Positions 1-40,241 of a DNA stretch of 40,241 bases are shown piece by piece. Source of the stretch: Myxococcota bacterium (lineage in GTDB: Bacteria > Myxococcota_A > Polyangia > Polyangiales > Houyiibacteriaceae). The stretch is taken from positions 1 through 40,241 of the forward strand of contig JALOQC010000006.1 of assembly GCA_025453555.1 (NCBI GenBank). Direction: 5' to 3'. The translations under genes and the position numbers were made by a program. A model generated the notes under the pieces. That model was not told where the DNA came from. It searched no databases and saw only the letters and a program-made list of their open reading frames with translations. Positions within the stretch are counted from its first letter, which is position 1, and each line of letters begins with the position of its first letter.

Positions 1-1
1 G

Positions 2-466
2 GCCCGCGCGGCCGAGCAGGAGCGTCTGCTCGCGCACGAGCGCCAGATGGTCGAGATCAAGGCCAAAGAGAAGAAGGGCATGCACCCCGGCATCATCGCC
101 GGCATCGTGGTGGTGCTCGTCGGCGCGTTCGCGGGCATCTACTTCGGTGTGATCAAGCCGGAGCAGGAGCGCGCGGCCGAGGTCGCGCGTCTGGAGCGTG
201 AGCGTGCGGACCGCGCGGCAGCCGAAGCGGCGGCGCAGGCGGAAGCGCGTCAGCAGGCGATCGCGGAGGCCGAGGAAGCGCGGCGTCGTGCGGAAGAAGC
301 GGCGCGGCTCGCGGCGCAGACGGCGGAGACGGCCGCGGCGGCGCAGGCCGACACGACGGCGCCGCGGCGCAGCACGGTCCGCCGCCCGCGTCCGGGTGGG
401 ACCACGATGTCGAGCGCGATGAGCGGCGGAGGTGGCGACGACCCGCTCGCGGGCCTCGATCTCTGA
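2..466 (+). CDS. C-terminal part of a single-pass membrane protein with a charged coiled coil
   Basis: The reading frame is open from base 2, so the gene begins upstream of the window; an internal ATG at 47 is probably not the real start because the frame continues upstream with the same charged composition. The visible 154 residues hold a Glu/Arg-rich stretch, one strong membrane segment (IIAGIVVVLVGAFAGIYFGV, about residues 33-52), then a long Ala/Glu/Arg-rich region that should form a coiled coil, and a Gly-rich end finishing DDPLAGLDL. This layout is common in myxobacterial envelope or kinase-associated proteins, but no family can be named from this fragment. The gene is followed by a clear intrinsic terminator, so it ends its transcription unit. 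Confidence 0.8.
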   Translation, partial: ARAAEQERLLAHERQMVEIKAKEKKGMHPGIIAGIVVVLVGAFAGIYFGVIKPEQERAAEVARLERERADRAAAEAAAQAEARQQAIAEAEEARRRAEEAARLAAQTAETAAAAQADTTAPRRSTVRRPRPGGTTMSSAMSGGGGDDPLAGLDL

Positions 467-492
467 CCGCGACCGAGTTTCCTGATTCGACG

Positions 493-522
493 AAAACGCC
501 CGGGCTCGCGCTCGGGCGTTTT
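493..522 (+). terminator. Rho-independent terminator
   Basis: A perfect 10-bp stem (AAAACGCCCG at 493-502 pairing with CGGGCGTTTT at 513-522) ends in a T run (519-523). It lies 27 nt after the stop codon at 466. It is the most canonical terminator in the window. Confidence 0.9.
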
Positions 523-624
523 TGCGTCCGCATGTCGCGCACGCATCGCCCCTCTGGGGTCGCGCGCCGGCATCGCCCGTCCGCGTCGCGTGCCGCATCG
601 CGCGCGCACGAACGCGAACGTTGC

Positions 625-633
625 TGCTACTCT
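625..633 (+). promoter_or_regulatory. Extended -10 promoter element (TGCTACTCT)
   Basis: TGCTACTCT matches the TGnTAnnnT extended -10 form. The hexamer (628-633) ends 7 nt before the GTG at 641, so transcription should begin at or next to the start codon. The same arrangement occurs before several other genes in the window. No clear -35 hexamer is seen. Confidence 0.6.
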
Positions 634-640
634 CGATCGA

Positions 641-1876
641 GTGCGGGCGCTCGTCGCGGCCTTGATGGGGCTCTTGGTTCCGCGCGTGGTCTTCGCGGCC
701 TGCGAGACCCGCGAGGCGCCGCTCGTCGGCGTGACGCTCGAGCAGTGCGTCGAGGCCGACGCCGAGCACTGGCGGGTCTCGATCGAGCTCTCCACGGCAG
801 ACCTCGGGCTCGCGGTGTCCCGACCGAGCGAGCGCGCGCGGACGGTCGAGCGTTGGGTCGCGGAGTCGCCGGGGGTCCGGCTCGCGGTGCAGGCGGGGGA
901 CTTCGACTTCCCGAGCTACGCACCCGAGGGGCTCACGGTGGGCGAAGGCGAGGTGTGGTCGGACACCACCGACGACGGTGTGCACGCGCTGATCGGCTTC
1001 GACTCGCGTGGGGTCGGCGTGTTCGTCCCGCCTCGTCAAGTGGTGCCGGCGGAGACGTGGATGGACGACGTGGTCAGCGGCGTGGCGGTCCTCCGCGACG
1101 GGGTGCCGGTCGAGTGTGCGGGGCGCGGCTGTGAGCGGCGGTCTCGCACGGGGCTCGGGCTCGACGCGACCGGGCGGCGCTTGATCGCGGTGGTCGCGCT
1201 CGGCGATCGGCCCACGCGCCTCGGGGTCACCGACGCGGAGCTCGGCGCGTTGCTCCGCGAAGCGGGCGCGCACCACGGATTGCGGAGCGGTCAGGGCGCG
1301 TGGTCGGTGCTCTGGTCGGGCAGCGCGCTCGCGGTGCCTTCCAGCGACGGGGAGTCGCGGCCGACGGCGGCGTTTCTCGGGGTCGTCGATCGCGGCGGAG
1401 GGGCGGAGACGCGGCTGCGTGGGATCGTCGGCGTGGAGGGCATGCCCGAACGCGTGCTCATGGCGGCGCGGATCCGGGTGGAGTCGCTCGACGGACGTTT
1501 GGTCGCGGAGGGCGGCACACTCACGTCCGGCGCGTACTGGGAGTACACGCTGCCTGTGCGCGAGTACGTCGTCCGCGCGTCGCTCGCCGGCTACCGCACG
1601 GGCTGCAAGCTCTGCGTCGGGGTTCCGAGCAGCGACGTGTGGTGCAGCGTGTTCCTCACGCCGGGCGAGGGATCGCAGGTCTGCGCGCCGCCGCCGCGCA
1701 CGCTCGAGGTCGGGCCGTGGCCCGAGGCGATGGACGCCGGAGTGAGCGACGCGGGGGCCGACGCGGGCCCGCGCACGGGGAGCGTCAGCGGGTGCGCGGT
1801 CGGAGCCGAGGGACGCGGCTGGATCGTGGCGGTGATCGGGATCGGGGCGGGGGTGATGAGGCGGCGTCGACGATGA
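641..1876 (+). CDS. Phosphodiester-glycosidase-like secreted protein with MYXO-CTERM-like anchor
   Basis: GTG 641 is chosen over the in-frame GTG at 590 because it starts a clean signal peptide (VRALVAALMGLLVPRVVFA, then ACE) and sits 7 nt after a -10 element. The middle resembles the NAGPA/DUF2233 phosphodiester glycosidase fold: an AVQAGDFDFP segment like the family's NGxFFD, then RTGLGLDATGRRLIAVVALGD and a following helix like the family's LxELxxLLxxLGA. The family's LDGGGSS signature is replaced by RSGQGAWSVLW, so the catalytic site may be lost. A carboxypeptidase-regulatory-like beta domain with four Cys follows, then an Asp/Ala linker, SGC, a hydrophobic helix and five Arg. That tail matches the MYXO-CTERM sorting pattern, so surface anchoring is expected. 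The substrate is unknown. Confidence 0.72.
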   Translation: MRALVAALMGLLVPRVVFAACETREAPLVGVTLEQCVEADAEHWRVSIELSTADLGLAVSRPSERARTVERWVAESPGVRLAVQAGDFDFPSYAPEGLTVGEGEVWSDTTDDGVHALIGFDSRGVGVFVPPRQVVPAETWMDDVVSGVAVLRDGVPVECAGRGCERRSRTGLGLDATGRRLIAVVALGDRPTRLGVTDAELGALLREAGAHHGLRSGQGAWSVLWSGSALAVPSSDGESRPTAAFLGVVDRGGGAETRLRGIVGVEGMPERVLMAARIRVESLDGRLVAEGGTLTSGAYWEYTLPVREYVVRASLAGYRTGCKLCVGVPSSDVWCSVFLTPGEGSQVCAPPPRTLEVGPWPEAMDAGVSDAGADAGPRTGSVSGCAVGAEGRGWIVAVIGIGAGVMRRRRR

Positions 1877-1931
1877 GCCGAACGAGCGAGACGACGAGAA
1901 GGATGAGCTTCGCGACCTGCGAGGGCCTCCG

Positions 1932-3143
1932 ATGAGCCAGGTGCGGACGGGACTCCTGACGACCAGCGCCGGCGGCGAGATCGTGCTGCGGCGCGTGATG
2001 GTGCGCGTGGTGAGCGGGCCGTCGCGTGGGCGCGAGGCGCTGCTCGAAGAGGGCACGATGGTGCTCGGCAGCCACCCGGACGCGGACCTCGCCATCGAGG
2101 ATCCGACGGTGTCGCGCTTCCACGCGGAGCTCGGGCTGCTCGCGGACGGAATCCGCGTGCGCGATCTGGGATCGACGAACGGCACCTTCGTGGGCGAGTC
2201 GCGCATCGAGGTCGCGGTGCTCCCACCGGCGGCGGAGCTTCGGGTGGGCAAGAGCCGCATCGAGCTCACGCCGGCCGACGTGCCGGTGCCGGAGGCGCCG
2301 CCGGAGGCGACGCGCTTCGGTGGCCTGGTCGGGCAGAGCGCGGTGATGCGGCGCGTGTTCGGGTTGCTCGAAGGCGCGGCGGCGTCGAGCGCGCCGCTCC
2401 TGATCGAGGGCGAGGCGGGCACCGGGAAGAGCGAAGCCGCGGAGTCGGTGCATCGCGCGTCGACACGAGCGGCGGCGCCCTTCGTGGTGCTCGATCTCTC
2501 GGTGGCGAGCGACGTCGAAGGACACGTGGCGCGCGCGCAGGGCGGGACGTTGGTGCTCGATCGGCTCGAGCGTCTGTCGGCCCCGCAGGCGGCGGCGCTC
2601 GTCGCGATGCTCGACCGACGCGAGCGGGGCGAGCTCGACGTGCGCGTGATCGGGACGAGCCGCGCAGACCTGCGGCAGCGTGTCGAGGAAGGCGCGTTGC
2701 GGCGTGACCTCTACTTCCATCTCGCGGCGGTGCGGGTGGTGATGCCGCCGCTGCGCGAGCGCCGAGAGGATGCGCCGCTGCTGGTGGCGGAGCTCGCGTC
2801 GCGGCTCGGACATCCGGATCTCGGTCTGTCCGCGGAGGAGCTCGCGCCGCTCGCGACGCACGCGTTCGAAGGCAACGTGCGCGAGCTCGCGCGGCTGGTG
2901 GAGCAGCTCCTGAGCCAGACCGCGCGTGGCAGCGTGCCGCCTCCGCCGGTGCCGATGGAAGGCGAAGAGATGGCGGGGCTCCCGTTCAAGGAAGCGAAAG
3001 AGAAGCTCGTGGACGCGTTCGAGGCGCGCTACGTGGCGATGCTCCTCGCGCGCCACGAGGGGAACCTCTCACGTGCGGCTTCGGAAGCCGGGCTCGACCG
3101 GAATTACTTGGCCAGACTCGCGAAGAAACACGGATTGAGGTGA
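1932..3143 (+). CDS. FHA-AAA+-Fis-type regulator, enhancer-binding-protein-like but without GAFTGA
   Basis: 403 residues. An FHA domain occupies about residues 25-112, with VSRFHAEL at 60-67 and STNGTFV at 81-87, so phospho-threonine binding is expected. An AAA+ domain follows: Walker A GEAGTGKS at 160-167, a Walker-B-like strand GGTLVLDRLERL at 204-215 with Arg in place of the usual Glu after Asp, RRDLYFHL at 257-264 and GNVRELA at 314-320. A Fis-type helix-turn-helix ends the protein (about 373-403). The stretch that normally carries ESELFGHEKGAFTGA is missing: PFVVLDLSV runs almost directly to Walker B. Without GAFTGA it is unlikely to remodel sigma-54 polymerase in the usual way, so it may be a regulator controlled by a Ser/Thr kinase but independent of sigma-54. 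It converges on prfC with a 13-bp gap. Confidence 0.85.
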   Translation: MSQVRTGLLTTSAGGEIVLRRVMVRVVSGPSRGREALLEEGTMVLGSHPDADLAIEDPTVSRFHAELGLLADGIRVRDLGSTNGTFVGESRIEVAVLPPAAELRVGKSRIELTPADVPVPEAPPEATRFGGLVGQSAVMRRVFGLLEGAAASSAPLLIEGEAGTGKSEAAESVHRASTRAAAPFVVLDLSVASDVEGHVARAQGGTLVLDRLERLSAPQAAALVAMLDRRERGELDVRVIGTSRADLRQRVEEGALRRDLYFHLAAVRVVMPPLRERREDAPLLVAELASRLGHPDLGLSAEELAPLATHAFEGNVRELARLVEQLLSQTARGSVPPPPVPMEGEEMAGLPFKEAKEKLVDAFEARYVAMLLARHEGNLSRAASEAGLDRNYLARLAKKHGLR

Positions 3144-3156
3144 GCTTCTTCGTCGC

Positions 3157-4752
3157 TCATTTTTCCACGCCTGCGCGAATGGGCGCGGTCTCCAAGAACT
3201 TCCACTCCGCGTGATCGCGGGTTGCGCGCTCGAGCTCCCAGTCGTCGCGGAAGAGCGCGACGAGCGCGCCGTCCTGATCGTGGACCGCGAGGGGGATGCG
3301 GGCGGCGAGGAGCTCGTCGACCCGGGTGGTGCCTTCGATCCAACGCGCGTGCTGGAAGGGCAGGCGGTCGAAGGTGATCTTCGCGCCGTACTCGTGCTGC
3401 AGCCGGAACGTGAGCACGTCGAACTGGAGCTGACCGACCACGCCGCAGATCGGATCCTTCTCGCGGCCCGGCTCGGAGAAGAGCTGCACGGTGCCTTCTT
3501 CGGCGAGCTCGTGGATGCCCTTCTGCAGCTGCTTGCGCTTGAGCGGATCGAGCAGGACCACGCGGCCGAAGTGCTCCGGCGAAAAGCGCGGCACCGCATC
3601 GAAGCTCATCGGACCGTTCGTGCTGAGCGTGTCGCCGATGCGGAAGAGGCCGGGATCGTAGAGCCCGACGATGTCGCCCGCGTAGGCTTCGAGGATCGAC
3701 TCGCGCTCTTGCGCGAAGAACTGCTCGGCGCGGTTCAATCGGATCTCTTTGCCGAGGCGGTAGTGCTGCACGCGCATGCCGCCCTCGAACTTGCCGCTGA
3801 CGATGCGCGCGAAGGCGATCCGATCGCGGTGCGAGGGATCCATGTTCGCCTGCACCTTGAAGACGAAGCAGGAGAAGCGGTCGTCCTCGGGGGAGAGCTC
3901 GTTGCCGGCGGCGTCGAGGCGCGGGCCGGGCACGGGGCAGAGATCCTCGAACGCCTTGAGGAAGGGCTCGATGCCGAAGCTGTTGAGCGCGGAGCCGAAG
4001 AAGACGGGCGTGAGCTCGCCTGCGCGGAACTTGTCGAAGCTCCACTCTTCGCCGGCGCCGTCGAGCAGCTCGATCTCGCTGCGGAGCTGCTGCGCGGGCT
4101 CGCCGCCGAGCAGCGCGTCGACCTCGGCGCTCTCGAGATCCGCGATCTTCACCTCGGCCTTGGAGGCGTTGCCTTTGTCGCCGCGCTCGAAGCGCAGGAC
4201 CTTCTTGCCGTGGCGGTCGTAGACGCCTTGGAAGAGATCGCCGCTGCCGATCGGCCACGTGTACGGCACCGAGCGCATGCCGAGGACCTCCTCGACTTGG
4301 CTCATCAGCTCGAAGGGATCGCGCGCGGGGCGGTCGAGTTTGTTGATGAAGGTGACGACCGGGATGCCGCGCATGCGGCAGACGTGGAAGAGCTTGCGCG
4401 TCTGCGGCTCCACGCCCTTGGCGGCGTCGAGGATCATGATCGCGCAGTCCGCCGCGGTGAGCGTGCGGTAGGTGTCTTCGGAGAAGTCGTTGTGACCGGG
4501 CGTGTCGAGGAGGTTCCAGCGCAGGCCGTCCCACTCGAACTGGAGCACCGAGCTCGTGACGGAGATGCCGCGCTGCTTCTCCAGCTCCATCCAGTCGGAC
4601 GTGGCGGAGCGCTTGGACTTCCGGGACTTGACGGCACCGGCCATGTGAATCGCGCCTCCGTACAGGAGGAGCTTCTCCGTCAGCGTGGTCTTGCCCGCGT
4701 CCGGATGCGAGATGATGGCGAAGGTGCGCCGCTTGAGGTGCTCGCGCAGCAT
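3157..4752 (-). CDS. prfC: Peptide chain release factor 3
   Basis: RF3 is the translational GTPase that releases RF1/RF2 from the ribosome after termination. The 531 residues match the family's usual length (about 530). Visible motifs: G1 SHPDAGKTT near the N-terminus, the switch region with RGISVTSSV, G3 DTPGHNDFSEDTYRTL and G4 NKLDRPARDP, followed by the RF3-specific C-terminal region ending in the ERATRDHAEWKFL segment. Two in-frame ATGs exist, at 4764 (MPRL...) and 4752 (MLREH...). I chose 4752 because a TGCTACATG -10 element overlaps the upstream ATG, which would put the transcription start at the second one. The gene is divergent from the UbiB-like gene. Confidence 0.95.
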   Translation of the reverse strand: MLREHLKRRTFAIISHPDAGKTTLTEKLLLYGGAIHMAGAVKSRKSKRSATSDWMELEKQRGISVTSSVLQFEWDGLRWNLLDTPGHNDFSEDTYRTLTAADCAIMILDAAKGVEPQTRKLFHVCRMRGIPVVTFINKLDRPARDPFELMSQVEEVLGMRSVPYTWPIGSGDLFQGVYDRHGKKVLRFERGDKGNASKAEVKIADLESAEVDALLGGEPAQQLRSEIELLDGAGEEWSFDKFRAGELTPVFFGSALNSFGIEPFLKAFEDLCPVPGPRLDAAGNELSPEDDRFSCFVFKVQANMDPSHRDRIAFARIVSGKFEGGMRVQHYRLGKEIRLNRAEQFFAQERESILEAYAGDIVGLYDPGLFRIGDTLSTNGPMSFDAVPRFSPEHFGRVVLLDPLKRKQLQKGIHELAEEGTVQLFSEPGREKDPICGVVGQLQFDVLTFRLQHEYGAKITFDRLPFQHARWIEGTTRVDELLAARIPLAVHDQDGALVALFRDDWELERATRDHAEWKFLETAPIRAGVEK

Positions 4753-4761
4753 GAGCCGCGG

Positions 4762-4770
4762 CATGTAGCA
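4762..4770 (-). promoter_or_regulatory. Extended -10 element of prfC (TGCTACATG)
   Basis: The minus strand reads TGCTACATG, then 9 nt, then ATG (4752-4750). The element contains the first possible prfC ATG, which argues that translation begins at the second ATG on a leaderless message. Confidence 0.5.
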
Positions 4771-4935
4771 CCCACGCTCGGGGCCGTCACTCGCGGGTCC
4801 GCGGTGGCGCTCCGTGACGTCGGTGGTGGATGTCGCGTCCACGAGACACCTGGGCCATCGCGTGCGTGGGGGCGACAAGACGCGTCGGCGCGATCCCCGC
4901 ATGAGGGCGCGAGGGGCGTGAGGTGTGCGTGGCGC

Positions 4936-4990
4936 GCGAGCGTCACGAGCGCGCGCCGCGAGCGTCACGAGCGCGCGCCGCGAGCGCCGC
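4936..4990. repeat. 22-bp tandem direct repeat between divergent genes
   Basis: GCGAGCGTCACGAGCGCGCG plus CC occurs at 4936-4957 and again identically at 4958-4979, with a partial third copy. It lies in the 258-bp region between prfC and the UbiB-like gene, just upstream of the latter's -10 element, so it could be an operator or simply a slippage product. The rest of that intergenic region (about 4771-4935) shows no gene. Confidence 0.6.
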
Positions 4991-4992
4991 CG

Positions 4993-5001
4993 TGCTACCA
5001 A
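4993..5001 (+). promoter_or_regulatory. Extended -10 element (TGCTACCAA)
   Basis: The hexamer TACCAA (4996-5001) is preceded by TGC and ends 9 nt before ATG 5011. It fits the leaderless pattern seen elsewhere, although its last base departs from the -10 consensus. Confidence 0.45.
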
Positions 5002-5010
5002 GGGGCCGTC

Positions 5011-6307
5011 ATGCGAGCCGTGATGCTGACGGGCCGCTTCTTCCTCGTGGCGTGGGTCTTCTTCGCCGCGGGCGTGGTCTATCTCGCGCGCCGCGTCGCG
5101 ATCGGGCGCGCGGACAAGGCGCGCGTCGAGCGGCTGCGCGGCGAACTGCTCGCGAGCACCTTCCAGCGCCTCGGCGCGACCTACGTGAAGTTCGGGCAGA
5201 TCCTCTCCACGCGTCCGGACCTCGTGGGGCCGGGGATCACCGAGCCGCTCTCGCGCTTGCAGGATCAGGTCGCGCCGATTTCCTTCGCGGAGATCGCGCG
5301 GGTGCTCGACTCGGAGCTCGACGCGACCACGCGTGCGCGGCTCGTCTCGATCGAAGAGACGCCCATCGCGGCGGCTTCGGTCGCCCAGGTGCACCGCGCT
5401 TCACTCGACGACGGATCGAAGGTCGCGCTGAAGGTGCAGCGACCGCTCGCGCGTCTGCAGGTCGAACGCGATCTGGTGCTCTTGATGATGGGCGCGAAGC
5501 TCGTGAGCGTGGTGCCTTCGATTCGGCTCCTCTCCCTGCCCGGCGCGGTCGAACGCTTCGGCGAGGCGATGCGCGGCCAGCTCGATTTTCGTTTGGAAGC
5601 CGCGAACAACCGGCGCTTCGCGGAGAACTTCGCGGACGACGAGGGCATCGCGGTTCCGAAGCTCTTCGACGAGCTCTGCACCGAGCGCGTGCTTCATCGA
5701 GGGCGTGCGCGCGACGGAGCCGGAGAAGGTCGGCGGCGATCGGGTGGCGCTCGCCGCGCGCGGCTTGCGCTGCATCCTGAAGATGGTCTTCGAGGACGGC
5801 TTCGTTCACGCGGATCTGCACCCGGGGAACATCCTGCTCACGGCGGACGGTCGCGTGGTGCTCATCGATCTCGGGCTGGTCGCGGAGATCGACGACGAGC
5901 TGCGTGGGCCGTGGATCCAGACCTTCGTCGCGGTCTCGCAGGTCGACGGCAAGCTCGCGGCGAGCCTCTTCTATTCGCACGCGCCGTTCGTCGGGTCGGA
6001 CATCGACTACGCGGCCTTCGAGCGCGACGTGCTCGCGCACTTCCAGAGCTTCCACGGCAAGCCGCTGCACGAGCTGGAGGCGAGCCAGGTGCTCGCGGGG
6101 ATGATGAACATCCTGCGCAAGCACGAGGTGCAGGTCGATCCGGTGTTCACGGTGGTGAACCTCGCGATGCTCGTCGCGGAGGGGCTCGGCAAGCAGCTCG
6201 ATCCGAAGCTCGATCTGATCGCACACGCGGCGCCCTTTCTGATGAACGCCATCGCCAACGCGCCCCCGCCGAGGCCGCCGCGGCGCGAGGTCCCGGTCCT
6301 CCCGTGA
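5011..6307 (+). pseudogene. UbiB/AarF/ABC1-family atypical kinase, frameshifted
   Basis: The first part (from ATG 5011) has an N-terminal membrane segment, the family's KxGQ element YVKFGQILSTRPDLVGP (residues 58-74), the Ala-rich AAASVAQVHRA (120-130) and the Lys in VALKVQRP. It stays in register up to the Leu-His codons at about 5692-5697. The rest of the kinase continues in the next frame from about 5693: FIEGVRATEPEKV, the catalytic GFVHADLHPGN and the metal-binding VLIDLGLV, to a stop at 6307. Conserved family members usually have a few residues between VL and FIEG, so an 8-nt deletion (or other loss equal to 2 mod 3) near 5692 best explains the break. Family role: ATPases/kinases supporting isoprenoid-quinone lipid metabolism. 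It could be a true pseudogene or a sequencing/assembly error; the rest of the sequence is intact and unremarkable. Confidence 0.85.
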
Positions 6308-6327
6308 GGCGTGTCGGGAGGGTCGTG

Positions 6328-7749
6328 ATGCGCTTCGTGATGCGGCGCGCGTTCGTGGGCGTGTGCGTGGCGATGGCGCTCGTAGCGAGCGCATGTGTCC
6401 CGGATCTCTCGCGCTTCTCGGTGGAGAAGGGCGATTCGGGGATCGACGCGAGCGTGCAGGACGCCGGCGCGAGCGACGCCGAGCTGGACGCGGGCGCGAG
6501 CGACGCGGGAGAGGAGCTCGACGCGAGCCGCGATGGCGGTGAAGACGCGGGGCTCGACGCAGGACCGACCCCGACCGCGCTCGACGACGCGTGCTCGACG
6601 CGCTGGACGGAGCTCGAGTCGGAGCCGACGGGCGCGTGCCGAGGTCGTGGCGTCTCCACGATCGCGTCGCCCTTCGAGATCGACGACGTCGCGATCACCC
6701 GTGCGCTCGACGGCACGTTGATCGTCGCGTTCGACGACCTCGAAGGCCCCGACTACGGCGTGCTCCGGACGCTCACGATCGACGAGCGCTCGCTCGCGGT
6801 GGCAGCGGGCCCCTCGATCGAGCCCGAGGCCGCGATCGGCGAGGTCGTCGGTGTCGCGCTCGCGCTCGCGACCGAAGCGCCGAACACGCACCACCTCGCA
6901 TATTGGCTCCGCTCCGACTTCGGAAACGAGGTCCGCTACCGGACGTTGCGCGGCGGCGTGTGGTCTCCCGTGCAGACGCTGGCGACCGGCGCCGGCCCGT
7001 CGGGCGCGGTCGACGTCGCGGTGGACTCGGACGGACGCGCGGTGGTCGCCTGGCACGACGACGAATCGGGCGCGAACGCGTCGCGACGCGAGCGCGTGGA
7101 CGGCAGCTTCTCGCCGCGCGTCACCATCCGCACCGACGGAGACTCGCGCTTGTGGGGACCGGGCCGCGTCGCGCTCGCGACCTCGGAGGGCGGCGTCGCG
7201 CACCTCGCGTTCCAGTGGAGCATCACGCTCGCGGCTTCCGCGCCTTCGTACGCGGTGGGTGCGACGGAGTGGTCGACCGCGCGCACGCTCGACAACCAGG
7301 CGATTGCGAACCGCGCCTCGGGGGTCGGCGTCGACCTCGCGCTCGTCGGCGACGAGGTCGTGGTGGCGTACCTCGACTGGACCGCGGGCCTCGGCGACGT
7401 GCGCCTCGCGCGCTTCCGCGGCGGCTCGGACGCGACGATCGAACGGTACCTGCCGGACATCTCGATCGCGGATCTCCCGGGGCGACATCCGCTCGCGATC
7501 GAGAGCGATGCGCTCGGGCGGCTGCATCTCGTCGTCGCCGACGCGACCGCGGGAGAGACCTGGCTGCAGTACCACCGCCAGACCCTCGTGGGCGGAGAGC
7601 TGCGATGGATCGTGGACGAGATCGCGCGCATCGCGGCGACGCCGGAGGAGGTGCGCATGGATCTCGTCATCGGCGCCGACCGACGACCGCACGTGGTCTA
7701 TTGGGATCCGGAGCGCGCCGAGCTGCGCTACGCCACGCTGCGGCCTTGA
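6328..7749 (+). CDS. Secreted lipoprotein with Asp/Ala linker and repeated beta-strand domain
   Basis: 473 residues. The N-terminus is a lipoprotein signal (FVGVCVAMALVASAC); in-frame starts exist at GTG 6325, ATG 6328 and ATG 6340. An Asp/Ala/Gly/Glu-rich linker of about 60 residues follows the Cys, typical of myxobacterial surface lipoproteins. The remainder alternates strands with phrases such as VDVAVDSDGRAVVAWHD, GRVALATSEGGVAHLAF and HPLAIESDALGRLHLVVAD, which looks like a beta-propeller of the kind seen in sialidase/exo-alpha-like folds. No catalytic signature is recognised. It begins 20 nt after the UbiB-like gene and may be co-transcribed with it. It converges with the hydrolase gene. 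Confidence 0.75.
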   Translation: MRFVMRRAFVGVCVAMALVASACVPDLSRFSVEKGDSGIDASVQDAGASDAELDAGASDAGEELDASRDGGEDAGLDAGPTPTALDDACSTRWTELESEPTGACRGRGVSTIASPFEIDDVAITRALDGTLIVAFDDLEGPDYGVLRTLTIDERSLAVAAGPSIEPEAAIGEVVGVALALATEAPNTHHLAYWLRSDFGNEVRYRTLRGGVWSPVQTLATGAGPSGAVDVAVDSDGRAVVAWHDDESGANASRRERVDGSFSPRVTIRTDGDSRLWGPGRVALATSEGGVAHLAFQWSITLAASAPSYAVGATEWSTARTLDNQAIANRASGVGVDLALVGDEVVVAYLDWTAGLGDVRLARFRGGSDATIERYLPDISIADLPGRHPLAIESDALGRLHLVVADATAGETWLQYHRQTLVGGELRWIVDEIARIAATPEEVRMDLVIGADRRPHVVYWDPERAELRYATLRP

Positions 7750-7822
7750 GGCGCGGTCGAGGCCGGGCACCTCCGCGCCACCTCGCTCGCGATCACGGAC
7801 ACACGGTCGCGATCACGGTCGC

Positions 7823-7840
7823 GATCACGGCGTCGTGATC
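7823..7840. terminator. Possible bidirectional terminator hairpin between convergent genes
   Basis: GATCACG (7823-7829) and CGTGATC (7834-7840) form a perfect 7-bp stem with a 4-nt loop, in the 118-bp gap between two convergent genes. Copies of the GCGATCACGGTC phrase just upstream repeat the left arm. There is no T run, so this is a weak call. Confidence 0.4.
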
Positions 7841-7867
7841 CCGAGCACGGCGATCGCGGACATCGCG

Positions 7868-10684
7868 TCAGCGCGTCGTGGGCGTCGTGAGCTCCCAGCG
7901 CATCCCGAAGAAGCCGTGCGAACGGTACGCGCACGGCACGGGCTCGGCGAAGTTCGGGCTCCCGTCGTCGCGCCGCGCGCCTCCGCAGCTCCACTGGCCG
8001 CGTGCGTTCTCGATCCGCTCGTCGAACACCACGTAGTCCGGCAACAGATCGGGGAGGAACGTCGCGCGCCACGTGCCGAGCGGCGTGGAGCCCGCGATCA
8101 CCAGCACCGAGCGTCCGTCGACGTCGGGATGCGGGGCCACGAACACCGCGCCGACCTCGGCACCCTCGTGGCGCTCGTCGCCCACCACGATCGCGTCGCC
8201 ATCGAAACTCAGCGGAAGCTCACGACGCCAACGCGCGACGAGGTCGTTGCTGCGCGGTCCGCCGATCAGCACCAGCGTCGTGTGCTCGATCTGCTCGGGC
8301 GTGACGTCGACGTCGTCGACGATCGGATACGCGGTGTCCCAGCCCACCGGATGCGCCCAATGCTCCGCCACGCGGCGGTTCATCCACGTCTGCGTCGGGT
8401 CGAGCGTGCCGACCACGAAGACGAGGCGATCGTGGTAGACGTCGCGGATCGGTCCCGAGACGCCGGCGTGTTTTCGCCCGCTGCGATCGATCGATCCGAC
8501 ACGCCACGCGCCGCCCTCACGCACGAGCTCCAGCGTGGTGCCGCCCTGCACCGTCACCCCGAGCTCCACACCGTCGATGCGCAAGGGCAGCGGCGACGGC
8601 ACGAGCTCGTGCGGAGGCGCCAGCGTGAGCGCCGCGACCTCGCGGGTGGTGAGCTCCACGTGAGTCTCACCGACGTGCGCTTCGACCTCCGCGAAACGAT
8701 CGGGCGCGGCGCGCGCGACGTCGCGGATCCAGTGCACGTGATCGGTGCGCTCGCGTCCCGTCCGAAGGCGCACGTGATGCGGCGTGGCCGCGCGTGCGTG
8801 ACGACCGAGCCAGGTGAAGATCGCGCCGTTGGCGTAGGTCTCGGTCCACACGTTGTGACCCAGCGCGGGCTCTCGGTGCTCGAAGGGGAACCGCAGATCG
8901 CGCAGCCGCGTCGCGAGCGCGCGGGTCCATTCGAGTGGGCGATCGCGGGTCCCGCGGACGAGCAGGGTGGGGAGGTGCAGACCGTTCGGTGCCCAGTCGA
9001 CGTCGCTGCGCTCCGCGACGAGGAAACGTTCGACGTCGGTGAGCGCCTCGTGGTGGGTGTCCTGGCGGACGCGCTGATCGTGGTAGCCGGCGAGGGCGGC
9101 GCTCGCGGCAAACACGTCCGGGTTTCGGTACGGCAGGTAGATCGCGCCGGTGCCGCCCATCGAGCCGCCCGTGACGTAGAGCCGGCGTGGATCGACGGGA
9201 TGACGTGCGCGCACTGCGGCGAGCGCTTCGAGCACGTCGACCTCACCCGCGTGGCGGTAGTGGGTCTGACCGCGCGCCTCGGGCGCGATCACGATCATCG
9301 GTCCGTGGGTGGGCACGGGGCCCACGCCTCCCCACGCGCCGCTCGGCGGCACACCGTTTCGCCCGTGATCGTCGAGTGATTCGCCGCCGCGCCAGTCGCG
9401 CTCGAGGCCGAAGGTGTTGCGGAAGTAGTCGCCGTTGTTGCCTTTGAAGCCGTGCAGCGTGATCAGCACGGGCCAGCCGGTGCGAGGCGCGCGACCGGGC
9501 GGCACGAAGAGCTCGAAGGGCTGTGGGGTTCCGTCGAGCGCGCTTCGATGCGCGAGGCGCTGGTAGCCCACACGTGTCGCGAACGGGTCGCGTCCAGCAC
9601 GGATCGCACGCGCAGCGTCACGGGCTTCGCTCGCGAGCCAAGCGCGCCACCGCGCGTCGGGATCACCGACGTCGATCACGCGGAGCGCTTCACGCACGCG
9701 CCACGTCGCGGAGGCGCGCGACACCGGCGAGAGCGACGTGGACTCCGGGGCGGCGAGCGCGCGCGCGAACTCGGCGAGCGCGTCGAGCAGCGGTCGATCG
9801 AGCGCGACACCGTCGCCGACGGAGAGCGGCGCGTCGTCCACGCGCACGTCGATCGGCAAGCCGCCGCGCGCGCCGAGCGGGACTTCGAGCGTGACGAGCT
9901 CGTAGCGACCGCGTTCGGCGCGGAGGAGCTGCGTTCGTTCCCTGAGACGCAACTCGATCGGCGCGACCACGGCGCCTGCCACCGCGCCGATCGAGAGCCG
10001 CGCGATCGGTGTGGCGAACGGCAGAGGAGGCGTGGCGTTCGAGCGCGTGTCGTTCGAGCGTGGCTCGTTCGAGGGATTGGAGGCGCCCGCGGTGAGCGCG
10101 ACCACGTCGACGCCCGCGAGCTCGCGGCGCTCGTGCACGGAGACCGCCTCGCGGGCGAGTCGGCGGGCGTCGTCCTCCGAGAGCGGGCCGACGTCGAGGC
10201 TCCCGTCTCCGGGACCGGGCGTGAAGGTCTCGTCGAGCAGCCGCACGCGCAGCGTCCACGCGTCGTCGTCGACGCGCGTCGTGCGGAGCGTGATCACGTG
10301 CTCGTTCGTGAGCGGCAGCGCGACGTGCCGTTCGTCCGCGCGGTCGACCCAACGCGTGAACCGCGCGAGCGGGTGCCCATCGACGAGGACCTCGAGCTCG
10401 CCGCGCAGGCCCACGAACAGGTGGAGCACGCTCGGCCGCGAGGTCCGTGCGACGAACGAGAGGTCGAGCGTTCGTGCGCTTCGCGCGAACCGAGGGAGAT
10501 CCAATCGCTCGGACGTGCTCGCGAGCACCCGGCAGCGCTCACAGGTTCGAGGGTCGGGCTCGGTCGCGGTGGTCACGCGGAAGGTGCCGAGCCACCCGTC
10601 GGGTCCCGTCGCGAGCGGCGCGGCGGATGCGCCCGCCGGAAGCGCGAGCGCAAGAATCGCGGGCAACCAGGCTACGTAACGCAC
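7868..10684 (-). CDS. Large secreted alpha/beta hydrolase (prolyl-oligopeptidase/esterase fold)
   Basis: 938 residues from GTG 10684, chosen because it starts a signal peptide (VRYVAWLPAILALALPAGASA). The N-terminal half is a beta-rich region with no recognised family. The central part is an alpha/beta hydrolase: PVLITLHGFKGNNGDYF (oxyanion region), the nucleophile elbow VTGGSMGGTGAIYL near residue 508, Asp in LLVRGTRDRP near 579 and His in EPALGHNVW near 609, so the catalytic triad looks complete. The C-terminal 300 residues are again beta-rich, with VLIGGPRSND and a short Cys pair near the end. Secreted S9-type peptidase and carbohydrate-esterase-type activities both fit; the substrate cannot be read from sequence. 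It is a single-gene unit convergent with the upstream lipoprotein. Confidence 0.82.
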   Translation of the reverse strand: MRYVAWLPAILALALPAGASAAPLATGPDGWLGTFRVTTATEPDPRTCERCRVLASTSERLDLPRFARSARTLDLSFVARTSRPSVLHLFVGLRGELEVLVDGHPLARFTRWVDRADERHVALPLTNEHVITLRTTRVDDDAWTLRVRLLDETFTPGPGDGSLDVGPLSEDDARRLAREAVSVHERRELAGVDVVALTAGASNPSNEPRSNDTRSNATPPLPFATPIARLSIGAVAGAVVAPIELRLRERTQLLRAERGRYELVTLEVPLGARGGLPIDVRVDDAPLSVGDGVALDRPLLDALAEFARALAAPESTSLSPVSRASATWRVREALRVIDVGDPDARWRAWLASEARDAARAIRAGRDPFATRVGYQRLAHRSALDGTPQPFELFVPPGRAPRTGWPVLITLHGFKGNNGDYFRNTFGLERDWRGGESLDDHGRNGVPPSGAWGGVGPVPTHGPMIVIAPEARGQTHYRHAGEVDVLEALAAVRARHPVDPRRLYVTGGSMGGTGAIYLPYRNPDVFAASAALAGYHDQRVRQDTHHEALTDVERFLVAERSDVDWAPNGLHLPTLLVRGTRDRPLEWTRALATRLRDLRFPFEHREPALGHNVWTETYANGAIFTWLGRHARAATPHHVRLRTGRERTDHVHWIRDVARAAPDRFAEVEAHVGETHVELTTREVAALTLAPPHELVPSPLPLRIDGVELGVTVQGGTTLELVREGGAWRVGSIDRSGRKHAGVSGPIRDVYHDRLVFVVGTLDPTQTWMNRRVAEHWAHPVGWDTAYPIVDDVDVTPEQIEHTTLVLIGGPRSNDLVARWRRELPLSFDGDAIVVGDERHEGAEVGAVFVAPHPDVDGRSVLVIAGSTPLGTWRATFLPDLLPDYVVFDERIENARGQWSCGGARRDDGSPNFAEPVPCAYRSHGFFGMRWELTTPTTR

Positions 10685-10944
10685 GAACGCAACGTAGAGG
10701 ACGCTGCGCGCGAGTGTGGCATTCCGGCCATGCACACGTGCCGCACCGAGGCAGGTTCCCTCGACGCTCGGATTGGGCGCAGCCGTGGTCGGGGGCGGAG
10801 CGTGCCGGGTCACGTGGACGCCTCGCCGAGAAGAAAGTTGGAACGGAGCGCCTGTTCGAGCGTCTGAGTCCTCGTGGCGCCTCGAGTGGCCACAGGGCGC
10901 GTTTGACTGGCGTTCACGGTCGCCATCCCCGATTCCGAGACAGG

Positions 10945-10986
10945 GGATTCCTGACGCAAAGAGTCGTGGCACGAGGATTGCTGACG
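10945..10986. promoter_or_regulatory. Direct repeat pair GGATTnCTGACG spaced 30 bp
   Basis: GGATTCCTGACG (10945-10956) and GGATTGCTGACG (10975-10986) differ at one base and start exactly 30 bp apart, close to three helical turns. They end 23 nt before the ATG of the small gene at 11009. The arrangement suggests an operator for an oligomeric activator. The rest of the 324-bp intergenic region 10685-11008 shows no gene; a TTGACT at 10903 lacks a convincing -10 partner. Confidence 0.45.
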
Positions 10987-11008
10987 AGTTCTCCGGAATC
11001 ATCGAACG

Positions 11009-11446
11009 ATGGATCTCTTCCGCACACCCACCCCCGTCTCTCTGGTGGTCGCCGAGCGCGGCTCCCCGTGGGAGTCGTGGGTCGAGCGCTTCGCGACCGG
11101 CACGCCGGACGTGATGGTGGTCGTGCAGGAGCCGGGAGAAGCCGTCGATCGTTGGGCGATGCGCGTGCGCTCCATCGTTGCGGGCCTCGAGGCCCAGAAC
11201 GCGAAGCTGGCGCGCGCGGTCGTGGTGGCGGGACCGGCGGATTCTCGTTCGCTCTCGGCGCGTTCGCTCGCGATCAAGGCGCTCGTGGCGCCCATGGTCG
11301 CGCAGGGCGACGGCACCGTCCTCCTCGACGGGAACACCGCTGACCGCTTTGGCATGATGGCGCTCGCGCAGACCGTCGCGATGCAGGTCGCCGGCAGCGG
11401 CGTCACGGTTCGCTCGACTGCGGACGCCGTCGCCCACGTCGCCTGA
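11009..11446 (+). CDS. Small conserved-looking protein of unknown function
   Basis: 145 residues, soluble, with no signal peptide or membrane segment. The pattern of beta strands and helices (PVSLVVAERGSPWESWVERF, DVMVVVQEPGE, ARAVVVAGPADSRS, GDGTVLLDGNT) suggests an alpha/beta fold. A Ser/Arg-rich phrase at the middle (SRSLSARSLAIKA) precedes a helix. I do not recognise the family. It stands alone between a divergent hydrolase gene and the ECF sigma gene, with a direct repeat pair just upstream. Codon usage matches its neighbours, and no alternative frame gives a better protein. Confidence 0.7.
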   Translation: MDLFRTPTPVSLVVAERGSPWESWVERFATGTPDVMVVVQEPGEAVDRWAMRVRSIVAGLEAQNAKLARAVVVAGPADSRSLSARSLAIKALVAPMVAQGDGTVLLDGNTADRFGMMALAQTVAMQVAGSGVTVRSTADAVAHVA

Positions 11447-11506
11447 CGCCACACGTCGACGCCACACCCCGGCGCGCACGCTGTGGCATTTTGGTGACGC
11501 GAGGCG

Positions 11507-11541
11507 TTGCAGGACTGACGCAGCGCCGTTCAGTCGTGCAA
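11507..11541. promoter_or_regulatory. 12-bp inverted repeat upstream of the ECF sigma gene
   Basis: TTGCAGGACTGA (11507-11518) and TCAGTCGTGCAA (11530-11541) are reverse complements with one mismatch, separated by 11 nt. The dyad lies about 200 nt before the sigma gene start and 60 nt after the small gene's stop. It could be an operator or an RNA hairpin. The rest of 11447-11740 shows no gene. Confidence 0.55.
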
Positions 11542-11740
11542 GGTTGCCGCAGTGGTCACCGGTGCCGGAGAACCGACGTCGCCAGAGCGTGTGCGGCGCC
11601 CGGAGTCGCCAGCGTAGCCTCCGAGGTGACGCGGGGAGCTGGCGTGAAGCCTCGTCCGTCCTGTTCGTGACTCGGTCGAGAGGATTCCGTCCACCAGTGA
11701 CATCGACCCTCGGGCCCGCGCGTAGGGGCTCCACAGGACG

Positions 11741-12355
11741 ATGATCACCGGCATCCTCTCACTCATGAGCTCCGCCCCTGTCGCATCGCTCGAGGACGTC
11801 GCCGACGACGTCCTCGCCGCGCGTGCGACGGCCGGCGATCGCGAAGCCCTCGAGGCGCTCCTGCGTCGCCACGCGGCGGACGTCTACAAGCTCTGCCACC
11901 TCGTGGCCGGCGAGACCGACGCGCCCGACGCCGCCCAGCGCACGCTCGAGAAGCTCGTGCTCCACATCGATCGTTTCGAGCCGGAGAAGGGCAGCTTCCG
12001 CACCTGGGCGCTGACCGTGGCGCGCAACGTCTGCCGCGATCGTCTGCGTCGCCGCAAGCTCGAACGCGCGACCTTCAACCGCGACGGCGAAGAGCGCGTG
12101 CAGCGAGAGCCCGACGAGCAGCCGAGCCCCGAGCGGCTCGCGCTCGCGCGCATCGACGCGGGCCAAGTCGCCAAGGCGCTCGAGACCTTGCCCGAAGGCA
12201 TGCGCTCGGCGATCGTGCTCTTCCACGTGCACGGCGCGTCGTACGAAGAGATCGCCGAGACCCTCGCCATCCCGAAGGGGACCGTCATGACGTGGTTGCA
12301 CCGTGGTCGTGCCCGCCTGCGCGCCGCGCTCGAGCCGGGGGAGGTGGGCGCATGA
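11741..12355 (+). CDS. ECF-type RNA polymerase sigma factor
   Basis: 204 residues. Region 2 is recognisable around residues 20-105 (ALEALLRRHAADVYKLCHLV, then FRTWALTVARNVCRDRLRR). Region 4 lies at about 145-200 (ALETLPEGMRSAIVLFHVHG, SYEEIAETLAIPKGTVMTWL, HRGRARLRAAL) and would bind the -35 element. ATG 11741 follows AGGA with a 4-nt gap; ATG 11765 is the alternative. Its last four bases (ATGA) contain the start of the next gene, so the two proteins are translationally coupled, the usual arrangement for a sigma factor and its membrane anti-sigma. Region 3 is absent, as expected for the ECF group. Confidence 0.93.
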   Translation: MITGILSLMSSAPVASLEDVADDVLAARATAGDREALEALLRRHAADVYKLCHLVAGETDAPDAAQRTLEKLVLHIDRFEPEKGSFRTWALTVARNVCRDRLRRRKLERATFNRDGEERVQREPDEQPSPERLALARIDAGQVAKALETLPEGMRSAIVLFHVHGASYEEIAETLAIPKGTVMTWLHRGRARLRAALEPGEVGA

Positions 12356-14394
12356 GCCACAACCCGAAGGACCCGTCGGCGGCTGACCCCGCCGACGCGA
12401 AGGACCCGTCGGCGGCTGACCCCGCCGACGCGAAGGAGCCGTCGGCGGCTGACCTCGCCGGCCCGAAGGACCCGTCGGCGGCTGACCCTGCCGGCCCGAG
12501 GGATCCGCGCACGCCGGAGCAGCGATCGCGCGACGAGTCGACGACCGTCGAACGTGTGGAGCGTCGGCTGGACGAGATCGCGGCGCTCGACGACGACGCG
12601 CTCGACGTGCTCGCGCCGCTCACCGAGGAAGAGCTCGCGCTGGAGGCCCTCGCGAACGGACGCGACGACCTCGCGGACGCCGTGCTCGCAGCGATGCTCG
12701 CGGAGGACGAGGGCGGGCGCGCGAAGATCGCGCAGGCCCGCGCGCTGAGCATCGACGTGGGGATCGCGCTGCAGAGCGCGGTTCCGAAGGTCGACGTGCA
12801 GGCGATGGTGACGCACGCGCTCGCCGCATGTCCGCCCGCGCCTTCGCGGCGGAGTCTGGTGTGGGGGAGCGCGCTCGGGGTGCTGGCGACGCTGGTGCTC
12901 TTGCCGCTCGCGATCGAGCTGCCCTCGGCGGGGCAGGTGCTCGACGGCGGGCAGCTCGTGGTCGCGCTCTTCGGGGCGCTCGATCGGCTCGTGGAGGCGA
13001 TCCCCGGTGGCTGGTCGCTGATTGGGCTCGGCCTCGCGATCGGACTCGCGCTCGTGCTGGTGCCGGCGCGCGTGATCACGCGGCGGCTCTCGCCGATCGC
13101 GGCGCTCTTGATCGTCGCGAGCGCGAGCGCGGTGCACGCGCAGCGCTTCGAAGGTGCGTGGCCGGAGGAGTCGACGACCGTGAGCGTGGAGGTCGTCGAC
13201 GCGCCGCGGAGCGAAGCGATCCGCCGCATCGCGGAGGCGGCGGGGCTCGGCGTGGTGGTGCGGCTCGACGACGATCCGAACGTGACGGTGCGCGCGCACG
13301 GCGTGTCGGTGCGCGACGCGCTGCGGGGCGTGCTCGACGACGCGCACGAGGTGCGGCGCGAGGGATCGACGCTCTTCGTGCGTAGGTCGGCGCCTGCGCC
13401 GACGTCGGCGCTGCCCGCTGTTGCGCCGACGGAGGCTGTGCCCGCTGCTGCGACGACGCCGCCAGTCCCGCCGACGCAGACGGTACCCACGTCGCCGGTG
13501 CTTCCCACGATCGCGGCGAGCGCGACGACCCCGAGCGCGACGACCCCGAGCACGCCGGCCGCGAATCCTTCGCGCGCGGAGGCACCGGTGCTCCCGGAGC
13601 GCCGTGCGTTCGGAGGCGACGTCGAGGTGCGCGCGGACGAGCGTGTGCGGTCGGTGTCGGCGTTCGGTGGCGACGTCGACGTGGCGGGCGAGGTCGTGGA
13701 GAACGTCGTCGCGTTCGGCGGTGACGTCGAGGTGCGCGAAGGTGCGCTCGTGCGCGGCGACCTGATGGCGACGGGCGGCGACGTGGTCGTGCGGCGCGGT
13801 GGCGAAGTACAGGGACGCATCATGACGACCGGTGGTGAGCTCCGCGTCGAGGACGGCGCGCGCATGGAGCAACGACCGATCGACGCGGCGGACTTCGACC
13901 GCCACGAAGGGATTCGCAGCGCGCTCTCGTCGGCGGTGAAGCACTCTCTGCTCTTCCTCCTCGGGTTGCTCTTCCTCGGCGTGTTCCGCGAGCGCCACGC
14001 GAACCTCGCGCGCGTGATCGTCGAGCGTCCGGGTCGTACCGCCGTGGTCGGTTTCTTCGGGATGGTCGGCGCGGTCGTGCTGACGATCGTGCTGCTCATC
14101 ACGCTCATCGGGATCCCGGGCGCGCTGGTGGTCGGGCTCGGTACCTTCCTCGCGGTCTATGGCGGCATCGCGGTCACCGCGTCCGTGCTCGGCGCCGTGC
14201 TCCCCTTCGAGGCGCTCGCGGGCCGACCGGTCGCGCAGCTCTTCGTCGGCATCCTCGTGCTCTACCTGCTCTCGCTGGTGCCCGTGCTGGGCGGCGTGGT
14301 CGGCGTGATCGTGGCGTCGCTCGGGCTCGGGGCGATGCTCACGACCCGCTTCGGCGCGCGCGAGCCGCGGAGCGCGCGCGCTCGCGACGACTGA
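12352..14394 (+). CDS. Multi-domain membrane protein: putative anti-sigma region, STN-like domain, beta-repeat domain, C-terminal membrane helices
   Basis: 680 residues, overlapping the sigma gene by 4 bp. In order: an N-terminal 11-residue repeat (KDPSAADPADA, four copies); a charged helical region (about 60-160), the likely sigma-binding part; three hydrophobic segments (about 167-264, ending in a signal-like VHAQ); and an STN-like domain at 272-343 (VSVEVVDAPRSEAIRRIAEA, VRDALRGVLDD), a fold otherwise found at the N-terminus of secretins and TonB receptors. A Pro/Thr linker follows, then four repeats of the (A)FGGDVEVR type at about 418-503 resembling polymer-forming/bactofilin-like strands, and several membrane helices from about 527 to the end. 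The context suggests an anti-sigma that senses the periplasm. No zinc-finger anti-sigma motif is seen, so that role rests on gene order. Confidence 0.75.
   Translation: MSHNPKDPSAADPADAKDPSAADPADAKEPSAADLAGPKDPSAADPAGPRDPRTPEQRSRDESTTVERVERRLDEIAALDDDALDVLAPLTEEELALEALANGRDDLADAVLAAMLAEDEGGRAKIAQARALSIDVGIALQSAVPKVDVQAMVTHALAACPPAPSRRSLVWGSALGVLATLVLLPLAIELPSAGQVLDGGQLVVALFGALDRLVEAIPGGWSLIGLGLAIGLALVLVPARVITRRLSPIAALLIVASASAVHAQRFEGAWPEESTTVSVEVVDAPRSEAIRRIAEAAGLGVVVRLDDDPNVTVRAHGVSVRDALRGVLDDAHEVRREGSTLFVRRSAPAPTSALPAVAPTEAVPAAATTPPVPPTQTVPTSPVLPTIAASATTPSATTPSTPAANPSRAEAPVLPERRAFGGDVEVRADERVRSVSAFGGDVDVAGEVVENVVAFGGDVEVREGALVRGDLMATGGDVVVRRGGEVQGRIMTTGGELRVEDGARMEQRPIDAADFDRHEGIRSALSSAVKHSLLFLLGLLFLGVFRERHANLARVIVERPGRTAVVGFFGMVGAVVLTIVLLITLIGIPGALVVGLGTFLAVYGGIAVTASVLGAVLPFEALAGRPVAQLFVGILVLYLLSLVPVLGGVVGVIVASLGLGAMLTTRFGAREPRSARARDD
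12367..12498 (+). repeat. Four tandem 33-bp units containing the CTGACC-loop hairpin
   Basis: Units begin at 12367, 12400, 12433 and 12466. In the first two, CGTCGGCGG and CCGCCGACG form a perfect 9-bp stem around loop CTGACC (first copy 12374-12397); the right arm has decayed in copies three and four. The array is in frame and encodes the N-terminal KDPSAADPADA repeats. Almost the same unit, with the same period, occurs at 29832 inside an unrelated gene. Confidence 0.9.
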
Positions 14395-14456
14395 ACGTCG
14401 CGCCTTCTGCGAGCCGCACCGGCGTCGCGCTCGCAAGCGAGCGTCGCGCTCACGCT

Positions 14457-14918
14457 TCACTGACGAAAGCGTGGGCGGCCGTGGAGACGGCGCAGCGCGC
14501 GCTCGCAGAGCTTGGGTCCCGTTTCGTCCCATCCCTCGACCGGGAGCGTGATGTCGCAGGAGGCGTTCGGCAGACGCACGCGGAGTCGGCCTTCGGGTGG
14601 GCCGATCGATTGGCTGCCGATCGCACAACAGCCCGCGGCCACGAGATCGTCGCGCAGCGTCTCGAGGTCGGCCGTCGACAGGTCGCGCTCGACGTGCACG
14701 GAGTGGTTGCCTTGGGTGACGTTCGCTTCGAAGCGCGCGGCGCCTTCGCGCGTGATGGTGAAGCGCTCGACGCCCCATGCGTCCTGCACGCGCCATTCGA
14801 CCACGAGCCCGTCTTCGAGAGGCTCCGGCCAGGACGCGCGCTCCCACGTGCTCGGCTCTTCGGGCCCACAAGCGACGAGCAGCGACGGGACGAAGCAGAG
14901 AGCGACCCAGCCACGCAC
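14457..14918 (-). CDS. Small lipoprotein of unknown function
   Basis: 153 residues from GTG 14918, which gives a clear lipoprotein signal (RGWVALCFVPSLLVAC) and lies 6 nt after a -10 element. The mature part is a compact domain with the pattern LEDGLVVEWRVQDAWGVERF, RFEANVTQGNHSVHVERDLS and DLETLRDDLVAAGCC, and a Cys pair plus two more Cys towards the end that may form disulfides. The second half (EGRLRVRLPNASCDITLPVE) suggests a small beta-sandwich. I do not recognise the family. It is a single-gene unit, divergent from the kinase gene across a repeat-filled gap. Confidence 0.78.
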   Translation of the reverse strand: MRGWVALCFVPSLLVACGPEEPSTWERASWPEPLEDGLVVEWRVQDAWGVERFTITREGAARFEANVTQGNHSVHVERDLSTADLETLRDDLVAAGCCAIGSQSIGPPEGRLRVRLPNASCDITLPVEGWDETGPKLCERALRRLHGRPRFRQ

Positions 14919-14924
14919 GTCCCG

Positions 14925-14933
14925 ACGGTAGCA
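14925..14933 (-). promoter_or_regulatory. Extended -10 element (TGCTACCGT)
   Basis: The minus strand reads TGCTACCGT followed by 6 nt and the GTG start at 14918, so the message should be leaderless. This is one of the best fits to TGnTAnnnT in the window. Confidence 0.6.
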
Positions 14934-15011
14934 GGTTCGTGCGGTCCGCTCGCGTTCGTGGCCTTGGGGTTCGCGTGCGCCGGTACGAGCGCCGTCTGTG
15001 GTGTCCGTGCG

Positions 15012-15179
15012 CGCGTCGTCGGTGTGCGCGTCGTCGGCGTGCGCGTCGACGGTGTGCGCGTCGTCGGTGTGTGGCGTCGACGGTGTGCGCGTCGTCGGTG
15101 TGCGCGTCGACGGTGTGCGCGTCGACGGTGTGCGCGTCGACGGTGTGCGCGTCGTGGGTGTGCGCGTCGTGGGTGTGAG
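15012..15179. repeat. Noncoding 15-bp tandem array (about 11 copies)
   Basis: The unit GGTGTGCGCGTCGAC (variants ...GTCGTC, ...GTCGTG) is repeated about 11 times in the 341-bp gap between the divergent lipoprotein and kinase genes. One copy near 15067 (GGTGTGTGGCGTCGAC) has 16 bp and breaks every reading frame, so the array is not kept as coding sequence. No spacers are present, so it is not CRISPR. It is a likely variable-number locus and might affect the kinase promoter. Confidence 0.85.
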
Positions 15180-15259
15180 CGAGCATCGCTCGCGGGGCAT
15201 CTCGCCTCACGCGCCCGCTTTCTGGATCCCTTCGACATCCGTCCGGCACGATCGCCGAC

Positions 15260-17548
15260 ATGCCCTCGAGCTCCTCCGGCACCGTGATCGCGCCGCCCGT
15301 CAAGGGCGTGCCCGTCCCGATGGACGCCTCGATGCAGGCTCCGCGTGACGACGACTCGCCGCTTCTCTTGCGCGCCGCGCGATCCGTCGCGGCCGCGGGG
15401 CGCGCGCACACCGTGGTCGACGTGCTGCACGCGCGCGCGCTGCGGCACTATGCGGAGGGGCTCGAGCAGTTCCTCGCGTTGCGGCTCGGGTCCGTCGACG
15501 CGGCGGAGCTCGCCCTGCGCAAGGTCCGGGTCGTGGTCGCCGCGCACGAGAGCGACGAGCTGGTGCGACCGCCCGGCGTTCGCGCGCGGCTCTACCGGAT
15601 CGCGCGCGAGATCGCTCGGCGCGAGCGCGCCACCGAGGACGCGCTGCCCGCCCCGGTCGCGAGCCTCCCTTGGCGCGAAGGCGACGACGCGCGTCGTCAC
15701 GCGAAGCTGCAAGCGCTCCGCGAGACGCTCGATCCGATCGACGCCGAGCTCCTCGAGCTGCGCTACGCGCGCGAGCTGCGCCCGACCGAGCTCGCGTTCG
15801 TGGTGGAGCGCGACGTCGCGGAGGTGCTCGAGCATCTGCATGCCGCCACCGAGCGCGCCGCGAAGCTCGTGCTCGAGCGACCGGGCGAGCGGCTGCGTTC
15901 GCTCCTGCTCGAAGCCTTCGCGTTGCGTGGTCGTTCGCCGACGCTGCGCGACGAGGCGTTGCCGGCGGGTCCCGCGCCGCTCGCGCCGGGTGCGCTCGTC
16001 GGCGGGCGCTACCGCGTGCAGGCGCGCGTGGGCACGGGCGCGTTCGGCGACGTCTACCGTGCGGAGGACATCGAGGTCCCCGGTCACGTCGTCGCGCTGA
16101 AGCTGCTGCATCAGCCGTCGTACTCGGCGGACACCAAGCAGGCAGCGCTCCGCGAGCTGCGTCACCTCGCGAGCGTGTTCCATCCGAGCGTGGTCTCGCT
16201 CAAGGACCACGGCTGGTTCGACGGACGGCTCTGGTTCGTGATGCCCTGGTACGACGGGGAGACGCTCGAGTCGCGCCTGAACCGCGGGCCGCTCTCACGC
16301 GTCGAAGCGCGTCGCATCTTCGAGCCCCTCGCGCGCGCGCTCGCGGCGGTGCACGAGGCGGGGCTCCGGCATCAGGACGTGAAGCCGGAGAACGTCTTCC
16401 TCGCGAAGATGCCGGGCTTCGAGGACGACGTGCTCCCGGTGCTGATCGATCTCGGCGTCGCGGCGACGGACGCGGAGATGCTCGTCGCAGGCACGCCGAC
16501 CTACTTCGCGCCCGAGGTCGCGGCGCAGTTCGCGAGCGGGGTGACGGACAAGCCGCGGGTCACGAACAAAGCGGATGTCTTCAGCTTCGCGCTCGCGCTC
16601 CGCAACGCGCTCGAGCCGGACACGCAAGACGACGTGCCCGCGGGCGCGATCGAGTCGTTCATCGAGGCGCGCGCGGTGTCGGTGCCCGCGCTGCCGGAGA
16701 CGCGCTCGCTGCGCTTCTTGCGCGGCGCGCTCCAGCGCTGGATGAGCCTCGATCCGGAGGCGCGACCGACCGCGACGGAGCTCGCGAACGAGCTCGCGGT
16801 GCTCACCGCGCCCGAGGATCGTCGTCGCAAGCGGCGCGCGCTCTGGCGGTGGCTGCTGCCCACGTTGATCGTGCTCGGCGCGCTCGCTTCGGCGGCGGTG
16901 CTCCACGTGCGCGCGCTCGCGGCGGAGGAGACCGCGCGGGCGGCCGCGCGCGTCGCGGCGGTGCGCGAGGATCTCGAAGCGACGGAGCTCGAACGGCGCC
17001 GGCTCGCGGCCGACGCGGACTCGATCCGCGCGACGCTGGAGAACGAGCGGCTCGGGCGCGAGGAGCTGCAGTCGCGGCTGGTGGACGCGAGCGCGAGCCT
17101 CAACGCGCGCCGCGCGGAGCTCGCGCGGGTCCGCGAGCAGGTGGTCGCGCTCGAGCGCGAGAAGGGCACGCTCGAAGAAGCGCGCGCGAGCCTCGAGACG
17201 ACGTTGCGAGTGCGGAGCACGGAGCTCGCGACGCTGCAGGGGCAGCTCGGCGCGATCGGCGCGGAGCTGGAGCGCGAGCGGGGCACGCGACAGCGGCTTC
17301 GCGAAGAGCTGTCGCGGGTCGAGGGAGCACGCGACGACCTCGAGGCGCAGATCGCGAGCGAGCGTGGGCGACGTGCGGCGGCGGACGCGCGGGCGGCGGA
17401 GCTGGAGCGCGAGCTCGACGCGGCGATTCGCGCGCGGCAGGCCGCGGAGCGTGCGCTGCGCGATGCGCGAGCGGCGCCGAGCGCGGTGCCCGTGGTGCCG
17501 GATGTGCCGGACTCGAGCGCCGACGGTTTCGAAGTGCCGTTCGAGTGA
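15260..17548 (+). CDS. Fusion of a sigma-factor-like domain, Ser/Thr kinase, membrane helix and long coiled coil
   Basis: 762 residues. Residues about 45-215 read like an ECF sigma factor: region-2-like VDAAELALRKVRVVVAAHES and RARLYRIAREIARRERA, then region-4-like LDPIDAELLELRYARELRPT and a following helix-turn-helix-like stretch. A protein kinase follows from about 249: GTGAFGDVYRAED (glycine loop), ALKLLH (Lys near 279), HQDVKPENV near 371 (HQD for HRD), LIDLGVAA near 395 (DLG for DFG) and GTPTYFAPE near 411. The core residues (Lys, catalytic Asp, Asn, metal Asp) are present, so it is probably active. A membrane helix (LLPTLIVLGALASAAVL, about 532-548) and a Glu/Arg-rich coiled coil (about 553-740) complete it. 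The sigma resemblance is by pattern only. Confidence 0.85.
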   Translation: MPSSSSGTVIAPPVKGVPVPMDASMQAPRDDDSPLLLRAARSVAAAGRAHTVVDVLHARALRHYAEGLEQFLALRLGSVDAAELALRKVRVVVAAHESDELVRPPGVRARLYRIAREIARRERATEDALPAPVASLPWREGDDARRHAKLQALRETLDPIDAELLELRYARELRPTELAFVVERDVAEVLEHLHAATERAAKLVLERPGERLRSLLLEAFALRGRSPTLRDEALPAGPAPLAPGALVGGRYRVQARVGTGAFGDVYRAEDIEVPGHVVALKLLHQPSYSADTKQAALRELRHLASVFHPSVVSLKDHGWFDGRLWFVMPWYDGETLESRLNRGPLSRVEARRIFEPLARALAAVHEAGLRHQDVKPENVFLAKMPGFEDDVLPVLIDLGVAATDAEMLVAGTPTYFAPEVAAQFASGVTDKPRVTNKADVFSFALALRNALEPDTQDDVPAGAIESFIEARAVSVPALPETRSLRFLRGALQRWMSLDPEARPTATELANELAVLTAPEDRRRKRRALWRWLLPTLIVLGALASAAVLHVRALAAEETARAAARVAAVREDLEATELERRRLAADADSIRATLENERLGREELQSRLVDASASLNARRAELARVREQVVALEREKGTLEEARASLETTLRVRSTELATLQGQLGAIGAELERERGTRQRLREELSRVEGARDDLEAQIASERGRRAAADARAAELERELDAAIRARQAAERALRDARAAPSAVPVVPDVPDSSADGFEVPFE

Positions 17549-17680
17549 GGGTCGTCGACGCGTACGTACGCTCGCGCTCGCGTCGTCACGGCTCGCGCAG
17601 CCAACGCTCGCGTCGTCACGGCCCTCGTCGTCGTCGAGACACGCGTCGCGCCGTTCGCGCCGTCGTCGCGAGCGCGTCGA

Positions 17681-18331
17681 TCACTCCGCGCCGACGTGGG
17701 AGTACTTGAGGATCGCGCGCCAGAGCGGATCGCGTCCCTGGCCGGTCTCGGCGGAGAACCCGAACACGCGGCGGCCGGTCACGCGCGCGACCTCTTCGAC
17801 CGCGAGCTTCTGCTGGTTCTTGGGCAGCTTGTCGAGCTTCGTCGCGACGACGATCGGCGTGCGCCCGATGTGCTCGAGGAACTCGATCAGCTCCGCGTCG
17901 TCCTCTTCGGGTCCACGTCGCGCGTCGACGATGACCACCACCGCGCGGAGGCCGGCGCGGCTGCGCAAGAAGCCTTCGATGAGCGGGCCCCAGCTCCGCC
18001 GCTCGGTCTTGCTGCGCTTGGCGTAGCCATAGCCGGGTAGATCGACGAGATCCATCTCGCCCAGCACGGGCTCTCCCTCGGTCGGCACGCGCAGCCGGAG
18101 CCGGAAGAGGTTGATGCCGCGGGTCGCGCCGGGGGTGGAGCTCGTGCGCACGAGCTTCTTGCGGTTCGTGAGCGCGTTGATGAGCGACGACTTGCCGACG
18201 TTGCTTCGCCCCGCGAACGCGACCTCGGCGAGCACCGGCGCGGGGATCTGATCGAGCGCGTTGGCCGCCGCGATGAACTCCGCTTCGAGCACTTCGATCG
18301 AAGGCTTCGTGGGCTTCGGCGGGGTAGTCAT
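17681..18331 (-). CDS. engB: Ribosome-biogenesis GTPase EngB/YsxC/YihA
   Basis: 216 residues, the usual length for this essential TRAFAC GTPase involved in 50S ribosome assembly. Motifs in order: G1 GRSNVGKSSLINAL, G2 region STPGATRGIN, G3 DLVDLPGYGYAK, G4 ATKLDKLP and G5 FSAETGQG. The start ATG 18331 lies 7 nt after a TGCTAACAG promoter element, with no Shine-Dalgarno sequence. The N-terminal extension is Pro/Thr/Lys-rich and short. It is convergent with the kinase fusion gene; the 132-bp gap (17549-17680) holds short direct repeats of the GCTCGCGTCGTCACGG type but no gene. Confidence 0.96.
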   Translation of the reverse strand: MTTPPKPTKPSIEVLEAEFIAAANALDQIPAPVLAEVAFAGRSNVGKSSLINALTNRKKLVRTSSTPGATRGINLFRLRLRVPTEGEPVLGEMDLVDLPGYGYAKRSKTERRSWGPLIEGFLRSRAGLRAVVVIVDARRGPEEDDAELIEFLEHIGRTPIVVATKLDKLPKNQQKLAVEEVARVTGRRVFGFSAETGQGRDPLWRAILKYSHVGAE

Positions 18332-18338
18332 CGGCCAC

Positions 18339-18347
18339 CTGTTAGCA
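18339..18347 (-). promoter_or_regulatory. Extended -10 element of engB (TGCTAACAG)
   Basis: TGCTAACAG on the minus strand, hexamer TAACAG at 18344-18339, then 7 nt to ATG 18331. The last base departs from consensus, but the spacing to the start codon is the same as at the other sites. ACCTG...CAGGT flanks it as a short palindrome. Confidence 0.55.
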
Positions 18348-18394
18348 GGTCCGTGGCCTCGCCGCTCGCGATGCGTCCGGTCGAACGAGGGCGC

Positions 18395-20008
18395 TCAGCG
18401 AAGCGCATCGCGCCACGCGCCGAGGCGGGTGATCGTGGGCGCGAAGAAGGTCGTGTCTTCGAGCGCGTACTCGTGTGTGCGTCCCGAGCGCTCTCGACGA
18501 CAGCTCTCGTCGCTCACGAGCTGACCGAGCGCTTCTTGCACCGTGCGCAGCGGCACGCCGAGCGCCTCCGCCACGTCCCGCGCGCTCGCGCGTCCGCCAT
18601 TCTCCGCGAGGAAGCGGAGCACCAGCTCTCGGAGATCGGTCGCGGTCGTCGGATCCGGGATCGCGATCGGAGCCGCGAGGCGCAGCTTCAGCGCGTCGCC
18701 CTCGCGCACGACCTCGCCGCGCGCGCCGAGCTCTTGCCGCATCCGATACAACAAGGTCCTCAGGACGCCGCCGTGCTTGTCGGGCGCGTACGCGAAGCCG
18801 TAGACGCGGCGGAACAGCTCCTCCTCCGTCGCGCTCATCGAGGGCGTCACGAGGAGCGCGACGAGCGCTGCGAGCACACGTTCGTGTTGGAGGTCGTAGC
18901 TCGCCGGGAGATCACGACCGAGCAAGCCGAGCCCCGCGACCCAAGTGCGGCGCGCCGCGCGTCCGGGCTCGGCCCACACCACCACGCCTGCGCGCTCGAG
19001 GCCGGCGCCGAGCAACGACGCGCTGCCCACGAGACCGTCCATGCCGTGTGGCGCGCGGCGCCCTTCGCCCGCGAGCCAGGCGCAGAGCTCCGCGGGCTCG
19101 GGCGCCGACGGATCGACGAGCGCTCGCACGCGCGCGCTCTCCCGCGAGAGGAACGGCCACGGCGCGAGCGCCCGAACGCCGTCGAGCCGCGCGCGATCGC
19201 CACGCGAGGCCGCATCGAGCATCGCCGCGAGCTCGTTCGACGCGGCACGCCATGCGCCCGAGCCTTCCAGTCCGACGGCGCGCGCGGCGCCCCCGACGAG
19301 CACCAGCTCCCACGCGATCCAGCCCGACCAGGCAGCCGGCGTGACGCGCGCGAGCGCGTCGAGGATGCGCGACGCGAGGTACCAGCGCGCGTCGAAGCGA
19401 CGCACCCGCGCGAGCGCGAGGTGCGCGACGTACTCCGTGACGAGGTAGCCGTCCGTGCGCGCCATGCGCGAGCCGAGGCGCGCGCGATCGCGCGCGGCGT
19501 CGAGGCGACCTTCGCTCAGCTCCGCGAGCGCGGCGATCGCTTCCGCTTCCGCGAGCAGGCCCGGGACGTCGCGAGAACGCTGCGCCGCGGCGACCAACGT
19601 CGTGACGTCGATCGCACGCTCGTGTGCGAGGTCGTCCCATGCGGCGACGATCGGATGCGCGGCGGTCGACTCGCTCGCGCGACGAACCAGCGCGAGTCGT
19701 GTCGGTTGGCCAGCGAGCCACGCGTGCAACGCGACGTCCACGAGCCCGCGCGCGAGCTCGCGAGGGTCGCCTTCCAATCGCGCGCCGGACGCGAGGCTCG
19801 CGAGCAGCGCGTCGGGGATCCCCGCGCCGCGCGATCCGGTGGCGCGAACGCGGGCCTCCTCGGAGACGAGCAGCTCGATCAGCGCGGCGGCCGCGAACGA
19901 CTTCGCATCGGTCGCAGCTCCACGCGGCGCGGACGCGAGCCGCGCGAGCGCGACGTCGAGCTCGCCGCGACGCGCGGAGTCCAGCGGCGCTTCGGTGGCG
20001 ACGTTCAT
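18395..20008 (-). CDS. Large transcriptional regulator with C-terminal winged-helix domains
   Basis: 537 residues from ATG 20008, chosen because the ATGA overlap with the kinase gene's stop (20005-20007) couples translation. The first 380 residues are an all-helical, Ala/Arg-rich region reminiscent of TPR-type repeats. Near residues 393-425 an OmpR/SARP-like winged helix is seen (EEELFRRVYGFAYAP, then VLRTLLYRMRQELGA). A second HTH lies at about 456-495 (ASARDVAEALGVPLRTVQEA), ending with a wing-like RSGRTHEYALED. This combination resembles large SARP/LAL-type activators without the ATPase. It is the last gene of an operon with the Ser/Thr kinase, its probable upstream input. The 63-bp gap to engB holds only the engB promoter. 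Confidence 0.75.
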   Translation of the reverse strand: MNVATEAPLDSARRGELDVALARLASAPRGAATDAKSFAAAALIELLVSEEARVRATGSRGAGIPDALLASLASGARLEGDPRELARGLVDVALHAWLAGQPTRLALVRRASESTAAHPIVAAWDDLAHERAIDVTTLVAAAQRSRDVPGLLAEAEAIAALAELSEGRLDAARDRARLGSRMARTDGYLVTEYVAHLALARVRRFDARWYLASRILDALARVTPAAWSGWIAWELVLVGGAARAVGLEGSGAWRAASNELAAMLDAASRGDRARLDGVRALAPWPFLSRESARVRALVDPSAPEPAELCAWLAGEGRRAPHGMDGLVGSASLLGAGLERAGVVVWAEPGRAARRTWVAGLGLLGRDLPASYDLQHERVLAALVALLVTPSMSATEEELFRRVYGFAYAPDKHGGVLRTLLYRMRQELGARGEVVREGDALKLRLAAPIAIPDPTTATDLRELVLRFLAENGGRASARDVAEALGVPLRTVQEALGQLVSDESCRRERSGRTHEYALEDTTFFAPTITRLGAWRDALR

Positions 20009-21549
20009 TCGCGAGGCCACCACGAGGTCGGAGGCAGGGAAGGGCGCGCGTCGGTGCGGGCGTCGCTGCGCGTGTCGGTGGCTTGCTCCGGCGAAGGCGC
20101 GGCGGTGCGTTTCGATCGAGCGCGCGGCGTGCGCCGGAGGCCCCGTGATTCGGACCGCGACGAGTCCGCATCGACGCCGTCCCCGGTCGCGACGACATCG
20201 CCGGTGACACCGTCACGAGCACCGACACCGACACCGACATCGACAGCCCCGACACCGACACCGACAGCCCCGACACCGACAGCCCCGACACCGACAGCCC
20301 CGACACCGACATCGACAGCCCCGACACCGACACCGACAGCCCCGACACCGACAGCCCCGACACCGACAGCCCCGACACCGACAGCCCCGACACCGACACC
20401 GTGGTCACCGACGCGTGCGCTCGCCCCTTCGACGTCCGCGTCGTCGGCGGTGTTCGGGAGCGGCGCCGAGACCACAGGCTCCCACGCCGGCTCCGACTCC
20501 CGCGTCGCTGTGATCCCCACACCCAGTCCGAGCAGCCCCAACGCTCCGATCGCCGCCGCGCGCGCGGCACGCCAACGCGTCGAACTGCGCGCGCGTTTCC
20601 TCAGCACGTCCTGAAGTCGTCGATCGCGTGCCTCTCGAACCCGCGAGCGCAAGGCAGCCCGACGATCGTCGAAGAGCTCCGCCATCAGCTCCTCGAGCCG
20701 CTCGTCCTCGTCGAGCGCGTCCTCGATCGCGCGCAGCCGCTGCGCGACCTCGCGCGCGCTCGCTGGTCGCGACTCCTTCGACTTCGCGAGCAGATCGAAG
20801 ACCAGCTCCACGAGCTCCGGGGGTGCGTCGCGGCGCAGCGCGCCGAGATCCGGCGGATCGTCCTCGACGATGCGTCGCGCGACCTCGGCGTTGGTCGTGC
20901 CTTGGTAGAGGCGCTCACCCGTGAGCAGCTCCACCAGTACGACCCCGAGCGCGAAGAGATCCGTGCGTCGATCGAGCGCACCGCCTTCGATCTGCTCCGG
21001 CGCCGTGTAGCCGACCTTGCCCTTCACCACGCCGATCGAGGTCGCGTCGCCGTGACGACGATCCGCGAGCGCGATCCCGAAATCCGTCAGCCGCACCCCA
21101 CCGTCGAAGCCGATCAACAAGTTCTGCGGCGACACGTCGCGGTGCACCACACCGAGCAGGGTGCCGTCGAGCGACTGCAGCTCGTGCACCGCGTGCAGCC
21201 CGTCGGCCGCCTGACGCATCACGTCGAGCGCGATCTCGAGCGGGATCGGCTCGCCCCCGAGACCGCGGATGAGCTCGCCCACGTGCACGCCCTCCACGAA
21301 ATCCATCACGAGGTAGGGGCCCTCGTCGTCCTCGCCGACGTCGAGCACGCCCACGACGTTCGGGTGCCGCAAGAGGCCCGCGAGCCGCGCCTCGTCGAGG
21401 AACGTCGCGCGTGTCTGCGCGTCGCGCGCGTGCGGCCGCTTCTTCACGTAGAGCCGCTCGTACGAGCCGTCGTGACGCATCACGACCTCGACGCGCCCGA
21501 GCCCGCCCTTCGCGAGCTCGAAGAGCGGCACGTAGCTCGGGGTGCTCAC
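20005..21549 (-). CDS. Membrane-linked Ser/Thr protein kinase with Gly/Val repeat tail
   Basis: 514 residues from GTG 21549, which overlaps the upstream stop as GTGA. The N-terminal kinase domain is complete: a glycine-rich start LAKGGLGRVEV (12-22), Lys in LYVKKRP (34-39), HRDVSPQN at 136-143, DFG at 156-158 and APEQ at 183-186. A single membrane helix is predicted at about 333-350 (AARAAAIGALGLLGLGVGIT). The C-terminal part holds a low-complexity Gly/Val/Ala/Asp array and a basic, Ser/Thr-rich end. The HRDVSPQN form is common in myxobacterial Pkn kinases. It sits between a TPR membrane protein and a winged-helix regulator with both junctions overlapping, so the three are expected to act in one phosphorylation pathway. 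Confidence 0.93.
   Translation of the reverse strand: MSTPSYVPLFELAKGGLGRVEVVMRHDGSYERLYVKKRPHARDAQTRATFLDEARLAGLLRHPNVVGVLDVGEDDEGPYLVMDFVEGVHVGELIRGLGGEPIPLEIALDVMRQAADGLHAVHELQSLDGTLLGVVHRDVSPQNLLIGFDGGVRLTDFGIALADRRHGDATSIGVVKGKVGYTAPEQIEGGALDRRTDLFALGVVLVELLTGERLYQGTTNAEVARRIVEDDPPDLGALRRDAPPELVELVFDLLAKSKESRPASAREVAQRLRAIEDALDEDERLEELMAELFDDRRAALRSRVREARDRRLQDVLRKRARSSTRWRAARAAAIGALGLLGLGVGITATRESEPAWEPVVSAPLPNTADDADVEGASARVGDHGVGVGAVGVGAVGVGAVGVGAVGVGVGAVDVGVGAVGVGAVGVGAVGVGVGAVDVGVGVGARDGVTGDVVATGDGVDADSSRSESRGLRRTPRARSKRTAAPSPEQATDTRSDARTDARPSLPPTSWWPRE
20219..20402 (-). repeat. In-frame tandem array encoding Gly-Val-Ala/Asp repeats
   Basis: About twelve imperfect copies of a 15-bp unit (plus strand ACCGACAGCCCCGAC) with 6-bp variants. 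All lengths are multiples of three, so the kinase's C-terminal repeat region stays in frame. Contrast this with the frame-broken array at 15012. Confidence 0.85.
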
Positions 21550-22394
21550 GGCGCGCCTCCGAGCGTCCACACGCGACCCCACACCGGATCGTCGACGCGC
21601 TCGACGTCGCGGTCCCGCCGCGAGAGGCCGATCGCGAGCCCGAGCCCGACTGCGACCACGAACGCGCCCGCGACCGAGAGAGCAACCCGTCGTCGGCGCG
21701 GCGGATCTTCGGAGAGCACGAGCGCCGGCACGTGCAGCTCCACCGCCGACGTGTCGCCCGGCTCGAGCCGGATCGCGCGCTCCACGCTCCACTCGCCCGC
21801 CGCGACGCGCACGTGGCGCGTGCCAGGATCGACGGCGACGATCACCACGCCGCTCCGGACGAGCTCGCCGTGAAGCGCGCCGTCGATGCGCACCTCCGTC
21901 GGACGATTCGTCTCCACGCGCACGCGAATCTCCGCGATCGACGCGCGCGAGGTCTCGAGCCGTTCGCGCACGATGCGCGCGCGCTCGGCAGAGAGCGCTC
22001 CGTACGCGCCGGCCGCGACCTCTGCGAAGGTCTCGCTCGCCTCGCGATGACGCCCGAGGTCCGCGAGCACGGCGCCGAGGTTGAACGCGGACTCCATGCG
22101 CGGCTCGGCGGCGAGCGACCGACGGAGGAGCCGCTCCGCGTCCGCGAGGCGACCTTCGTGGCGTGCGCGCTCGGCTTCGTCGAAGTCCGCCACCGCCGAC
22201 GCGGACACGCTCGAGGACGCGGCGCTCGAGGACGCGGCGCTCGAGGACGCGGCGCTCGAGGACGCGGCGCTCGAGGACGACCTGCCGGAGGTGCCCGATG
22301 GCGCGGCGGCTGCGCGCGGGTCTTGCGCGAACGCGGACGAGCTCGCGACCAGCGCGAGCGACGACGCGAAACAGGCTGCGCGGAAGGGCGACAC
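21546..22394 (-). CDS. Exported TPR-containing membrane protein with PEGA-like domain
   Basis: 282 residues from GTG 22394, which gives a signal peptide (SPFRAACFASSLALVASSSAFA) and lies 8 nt after a -10 element. A Ser/Ala linker encoded by five 15-bp repeats follows (about residues 36-65). Then come TPR-like helices (AERARHEGRLADAERLLRRS, ESAFNLGAVLADLGRHREAS), a PEGA-like strand region (ETNRPTEVRIDGALHG and GTRHVRVAAGEW), and a C-terminal membrane helix (VALSVAGAFVVAVGLGLAIG) with a charged tail. It heads the operon with the kinase, so it could be a periplasmic sensor or scaffold whose tail reaches the cytoplasmic kinase. The topology is inferred. Confidence 0.82.
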   Translation of the reverse strand: MSPFRAACFASSLALVASSSAFAQDPRAAAAPSGTSGRSSSSAASSSAASSSAASSSAASSSVSASAVADFDEAERARHEGRLADAERLLRRSLAAEPRMESAFNLGAVLADLGRHREASETFAEVAAGAYGALSAERARIVRERLETSRASIAEIRVRVETNRPTEVRIDGALHGELVRSGVVIVAVDPGTRHVRVAAGEWSVERAIRLEPGDTSAVELHVPALVLSEDPPRRRRVALSVAGAFVVAVGLGLAIGLSRRDRDVERVDDPVWGRVWTLGGAP

Positions 22395-22402
22395 GCCGAT
22401 CG

Positions 22403-22411
22403 AGGATAGCA
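22403..22411 (-). promoter_or_regulatory. Extended -10 element (TGCTATCCT)
   Basis: TGCTATCCT on the minus strand, then CGATCGGC, then GTG at 22394. The sequence TCCTCGATCG is nearly the same as TCTCGATCGA downstream of the -10 element at 625, so the match extends beyond the hexamer. Confidence 0.65.
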
Positions 22412-22504
22412 GCCCGCACCCGGCGGCTCGACGCTCCCGAACCACCGCCACCGATTCGATGGTTCGGTCGCCTGACGGCGATGCGCACGTGACGTCGGGT
22501 CGCC

Positions 22505-22532
22505 CGGCCTGGAGGCCGGCGCCAGAAGCGCC
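22505..22532. repeat. Two adjacent small hairpins between divergent operons
   Basis: CGGCC-TGGA-GGCCG (22505-22518) is followed directly by GGCGC-CAGAA-GCGCC (22518-22532), and CGCG-CAAG-CGCG lies just downstream. They occupy the 195-bp gap between the kinase operon and the haem-protein operon and resemble intergenic palindromic units. No gene is seen in the gap. Confidence 0.5.
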
Positions 22533-22589
22533 GATTCGCGCAAGCGCGGTGACGGACGAGCGTGGAGGCCCGGGGCATTCTCGTGAGCG

Positions 22590-24053
22590 ATGCAACCCTC
22601 GGCTCGACTCCTCGTCCTCGCCGCGGCCCTCGCGGTCGCGTGTGGGCAGAGCCCCAGCGACCCGACCGGCCCCGAGGTTCCCGCCCCGCCGGCGCCCACT
22701 GCGGTCCCGCTCGATCTGCCCGAGCTCGCCCTCGACGCGCAGTGCGTCGCGCTCGGGGACGACGAGCGCATCCTCGGGGTCGCGAGCGAAGGCGCGCTCT
22801 GGATCGCGACCGACGTCGCGAGCTCCTTCCGCGTGCTCACCCGCGACGGAGAGACCTCCGTCGACGTCGGCATGGCTCCGACCGTCGTGCGACCGTGGAC
22901 CGAGACCCAAGCCGCGTTCGCGGTCGGCACGCGCCTCTTCGTCCGCGAGGGCGACGGTCCGCTGAACGAGGTCGGTTGGCCGCGCGAGCTCGGGCCGATC
23001 GCGGATCTCTGTGGCGATCCACGGCGTGACGGCGCGTTCGTGATCGCGGAGGGCGAAGGCGAAGTCCCGGCGGGTCTCTACCGGCGCGCGGGCGGCGAGT
23101 GGTGGCGCTGGACCCCGCCGTGCGGATCGTTCGGGCCGGGCATGGCGCTCGTCGACGTCGCGGGCGCGTGCACGGCGGACGACGATCGTGCGTGGTTGCG
23201 CAGCGCCACTGCGCTCTACGCGATGCGCGACGACGCGCTGCACAGCTTCGATCGTGTCGACCAGGTCGCCATCGATCGGCACGTCGGCGTGGCAGCCGCG
23301 AGCGCGGGCAAGTTGCTCTTCCTGCGCGGGTCGGAGTGGAAGGAGACGCGCTTCGAAGCGGGCGCGCTCGACGCGCTCGCGGGCACCGCGGGACACCTGT
23401 GGGCGCGGGTCGGCGATCGCCTCCATCACTACGCGGACGGCACGTTCTCTCGAGCGATCCACGGCGTGCCTGGTGCGATCGAGGCGATGTACCCCGACGC
23501 CGCAGGAGGCGTCTGGCTCGCGACGGACGGACAGGTCTGCCACGCCGCACCCCGCGACGGGTGGCGCGTCGAAGGCATCCGCCCCTTCGAGCGTGTGCTC
23601 GACGCCGAGATCGCGCTGCGCGTCGTCGGCGCGGAGTCGATGCGAGTCGACGTGGACGGAGAGAACGTCCACGACGGCGCGAAGGAAGCGACGATCGCGC
23701 TCGGTGCACCGGGCTGGCATCGCGTCGACGTGCGGGCCGGCGAGCGCACGCGTCGCTTCGACGTGCTGCGCATCGATCGACACGTGCCCACCTGGGAAGA
23801 AGACGTGCGCCCGATCGCGGAGGCGCATTGCGGAGGCAGCGCGTGCCACGGCGCCGACCGCGACGACGCGACGCGCCCCGCGCTCGCCGACTACGAGAGC
23901 TGGGTCGATCTCGCGGACACGATTCGACACCGCGTGGGGGTGGTCGGCGACATGCCGCCGCCCACCGTGCGCGAGGGTTGGACCGCGGACGAAGTGACGA
24001 CGGTGGTGGCGTGGATCGCCGCTGGGATGGAGGAGCGCGATGCGAGCGAATGA
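22590..24053 (+). CDS. Lipoprotein with propeller-like region and C-terminal cytochrome-c-like domain
   Basis: 487 residues. The signal ends in LAALALAVAC-type sequence (ARLLVLAAALAVAC), so it is a lipoprotein. Residues about 40-330 alternate strands with repeated LWIATD, LFVREGDG, LLFLRGSEW and HLWARVGDRL phrases, suggesting a beta-propeller. The C-terminal 100 residues resemble the cytochrome-c-like domains found with DUF1501/DUF1592 systems: TWEEDVRPIAEAHCGGSACH, then DYESWVDLADTIRHRV, MPPP and VVAWIAAGM. The haem motif is CX4CH (CGGSACH) in place of CXXCH, with Met of MPPP as a possible axial ligand. It is the first gene of a four-gene operon and overlaps the next by 14 bp. Confidence 0.82.
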   Translation: MQPSARLLVLAAALAVACGQSPSDPTGPEVPAPPAPTAVPLDLPELALDAQCVALGDDERILGVASEGALWIATDVASSFRVLTRDGETSVDVGMAPTVVRPWTETQAAFAVGTRLFVREGDGPLNEVGWPRELGPIADLCGDPRRDGAFVIAEGEGEVPAGLYRRAGGEWWRWTPPCGSFGPGMALVDVAGACTADDDRAWLRSATALYAMRDDALHSFDRVDQVAIDRHVGVAAASAGKLLFLRGSEWKETRFEAGALDALAGTAGHLWARVGDRLHHYADGTFSRAIHGVPGAIEAMYPDAAGGVWLATDGQVCHAAPRDGWRVEGIRPFERVLDAEIALRVVGAESMRVDVDGENVHDGAKEATIALGAPGWHRVDVRAGERTRRFDVLRIDRHVPTWEEDVRPIAEAHCGGSACHGADRDDATRPALADYESWVDLADTIRHRVGVVGDMPPPTVREGWTADEVTTVVAWIAAGMEERDASE

Positions 24054-24780
24054 ACGGATGAGCTCGACGGCGAGCGCGAGCCTCGAGGTCGCAGGACGAT
24101 CGGCTTCGACGTGTCCTGGTCGTTCGGGTCGATCGGTCGTGGCCTGGCTCGGGATCCTGGTCCTCACCGCGTGCCAAGGCGCGATCGGTGGTCCCGTCGA
24201 CGACGACCCGCGCGATCCCGTCGACCCCACGGACCCGATCGACGCCGACGCGCCGATCCGCGAATCGGTCGGTGGCGCCGAGCTGGACGACGCGCGCCGC
24301 GTTCGTCGTCTGACCGCCGATCAGATCGCGCGCTCGCTCGAGGTCGCGACGGGCCAATCGTGGCGTGACTACGATCGCTTCGCGGGCGCGCTCGGCAAGC
24401 CCGACCTCGCGGAGGTCACCGACGAAGGCCTCTCGGTGAGCGTCGCGTTCGCGAAGTTGGTCGAGGACGGAGCGCGCGCGACTTGCGACGCCGCCGTGAA
24501 CGCCGACGTCGATCGACCTGCGGCCGAGCGCGTGATCCTCCGCCACGCCGGTCCCGGCGACGCGAGCTTCGAGTCCCACGTCGAGAACCTCCGCTACCTC
24601 CTGCTGCGCTTCTGGGCGGTCGAGGTCACCGAGCCGACGGACGAGCGTTTGGTTCCTTGGCTCGGGCTGCTCTCCGCGCCCCGCCGTGACGGCGAAGATC
24701 TCACGAACGCCGATCGTCTCGCGCGCTGGAAAGCCGTCTGCGTGGGTCTCTCGACTCACCCAGACTTCCTCACGTATTGA
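24040..24780 (+). CDS. Lipoprotein partner of the DUF1501/DUF1588-type system
   Basis: 246 residues; ATG 24040 lies inside the end of the upstream gene (stop 24053). The signal is unusually long, with about 33 residues before the hydrophobic core VVAWLGILVLTAC, so a later start is possible. After an Asp/Pro-rich linker, the mature protein contains RRVRRLTADQIARSLEVATG, similar to the opening of DUF1587/DUF1592-type proteins. It ends with WKAVCVGLSTHPDFLTY, which resembles the ends of planctomycete-type PSD modules. No haem motif is present. It looks like a detached N-terminal part of the large cytochrome family whose C-terminal part is the gene at 26239; that link is inferred from pattern and operon position. 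Confidence 0.78.
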   Translation: MRANERMSSTASASLEVAGRSASTCPGRSGRSVVAWLGILVLTACQGAIGGPVDDDPRDPVDPTDPIDADAPIRESVGGAELDDARRVRRLTADQIARSLEVATGQSWRDYDRFAGALGKPDLAEVTDEGLSVSVAFAKLVEDGARATCDAAVNADVDRPAAERVILRHAGPGDASFESHVENLRYLLLRFWAVEVTEPTDERLVPWLGLLSAPRRDGEDLTNADRLARWKAVCVGLSTHPDFLTY

Positions 24781-24782
24781 CC

Positions 24783-24872
24783 GGAGGGGCGTTCCGGCGC
24801 CCCTCCCCCCATCGGGCGAAGCCCGAGTGTGGCCCCCCTCCACCCACCCGTCCGCGGGGTCAGCCGCGGACG
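24783..24872. repeat. Three consecutive intercistronic hairpins
   Basis: In the 130-bp gap before the DUF1501 gene: GGAGGGGCG/CGCCCCTCC (24783-24806, perfect 9-bp stem), TCGGGC-GAA-GCCCGA (24812-24826), and CGTCCGCGG-GGTCAG-CCGCGGACG (24849-24872, perfect 9-bp stem). The third has the GGTCAG loop shared with 12374, 29837 and 34397. They could attenuate or stabilise the operon message, and look like a composite dispersed repeat. Confidence 0.75.
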
Positions 24873-24910
24873 ATGGCTCGAACCTGTTGCGTCATTGAGC
24901 GGAGAATAGC

Positions 24911-26242
24911 ATGACCGAGAAACTCCGATTCGGACGACGTGGATTCCTCGCCGGAGCGTGCGCGACCTGCGGGCTCGCCGGGGCCTCCGCGCTCGTGCCA
25001 TTCCAGCGCTTGCTGGCCGACCCGCTCCCCGAGCGACGCTTCGTCGGCTTCTACTTCTCGGGCGGCTGGGACGTGCTCTCGCACGCCGACGCGCGCGATC
25101 CGTCACGGCGTTACGGCAGCGAGCTGAACGTCGGCACCGACCTACTCCCGCCCGAGTTTCAGGACCCGATCGCCGTCAGCCTCGGTGGCCGAGAAGTGCT
25201 GTGGGGCGCCGCCATGCGCGAGCTCGTCCGCCACGCGGAGGTCGCCACGATCTTCCGCGGCGTGAACATGAACACCGTCGCGCACCCCACCGGTCGCGCG
25301 TACGTGAACACCTTCATTCCACCCGCCGGCGTCGCGGCCAAAGGTGACTCTCTCGGCACGCGCATGTCGTCCGCCGCGCGGCGCGACGACCTCGTGCTCC
25401 CGAGCGTTTCGGTCGGCATGCCCGCCTACAACCTCGCGTTCGGCCCCGAGCTCACGGGGCTCGGCCTCTCGCGCGTGACCGAGGTGCGCGACCTGCTGCG
25501 CCCGCTCGGCCCGACCTTCGACGACGACGTCGCGGCCCTCCTCGCGCAGGCTCGCGAAGAGAGTGGCTCCTGCCTCGGCCCCGCCTACACCCGCGACCGC
25601 CCCGACGCGCAGCTCGCCGAGGCGCGCGAGCGCGTGCAGGCGCTCTTCGACCGCGGCCTCGACGCGGAGCTCGACCTCACCCAACAGCCCGCGCTCCGCA
25701 CGCGCTACGGCTTCACCAACGGCGCCGACTCGCGCGACCCGCGAGTGCGCGCGGCGATCACCCACCAACTCCTCGCGACCGGTCTCACTCGCACGGTCGC
25801 GGCCACGCTGGTGGACGGAATCGATTCACACCGCGACTGGGGCACCGTCCACCCGCAGCGTCTCAAAGTCGGTTTCGACGCGATGGCGGTCCTGCTCGAC
25901 GATCTTCGCGAGACCGATCCGAACCTCGAGAGCACCACGGTGATCGCGTTCAGTGAGTTCGCGCGCACACCACGAATCAATGGCACTTCAGGCCGCGATC
26001 ACTGGTTCGCCAACTCCTTCCTCGTCTTCGGCGGGAACCTCAAGCGCGGCGTGTTCGGCGAGACGGTGGAGGACACCCTCGGCCTGCGCGCGGTCGACCC
26101 CGTGACCGGCCGCGCCGCCGAGGACGGCGTCGTCATTCGCCCCGAGCACATCGGCGCCACCCTCGCGGCCGCGGCGGGCATCGATCCCGAACCGTTCCGC
26201 TCCACCGTGCTCGACGCTTGGATCGAAGGAGGTCGCTCGTGA
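24911..26242 (+). CDS. Tat-exported DUF1501 protein
   Basis: 443 residues. ATG 24911 follows GGAG with a 6-nt gap. The N-terminus has a twin-arginine signal (RFGRRGFLAGACATCGLAGA), as is usual for DUF1501 proteins, which are exported folded. The body has the family's pattern: FVGFYFSGGWDVLSHAD, FRGVNMNTVAHPTGRAYVN, and near the C-terminus TVIAFSEFARTPRINGTSGR followed by DHW and NSFLVFGGNLK. DUF1501 belongs to the alkaline-phosphatase/sulfatase-like superfamily. In Planctomycetota and Myxococcota it is nearly always paired with haem-containing PSD/DUF1588 proteins, as here. The enzymatic role is unknown. Its last base pairs overlap the next start (GTGA). Confidence 0.92.
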   Translation: MTEKLRFGRRGFLAGACATCGLAGASALVPFQRLLADPLPERRFVGFYFSGGWDVLSHADARDPSRRYGSELNVGTDLLPPEFQDPIAVSLGGREVLWGAAMRELVRHAEVATIFRGVNMNTVAHPTGRAYVNTFIPPAGVAAKGDSLGTRMSSAARRDDLVLPSVSVGMPAYNLAFGPELTGLGLSRVTEVRDLLRPLGPTFDDDVAALLAQAREESGSCLGPAYTRDRPDAQLAEARERVQALFDRGLDAELDLTQQPALRTRYGFTNGADSRDPRVRAAITHQLLATGLTRTVAATLVDGIDSHRDWGTVHPQRLKVGFDAMAVLLDDLRETDPNLESTTVIAFSEFARTPRINGTSGRDHWFANSFLVFGGNLKRGVFGETVEDTLGLRAVDPVTGRAAEDGVVIRPEHIGATLAAAAGIDPEPFRSTVLDAWIEGGRS

Positions 26243-27864
26243 ACCGCTTCTTCCGACTCTCGATCGCGATCGGCCTGGCCTTCGTCGCGAATCCGACCTC
26301 GGCGCAGTCACCGACCGAGTGCGCGCCCACCGGCGAGATCGACGCGCTGCGTCTGTTGCGACAGACCTCGCTCGACGTGCGGGGTCGCATCCCGAGCTTC
26401 GAGGAGCTCACCGCGGTGCGCGACGCCGAGGATCCGAACGCGGAGGTCGATCGCCAACTCGGCGCGTGGCTCGCGAGCGACGACTTCTACGACGAGGTCC
26501 GCCGTCAGCACCGGCAGATCCTCTGGGGCAGCCTCGAGGAGATCGATCGATTGCGCCCGCAGGCCTACACGGTGTCGCCGCAAGACGGCATCTACCGCGC
26601 GCAAGCGCAGGCGCGACGTCGTGCGTTCCGCGGTCGCGATCTGACGTGCCTCGATCGCGAGCAGACGCAGTTCGACGCGAACGGTCGCCCGGTCCCCATC
26701 GAGCGCATCAACGGCGCCGATTGCGGCAACGTCGGCTACGGCGCGGGCATCTGCGTGCGGGAAGGCTGGGTGCGCGTGCGACCGTACTGGGATCCTTCGA
26801 CCGAGATCCGCGTCTGCGCCTTCGACGCCCAACCCCACGGCATGCGCAGCGACGGTACGCCGTGCCGCGACCTCGACACCGATCGAAACTGCGGCTGCGG
26901 CGCGGACCTTCACTGGTGTGCGTCACCGGCCGCGGAGACCGTGATGCGCGACGCGCTCGCGGACGAGCCCGCGCGCCTCTTCGAGTCGATCGTCCGCGAG
27001 GATCGCCCCTACCACGAGGCGTTCACGACGCGAGAGACACGCATCAACGGCCCCGTCGCGCACTTCCACCGCTACCTCAGCGGCGCGCCGAACGAGACCA
27101 CGATGCAGGTCGGCCTCGTCGGCTACGAGGGTCGGATGGGCGCGGTGCCGAACGTGCCCTTCGACGATCGCGAGTGGCGCACGATCGAACGCGCGGAAGG
27201 CCACGCCGGCGTGCTCACCACGCCCGGCTTTCTCCTCCGCTTCAACAGCCATCGCGCGCGCGCCAACCGCTTCTACACCGCGTTCCTCTGCGATCCCTTC
27301 GTGCCCTCCGCGACCGGCATCCCGGCCGAAGAAGAAGAGCCCGATCCGAACCTCCGCGAGCGCGCGGGCTGCGCGGATTGCCACGAGGTGCTCGAGCCCG
27401 CCGCCGCGCATTGGGGACGCTGGCGCATCAACTCCACCTTCGGCTTCTTCGACGACGCATCGCACGACTTCGCGAGCCCGCTCGCGAGCTGCCGCTGCGG
27501 CGGCCCCGGGCAGCCGAACTGCAGCGCGTACTGCAACACCTACTTCGTCACGGGCGCGAACTCGCACGCGAGCACCTACGCCGAGTACGGCGGACTGCCG
27601 CTCGCGTCGATCTACCTCGCGGACGACGAGCTCCGCGCGGTCGACCTCGGACCCGCTGCGCTCCTCGACGAAGAAGCCGAGATCCGACAGCTCGGTGTCT
27701 GCGCGACGCGCACCCTCGCCGAGCGCTTCCTCGGTCGCCCCGTCGAGCCCTCGGAGGCGCAGTGGCTCCAAGACCGCGTCGACGCGTTCCAAGAGTCGGA
27801 GTGGAGCTACGCCGCGCTCGTCGAAGCGATCGCTCGCGATCCGAAGTACCGCGCGATTCGCTGA
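26239..27864 (+). CDS. Secreted DUF1588/DUF1585-like haem protein
   Basis: 541 residues from GTG 26239, overlapping the DUF1501 stop and preceded by a perfect AAGGAGG 6 nt upstream. The signal peptide is NRFFRLSIAIGLAFVANPTSA. A DUF1549-like opening follows (SLDVRGRIPSFEELTAV), then a Cys-rich middle (NCGCGADLHWC). The DUF1588-like part is GVLTTPGFLLRFNSHRARAN, FYTAFLCDPFVP, and RAGCADCHEVLEPAAAHW with a canonical CXXCH haem motif near residue 380. The end resembles DUF1585 (LGVCATRTLAERFLGRPVEP, YAALVEAIARDPKYRAI). It is the last gene of the operon and converges with the esterase gene across 7 bp. Confidence 0.87.
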   Translation: MNRFFRLSIAIGLAFVANPTSAQSPTECAPTGEIDALRLLRQTSLDVRGRIPSFEELTAVRDAEDPNAEVDRQLGAWLASDDFYDEVRRQHRQILWGSLEEIDRLRPQAYTVSPQDGIYRAQAQARRRAFRGRDLTCLDREQTQFDANGRPVPIERINGADCGNVGYGAGICVREGWVRVRPYWDPSTEIRVCAFDAQPHGMRSDGTPCRDLDTDRNCGCGADLHWCASPAAETVMRDALADEPARLFESIVREDRPYHEAFTTRETRINGPVAHFHRYLSGAPNETTMQVGLVGYEGRMGAVPNVPFDDREWRTIERAEGHAGVLTTPGFLLRFNSHRARANRFYTAFLCDPFVPSATGIPAEEEEPDPNLRERAGCADCHEVLEPAAAHWGRWRINSTFGFFDDASHDFASPLASCRCGGPGQPNCSAYCNTYFVTGANSHASTYAEYGGLPLASIYLADDELRAVDLGPAALLDEEAEIRQLGVCATRTLAERFLGRPVEPSEAQWLQDRVDAFQESEWSYAALVEAIARDPKYRAIR

Positions 27865-27871
27865 GCGAGTC

Positions 27872-29341
27872 TCAGCGGGACCCGCAGGGCCCGATCGCGA
27901 AGTACCCGCTCGGCTCTTCGCGAAGCGTGGTGGTCGCGAAGGTGTTCCAGAGGCCCATCGACTCGCCGGAGCCGTTCGCACAGACGTAGGAACGGAAGCT
28001 CCCGCAGCGCGTGCCGCGCCCGGCGCGCTCGTGCGCGTAGTTCGACGAGGTGTGCTCCACGCACGTGCTCGGCGCATTCGCGTCGGAGCCTGCATCCGCG
28101 CTTGCCGCGTCACGCACGGAATCCGTGCCCGAATCGACGAGACCCGCATCGACGCCCGCGTCGCGCCCCGCATCGACGCCTGCGTCGCGTCCGGCATCGA
28201 CGCCCGCGTCGCGCCCCGCGCCCGCGTCGCGTCCGGCATCGACACCGACGCTCGCGTCGACGCTCGGCACGCCGCCGTCCGAGCTCGGCGTGCCCTCGAG
28301 CAGCCCGAAGAAGCGCGCCTGCTCGCGCGCCGCGCAAACGTCCACGTCGACCGCGAACGCGCCCGTCGCGCCACACGACGGCGGATCGATCGCGACCGCG
28401 TGTCCCGCGCCCGGCAGCGTCCAGCTCTCGACCCGCACGCTCGCGCCGTCGAGGTGCCGCGTGCGCACGAGCGCCGCGACCGTGGCGCTCTCGTCCGGCA
28501 TCGCGTCGATGCCGTTCAAGCTCGTGAACTGTTCGACGAGTTCCTCCGCGTTCCTCGGGCGCACCGTGAAGTCCGACGTGCCCTGCCAGACGGAAAGCCG
28601 CGGCCACGGGCCCGCCCATCCGCTCGGTCCGTTCGCGCGCGCTCGCGCCGCCCAATCGCTGCCGCTTCGATCCACGTTGCCGTTCTGGCAGTCGAACGCG
28701 TTCGAGACGCCGGTCGCGCAGCCGACCGGGAGCCCGGAGTGCGCGGCGCCGGCCGCGAACACGTCGGGGTAGGCGGCGAGAAGCGCCGGCGCCATGCCAC
28801 CGCCCGCGGAGAAGCCCGCCGCGAAGACACGCGCGTCGTCGATCGCGAAGCGGCTCTTCACGTGGCTCACCATCGACGCGATCGACGCGACCTCACCCGA
28901 GCCACGTCGCACGTGGGCGGGCTCGAACCAGCGGAAGCACGACGCGCCGTTGTTCGATGAAGTCTGCTGCGGATAGATCACGTAGAAGCCCGCTTGGTCC
29001 GCGATCGTGCTCCAACCGGTGCGCTCGATGTCTGCCGCGCTCTGTGTGCATCCGTGCAGCGCGACGACCACTGCGGCCGGGCTCGCGGGGCGCGCGGGCG
29101 CGTAGAGCCACATCCGCAGGCCACCTGGGTTGCTGCCGAAGGACGAGACCTCCGTGAGCTCACCGCTCGACGAGCCCGACGCTTCTTCGGTCGCGCACGC
29201 GCACGCGATCACACCCACGATCAGACACGCAATCGTGAGCGGTCGTGCGTACCTGCGCGGAGTTGGTGCCTGCGAGCCGGGGCGCCGATCGCTCTCGACG
29301 CACGCGTTCGCTCGAAGCTCGATTCGTTCACGTCCGCTCAT
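27872..29341 (-). CDS. PHB-depolymerase/feruloyl-esterase-like secreted lipoprotein
   Basis: 489 residues from ATG 29341, supported by GGAGGAGGGG 4 nt upstream. The hydrophobic signal TIACLIVGVIACAC contains a lipobox. The esterase domain (about 70-325) has the LpqC/PHB-depolymerase layout: VVVALHGCTQSAADIE (oxyanion hole), nucleophile FAAGFSAGGGMAPALLA, Asp in WQGTSDFTV and His in PGAGHAVAID. After it comes a linker of repeated DAGRDAGV units (DNA about 28130-28260), then a small Cys-containing C-terminal domain (CVEHTSSNYAHERAGRGTRC, CANGSG) that may bind substrate or the cell surface. It overlaps the acyl-CoA ligase gene by 14 bp and ends the minus-strand operon. Confidence 0.88.
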   Translation of the reverse strand: MSGRERIELRANACVESDRRPGSQAPTPRRYARPLTIACLIVGVIACACATEEASGSSSGELTEVSSFGSNPGGLRMWLYAPARPASPAAVVVALHGCTQSAADIERTGWSTIADQAGFYVIYPQQTSSNNGASCFRWFEPAHVRRGSGEVASIASMVSHVKSRFAIDDARVFAAGFSAGGGMAPALLAAYPDVFAAGAAHSGLPVGCATGVSNAFDCQNGNVDRSGSDWAARARANGPSGWAGPWPRLSVWQGTSDFTVRPRNAEELVEQFTSLNGIDAMPDESATVAALVRTRHLDGASVRVESWTLPGAGHAVAIDPPSCGATGAFAVDVDVCAAREQARFFGLLEGTPSSDGGVPSVDASVGVDAGRDAGAGRDAGVDAGRDAGVDAGRDAGVDAGLVDSGTDSVRDAASADAGSDANAPSTCVEHTSSNYAHERAGRGTRCGSFRSYVCANGSGESMGLWNTFATTTLREEPSGYFAIGPCGSR

Positions 29342-30929
29342 GGTTCCCCTCCTCCACGATCGTCCGCAGCGCGGCGCGATCCGTCTTCCCCGTCGCCGTA
29401 CGCGGCAACGCGTCGAGCGCGCGCCAATGGCGCGGGATCTCGTAGCCGGCGAGATGCGCACGCGACCACGCGCGCAGCGCTTCGTCGCTCGGACGCGCCA
29501 CGTCTTCGCGCAGCACGAAGCACGCGAGCCCGACCTCGCCCCAGCGCGCGTCGGGCACCGGCACCACCGCGACCTCCGCGAACGCCGGATGCATCGCGAG
29601 CGCAGCGGCCACCGCGGCCGGGTACACGTTCTCTCCCCCGGATACGAACATGTCCTTCTTGCGATCCACGACGGCGAAGAAGCCGTCCTCGTCGCGCACG
29701 AGCACGTCGCCGGTGTGGAAGTAGCCATCCGCGTCGAGCACCTGCGCCGTCAGCTCGGGCGCGCGGAAGTAGCCCGTCGTCACGGCGGGACCACGCAGCC
29801 AGAGCTCGCCCGGCTCGTTCGCGTCGCACTCGGATCCGTCGGCGGCTGACCCCGTCGACTCGAAGGATCCGTCGCGCACGAGCCGCGCCTCCAGATGGAA
29901 CGTCGGCACACCGACCGTGCCGAAGCGATGCGGCCCGTCGAGTGGCGAGAGCGTGAAGCAGTTCGGCCCGACTTCGGTGAGCCCGTAGCCCTGCCGCATC
30001 GGCAGTCCCGCGTCGTGGAAGCGTTCGTGCAGCGCGCGCGAGAGCGGCGCGCCTCCACACAGGAGCGCGCGCAGGTGGGGCTGCGCGTGCAGGCCGGCCG
30101 CGAGCAACGACTCGTACATCGTCGGCACCGCGATCGTCGTCGTCACGTCGCCGCGGTGGAGCAGCGCGACCTCGCGCTCCGCGTCGAAGCCGGGCGTCAG
30201 CACGATCGATCCGCCGCGGTGCAGGAGCGGCGTCGCGAGGCAATGCAGCCCGCCGGTGTGAAAGAGAGGCAGACACGCGAGCGCACGATCGTGCTCGGTC
30301 AGCCCCGCCGCGAGCGCGGTGCTCACCGCGTTGAAGACGACCTGTCGCCACGTGATGCACACGCCCTTCGGCGCGGCGGTGGTGCCGCTGGTGTACAGGA
30401 CGAGCGGCACGTCCTCGAGCGCGACGTCGCCGTACCGCGCCGCGCCGAGGAGCGACTCGTACGCGACGTCCTCACCGCGCGCGCGACGGTCCCCGAGCGC
30501 GATCCCTCGCGGCGTGACGCGAGTGGTTCCGTTCGTTTCCCACGCGGAAGGCTCCGTGATCGACGCGTGCGCGAGCAGCTCGTGCGCGAGCTCGACGAAG
30601 GTGTCGTCGTAGACGACCGCGGCCGGCTCCGCGCTCGCCACGATCGCGCGCAGCTTCGTGAGCGGCTGCCGCGTGTTGAGCGGCACGAGCGTGAGCTTCG
30701 CGCGTGCACAGGCGAAGAGCAGCTCGAAGACCTCTGCGCGCCCTTCGCTCACCAGCGCGATGCGCGCGCCGGTGGGCAACGTCGCCGCGAGCCCCGCTGC
30801 GATCCGCGCGGCACGATCATCGAGCGAGCCATACGTCCAAGCCCGCGCGCCACGAGTCGCCGACGCGACCTCTTCGATCGCGATTCGATCAGGTGCGATC
30901 GAGGCCCACCGACGCAGGAAGTCGTGCAT
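29328..30929 (-). CDS. Acyl-CoA ligase (AMP-binding family, MenE/fatty-acid-CoA-ligase-like)
   Basis: 533 residues from ATG 30929, 8 nt after the OMP gene's stop with GAGG upstream. ANL-family motifs in order: VLYTSGTTAAPKGVCI (P-loop), YGLTEVGP, DGYFHTGD, VVDRKKDMFVSGGENVYPA, and a C-terminal Lys in LPRTATGKTDRAALR. It should activate a carboxylic acid to its CoA thioester through an acyl-AMP. It has no signal peptide, so it is cytoplasmic and would act on acids released outside and imported. Between EARLVRD and ANEPGELWLRGP it carries an insertion (GSFESTGSAADGS...) that coincides with a copy of the 33-bp dispersed hairpin element. The exact substrate, fatty, hydroxy or aromatic, is not readable. 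Confidence 0.92.
   Translation of the reverse strand: MHDFLRRWASIAPDRIAIEEVASATRGARAWTYGSLDDRAARIAAGLAATLPTGARIALVSEGRAEVFELLFACARAKLTLVPLNTRQPLTKLRAIVASAEPAAVVYDDTFVELAHELLAHASITEPSAWETNGTTRVTPRGIALGDRRARGEDVAYESLLGAARYGDVALEDVPLVLYTSGTTAAPKGVCITWRQVVFNAVSTALAAGLTEHDRALACLPLFHTGGLHCLATPLLHRGGSIVLTPGFDAEREVALLHRGDVTTTIAVPTMYESLLAAGLHAQPHLRALLCGGAPLSRALHERFHDAGLPMRQGYGLTEVGPNCFTLSPLDGPHRFGTVGVPTFHLEARLVRDGSFESTGSAADGSECDANEPGELWLRGPAVTTGYFRAPELTAQVLDADGYFHTGDVLVRDEDGFFAVVDRKKDMFVSGGENVYPAAVAAALAMHPAFAEVAVVPVPDARWGEVGLACFVLREDVARPSDEALRAWSRAHLAGYEIPRHWRALDALPRTATGKTDRAALRTIVEEGNHERT
29832..29873 (-). repeat. 33-bp dispersed hairpin element inside the ligase gene
   Basis: GGATCCGTCG recurs at 29832 and 29865, so the period is 33 bp, as in the array at 12367. 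The stretch CCGTCGGCGGCTGACCCCG (29836-29854) is also present at 12373. The gene reads the element from the strand opposite to that used at 12367, giving GSAADGS instead of DPSAADP, and the insertion keeps frame. Confidence 0.8.
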
Positions 30930-30937
30930 GAAGGACC

Positions 30938-32593
30938 TCAGATCAACAGTCGCATCGAGAGGATCACGCTGTCGGTCGCCTTGATGCGCGCGACCATCGT
31001 CGTGTCCGTCTCCAGCTCCGCCATCGAGCGCGCCCAGCGCAGCCCGAGCGAGACGTTCGGCTCGCGCAGCCAATACGTCGCGCCGACGTTGAGGTACTGG
31101 TTCACGACCGAGTCGGTCTCCGACGTCGACGAGCGCATCCAGTAGTACGTCGCGCCGAAGCCGAACGCGTCCCAGCGGAAGTCGAGCCCGCCGGCGGCGA
31201 GCACGCCTTCGAAGTCGACCTTCGTCATCGTGAGGTCGGGGATCGCGAGCTGTTCGTTGCTCCGGTACGCGAAGCTCCCGTGCAGCTCGAGGTGATCGCG
31301 CCACGGCTTCACGCGCGCGGTGGCGCGCAGGTTGTAGCCGGTGAGCTCGAGATCGGTGTCCGCCGTCACGTCCGGATCGACGCGGTAGATCTGCGCGGCG
31401 AGCTTCACGTCGAAGACGTCGTGCTCGTACGAGATCGACGGGGTCGTCACATACATGTGGATGTCGGAGCCCGGGATGCCGTTCGCGAGCGCGCGGAGCG
31501 GCGCGCTGAACAGGGTTCCGAGCGCGGAGACGTCGCCACCGAAGCCGAACGCGAGCGACGAGGTCAGCGGGTTGCCCGCCGTGAACGAGACTCCGCCCGT
31601 GAGCCCGCGCCAGGAGTAGCGGAGCATGAAGCCTTGCCCCTGCGAGAAGCCGCTCACGAGCAGCGGATCGCGCACGTAGGGATCCATGCCGAACGCGTCG
31701 AGGATGTTCACCGAGACGTAGTCCGCGGTGGCGGGATCGCGGAGGATGCCTCCGGTCAGCGAGAGGCCCCACTTGTCGAGCTGCAAGTAGTTCTCGCGTG
31801 CTTGCAGCGACGCGGTGCCCTCCCACACGCTCGTGCCGACGGGACCGTTGCGCGCGAGGCTGTAGCCGAGGTTGCGCTCGAAGACGCTGCGGAACGTGAG
31901 GAATCCGAAGAGCCGACCTTCGAAGCCGAAGCGCGAGAGCGCGAGGGTCGAGAGCCGCACTGCGAGCGAGTCGACCACGTCGCTGTGCGGCACGTAGGTC
32001 ACGAGCATCGCCGACATCTGCAGCACCGGCTTGATGAACCCGTGCTCGCCTTCCCAGATCGCGAACTCCGGCACCATCGGTGCGTCGGCGGTGGTGAGCA
32101 CACGCTGAGCGGCGGAGTCGCCAGGGTTCGTCGGACCCACTTCGCGCGCGTCGGCGTCGCTCGTGCGGGCGCTCGCGTCACCATCCGCATCGTCACCATC
32201 CGTATCGTCACGATCCGCTTCGAGAGCGGCGCGTGCGACTGCTTCTGAGCGAACGGAGTCGGAGAGCGAGTCGGAGTCGGAGGCGGCGTCGGAGGCGGCG
32301 TCGGAGGCGGCGTCGGAGGCGGAGTCGGAGACCGAGTCGGAGACCGAGTCGGAGACCGAGTCGGAGTCGGAGGCGTCGTCGGAGTCGGAGGCGGCGTCGG
32401 AGGCGGAGGCGGCGTCGGAGTCGGAGGCGGCGTCGGAGGCGTTGGAGGCGGCGTCGGAGTCGGAGTCGGAGACCGAGCGTGACACCGAGCCGGAGCCCGA
32501 ATTGCCGGGACCGCTCGGAGCGGTCGGGGCCTGCGCGTGCGAGGGGCGCGCCGCGAGGCCGAAGAAGCAGAGCGCGAGCAACGTGCGAGTCAT
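30938..32593 (-). CDS. Outer-membrane beta-barrel protein with long Ser/Asp/Ala repeat region
   Basis: 551 residues from ATG 32593, with GGAGGAACCG directly upstream. Signal peptide MTRTLLALCFFGLAARPSHA. Residues about 38-120 are an array of SD, AASD and VSD repeats (DNA about 32233-32490, all in frame), strongly acidic and possibly calcium-binding. The remaining 390 residues alternate amphipathic strands with many aromatic and Gly residues (KPVLQMSAMLVTYVPHSDVV, LDFRWDAFGFGATYYWM, VSLGLRWARSMAELE), as expected for a porin-like barrel. It ends RLLI, without the usual terminal aromatic. Its place just before an acyl-CoA ligase suggests a substrate channel, but no FadL signature is recognised. 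Confidence 0.83.
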   Translation of the reverse strand: MTRTLLALCFFGLAARPSHAQAPTAPSGPGNSGSGSVSRSVSDSDSDAASNASDAASDSDAASASDAASDSDDASDSDSVSDSVSDSVSDSASDAASDAASDAASDSDSLSDSVRSEAVARAALEADRDDTDGDDADGDASARTSDADAREVGPTNPGDSAAQRVLTTADAPMVPEFAIWEGEHGFIKPVLQMSAMLVTYVPHSDVVDSLAVRLSTLALSRFGFEGRLFGFLTFRSVFERNLGYSLARNGPVGTSVWEGTASLQARENYLQLDKWGLSLTGGILRDPATADYVSVNILDAFGMDPYVRDPLLVSGFSQGQGFMLRYSWRGLTGGVSFTAGNPLTSSLAFGFGGDVSALGTLFSAPLRALANGIPGSDIHMYVTTPSISYEHDVFDVKLAAQIYRVDPDVTADTDLELTGYNLRATARVKPWRDHLELHGSFAYRSNEQLAIPDLTMTKVDFEGVLAAGGLDFRWDAFGFGATYYWMRSSTSETDSVVNQYLNVGATYWLREPNVSLGLRWARSMAELETDTTMVARIKATDSVILSMRLLI

Positions 32594-32628
32594 CGGTTCC
32601 TCCACGAAGACGAACGACGGAACGCGTC

Positions 32629-32670
32629 CGCGCGCGGAGCCCCTCGACCCGAGGTCGAGCTCCGCGCGCG
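32629..32670 (-). terminator. Long intergenic hairpin between lipase and OMP genes
   Basis: A 12-bp stem (32629-32640 with 32659-32670, core GCGCGGAGC/GCTCCGCGC) encloses a second stem TCGAC/GTCGA (32644-32648 with 32654-32658). There is no T run. It may act as a terminator, attenuator or mRNA-stability element that sets different levels of the lipase and barrel proteins. Confidence 0.55.
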
Positions 32671-32684
32671 CACGCCGCCCGCGC

Positions 32685-34091
32685 TCAGTCGGCGAGCTTC
32701 TCGAGCACGAGCGCCATGCCCGCGTTCGAACGCGCCGTCCCGAAGTGGTTCGCGAACAGACCCGGCAACGCCGTGAAGAAGTAGCCGCTCGCGTCGAAGT
32801 CGGAGAGCTCGATGAGCTCGTTCTCGACGCAGCCTTCGAGGTCGATCTGCGAGGATTCTTCCGAGATGAACTCGTCCTGCAGCATGCCGTCGGCGATGTC
32901 GCGCATCGTCACCGTCGTGTAGTGCACGACGTTGTCGCCGCACTGGTCGTCCTGTCCGTACGCGAAGCTCCCGTCGGCGCAGGGCGCGCCGTAGTAGTCG
33001 CTCGGACCGTTCAGCGGCCGCGAGAAGTACGTCGGAGCGAACGCGGTGCGGTCCCCCATCTCGCAGCCGACCTTGCCGCGCATGTGATCGAAGGTGTCGC
33101 AGAGAATCTGGCCCGCGTTCACTCCGTGGTTCGCGCCCGAGAGCAGGATCACGTCGGCGGTCTGCGCGAACGGATTGACCGCGCCGTCTTCTCCCGCGCG
33201 GTGCTCGAGGTAGAGGCGCCGCAGCGCGTCGCGGATCACGGTGACGCCGAGCGAGTGCCCGATCAGCGACACGCGCCGCGTCGGGTTCTCTACCATCACC
33301 GCCTTCACGAGGCTCTGGAGCATCGGCACGGTCCAGCCGTGGTCGATGTTGCGGAAGGCGTTGCCGGTGCTCGCGTCGGGGTCGAAGTCGTCGAGCGACG
33401 CCACGAGATCCGTGCGCGCGTCGAACGCGATGACGCGGTAGCCCTCCGCGACGAGCTTGCTCGCGAGCTGCTCGCGCGTGGTCGCATCGACCGTGAACGA
33501 GAAGCCGCTGCCCGCCTGCGTGATCGTCGATCCCGCGCGCGCCGCGGTGCCGTACTCCTCGAACGTCGTCACCGACGACGAGTTGCCGTGCACGAGGATC
33601 ACGATCGGCTTCGTCGTGTCCTCCGCGTCCTGCGTGTACTCCTTCGCGGCGCAGGGGTAGCCCTCGATGTCCGCCGGAGCGCCCGCCGCGACCGTCGCTT
33701 CGTTGTCGGTCACGAGGAACTCGACGTTCGCGCCGTAGGCGTCACGCGGCACGCACCCCGGGTGCGTCGCTAGGTCGTCGCGGTAGCGCCCGGCGTAGTC
33801 CGCCTCCAGCGCCTGGTCGCCACCCTCGCGCACCATCTCGGTCGCGTCGTCCGCGGGCCAGGGCAGCATGGCAGCCACCTCGGTCGCCCGAGCCGCGAGC
33901 GTCGCCCGACAGGCCACGACGCGTGGATCCTCGACCACCGCGTCCGTACCCGGCGCGTCCGGCGTGTCCGCGTCGACCATCACACCGGTGTCGGGGTCCA
34001 TGCCCCCGTCGACCGGCGGCGTCGTGCCGTCGTCGTCTCCGCAACCGATGGCACCCACCAGCCCGATCACCAACGCCCAGTCTCGCTTCAT
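32685..34091 (-). CDS. Secreted lipase/esterase lipoprotein
   Basis: 468 residues from ATG 34091, with AAGGGG upstream. The lipoprotein signal is KRDWALVIGLVGAIGC, followed by a Gly/Asp/Pro linker. The alpha/beta hydrolase domain has IVILVHGNSSSVTTF (oxyanion), YRVIAFDAR, the nucleophile elbow VSLIGHSLGVTVIRDAL, and DVILLSGANHGVN. Several Cys pairs follow (CDTF, VGCEMG, APCADG, QCGDN), fitting an exported, disulfide-containing enzyme. This GHSLG form with LSGANHG resembles bacterial triacylglycerol-lipase/lactonizing-type lipases. It is the first gene of the minus-strand set, so free acids released outside could be taken in by the barrel protein and activated by the ligase. Confidence 0.85.
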   Translation of the reverse strand: MKRDWALVIGLVGAIGCGDDDGTTPPVDGGMDPDTGVMVDADTPDAPGTDAVVEDPRVVACRATLAARATEVAAMLPWPADDATEMVREGGDQALEADYAGRYRDDLATHPGCVPRDAYGANVEFLVTDNEATVAAGAPADIEGYPCAAKEYTQDAEDTTKPIVILVHGNSSSVTTFEEYGTAARAGSTITQAGSGFSFTVDATTREQLASKLVAEGYRVIAFDARTDLVASLDDFDPDASTGNAFRNIDHGWTVPMLQSLVKAVMVENPTRRVSLIGHSLGVTVIRDALRRLYLEHRAGEDGAVNPFAQTADVILLSGANHGVNAGQILCDTFDHMRGKVGCEMGDRTAFAPTYFSRPLNGPSDYYGAPCADGSFAYGQDDQCGDNVVHYTTVTMRDIADGMLQDEFISEESSQIDLEGCVENELIELSDFDASGYFFTALPGLFANHFGTARSNAGMALVLEKLAD

Positions 34092-34190
34092 GTCCGAACC
34101 CCTTCTTCGCGGGTCTTCGACAAGACCCTGGGCGAGGCCCCACGGAGCACTCCCCAACCCGTCGACGGCCCCGAACCCCTTCGAGGCGCA

Positions 34191-34230
34191 TTGTGCATTG
34201 CACCATGGCGCACGATGGTGCTTTGCACAA
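34191..34230. promoter_or_regulatory. 16-bp inverted repeat upstream of the lipase gene
   Basis: TTGTGCATTGCACCAT (34191-34206) and ATGGTGCTTTGCACAA (34215-34230) match as reverse complements at 14 of 16 positions, with an 8-nt spacer. It lies 100 nt upstream of the lipase start, so it is a strong operator candidate for a dimeric or tetrameric repressor. Confidence 0.7.
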
Positions 34231-34396
34231 ATTCAATCCGCCGAATTGATCTGAAGAACGACGAGATTCACCTAAAACGAGTTGCAGTGCAGCGCAGAGC
34301 GCTCCGGGTCGAAGTGGGCGGTCGGTCGCCTTGGTGAACCCGAGACGCAGGACAATTTCTCGGGATCGCGCACGATCCGAGGGACATTTCGGTGGG

Positions 34397-34415
34397 TCGG
34401 CGGGTCAGCCGCCGA
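34397..34415. repeat. CTGACC/GGTCAG-loop hairpin, intergenic copy
   Basis: TCGGCGG-GTCAG-CCGCCGA is a perfect 7-bp stem with the same loop letters as the elements at 12374 and 24849. It stands between the lipase gene and the Kazal gene. Confidence 0.65.
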
Positions 34416-34461
34416 TGAATTGCCTCATCGCGGGGCAACGCTGCTCCGATGGGATTGTCGC

Positions 34462-34485
34462 TTTGCAGCATTGGTGCGTTGCAAA
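34462..34485. promoter_or_regulatory. Second TTGCA-type inverted repeat
   Basis: TTTGCAGCA (34462-34470) and TGC-GT-TGCAAA (34475-34485) form an inverted repeat with a 2-nt bulge. TTGCAGCAT recurs at 34534, and GTTGCAGTGCAGC lies at 34281. The 540-bp gap 34092-34630 is otherwise gene-free and less GC-rich than its surroundings. Confidence 0.5.
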
Positions 34486-34572
34486 CTCGAACCCCCGCCG
34501 ATCGGGTATGCATGCTCGCCGAGTTTGACGCGTTGCAGCATCAGTGTGCGAGCGTCGAAGCGCGCCAACGAA

Positions 34573-34604
34573 GAAGCCCGCCCCGGCGGACCGGGACGGG
34601 CTTC
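34573..34604 (-). terminator. Terminator of the Kazal lipoprotein gene
   Basis: A 14-bp stem (34573-34586 with 34591-34604, outer arms GAAGCCCG/CGGGCTTC, one G-T pair) has loop CGGA and is followed on the minus strand by a short T-rich stretch. It lies 26 bp after the stop codon. Confidence 0.8.
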
Positions 34605-34630
34605 GTGAAGGAGTCGAAGTCGACGCGCGC

Positions 34631-36043
34631 TCAGCGGCGGCAGGCGCCCGCGTACGCGACCGACATGCCTGCGTTCGCGGCGTTGCACGCGTTGCCGTAC
34701 GTGCGGCCGTCGCAGCCGCAGACGGGATCGTAGAGCGCGATGCACGCCTCGGGGCGCGCGCTGCACACGCCGACGTCCGCCGCGCCGCACGCGGCCTCCG
34801 CCGAGAACGCGCAGAAGCTCCCCTCGGGGCAGCTCAGCGCACCGTTCCGCGCGCACGCGTCGCCGAGCTCGAGCGCGCACTCGCCCTCGGACGCGACGCT
34901 CACGCCCGCCGCCGCGGCCTCGCACGGATTGCCGTACGTGTTGCCGTCGCAGCCGCAGACCGGGAAGCCGATGCGCGTGCACGCGCTCGGACGCTCGACG
35001 CACTCGCCCGCGCCGCCGCACGCGCTCGCCTGGCAGTACTGACCTTCGCTGCACTCGTCGTTCGTGGTGCAGCCCGCCGCCGCGCACTCGCCGCTCGCTG
35101 CGACGCTGACGCCGTGGCTCGCCGCCTCGCACGCGTTGCCGTACGTGCGGCCGTCGCAGCCACAGACCGGATCGACGAGCGCGATGCACGCCTCGGGGCG
35201 CGTCTCGCAGGTGCCCGGACGATCCGTCGCGCCGCACATCGCCTCGGGAGCGAACGCGCAGAACGTGCCCTCGGGGCACACCGGCAGCCCACGACTTCCG
35301 CACGCCGCGCCCGTCTCGATCTCACACGCGCCCTCGTACGCGACGCTCGTGCCCGCGCCCGCCGCGTTGCAGCGGTTGCCGTAGGTGCGGCCGTCACAGC
35401 CGCAGACCGGCATGTACTCGCGCGTGCAGATCTCGGGGCGCGTGCGGCACTCGCCCGCCCCACCGCAGGTGCCCTCTTCGGCGTGGTGGCAGTACGCGCC
35501 TTCCGCGCAGTTCGCGTTCGTCTCGCAGCGCGCGTCCGGATCCGTGCACTCGCCGCCGGTGCGGCAGACGAGGCGGAGGTGGTAGCTCGCCGCGGTCGGG
35601 ATGCCGAAGCGCATGTAGCGGTAGGTCGACGCGACGACGAGGTACTCGCCCGCGTCGAGCGGCCGCTGGATGCAGCTGTTGAGCGTGCCCGAGCCGCAGT
35701 CGTCGTTCTGCGCGACGAGCTGCCAACCGCGGCGCGTCGCGCGGTAGAGCAGCACGTACGTGTCGTCACCGGCGCGGCTCGCGAGGTCGACGAACGTGTC
35801 GCCGCAGCCCGCCTCGGTCGTGAACGTCCACGTGTGGTACGGCACGGCCGCCGTCAGCCGGCGCTCCTGCACCTCGCACCACGGGAGCTCACCCTGCGCG
35901 ACGCCCCGGCCGTCCGCGCGATCGTCGCGCCGCAGCTCGAGCTCGTCCGTCATCAGGACCTCGCCGTCCTTCGCCGCACCGCCGGGCTCCGCTGCACAAG
36001 CCGCGACGAACCCGATGCACCCCATCATCCAAAGCTTCTTCAT
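34631..36043 (-). CDS. Lipoprotein with PPC-like domain and four Kazal-type protease-inhibitor domains
   Basis: 470 residues. The signal is MKKLWMMGCIGFVAAC, a lipobox. Residues about 60-160 resemble a pre-peptidase C-terminal (PPC) beta domain (HTWTFTTEAGCGDTFVDLAS, SYHLRLVC). Four Kazal modules follow, each with VCGCDGxTYGNxC and a closing G-x-C (EYMPVCGCDGRTYGNRC, VDPVCGCDGRTYGNAC, GFPVCGCDGNTYGNPC, YDPVCGCDGRTYGNAC), separated by Cys-rich spacers of two alternating kinds. Kazal domains inhibit serine proteases by presenting a reactive loop, so a surface protein that blocks foreign proteases is likely. Each loop has a different residue before the CGC core, which suggests different targets. 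It is a single-gene unit with its own terminator. Confidence 0.93.
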   Translation of the reverse strand: MKKLWMMGCIGFVAACAAEPGGAAKDGEVLMTDELELRRDDRADGRGVAQGELPWCEVQERRLTAAVPYHTWTFTTEAGCGDTFVDLASRAGDDTYVLLYRATRRGWQLVAQNDDCGSGTLNSCIQRPLDAGEYLVVASTYRYMRFGIPTAASYHLRLVCRTGGECTDPDARCETNANCAEGAYCHHAEEGTCGGAGECRTRPEICTREYMPVCGCDGRTYGNRCNAAGAGTSVAYEGACEIETGAACGSRGLPVCPEGTFCAFAPEAMCGATDRPGTCETRPEACIALVDPVCGCDGRTYGNACEAASHGVSVAASGECAAAGCTTNDECSEGQYCQASACGGAGECVERPSACTRIGFPVCGCDGNTYGNPCEAAAAGVSVASEGECALELGDACARNGALSCPEGSFCAFSAEAACGAADVGVCSARPEACIALYDPVCGCDGRTYGNACNAANAGMSVAYAGACRR

Positions 36044-36512
36044 GTTGGTCGTGGGGCCCGATGTGTTGGTTTCGATCGAGCGCCGAGCACGTCCTCCGCG
36101 TCGCCCGCGGAGTCGGCCACGGCCGCGCGTCGTGCGGCCCCGTCCCTCGAGCGCGCCGCCTTACACGTGGTGTGCCCGTGGTTCGTGAGGAAGGTCGCGA
36201 ACGGCGTTTTGTCTCGCAGAACGCGAGCGATTCGAGTCGACTCGTGCGTCGCGATCTCGGCGGGGACCATCCGGCGACCCCGCTCGCTCGCGGTCGAACG
36301 TGCGCGCTCGCCCAGCCACCGGAAGGCCGAGCTTCCAGTACGTGCGTTGCGCATCGAGCGGTCGTGCACGAGGTCGTGCGACGGGGCTCGACGTTCGTGC
36401 GACGCGATGCCCTCGAAGTGTCGGCGCCGAGCACCCGACGTGACGTCTCCGACGGGACGTCGCCTACACGACGAGCGGCGCGACGAGGCGCGGCCCCCAC
36501 TTCGGCTGCGCG
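36044..36512. other. Gene-free stretch upstream of the Kazal gene
   Basis: 469 bp between two minus-strand genes. Open frames on both strands lack any recognisable domain and have Arg-rich shadow composition. A 12-bp perfect palindrome CGAGTCGACTCG lies at 36233-36244 and may be chance. No convincing -10 element near 36043 was found. Confidence 0.5.
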
Positions 36513-37322
36513 TCACTCCGAGAGCGCGCGACGCACCCGCTCGAACGTCTCCGCGTCGACCGCGTGGTCTGCGCCGAGCCGCTCGCGGGCGCCGTGCACC
36601 ACGTGCGCGTAGCGACCCCCGAAGCGCTCGCACACCGTGCACTCACGAAGGTGAGCGTCCACCTGCGCGACCTCGCTCGCGACCAGCTCGCCGTCGACGT
36701 AGTCACCCAGCCGCGCGAGCACCTCGCCGCACGTCAGACCTCCCACCGCGCGTTCGTGCGCCACGACGCCTCCTTCCTCCGCGCGCAGTGCCGCCATCAG
36801 CCGCAGCCGCGCGCGGTGCAGGCGGCTCTTCATCGCCGGCAGCGAGAGCTCGAGCGTCGCCGCGCAGTCTTCGCCGGACAGCGCTTCGACGTCGCGCAGC
36901 AACACGATCTCGCGGTCGCGCGGCTCGAGCGACGCGATCGCGCGCGCGATCGAGCTCGCGTCCATCTCACGCGACAGCGCGGCGTCAGGCGCACCCCAAC
37001 CGGCGGCCACGCCGAGCTCGAGCAGTGGCGGGTCGACGATCTCGCTGCTTCGTCGGTGCGTGCGTCGCCCCGCGTTGCGCGCGATCGCGAACAGCCACGT
37101 GCGCACGCTCGCGCGACCCGGCACGAACGTCGACGCGCTCCGCAACGCGGCGAGGAACGTCTCCTGAACGAGATCGTCCACGTCCGATTCGCTGCGCGCA
37201 AACGCCCGCGCGACCGACCATACCGCGCGCCCGTGCCGCTCGTAGAGCGTCGCGAGCGCGCCTCCGTGCCCTCGAGCGACGTCGAGGATCAAGCGGTCGT
37301 CGTCTTCGGCTTCACCGGGCAC
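36513..37322 (-). CDS. ECF-type sigma factor fused to a zinc-finger anti-sigma-like domain
   Basis: 269 residues from GTG 37322; TTG 37292, overlapping the DUF2892 stop as TTGA, is an alternative. Region 2: LATLYERHGRAVWSVARAFA, DDLVQETFLAALRSA and VRTWLFAIARNAGRR. Region 4: SLEPRDREIVLLRDVEALSG, SLPAMKSRLHRARLRLMAAL. After a short linker the same frame continues into a zf-HC2-like domain: LTCGEVLARLGDYVDGEL, then VDAHLRECTVCERF with the H-x3-C-x2-C zinc motif of ZAS anti-sigma factors. A sigma factor and its redox-sensitive inhibitor are normally separate, adjacent genes, so the fusion is notable. It overlaps the DUF2892 gene by 34 bp. Confidence 0.88.
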   Translation of the reverse strand: MPGEAEDDDRLILDVARGHGGALATLYERHGRAVWSVARAFARSESDVDDLVQETFLAALRSASTFVPGRASVRTWLFAIARNAGRRTHRRSSEIVDPPLLELGVAAGWGAPDAALSREMDASSIARAIASLEPRDREIVLLRDVEALSGEDCAATLELSLPAMKSRLHRARLRLMAALRAEEGGVVAHERAVGGLTCGEVLARLGDYVDGELVASEVAQVDAHLRECTVCERFGGRYAHVVHGARERLGADHAVDAETFERVRRALSE

Positions 37323-37507
37323 GTGGAGAACCCGAGCAGAGTGTACAGCGGGCAGCTCCCGATCAGCCCCGTGGCGAGCGGCACGATCCCGACGAGCCCC
37401 CAGAGGGACTGCGGACCGACGAACACCAGCGACAGCAGACCGGCACCGAGGACCACACGAAGCACACGCTCGACGGGGTGCTCGTTGGTGGGAAGCAGCT
37501 TGGACAT
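37289..37507 (-). CDS. DUF2892-type small membrane protein
   Basis: 72 residues from ATG 37507, with GGAGG 7 nt upstream. Two membrane helices (VLRVVLGAGLLSLVFVG and LWGLVGIVPLATGLIG) are followed by the family's SCPLYTLLGFSTC motif with two Cys. DUF2892 domains occur alone or fused to rhodanese domains (YgaP) and are linked to sulfur/thiol handling. Here the gene is co-transcribed with and overlaps a sigma/zinc-finger fusion, which would fit a thiol-responsive regulon. The earlier in-frame start at 37606 is rejected because the Shine-Dalgarno sequence points to 37507. Confidence 0.85.
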   Translation of the reverse strand: MSKLLPTNEHPVERVLRVVLGAGLLSLVFVGPQSLWGLVGIVPLATGLIGSCPLYTLLGFSTCPVKPKTTTA

Positions 37508-37654
37508 GAGTGAACCTCCGCAGGGCTCTATCCACGTCGCGGTGAAAGGATTCACCAGGGGTCGAAGAAAGTTCTCGATGGCGTCGCGGCCGTTCGGATC
37601 GGGCACGGACGGGACGGCAAGAGGTGACCCGCGCGCTGCGTCCTCGACGGGTCA

Positions 37655-38329
37655 TCACGCGTACTCGACGACCTTCCAAGGCAACCAGAGGCCGGGCTCG
37701 GCAGCCGTGGTGTCGAGCCCGACGTGCGTGGCGGCGCGCTCCGCATCGTCTTCGTTCGTGAACAGCGCGAGCGGACCGCTGCGAAGCTGGAGGGTGGCGA
37801 GCTCGGTCTCGAGGCTGTTGCAGAGGTAGGAGTGAAACCCGCCGTAGCCGTCCCAGCAGAGGACGTCGAAACCTCGCGCCGTTCCGCCCTCGACGAGAGG
37901 CTCACCACGTCGAAGCGCGAGGACTCCACCGACGTCCGATGTGCCTCCGGTGCCCGCCAGCAGCTCGGCCGCATGATCCGAGCGCAACGCGAGACCGAAC
38001 AGACGCGCGTTCGGTGCGAAGCGATTCCGCGCCTCGCGTGCGGCGTCGAGCGTGAAGAAGACGTCCGGCCAGCCCACGTCCCCGGCGTCGAAGGCTGCGG
38101 TGAACCACGCGACCAGCGCGTCGAGGTCGGTGACACCGAGCGCTGCGGCGCGCGTCGCACGCTCGACGTCGACCCACGCGAGGGTCCAGCTGCTCAAGCG
38201 GGGTGCGAGGCACTCGCTCGCGCTCCAGACATCGTCGGCGACGACGGCCGCGTTCGTGTACGGGGCACGCGAAACGGCGATCGACACGAGGTATCCAGCG
38301 GCGACGTAGGACATGGCCGAGGTTGCCAC
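37655..38329 (-). CDS. Unknown soluble protein, about 224 residues
   Basis: GTG 38329 is 6 nt after a TATGCC -10-like element (38341-38336), fitting the leaderless pattern; ATG 38314 is the alternative. The sequence is an alpha/beta protein with no signal peptide: SYVAAGYLVSIAVSRAPYTN, LSSWTLAWVDVERATRAAAL, FDVLCWDGYGGFHSYLCN, and a C-terminal GPLALFTNEDDAERAATHVG. No family is recognised. The 147-bp gap to DUF2892 (37508-37654) shows no gene. Confidence 0.72.
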   Translation of the reverse strand: MATSAMSYVAAGYLVSIAVSRAPYTNAAVVADDVWSASECLAPRLSSWTLAWVDVERATRAAALGVTDLDALVAWFTAAFDAGDVGWPDVFFTLDAAREARNRFAPNARLFGLALRSDHAAELLAGTGGTSDVGGVLALRRGEPLVEGGTARGFDVLCWDGYGGFHSYLCNSLETELATLQLRSGPLALFTNEDDAERAATHVGLDTTAAEPGLWLPWKVVEYA

Positions 38330-38471
38330 GTGCGGGGCATAGCTCCAGAGGAGGCCGCCTGGGCGCGCCTCGTCCGATCGTTCGAGGGGATTCGCGAGCT
38401 GCCTACCTCGCGGTCGTCACGAGAAGCGGTCGAGGCGGAGCTCCGGGAGAAGCGCGCCCGCGCAGCGCGAC

Positions 38472-38590
38472 GGGTCGCGCGCAGCGCCAGGTCGCGCGCA
38501 GCGCGCCGCGCGAAGTTGGGGGCGTATGGCCGGTCGCGCGCAGCGCGCCGCGCGAAGTTGGGGGCGCTATGGCCGGCCGCGCTCAGCGCG
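38472..38590. repeat. 42-bp intergenic tandem repeat with internal palindrome
   Basis: GGTCGCGCGCAGCGCG starts units at 38490 and 38532; both continue through CCGCGCGAAGTTGGGGGCG and end in TATGGCC. The second has one extra base. Shorter, partial copies flank them at 38473 and 38575. The unit contains the self-complementary GCGCGCAGCGCGC. It fills much of the 315-bp gap between two unknown genes, which holds no supported gene. Confidence 0.8.
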
Positions 38591-38644
38591 CCCTCCTGTG
38601 GCGCGCTCGCGATCGCACGCGCCGCACACGCCGAAAACGGGCAA

Positions 38645-39244
38645 TCACACCCAGCGCAGCGTGTAGGTCGCCGTACCGGCTGCGCGATCTCGCTGGACGA
38701 GGTTCGTGATCATGGTCTTAGCGAACACTTTCCCGATCCCGTGCATTAGACCGGTCAGCGCCACCCGCCAATACCGGATGTTCGCGAGGTCGTTGTCGAC
38801 GATTTCGATGCGCGCATCCTTCGGGCCCGTCTCGAACACCGCGATGGATCCACCTCGGTACATGCGGAACCAGAGCTGATCGAGGCGGGAGAGCGGTGTC
38901 CACGGCGTGATCCCTCCCGTGCGCGCAAGGCGAGCGAGGCTTCCCATCAACGCTCCCTCGATCCGCGCGCCGACCACGTTTCCGACCAAGTGCATCTCGT
39001 CGACCGAGAGCCCGATGGCGTCGGCGGCGCGGTAGTGCAACTCGGCGAGCTCGAGGGGCAGCCACTCGTTGCTCATGGCAACGGCCTGCATCCGACCCGC
39101 GAGCTCGCCACCGAGGGCGCGCTCGTATGCGTGCTGGTGGCCCGCCGTGAAGAGTCCCTGGCGAGACGTCGCGATGAGCGTGCTCTTGACCATGGTCGTG
39201 GAGCTGGACCTGTCGCGGTGCGGCACGATCGCCTTGTTGAGCAC
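38645..39244 (-). CDS. Unknown protein, about 199 residues
   Basis: GTG 39244 is chosen because TATAGT lies 7 nt upstream of it. The protein is mostly helical, without signal or membrane segments: VKSTLIATSRQGLFTAGHQH, LAGRMQAVAMSNEWLPLELA, ELHYRAADAIGLSVDEMHLV, then a more mixed C-terminal half with strands (RGGSIAVFETGPKDARIEIV, RYWRVALTGLMHGIG). The phrase pattern suggests a conserved lineage-specific family, but I cannot name it. Codon use is like its neighbours. Confidence 0.75.
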   Translation of the reverse strand: MLNKAIVPHRDRSSSTTMVKSTLIATSRQGLFTAGHQHAYERALGGELAGRMQAVAMSNEWLPLELAELHYRAADAIGLSVDEMHLVGNVVGARIEGALMGSLARLARTGGITPWTPLSRLDQLWFRMYRGGSIAVFETGPKDARIEIVDNDLANIRYWRVALTGLMHGIGKVFAKTMITNLVQRDRAAGTATYTLRWV

Positions 39245-39251
39245 GACGCGG

Positions 39252-39257
39252 ACTATA
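39252..39257 (-). promoter_or_regulatory. -10 element TATAGT
   Basis: TATAGT, the closest match to TATAAT in this window, ends 7 nt before GTG 39244. A TG dinucleotide lies 2 nt upstream of the hexamer. It supports a leaderless start. Confidence 0.6.
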
Positions 39258-39408
39258 CGCACCTCCCCCTGGTTGCGGTATGGAGCGCGACGTCCGGGTG
39301 CGTGGGGCTCGGTGGGACGATGACCGTGGCACGGCCGGCGGCCGGGTGGGCACTCTCCCTCCGCCCGCTCAATCACGGGCAGAGATCGATCGGTCCGACA
39401 TCTCCCGA

Positions 39409-39424
39409 GGTGGCGGCCGCCACC
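39409..39424. repeat. 16-bp perfect palindrome upstream of the transposase-like gene
   Basis: GGTGGCGGCCGCCACC, about 90 bp before GTG 39516. A related GCCGCCACC lies at 39440-39448, and TCGCG/CGCGA arms lie at 39452-39467. Such palindromes would be expected if the neighbour is a RAYT acting on REP-like sequences. The rest of 39258-39515 shows no gene. Confidence 0.45.
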
Positions 39425-39515
39425 CGTTCACCGCCGTTCCGCCGCCACCCCTCGCGTAGATCCGCGAAATCATTGAACCCGGGTCCCGGTACGGAAGGTG
39501 ATTTGAGCGGCGGCA

Positions 39516-40241
39516 GTGCATCCGCGACTCATCACCGAGAATGCGTGCGTCGCAATCACGCGGCGGACGAGCTTTCGCAAGGCGTTCCTGGCGCCCTGGG
39601 CGGGGTCGTCGCGGAACGTGGTCTCGGCGGCCGCGGCGGACGCGCTGAAGCGCAAGTCGAGCTCGCCGCGCTGGGACGAGGTCGGGCAGATCTTCGCGTA
39701 CGCGGCGGCGCTCGCGCAGCGGGCGACCAACATCGACTGGCACCAGCTCGTGCTGAACGTGACACATCACCACTCGCAGGCGACACCGCGGGATCGGGAG
39801 CTCGCGGAGGCGACGCGGATCCTCCATCGCACGACCGCGTGTGCGCTGAACTGGCTGCTGCGCGAGCGTGGGTTCGACGCGCCCGGCTCGGTCTTCGACA
39901 AACGACAGACCCACTGGATGACCCTGGTCGACCTCGAAGCGGTGACCTTGCGGACGATCTACGACGACGTGAACTGCGTCGCGGCGGGTTGGGTCGAACA
40001 TCCACTCGACGTTCCCCTCGGACATCACCTCGGGTTCGATCTCTGGAAGGCGGGCGGCATCGCGGTGCCGAAGCCGGAGAACGACTTCTTCTCGGACAAG
40101 CTGCCGAAGGAGCTCGAGCTTCGGCTCACGCCTCCGATTGCCTTGGTTCGTCAGTTCGACGGCGACCTCGACGCGATCGTCGGCGCGTTGACCGAGCTGC
40201 GTGACGTGCGCCTCGAGACGCTCGCGCAGGAGCGGCGCGGT
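39516..40241 (+). CDS. Y1/REP-associated-type transposase-like protein, 3' end outside window
   Basis: The frame opens after a TGA at 39504; GTG 39516 is the only plausible start (MHPRLITENACVAITRRTSF), and the frame is still open at the window end, giving 242 residues so far. The opening resembles RAYT/IS200-like proteins that begin with a short strand before RR. Around residues 70-85, WHQLVLNVTHHHSQATP occupies the place of the family's HUH motif (SNHxH), followed by a helix like the family's TVAKxLNxxxGR (HRTTACALNWLLRERG). Later VDLEAVTLRTIYDDVNCVAAG aligns with the family's VxYxLANPVxAGLV, where Tyr is catalytic. All three positions are present but diverged, so a domesticated or degenerate copy is possible. 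Confidence 0.6.
   Translation, partial: MHPRLITENACVAITRRTSFRKAFLAPWAGSSRNVVSAAAADALKRKSSSPRWDEVGQIFAYAAALAQRATNIDWHQLVLNVTHHHSQATPRDRELAEATRILHRTTACALNWLLRERGFDAPGSVFDKRQTHWMTLVDLEAVTLRTIYDDVNCVAAGWVEHPLDVPLGHHLGFDLWKAGGIAVPKPENDFFSDKLPKELELRLTPPIALVRQFDGDLDAIVGALTELRDVRLETLAQERRG

Follow-up and report, generated by a model that had tools for sequence, protein, structure and literature searches.

Bacterial leaderless (TA-led) genes are marked by a TANNNT hexamer some 12 bp ahead of the start codon, according to the main text of Zheng et al. 2011 (PMC3160421). Among delta-Proteobacteria the same text counts 8 of 33, in which leaderless genes make up 15.8% on average, and it describes a TG extension for several low-GC genomes; the names Sorangium, Myxococc-, Anaeromyxobacter and Stigmatella are absent from it. 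For Deinococcus-Thermus, a published study (PMC12340547) describes a -10 region adjoining ORFs and the expression of leaderless mRNA, tested by experiment, for about 30% of ORFs. Among the titles and abstract openings of the open-licence literature we found no report of leaderless genes in myxobacteria, and the open-licence literature yielded no start-site maps for Polyangiales. The leaderless transcriptome of Mycobacterium tuberculosis, a high-GC organism, has reportedly been start-mapped, with -10 elements of the TANNNT type and with leaderless starts at both GTG and ATG.

Myxobacteria combine large size and complex development with a wealth of natural products. We analyzed a stretch of 40,241 nucleotides, referred to as the window (contig C69), from a Myxococcota draft genome, probably of the order Polyangiales. 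The draft comprises 8.33 Mb in 699 contigs, is 89% complete and has a GC content of about 71%. A first-pass annotation of this DNA had proposed that extended -10 promoters stand directly before start codons, so that the messages would begin at the start codon, and that this is a general rule of the genome.

Methods

The own-genome sample comprised 45 stretches, the window included, with a total of 545,656 bp. Genes were called with a home-made codon model in place of a published gene finder; the model is blind to start signals, and for each called gene every in-frame candidate start nearby was listed. A gene was considered leading when it was divergent from, or more than 60 nt away from, the upstream gene (n=271 in the own-genome sample), and 58 closely packed operon genes of the same sample served as the comparison set. 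Genome-wide counts compared the signal pattern TGCTANNNTN{5,10}RTG with the phase-matched spacing control TGCTANNNTN{23,28}RTG. A reversed-pattern control was discarded in favour of this same-phase control, since GC-rich DNA contains ATCGT-type words far more often than TGCTA.

Order-wide ortholog sets were built from the best 30 of 57 matches for EngB (29 non-own loci, 27 used) and the best 30 of 52 for RF3, to which four named loci were added (33 non-own loci, 30 used; two duplicates and one locus without upstream sequence left out). For UbiB, 17 of 19 non-own loci were used (one duplicate and one locus without a start left out), and for the rplB control 29 of the 30 taken from 52 matches (one duplicate out, own genome in). 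Pooled sites numbered 114, made of 50 from the own genome and the remainder from the related genomes G176, G148 and G094.

Results

TGCTA elements in the window

TGCTA occurs seven times over both strands of the window. Six of these occurrences, all of them where the first-pass annotation had placed them, end 6, 7, 7, 8, 9 and 9 nt ahead of their start codons; the seventh, at 24911 on the minus strand, is antisense and lies over the start of gene 24911 (+). The elements and their genes are as follows.

625..633, plus strand: extended -10 element TGCTACTCT, 7 nt before GTG 641; the same-genus ortholog has TATGAT at equal spacing
641..1876, plus strand: NAGPA-type phosphodiester glycosidase gene with a GTG start (Pfam PF09992)
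4762..4770, minus strand: TGCTACATG element, 9 nt before ATG 4752
3157..4752, minus strand: peptide chain release factor 3 (RF3) gene (PF00009, PF16658)
4993..5001, plus strand: TGCTACCAA element, 9 nt before ATG 5011; TGCTACC is retained in the same-genus ortholog, where the flanks have diverged
5011..6307, plus strand: gene that we take to be UbiB-like (ABC1-type kinase); orthologs 49-86% identical
14925..14933, minus strand: TGCTACCGT element, 6 nt before GTG 14918
14457..14918, minus strand: predicted lipoprotein gene, N-terminus MRGWVALCFVPSLLVACG; lipobox LVAC directly after GTG 14918, judged by eye
18339..18347, minus strand: TGCTAACAG element, 7 nt before ATG 18331
17681..18331, minus strand: GTPase gene (Pfam MMR_HSR1, PF01926), presumably of the EngB/YsxC type involved in ribosome biogenesis
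22403..22411, minus strand: TGCTATCCT element, 8 nt before GTG 22394
21546..22394, minus strand: gene with weak TPR matches; N-terminus at GTG 22394 signal-peptide-like, by eye
39252..39257, minus strand: TATAGT hexamer, 7 nt before GTG 39244; recovered by the blind scan too
38336..38341, minus strand: weak TATGCC preceding GTG 38329; unsupported

The complete TGnTAnnnT form is found at three of the six TGCTA elements, those of gene 641 (TACTCT), gene 14918 (TACCGT) and gene 22394 (TATCCT), and the final T is missing in the other three, at RF3 4752 (TACATG), UbiB 5011 (TACCAA) and EngB 18331 (TAACAG). The two hexamers without TGCTA that had been proposed are both present, TATAGT as described; for TATGCC, no ortholog of the gene at GTG 38329 was found among the same-genus loci, and one gene call set its start at 38314. 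The start codons of RF3, EngB and UbiB agree with those of their homologs, those at 641 and 22394 with signal-peptide-like N-termini, and that at 14918 with the lipobox; the N-terminus of gene 641, MRALVAALMGLLVPRVVFA, reads by eye as a signal peptide that opens directly at GTG 641. The operon genes at 26239, 29341, 32593 and 37507 carry sequences of the GGAGG/GAGGAGG type at normal spacing, in line with the Shine-Dalgarno sequences that had been reported for them. An Rfam scan and a tRNA scan of the window gave no matches.

The closest named relatives of the window RF3 are 75-78% identical and all belong to MAGs labelled Myxococcota, Myxococcales (including 'Myxococcales bacterium SG8_38') or 'Deltaproteobacteria'; all further relatives have at most 56% identity. 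An actinobacterial source, which the GC content had first suggested, was rejected on the basis of these relatives. The reading frame of the UbiB-like gene (5011-6307, +) is broken near 5690-5705 by a frameshift in the draft contig that may be genuine or a sequencing artefact; in the same-genus ortholog the frame stays open over 453 aa. Other features of the window include a GC-rich near-repeat array of a GTGTGCGCGTCGTCG-type unit at 15005-15180, which precedes the kinase gene starting at 15260, and genes at 1932-3143 (+), 15260-17548 (+) and 20005-21549 (-) for a protein of the FHA plus sigma-54 activator kind and for a pair of Ser/Thr kinases of eukaryotic type, classes of protein typical of myxobacteria. 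The protein coded at 34631-36043 (-) has four stretches of the Kazal-type protease inhibitor, a domain found mainly in animals.

Position of the box in the genome

Counting the motif against the starts of the genome, as the first-pass annotation had suggested, gave a sharp peak. Among the 271 leading genes of the own-genome sample, the first T of TAnnnT lies at -12, -13, -14 and -15 in 12, 12, 12 and 9 cases (45 altogether), at -16 to -22 in one case in total, and farther out in 0-6 cases per offset. Counted per gene, 43 of the 271 have TAnnnT at -12 to -15, compared with 3-9 (about 6) in control bands of equal width, and 82 have any TA at -12 to -16, compared with 15-36 (about 25), so that the excess over background amounts to roughly 15-20% of leading genes. 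Strict, unmoved starts give the same picture as the listing of candidate starts. TAnnnT at -12 to -15 was found in none of the 58 closely packed operon genes of the sample. Over the whole own genome, RTG follows TGCTANNNT at 5-10 nt in 164 places and at the phase-matched distance of 23-28 nt in 29 (binomial p 4.5e-24).

Anatomy of the box

Both the 50 own sites and the 114 pooled sites give the consensus TAnnnT, with G at -2, T at -3 and C after the hexamer. The TG extension, which the six TGCTA elements of the window have by definition, is present in 17/50 own sites and 31/114 pooled sites, while TG at 11 other offsets has a mean of about 5/114 and a maximum of 15; the TGnTAnnnT form initially described thus applies to part of the sites, and the common core is TAnnnT. 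Start codons at the own sites are ATG (28), GTG (19) and TTG (3), and 36 of these 50 sites sit at the start picked by coding potential alone.

A Shine-Dalgarno core precedes 4/50 box genes of the own genome and 114/321 of the others (p 3.3e-5), and the depletion at box genes goes in the same direction in three relatives (p 0.029, 0.013 and 0.0044). With so many boxless genes carrying this core, and with the counts among leading genes given above, 'a general rule of this genome' was too strong a description. The reported lack of -35 boxes appears to apply to most sites. TTG at -24 to -22, that is, at a spacing of 16-18 nt, was found in 9/114 pooled sites where 1.6 were expected; all nine lack the TG extension, and the best match to TTGACA has a mean of 2.74 compared with 2.50 in shuffles (sd 0.07). 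Putative -35 boxes consequently appear to be rare rather than absent, and the TG extension may act as a stand-in for them. Box genes in operon-type spacing numbered 6/35 in G176 and 2/17 in G148; the positional peak of G148 is weaker (10/89 compared with a mean of about 2).

Conservation in relatives

In G166, the sole same-genus genome found, the orthologs of RF3, UbiB, EngB and gene 641 keep the box at similar spacing with diverged flanks, the hexamer of gene 641 being TATGAT in place of TACTCT; this comparison of ortholog starts excludes 14918, 22394, 38329 and 39244. Two other loci of G166, L254 and L270, taken up by paralogy, have TGCTAACC..ATG and TACAGT..ATG close before the start codon.

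In the order-wide sets, TA with its T at -11 to -18 was found in 17/27 EngB orthologs (1-3 in other 8-nt bands), 19/30 RF3 orthologs (2-8 in other bands) and 9/17 UbiB orthologs (1-4 in other bands), the remaining 8/17 UbiB orthologs being without it. For the rplB control, TA at -11 to -18 was present in 3/29 and a Shine-Dalgarno core in 23/29. In RF3 the distance of the box tends towards about 15-19 nt, which makes a short leader of a few nt likelier than none for the predicted RF3 message.

Spread across the phylum

Signal counts exceeded control counts in all 29 drawn genomes of the own class, with ratios of 1.4-8.0 (median 2.4) and p<0.01 in 26/29. For the 111 genomes from elsewhere in the phylum, the median ratio is 1.1, with p<0.01 in 24/111; outside the own class, ratios over 3x were found in families f21, f28, f29 and f37, and pattern counts with the spacing control gave no signal excess in families f14, f12 and f16, all these counts resting on a pattern that requires TGCTA and could miss a genome preferring another -10 element. 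Two f14 genomes read directly (G086 and G007) had no positional peak. Among families with several genomes, the strongest pooled signal was that of f8 (G094, G130 and G099), in the own class, with 654 compared with 149.

Discussion

The box has a fixed position before the start codon, excludes the Shine-Dalgarno sequence, is restricted to leading genes and is conserved in relatives, and together these observations strongly support the leaderless placement of -10 promoters proposed for the window. We consider it very probable, at about 0.9, that the boxes are sigma-70-type -10 promoters abutting start codons, and that a minority of genes would consequently produce leaderless messages, or messages with a leader of a few nt, that are independent of Shine-Dalgarno sequences. 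A sigma factor of the sigma-70 (housekeeping) type would recognize TAnnnT, often with TGn in front, and RNA polymerase would initiate at the start codon or within a few bases of it. The resulting message would be translated without Shine-Dalgarno contact, presumably by ribosomes that initiate on a 5'-terminal start codon. Roughly 15-20% of unit-leading genes would use this arrangement, and operon-internal genes and most other genes would have Shine-Dalgarno or other leadered starts. Several observations count against this reading: the few box genes with operon-type spacing in G176 and G148, the weaker peak of G148, the greater distance of the RF3 box and the UbiB orthologs that have no box.

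Could the boxes be genuine -10 elements whose true start codons lie farther downstream, behind ordinary leaders? The choice of starts is uncertain in DNA of 71% GC, and our home-made gene calls differed from the first-pass annotation at several starts. Against this, a signal peptide or lipobox opens right at 641, 14918 and 22394, the homology of RF3, EngB and UbiB extends to the start, and most own-genome sites coincide with starts chosen by coding potential only, so we regard downstream starts as improbable. Exclusion of the Shine-Dalgarno sequence and fixed spacing fit leaderless messages. It is very improbable that the TA box is a translation-side feature, such as an AU-rich ribosome entry site or a region of low structure near the start, rather than a promoter. 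Other groups do have AT-rich signals upstream of their genes, as the text of Zheng et al. 2011 (PMC3160421) records, but an element acting on translation should occur in operon genes as well, and its absence from the operon-internal genes of the own genome points to a promoter. The fixed TA and T of the hexamer, together with TG in the extended position, likewise have the shape of a promoter.

Chance, with scattered TGCTA or TAnnnT and starts picked to fit, deserves almost no weight. The first-pass annotation did pick its starts after seeing the box, but the blind sample is sharp at -12 to -15 and flat elsewhere, and this peak, the genome-wide counts and the conservation of the box in relatives already refute such scatter.

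Beyond the promoter reading, selection might have kept the leaderless starts of translation genes such as RF3 and EngB order-wide, as leaderless messages would differ from others in how they compete for 30S, 70S and initiation factors, and such starts would link the expression of these genes to ribosome pool status with no regulator needed; we consider this rather unlikely. Provided that leaderless starts are used by a sixth of leading genes, annotated gene starts could be corrected by means of the box, constructs for pathway expression should keep the -10 element against the start codon, and myxobacteria would offer a further Gram-negative test bed in which leaderless translation takes place alongside Shine-Dalgarno translation.

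Leaderless promoter placement is known from other bacteria, and its predicted occurrence in myxobacteria is class-wide and well conserved. These genes resemble those reported from Mycobacterium tuberculosis in high GC, in a TANNNT-type -10 element and in the use of both GTG and ATG starts, and they differ in belonging to another phylum and in being predicted from sequence, where that organism is said to be start-mapped. The -10 motif set against the ORF is shared with Deinococcus-Thermus (PMC12340547), from which our case differs by its phylum, by the lower share of genes and by being predicted from DNA sequence, the Deinococcus-Thermus case having been tested by experiment. The TA-led genes in the main text of Zheng et al. 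2011 (PMC3160421) have the same core at the same distance, lack a Shine-Dalgarno sequence and form a minority of genes, and the 15.8% average given there for delta-Proteobacteria is near the share in the present genome; unlike the low-GC genomes for which that text describes the TG extension, the present genome combines this extension with a GC content of 71%.

Follow-up and report, generated by a model that had tools for sequence, protein, structure and literature searches.

The SDR of cyanobacteria, which Elhai et al. are said to have described in 2008, are reportedly dispersed and possibly mobile sequences of about 20–27 bp with hairpin cores. Among the REP elements, the CGTC super-family has an unpaired CGTC tag, an 8–9 bp stem that starts with A/T pairs, a 4–5 nt loop and a CCA-like tail (PMC3733652), and two REPs in inverted orientation form one hairpin, called a REPIN (PMC3733652, PMC3116915). 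RAYTs act on hairpins (PMC8266576, PMC3116915). REP families within genes have already been described, and the Rickettsia conorii repeats RPE-4 and RPE-6 are filed as intragenic REPs (PMC3733652). RPEs measure 105–146 bp (PMC2229807). PARCELs encode a 25-residue amphipathic motif, occur only in tandem and have spread across clades by horizontal transfer (PMC2996958).

We analyzed a 40,241-nucleotide stretch of DNA from a Myxococcota bacterium (the window), together with its genome, an 8.33 Mb MAG (G000; 71% G+C, 699 contigs, 89% complete), and a genome of the same genus that is equally GC-rich (G001). Gene context was read from a sample of about 1.05 Mb of the MAG that was partly picked for containing matches and that includes a hit-independent part of 0.42 Mb; according to a codon-usage gene model, 86% of the sampled DNA is coding and 14% noncoding. 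We consider it likely that the window holds members of a hairpin family that is dispersed, probably mobile and present in frame within genes.

The unit of this family spans about 33 bp and consists of an 8–9 bp stem around the loop CTGACC, of a 5-nt spacer and of a 6-bp repeat, which recurs on the other side of the element. The first-pass annotation had placed such hairpins at four loci in the window, and all of them are present as described, except that the copy at 34397 is degenerate and the copy at 29837 carries one stem mismatch. On the forward strand, four 33-bp units are arrayed head-to-tail at 12362–12507 (TRF period 33, 4.4 copies, 91% match), with hairpins at 12374–12397, 12407–12430, 12440–12463 and 12473–12496, the stems of units 3 and 4 being decayed. 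The array makes up residues 7–48 of a 680-aa protein (12352–14394, forward strand, by gene model and translation), where it is read as 11-aa units of the PSAADPADAKD type just after the start codon. An ECF-type sigma factor gene (11741–12355, forward strand; Pfam Sigma70_r2 1.5e-16, Sigma70_r4_2 1.8e-15) overlaps the start of this host gene in an ATGA overlap. The earlier label of an anti-sigma-like host therefore stands as to position, directly downstream of an ECF sigma factor, but the host protein itself has no Pfam match.

The second in-gene copy occupies 29832–29870 on the forward strand, within an AMP-binding acyl-CoA ligase gene on the reverse strand (29328–30779; Pfam AMP-binding 4–338, 1.7e-60), and supplies residues 306–314 (STGSAADG) within the AMP-binding domain. 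Its hairpin (29837–29860), with the mismatched stem CCGTCGACT, is flanked by GGATCC direct repeats at 29832–29837 and 29865–29870. A 33-bp period had been claimed at this site; the 33-bp spacing is there, but it is that of one copy between direct repeats of GGATCCGTC starting at 29832 and 29865. The two remaining copies are intergenic and on the reverse strand. The hairpin at 24849–24872 belongs to the CGTCCGCGG-CTGACC-CCGCGGACG subfamily and is part of a composite of about 90 bp (24783–24872, reverse strand) in which it is fused to GGTGGGTGGAGGGGGGCC and two more hairpins. About ten CTGACC copies in the MAG are fused to this longer repeat, the composite has several near-full copies there, and G001 has one copy of it, whose stem GCTCGCGG/CCGCGAGC is an additional, compensated variant. 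The copy at 34397–34415 has lost one C, leaving a 7-bp stem and a 5-nt loop.

Other repeats were seen beside these copies. A second dispersed family of about 110–130 bp, composed of GTGGGTGGGGG, a GGGGCTTCAGCCCC hairpin, GGGGGAGGG and a GGTCTGGCGACAGACC hairpin, has copies at window positions 22452–22563, at L077:13064–13344 and at L036:4886–5044; it accounts for 52 repeat segments in 1 Mb and is present at 45 or more places in the whole genome. G001 contains similar pieces, and the composite that carries the CTGACC hairpin has the same layout as this second family. Unrelated long minisatellites lie in the window at 15003–15181, 20228–20401 and 32254–32471, with periods of 12, 15 and 18 bp that are all multiples of three, and other contigs also contain (GAGGCGGAGTCG)n-like arrays.

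By itself, the hexamer CTGACC shows no enrichment in the window (21 occurrences against 20.3 expected); the excess resides in its hairpin form. Across 1.05 Mb of the MAG there are 326 hairpins with an 8-bp stem and a 6-nt loop, counted on both strands. Among stems of at least 8 bp, the loop CTGACC occurs 85 times and its complement also 85 times, compared to at most 4 times for any other 6-nt loop; the result is unchanged in the hit-independent 0.42 Mb (14 CTGACC loops, with 2 for the next loop), where copies number about 33 per Mb. The CTGACC stems are 8 bp long in 64 cases and 9 bp long in 21, while control hexamers never sit in a stem of more than 6 bp. We found stem subfamilies GTCGGCGG, GTCCGCGG, GTCGGCCG and CGCGGCGG, each with a matching 3′ arm, and in some subfamilies the flanking hexamers are themselves palindromic (GGATCC, CGATCG, GAAGCTTC), extending the hairpin.

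In a covariation test on 21 distinct sequences, 91.7% of cells were paired and five of the eight pairs were altered on both sides. None of 500 shuffles reached the observed pairing scores, a count that is not a probability as the rows are related, and slid-structure controls brought pairing down to 22–65%. The data thus bear out the original proposal of a constant CTGACC loop with compensating stems. A search of the window against Rfam gave no match above the curated threshold.

The genome-wide excess of stem-CTGACC-stem, on which the first-pass annotation had staked its reading, is present: the core GCGGCTGACCCCGC has 347 exact matches in the whole genome compared to 2 for the reversed control, and 468 compared to 40 when one mismatch is allowed. 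A fragmented MAG of 699 contigs with 71% G+C could in principle produce such a signal by chance, by base composition, or through an assembly or contamination artefact. However, the reversed pattern is nearly absent, the copies are distributed across many contigs, and no similar excess is seen in relatives, including the equally GC-rich G001, so that we find an artefact scarcely credible. The core occurs 8 times in G001 (control 2) and 0–5 times in other relatives, roughly at the control level. The full palindrome is found 325 times in the MAG, once in G001 and in none of 377 further genomes from this phylum; therefore, the amplification of this hairpin family is lineage-specific. Its spread was probably recent, because over half of the palindromes sampled in the MAG (57) are one identical 22-mer. 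When named genomes were scanned, at least nine had one match each; these are unrelated bacteria, mainly Streptomyces and other actinobacteria, and among the matches listed such single matches look like chance. One full CTGACC palindrome was also seen on the viral contig IMGVR_UViG_3300048783_000013 (L213), at 3682–3703.

The sample of about 1 Mb holds 106 copies at 70 loci, 55 of which are single-copy. The genome has many unrelated in-gene tandem repeats and the arrays expand in place, as would suit ordinary coding minisatellites that arose gene by gene through slippage in GC-rich linkers. Yet the same 22-bp sequence and loop recur across the 70 sampled loci, 31 of them outside genes, and on both strands. 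The dispersed single copies contradict a minisatellite origin, which we hold to be highly improbable.

The 31 loci that lie between genes or run across a gene end represent an enrichment over the noncoding share of the DNA (14%; p = 2e-9). The other 39 lie within genes, all in open frames, and in-frame entry into unrelated genes as 11-residue units, first proposed for two genes, now extends to 39 in-gene loci. The hosts include the acyl-CoA ligase, a HAD phosphatase, a helicase, a sigma-54 activator, a Na/Ca exchanger, an EamA transporter, a fused Dpp ATPase, a TonB receptor and others, and the majority of inserts are located outside annotated domains. The constant loop and the intergenic enrichment could also be those of a functional element under selection, such as a nucleoid site or other protein-binding site, a terminator or an mRNA processing site, rather than of a selfish one. 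Against a functional role, the family is virtually missing from the other genomes sampled, both within the genus and in the remainder of the phylum, over half of the loci lie, in either orientation, in genes whose functions are unrelated, and convergent gene ends (3 loci) are not preferred over other gaps. We consider such a role improbable.

Relative to the host gene, 15 in-gene copies are on the same strand and 24 on the opposite strand. One preferred frame per orientation accounts for 30 of the 39 loci: 13 of the 15 same-strand copies read SAADPAD or near (p = 0.004) and 17 of the 24 opposite-strand copies read SAGSAAD or near (p = 0.0002), both compared to equal use of the stop-free frames. 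Five of the element's six frames are stop-free and, because its 33 bp also equal 11 codons, many in-gene copies would survive. The codon phase of the flanking hexamer differs between the two preferred frames; therefore, selection on the peptide appears a better explanation of the frame bias than target preference.

The first-pass annotation had proposed comparing the inserts with orthologues, and in the acyl-CoA ligase the residues are missing from homologues exactly at the element. Five homologues from related genomes lack 10–11 residues at this point, and solved acyl-CoA synthetase structures likewise lack 10–11 residues there. In the HAD phosphatase, the element is inside the domain and corresponds to extra residues compared to 2 of the 3 best solved relatives. 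The G001 orthologue (88% identical) of one gene downstream of an element has no hairpin in its leader. A nucleotide-level empty site was not seen in the G001 alignment, where orthologues are 65–88% identical and intergenic gaps are unalignable. With relatives this distant, the exact inserted length and a target duplication are therefore unproven.

Close neighbor copies are always on the same strand and head-to-tail (36 of 36 pairs in the MAG sample, none inverted). Their spacing is 33 bp in 29 of the 36 cases, within genes and in intergenic DNA alike; because intergenic arrays have the same spacing, the 33-bp period is not a product of frame selection. Repetition of sequence at period 33 is restricted to 6 bp on either side of the hairpin. 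At 66 loci, the hexamers in the flanks are those of the subfamily (CGAGAA, GGATCC and others). When flank matches within loci were tested by permutation, the AAGTC group showed no excess (p = 0.79) and the GGATCC group a weak one (p = 0.017), which is partial support for a target-site duplication. The 6-bp flanks mostly follow the subfamily and not the locus; we therefore do not call them a target-site duplication, and they may belong to the element itself. The same pattern bears on a comparison with MITEs: 6-bp flanking direct repeats exist but track the subfamily, and no matching IS was found.

A mechanism can be proposed that would connect these features, though we give its detailed single-strand, in-trans copying route slightly less than an even chance. 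The element would be non-autonomous, and its single-stranded DNA would fold into a hairpin. A protein acting in trans would recognize the loop and the shape of the stem, rather than the stem sequence, and new sites would receive copies of the hairpin through this protein. Slippage between the flanking 6-bp repeats would duplicate the unit head-to-tail, and insertions that break genes would be purged by selection. The surviving in-gene copies would lie mostly in linkers, ends and loops, in frames that give peptides rich in Ala, Ser, Gly and Asp.

A more specific version of our preferred explanation, the mobile hairpin family, names the mover: a Y1 (HUH) RAYT-like transposase of the lineage would have moved the copies, and the family would be a REP relative with its tag lost or changed. 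The Pfam Y1_Tnp model (PF01797) gave no match in the MAG, which is 89% complete, but this model is too narrow for the RAYT-like genes concerned. Using a G001 RAYT-like protein (VVVMSNHIHLV motif) as the query, we located two open RAYT-like genes in the MAG, at C355:20033–20743 (L234) and C407:4860–5570 (L235), whose proteins are 86% identical to each other and have the motif MSTHYHLL, as well as pseudogene pieces on C199, C9, C246 and C503. Matches to NCBIfam REP_Tyr_transpos (NF047646) were below the cut-off (1.3e-7 for the C355 protein, 2.6e-16 for the G001 protein). These genes and matches, and the action of RAYTs on hairpins, speak for such a mover. However, the fetched flanks of the C355 and C407 genes hold no CTGACC hairpin, the pseudogene pieces lie among AACGTKCCACCRTTTTTGCCC repeats, and the intact G001 genes are surrounded by GGATCCACCAATC hairpins, being RAYTs with their own, different REP. 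Moreover, the CTGACC copies have no unpaired GTAG or CGTC tag and form no inverted pairs. RAYT-like enzymes are present in the MAG, with no link to the CTGACC copies seen in the flanks covered, and we regard a RAYT mover as possible but lean against it. Separately, broken RAYT-like pieces that lack the HUH part are repeated in place at L064:7141–9534 and L039:379–1878 among the AACGTKCCACCRTTTTTGCCC repeats, and the intact G001 genes, at L136:6900–9900 (C201) and L215 (C35), lie inside dense GAGGATCCACCAATCTTTCC palindrome arrays.

A more far-reaching interpretation would make the copies a class of codon-sized mobile nano-elements, with constant-loop recognition, free stems, head-to-tail growth, a mover other than the known REP transposases, and an 11-codon unit that settles equally often inside and outside genes; we judge this unlikely. 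As a probably mobile family residing in genes in frame, the CTGACC hairpins provide a non-Rickettsia case of a palindromic repeat that feeds peptide inserts into unrelated proteins, with 39 in-gene loci in about one-eighth of the genome, which was sampled in part because of its hits. The frame, orientation and number of the copies and their position in linkers can all be counted, which makes the route from a mobile hairpin to coding sequence testable, and a loop that is fixed, stems that are free to vary and arrays that grow head-to-tail narrow the search for the mover of tag-less REP-like elements.

Compared to known systems, the family resembles the RPEs in behavior, as had been suggested, since both are palindromic repeats fused in frame to unrelated genes, missing from homologues and tolerated by the protein (PMC2229807). 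The kinship does not hold: a 33-bp unit with an 8–9 bp stem and 33-bp arrays, in another organism and with another sequence, stands against the 105–146 bp of RPEs with their long terminal inverted repeats. Nor are RPEs the sole precedent, because in-gene REP families have been described (PMC3733652). PARCELs, too, are DNA palindromes from which a repeat peptide is read in frame (PMC2996958), whereas the CTGACC family has an 11-residue hydrophilic unit, is found in one genome and consists mostly of single copies.

The likeness to REPs and REPINs lies in palindromes of 20–40 bp, hundreds of copies, variable stems, a kept architecture and some in-frame gene copies (PMC3733652, PMC3116915). Unlike in REPs, the constant part is the 6-nt loop, genes contain over half of the loci sampled, and no linked RAYT was found. 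No constant unpaired GTAG, as in the GTAG super-family, was found at the palindrome end in the flanks of the 66 loci. Compared to the CGTC super-family, GTC is here paired with GAC, the outer base depends on the subfamily and the loop has 6 nt, which places the hairpins outside it. The family is also distinct from REPINs, because its arrays are only head-to-tail and never inverted. By their description, the SDR of cyanobacteria would be alike in size, dispersal and hairpin core. By these comparisons, the CTGACC family most likely works like REP and RPE elements and is probably best described as REP/RPE/SDR-like. REPs inside genes have been described before (PMC3733652), so the principle has precedents; what is new is the family itself, the way it grows head-to-tail and the proportion of its copies that reside in genes.

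Follow-up and report, generated by a model that had tools for sequence, protein, structure and literature searches.

A four-gene locus of a Myxococcota bacterium encodes a split form of a widespread, uncharacterised cytochrome/DUF1501 gene pair

The window, i.e. the whole stretch of 40,241 nucleotides that was analysed, contains four consecutive open reading frames on the forward strand, here termed g1 to g4 (Table 1). An earlier sequence-only reading had described these genes as overlapping or closely spaced. This is correct for the set overall, including a 4-nt overlap of g3 and g4, but not for g2 and g3, which lie 130 nt apart. The distance is far smaller in most relatives; in the window the two genes are not closely spaced because a dispersed repeat occupies the gap, of which the same genome harbors eight other copies (93-99% identity over about 90 bp). 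An alternative TTG start of g4 at 26218 is unlikely.

Table 1. Genes, haem motifs and repeat of the locus, with positions given in the window.
Feature	Position	Strand	Description
g1	22590..24053	+	Lipoprotein; propeller-like N-terminal part and His/Met-ligated cytochrome c domain at the C-terminus
Haem c motif CX4CH (CGGSACH) of g1	23829..23849	+	
g2	24040..24780	+	Small lipoprotein; separate tail module of PSC cytochrome
Dispersed GC-rich palindromic repeat	24783..24872	.	Between g2 and g3
g3	24911..26242	+	Tat-exported DUF1501 protein
g4	26239..27864	+	Sec-exported PSC-type cytochrome core; GTG start
Haem c motif CXXCH (CADCH) of g4	27370..27384	+	

The product of g3 is a member of the DUF1501 family (PF07394) with 77.7 bits against a cut-off of 27 bits. 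The twin arginines of its Tat signal (residues 9-10) are invariant in 34 of 34 sequences, as are D54, T122, H125, D305, H307, D363 and H364. By its Pfam clan and by this motif pattern, DUF1501 may belong to the alkaline-phosphatase superfamily. When its profile was compared directly to that of sulfatases, which had been roughly aligned, the match was only weak (8.5% probability). Sequence searches of the PDB yielded convincing relatives for none of g2, g3 and g4; matches of the g4 C-terminus to the ApcE linker were marginal (E 0.008).

When searched alone, the g4 protein of the window matches PSCyt2, DUF1592, DUF1588 and DUF1585, each below threshold (PSCyt2, 16.9 bits against a Pfam cut-off of 29.8), while PSD1 did not reach its Pfam cut-off and was not among the matches listed. 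Within its family of 40 members, PSCyt2 was detected in 39, PSD2 in 23, PSD4 in 21 and PSCyt3 in nine. The CXXCH motif is present in all 43 core-bearing sequences of a first set and in 81 of the 82 sequences of a second, and arises in 1.2% of shuffled g4 sequences; the corresponding figure for the CX4CH motif in shuffled g1 sequences is 0.3%. As both haem motifs noted in the sequence-only reading are conserved across relatives, chance is excluded as their explanation. Conserved CXnCH motifs and export signals mark these proteins as putative c-type cytochromes, and the genome has genes for cytochrome c assembly. In addition, g4 has eight further invariant cysteines, including a CGCG motif. No distal haem ligand is invariant in g4; His322 is found in 33 of 40 members.

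The relationship between g4 and g2 becomes apparent from fifteen relatives that encode a single chain composed of a g4-like and a g2-like part beside DUF1501 (profile matches of 98% and 99.9%), in the order cytochrome c, g4-like, g2-like. Concatenated g4 and g2 align along the whole fused chain with E 5e-46 and a score of 383.5, compared to 296.6 for g4 alone. Hence, the suspicion that a large cytochrome is split in two at this locus proved justified, as did the assignment of one half as a lipoprotein: g2 carries a lipobox (LTAC at residue 45), whereas g4 is Sec-exported without one. The halves are unequal: g4 contributes most of the core together with the haem, and g2 is a module of some 190 residues without haem (invariant Cys149 and Cys234) that is C-terminal in fused DUF1501-type proteins. 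One could argue instead that no cytochrome has been split: g4 would be complete by itself, and g2 would be an accessory lipoprotein in its own right with no more than a resemblance to the fused tail. In line with this, g4 alone covers the stretch from PSCyt2 to DUF1585, and g2 and g4 lack mutual similarity. Yet, g2 matches the C-terminus of the fused relatives with 98.4% probability over 167 columns, the 15 fused relatives carry this sequence as a domain of their core chain, and g2 is present in every named locus whose cluster is uncut by a contig end, which together make the accessory role very unlikely. An origin of g2 as a duplicate of g4 was also considered and rejected (0.5% probability in the comparison).

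The remaining gene, g1, encodes a lipoprotein (LAVAC lipobox, C18) whose cytochrome and propeller domains gave weak matches in profile searches. Both cysteines and the histidine of its haem motif are invariant in 19 of 19 aligned relatives, as is the Met455 ligand. The motif spacing differs: CX2CH prevails in most relatives, CX4CH is found in the clade of the window and CX5CH in a single locus, L122. A second haem is usually kept, but its location shifts, from the N-terminus of the fused core in 12 of the 15 fused relatives to the N-terminus of g2 in four divergent clusters and to g1 in most remaining loci; a second cytochrome was not evident in about nine loci uncut by a contig end. Homology between the g1 cytochrome and the N-terminal cytochrome of the fused chains was rejected, since the alignment is confined to the haem motif (23 columns). 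Therefore, g1 is at most a functional replacement of the latter.

That the four genes form one unit, as proposed in the sequence-only reading, is supported by 80 named loci found via g4. Neighbouring g2 was detected in 74 of these, DUF1501 in 73 and g1 in 65; scattering of the genes among relatives was looked for, but almost all of these loci keep them together. A further 40 regions, which overlap in part with the 80 named loci, gave the same picture. In a tree of DUF1501, the fused and split forms fall into separate well-supported groups, and the gene order of the window arose once (support 100/100).

The four genes represent the split form of a widespread, never-characterised cytochrome/DUF1501 gene pair. 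The one-chain counterpart, PSCyt2-PSD1 (DUF1549-DUF1553) next to DUF1501, is known from Planctomycetes and Verrucomicrobia and was also found in some genomes of the host's order. It shares with the locus a PSCyt2-like start, the CXXCH motif, the DUF1501 neighbour and the uncharacterised function; moreover, the end of g4 resembles the N-terminal half of DUF1553, and g2 its C-terminal half. In contrast to this pair, the locus distributes the protein over two chains, with the DUF1553 C-half-like module on g2, which is a lipoprotein. A cysteine-rich insert in g4 and the propeller-cytochrome g1 are additional, and the window proteins stay under the Pfam cut-offs. The second known type, PSCyt3 (DUF1587-DUF1595-DUF1592-DUF1588-DUF1585), is similar in that g4 aligns with DUF1592-1588-1585 (99.3%). 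However, the DUF1587-1595-like module is here encoded by the separate gene g2 instead of the N-terminus of the same chain, and the partner is DUF1501 rather than DUF1552 (HXXSHH), which adjoins DUF1592-type genes. PSC cytochrome genes next to DUF1501 or DUF1552 have already been published as uncharacterised, and the locus is a variant of these planctomycete-specific cytochrome c genes, which adjoin two uncharacterised families (PMC5615132, PMC2754498), rather than the undescribed system that had been suspected. Rhodopirellula baltica has 41 copies each of PSD1 and PSC2 (PMC2754498).

DUF1501 also occurs in operons with DUF1800, e.g. beside bacterial chitin synthases (PMC5122149). In these, too, DUF1501 is exported by Tat and has a constant partner in its operon, but the adjacent partner at the present locus is g4 and a DUF1800 gene is absent; a weak DUF1800 match was seen in only two of 40 g4 relatives. 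RoxC, a rubber-oxygenase-like lipoprotein (NF051462), has an extra N-terminal haem domain resembling that of the fused PSC relatives, while its oxygenase core is unmatched by g4 or the fused chains. As only the N-terminal haem domain matched, a rubber-oxygenase reading, which hits to RoxC had prompted, was rejected. Two expressed RoxCs lacked rubber cleavage (PMC10837239).

The dual resemblance of g2 bears on how the two known types are related. While g2 alone matches no Pfam family, it aligns end to end with the C-terminal half of DUF1553, well above shuffled nulls, and also with the N-terminal DUF1587-DUF1595 region (score 34.6 versus a null of 13.8 +/- 2.4). The DUF1587-like opening assigned to g2 in the sequence-only reading is thus seen in profile comparison, but not as a Pfam match. 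These two similarities suggest, without proving it, a circular permutation: DUF1549-DUF1553 (with DUF1501) and DUF1587...DUF1585 (with DUF1552) could be permuted versions of one two-part protein, whose parts the Myxococcota clusters would keep as separate, self-assembling exported proteins. We consider this possible, with somewhat less than even confidence. A fused chain did not beat its shuffles when compared to a doubled DUF1592-type profile (184.1 versus 178.2 +/- 1.9, maximum 186), and the fused C-terminus alone gave a negative result against the DUF1587 region. The case consequently rests on g2 and g4 and stays unproven.

As to function, the locus may encode one envelope complex with a g2-g4 core, g1 as electron relay and DUF1501 as hydrolase-like partner, an explanation to which, as a whole, we give about an even chance. 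The two halves of the PSC-type chain, exported separately, would re-assemble outside the cytoplasm, and the lipid anchor of g2 would hold the core at a membrane. The invariant c-haem of g4 may be the redox or catalytic centre of this core, to or from which the His/Met-ligated second haem of g1 could pass electrons. The Tat-exported DUF1501 would act on the substrate of the core by binding, and probably cleaving, an anionic group (sulfated or phosphorylated), its Asp/His and Thr residues being a putative metal-ligand-type set as in alkaline-phosphatase-superfamily enzymes. This much we infer for the physical assembly, the direction of electron flow, the hydrolase chemistry and the substrate, for which a polysaccharide or glycoconjugate appears to be the most likely class, if a doubtful one; a recurring carbohydrate gene was not found beside the cluster in the neighbourhoods of relatives.

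Alternatively, the two cytochromes could form an envelope electron-transfer or respiratory module that serves an extracellular or periplasmic acceptor, with DUF1501 in a structural or chaperone-like role devoid of hydrolase activity. Two conserved haems, one of them of the His/Met electron-transfer type, fit such a module, as does the propeller, a fold common in docking proteins. A scaffold, however, would not need the Asp, His and Thr residues that DUF1501 retains in 34 of 34 sequences, and in the related DUF1592-type proteins the partner is a different one, DUF1552, which has a conserved motif of its own (HXXSHH); we regard this module as unlikely. Conceivably, the envelope complex might act in maintenance of the cell's own envelope or in a stress response rather than in breakdown of a nutrient polymer, by analogy to the stress-linked RB10051 of Rhodopirellula (PSD1 and PSC2), for which control by a stress-induced ECF factor has been proposed (PMC2754498). 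Given that no recurring stress regulator lies beside the cluster, this role seems quite improbable.

Few unexplained gene families of Planctomycetes are amplified as strongly as PSC/PSD genes with DUF1501 or DUF1552. The natural split provides short individual proteins, two of which carry a lipid anchor, and these can be produced, combined and assayed for reconstitution; hence, where the domains end, whether haem is required and what DUF1501 does become directly testable. The possible permutation would unite two DUF groups now handled as separate families. If true, many DUF genes of Planctomycetes, Verrucomicrobia and Myxococcota would belong to a single enzyme system in which the second haem module is mobile and the partner resembles alkaline phosphatase.

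The window, which carries the four genes (table), is contig C69; the closest named relatives of its 8.3-Mb assembly are Myxococcota. While g1 and g2 overlap by 14 nt and g3 and g4 by 4 nt, a gap of 130 nt separates g2 from g3. With Pfam alone, g3 gave a clear DUF1501 match, g1 cytochrome and propeller matches and g4 PSCyt2, DUF1592, DUF1588 and DUF1585 matches, those of g1 and g4 all being sub-threshold, and no family matched g2; NCBIfam added nothing decisive.

Coordinates and export signals of the four genes
Gene	Product	Position	Strand	Signal
g1	propeller-like lipoprotein with C-terminal cytochrome c	22590-24053	+	lipobox
g2	small lipoprotein	24040-24780	+	lipobox
g3	DUF1501 protein	24911-26242	+	Tat motif
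g4	PSC-type cytochrome	26239-27864	+	Sec-type signal

The g2-g3 gap contains a GC-rich palindromic repeat of about 90 bp (24783-24872) with eight further genome copies at 93-99% identity; contigs C326, C118, C56 and C75 hold arrays of a 24-bp part of it, with a spacing of 33-34 bp. The convergent neighbour of the cluster (27872-29728, minus strand) matches extracellular short-chain polyhydroxyalkanoate depolymerases and has Asp/Ala/Gly-rich repeats at its end; a Ser/Thr kinase (20005-21684, minus strand) continues into a long tail of (VGVGAVG)n-type repeats.

The four genes are a real, conserved and uncharacterised gene set. Single-sequence searches of 183 genomes of the order found homologues of g4 in 86, of g2 in 58 and of g1 in 20, the best g2 and g4 matches sharing contigs at distances of a few kb. 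Profiles derived from 40 extracted regions detected g2, g3 and g4 together in 39 of these (L141 lacks g3) and g1 in 32, or 33 counting the window. Eighty named loci, which were picked by g4 alone from an 84,980-species collection and share some members with the 40 regions, held g2 in 74, g3 in 73 and g1 in 65 cases, several absences being clusters cut at contig ends. Among these 80, the order g1-g4-g2-g3 prevailed (34 loci), followed by the window's own order (about 13), g4-g2-g3 without g1 (12), g4-g2-g3 with a divergent g1 (8) and g4-g2-g3-g1 (3). Nearly all carriers are labelled Myxococcota, including Minicystis rosea, Polyangium species, Sorangium cellulosum So ce26, Paraliomyxa miuraensis and Archangium MAGs; some are labelled just 'bacterium' or 'Deltaproteobacteria' MAGs, and one Rhodobacterales. 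Eight g2 and eight g4 matches on several contigs of one genome, G112 (e.g. L135, L136, L137 and L173), suggest cluster expansion. Recurring neighbours are a divergent FG-GAP lipoprotein (14 loci) and kinase-type genes (12); the former (e.g. L199:253-4374; 14/80), an FG-GAP-repeat protein, is mostly encoded divergently a few hundred bases upstream.

Both haem motifs are conserved. The CXXCH of g4 occurs in 43/44 sequences of a first set (all but one N-terminal fragment) and 81/82 of a second, the g1 motif in 32/33 (exception: L122 with CX5CH) and 66/67, respectively. The CX4CH of g1 is a variant found in the window's relatives, most others having CXXCH. In 19 aligned g1 sequences, Met455, both motif cysteines and the motif histidine never vary, as would be expected of a His/Met cytochrome. 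In g4, eight further cysteines are invariant, among them a CGCG motif; the alignment has no invariant distal ligand, His322 being present in 33/40. The window's genome encodes cytochrome c assembly proteins.

The sequence-only reading had proposed a large cytochrome split in two, one half being a lipoprotein. Fifteen relatives of the same order indeed encode, adjoining a DUF1501-family gene, one chain of about 560-940 residues with g4-like sequence followed by a g2-like tail; 12 of these carry an N-terminal cytochrome c domain, and the g2 profile found the tail individually in 11 of the 15. In profile comparisons, the g4 family matched the fused core at 99.9% and the g2 family, at group level, the fused tail at 97.7-98.4%; concatenated g4|g2 matched the fused chain with E 5e-46 and a score of 383.5, versus 296.6 for g4 alone. 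This bears out the split; in the chain associated with DUF1501, however, g2 forms the tail rather than the head. In fused loci such as L154 and L156, the haem domain at the protein N-terminus matches the additional one that RoxC lipoproteins have at theirs.

A tree of DUF1501 proteins, with canonical pairs as its root, unites the fused forms in one clade (99/93) and, within the split forms, the window's gene order in another (100/100); a divergent split group is basal to the supported remainder (95/77). This topology is compatible with two splits as well as with a single split plus a single re-fusion. In the divergent split clusters L167, L169, L170 and L172, a CXXCH lies near the N-terminus of the g2 homologue itself; the second haem module is thus usually kept but changes chains. 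In about nine clusters that contig ends leave intact, no obvious second cytochrome is present, so this retention is a tendency and not a rule.

Canonical DUF1549-DUF1553 proteins with adjoining DUF1501 are present in some genomes of the order. The end of g4 matches the N-terminal half of DUF1553 (95.8%), and the C-terminal half of that domain aligns end to end with g2, with a score of 29.3 against a column-shuffled null of 12.2 +/- 1.9 (maximum 16.5) and a global score of 24.1 versus 2.1 +/- 1.9; the probability being low (21%), it is the null and the end-to-end order that support this likeness. In the DUF1592-type architecture, g2 also aligns, again end to end, with the N-terminal DUF1587-DUF1595 part (34.6, 49%; null 13.8 +/- 2.4, maximum 18.4) and g4 with the DUF1592-1588-1585 part (99.3%, E 8e-21). 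Unrelated families scored 9-23 with g2, the top one through the signal peptide. Aligned to a DUF1592-type profile placed twice in a row, g4|g2 ran across the join and scored 194.1, versus 166.3 +/- 0.6 with shuffled second copies, as circular permutation predicts. Since direct comparison of the fused chain with the DUF1592 type was not significant, we regard it as probable to possible, judging by these alignments, that the two known architectures are circular permutations. DUF1552 is the partner of the DUF1592-type genes examined. The window's genome has 12 DUF1587 matches of this type (contigs C623, C168, C467 and others), and in a relative from its genus two DUF1592-type genes adjoin DUF1552.

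DUF1501, which we take from Pfam clans to be of the alkaline-phosphatase superfamily, gave a weak match in our own profile comparison with sulfatases. PSCyt genes adjoin two families of unknown function, often near sulfatases, and some PSCyt proteins bear carbohydrate-binding modules (PMC5615132); R. baltica carries PSD1 and PSC2 in 41 copies apiece, and a link to stress has been suggested (PMC2754498); DUF1501-DUF1800 operons with Tat signals have been described (PMC5122149). No recurring carbohydrate enzyme was seen among the neighbours of the loci examined. The open-licence papers searched contained no description of the split form. The gene set, split and with a propeller cytochrome, is a new form of a known but functionally uncharacterised kind. 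Its location outside the cytoplasm, its two c-haem motifs and a partner whose Asp/His/Thr residues are invariant fit a redox enzyme of the envelope that is coupled to a hydrolase of the alkaline-phosphatase superfamily.
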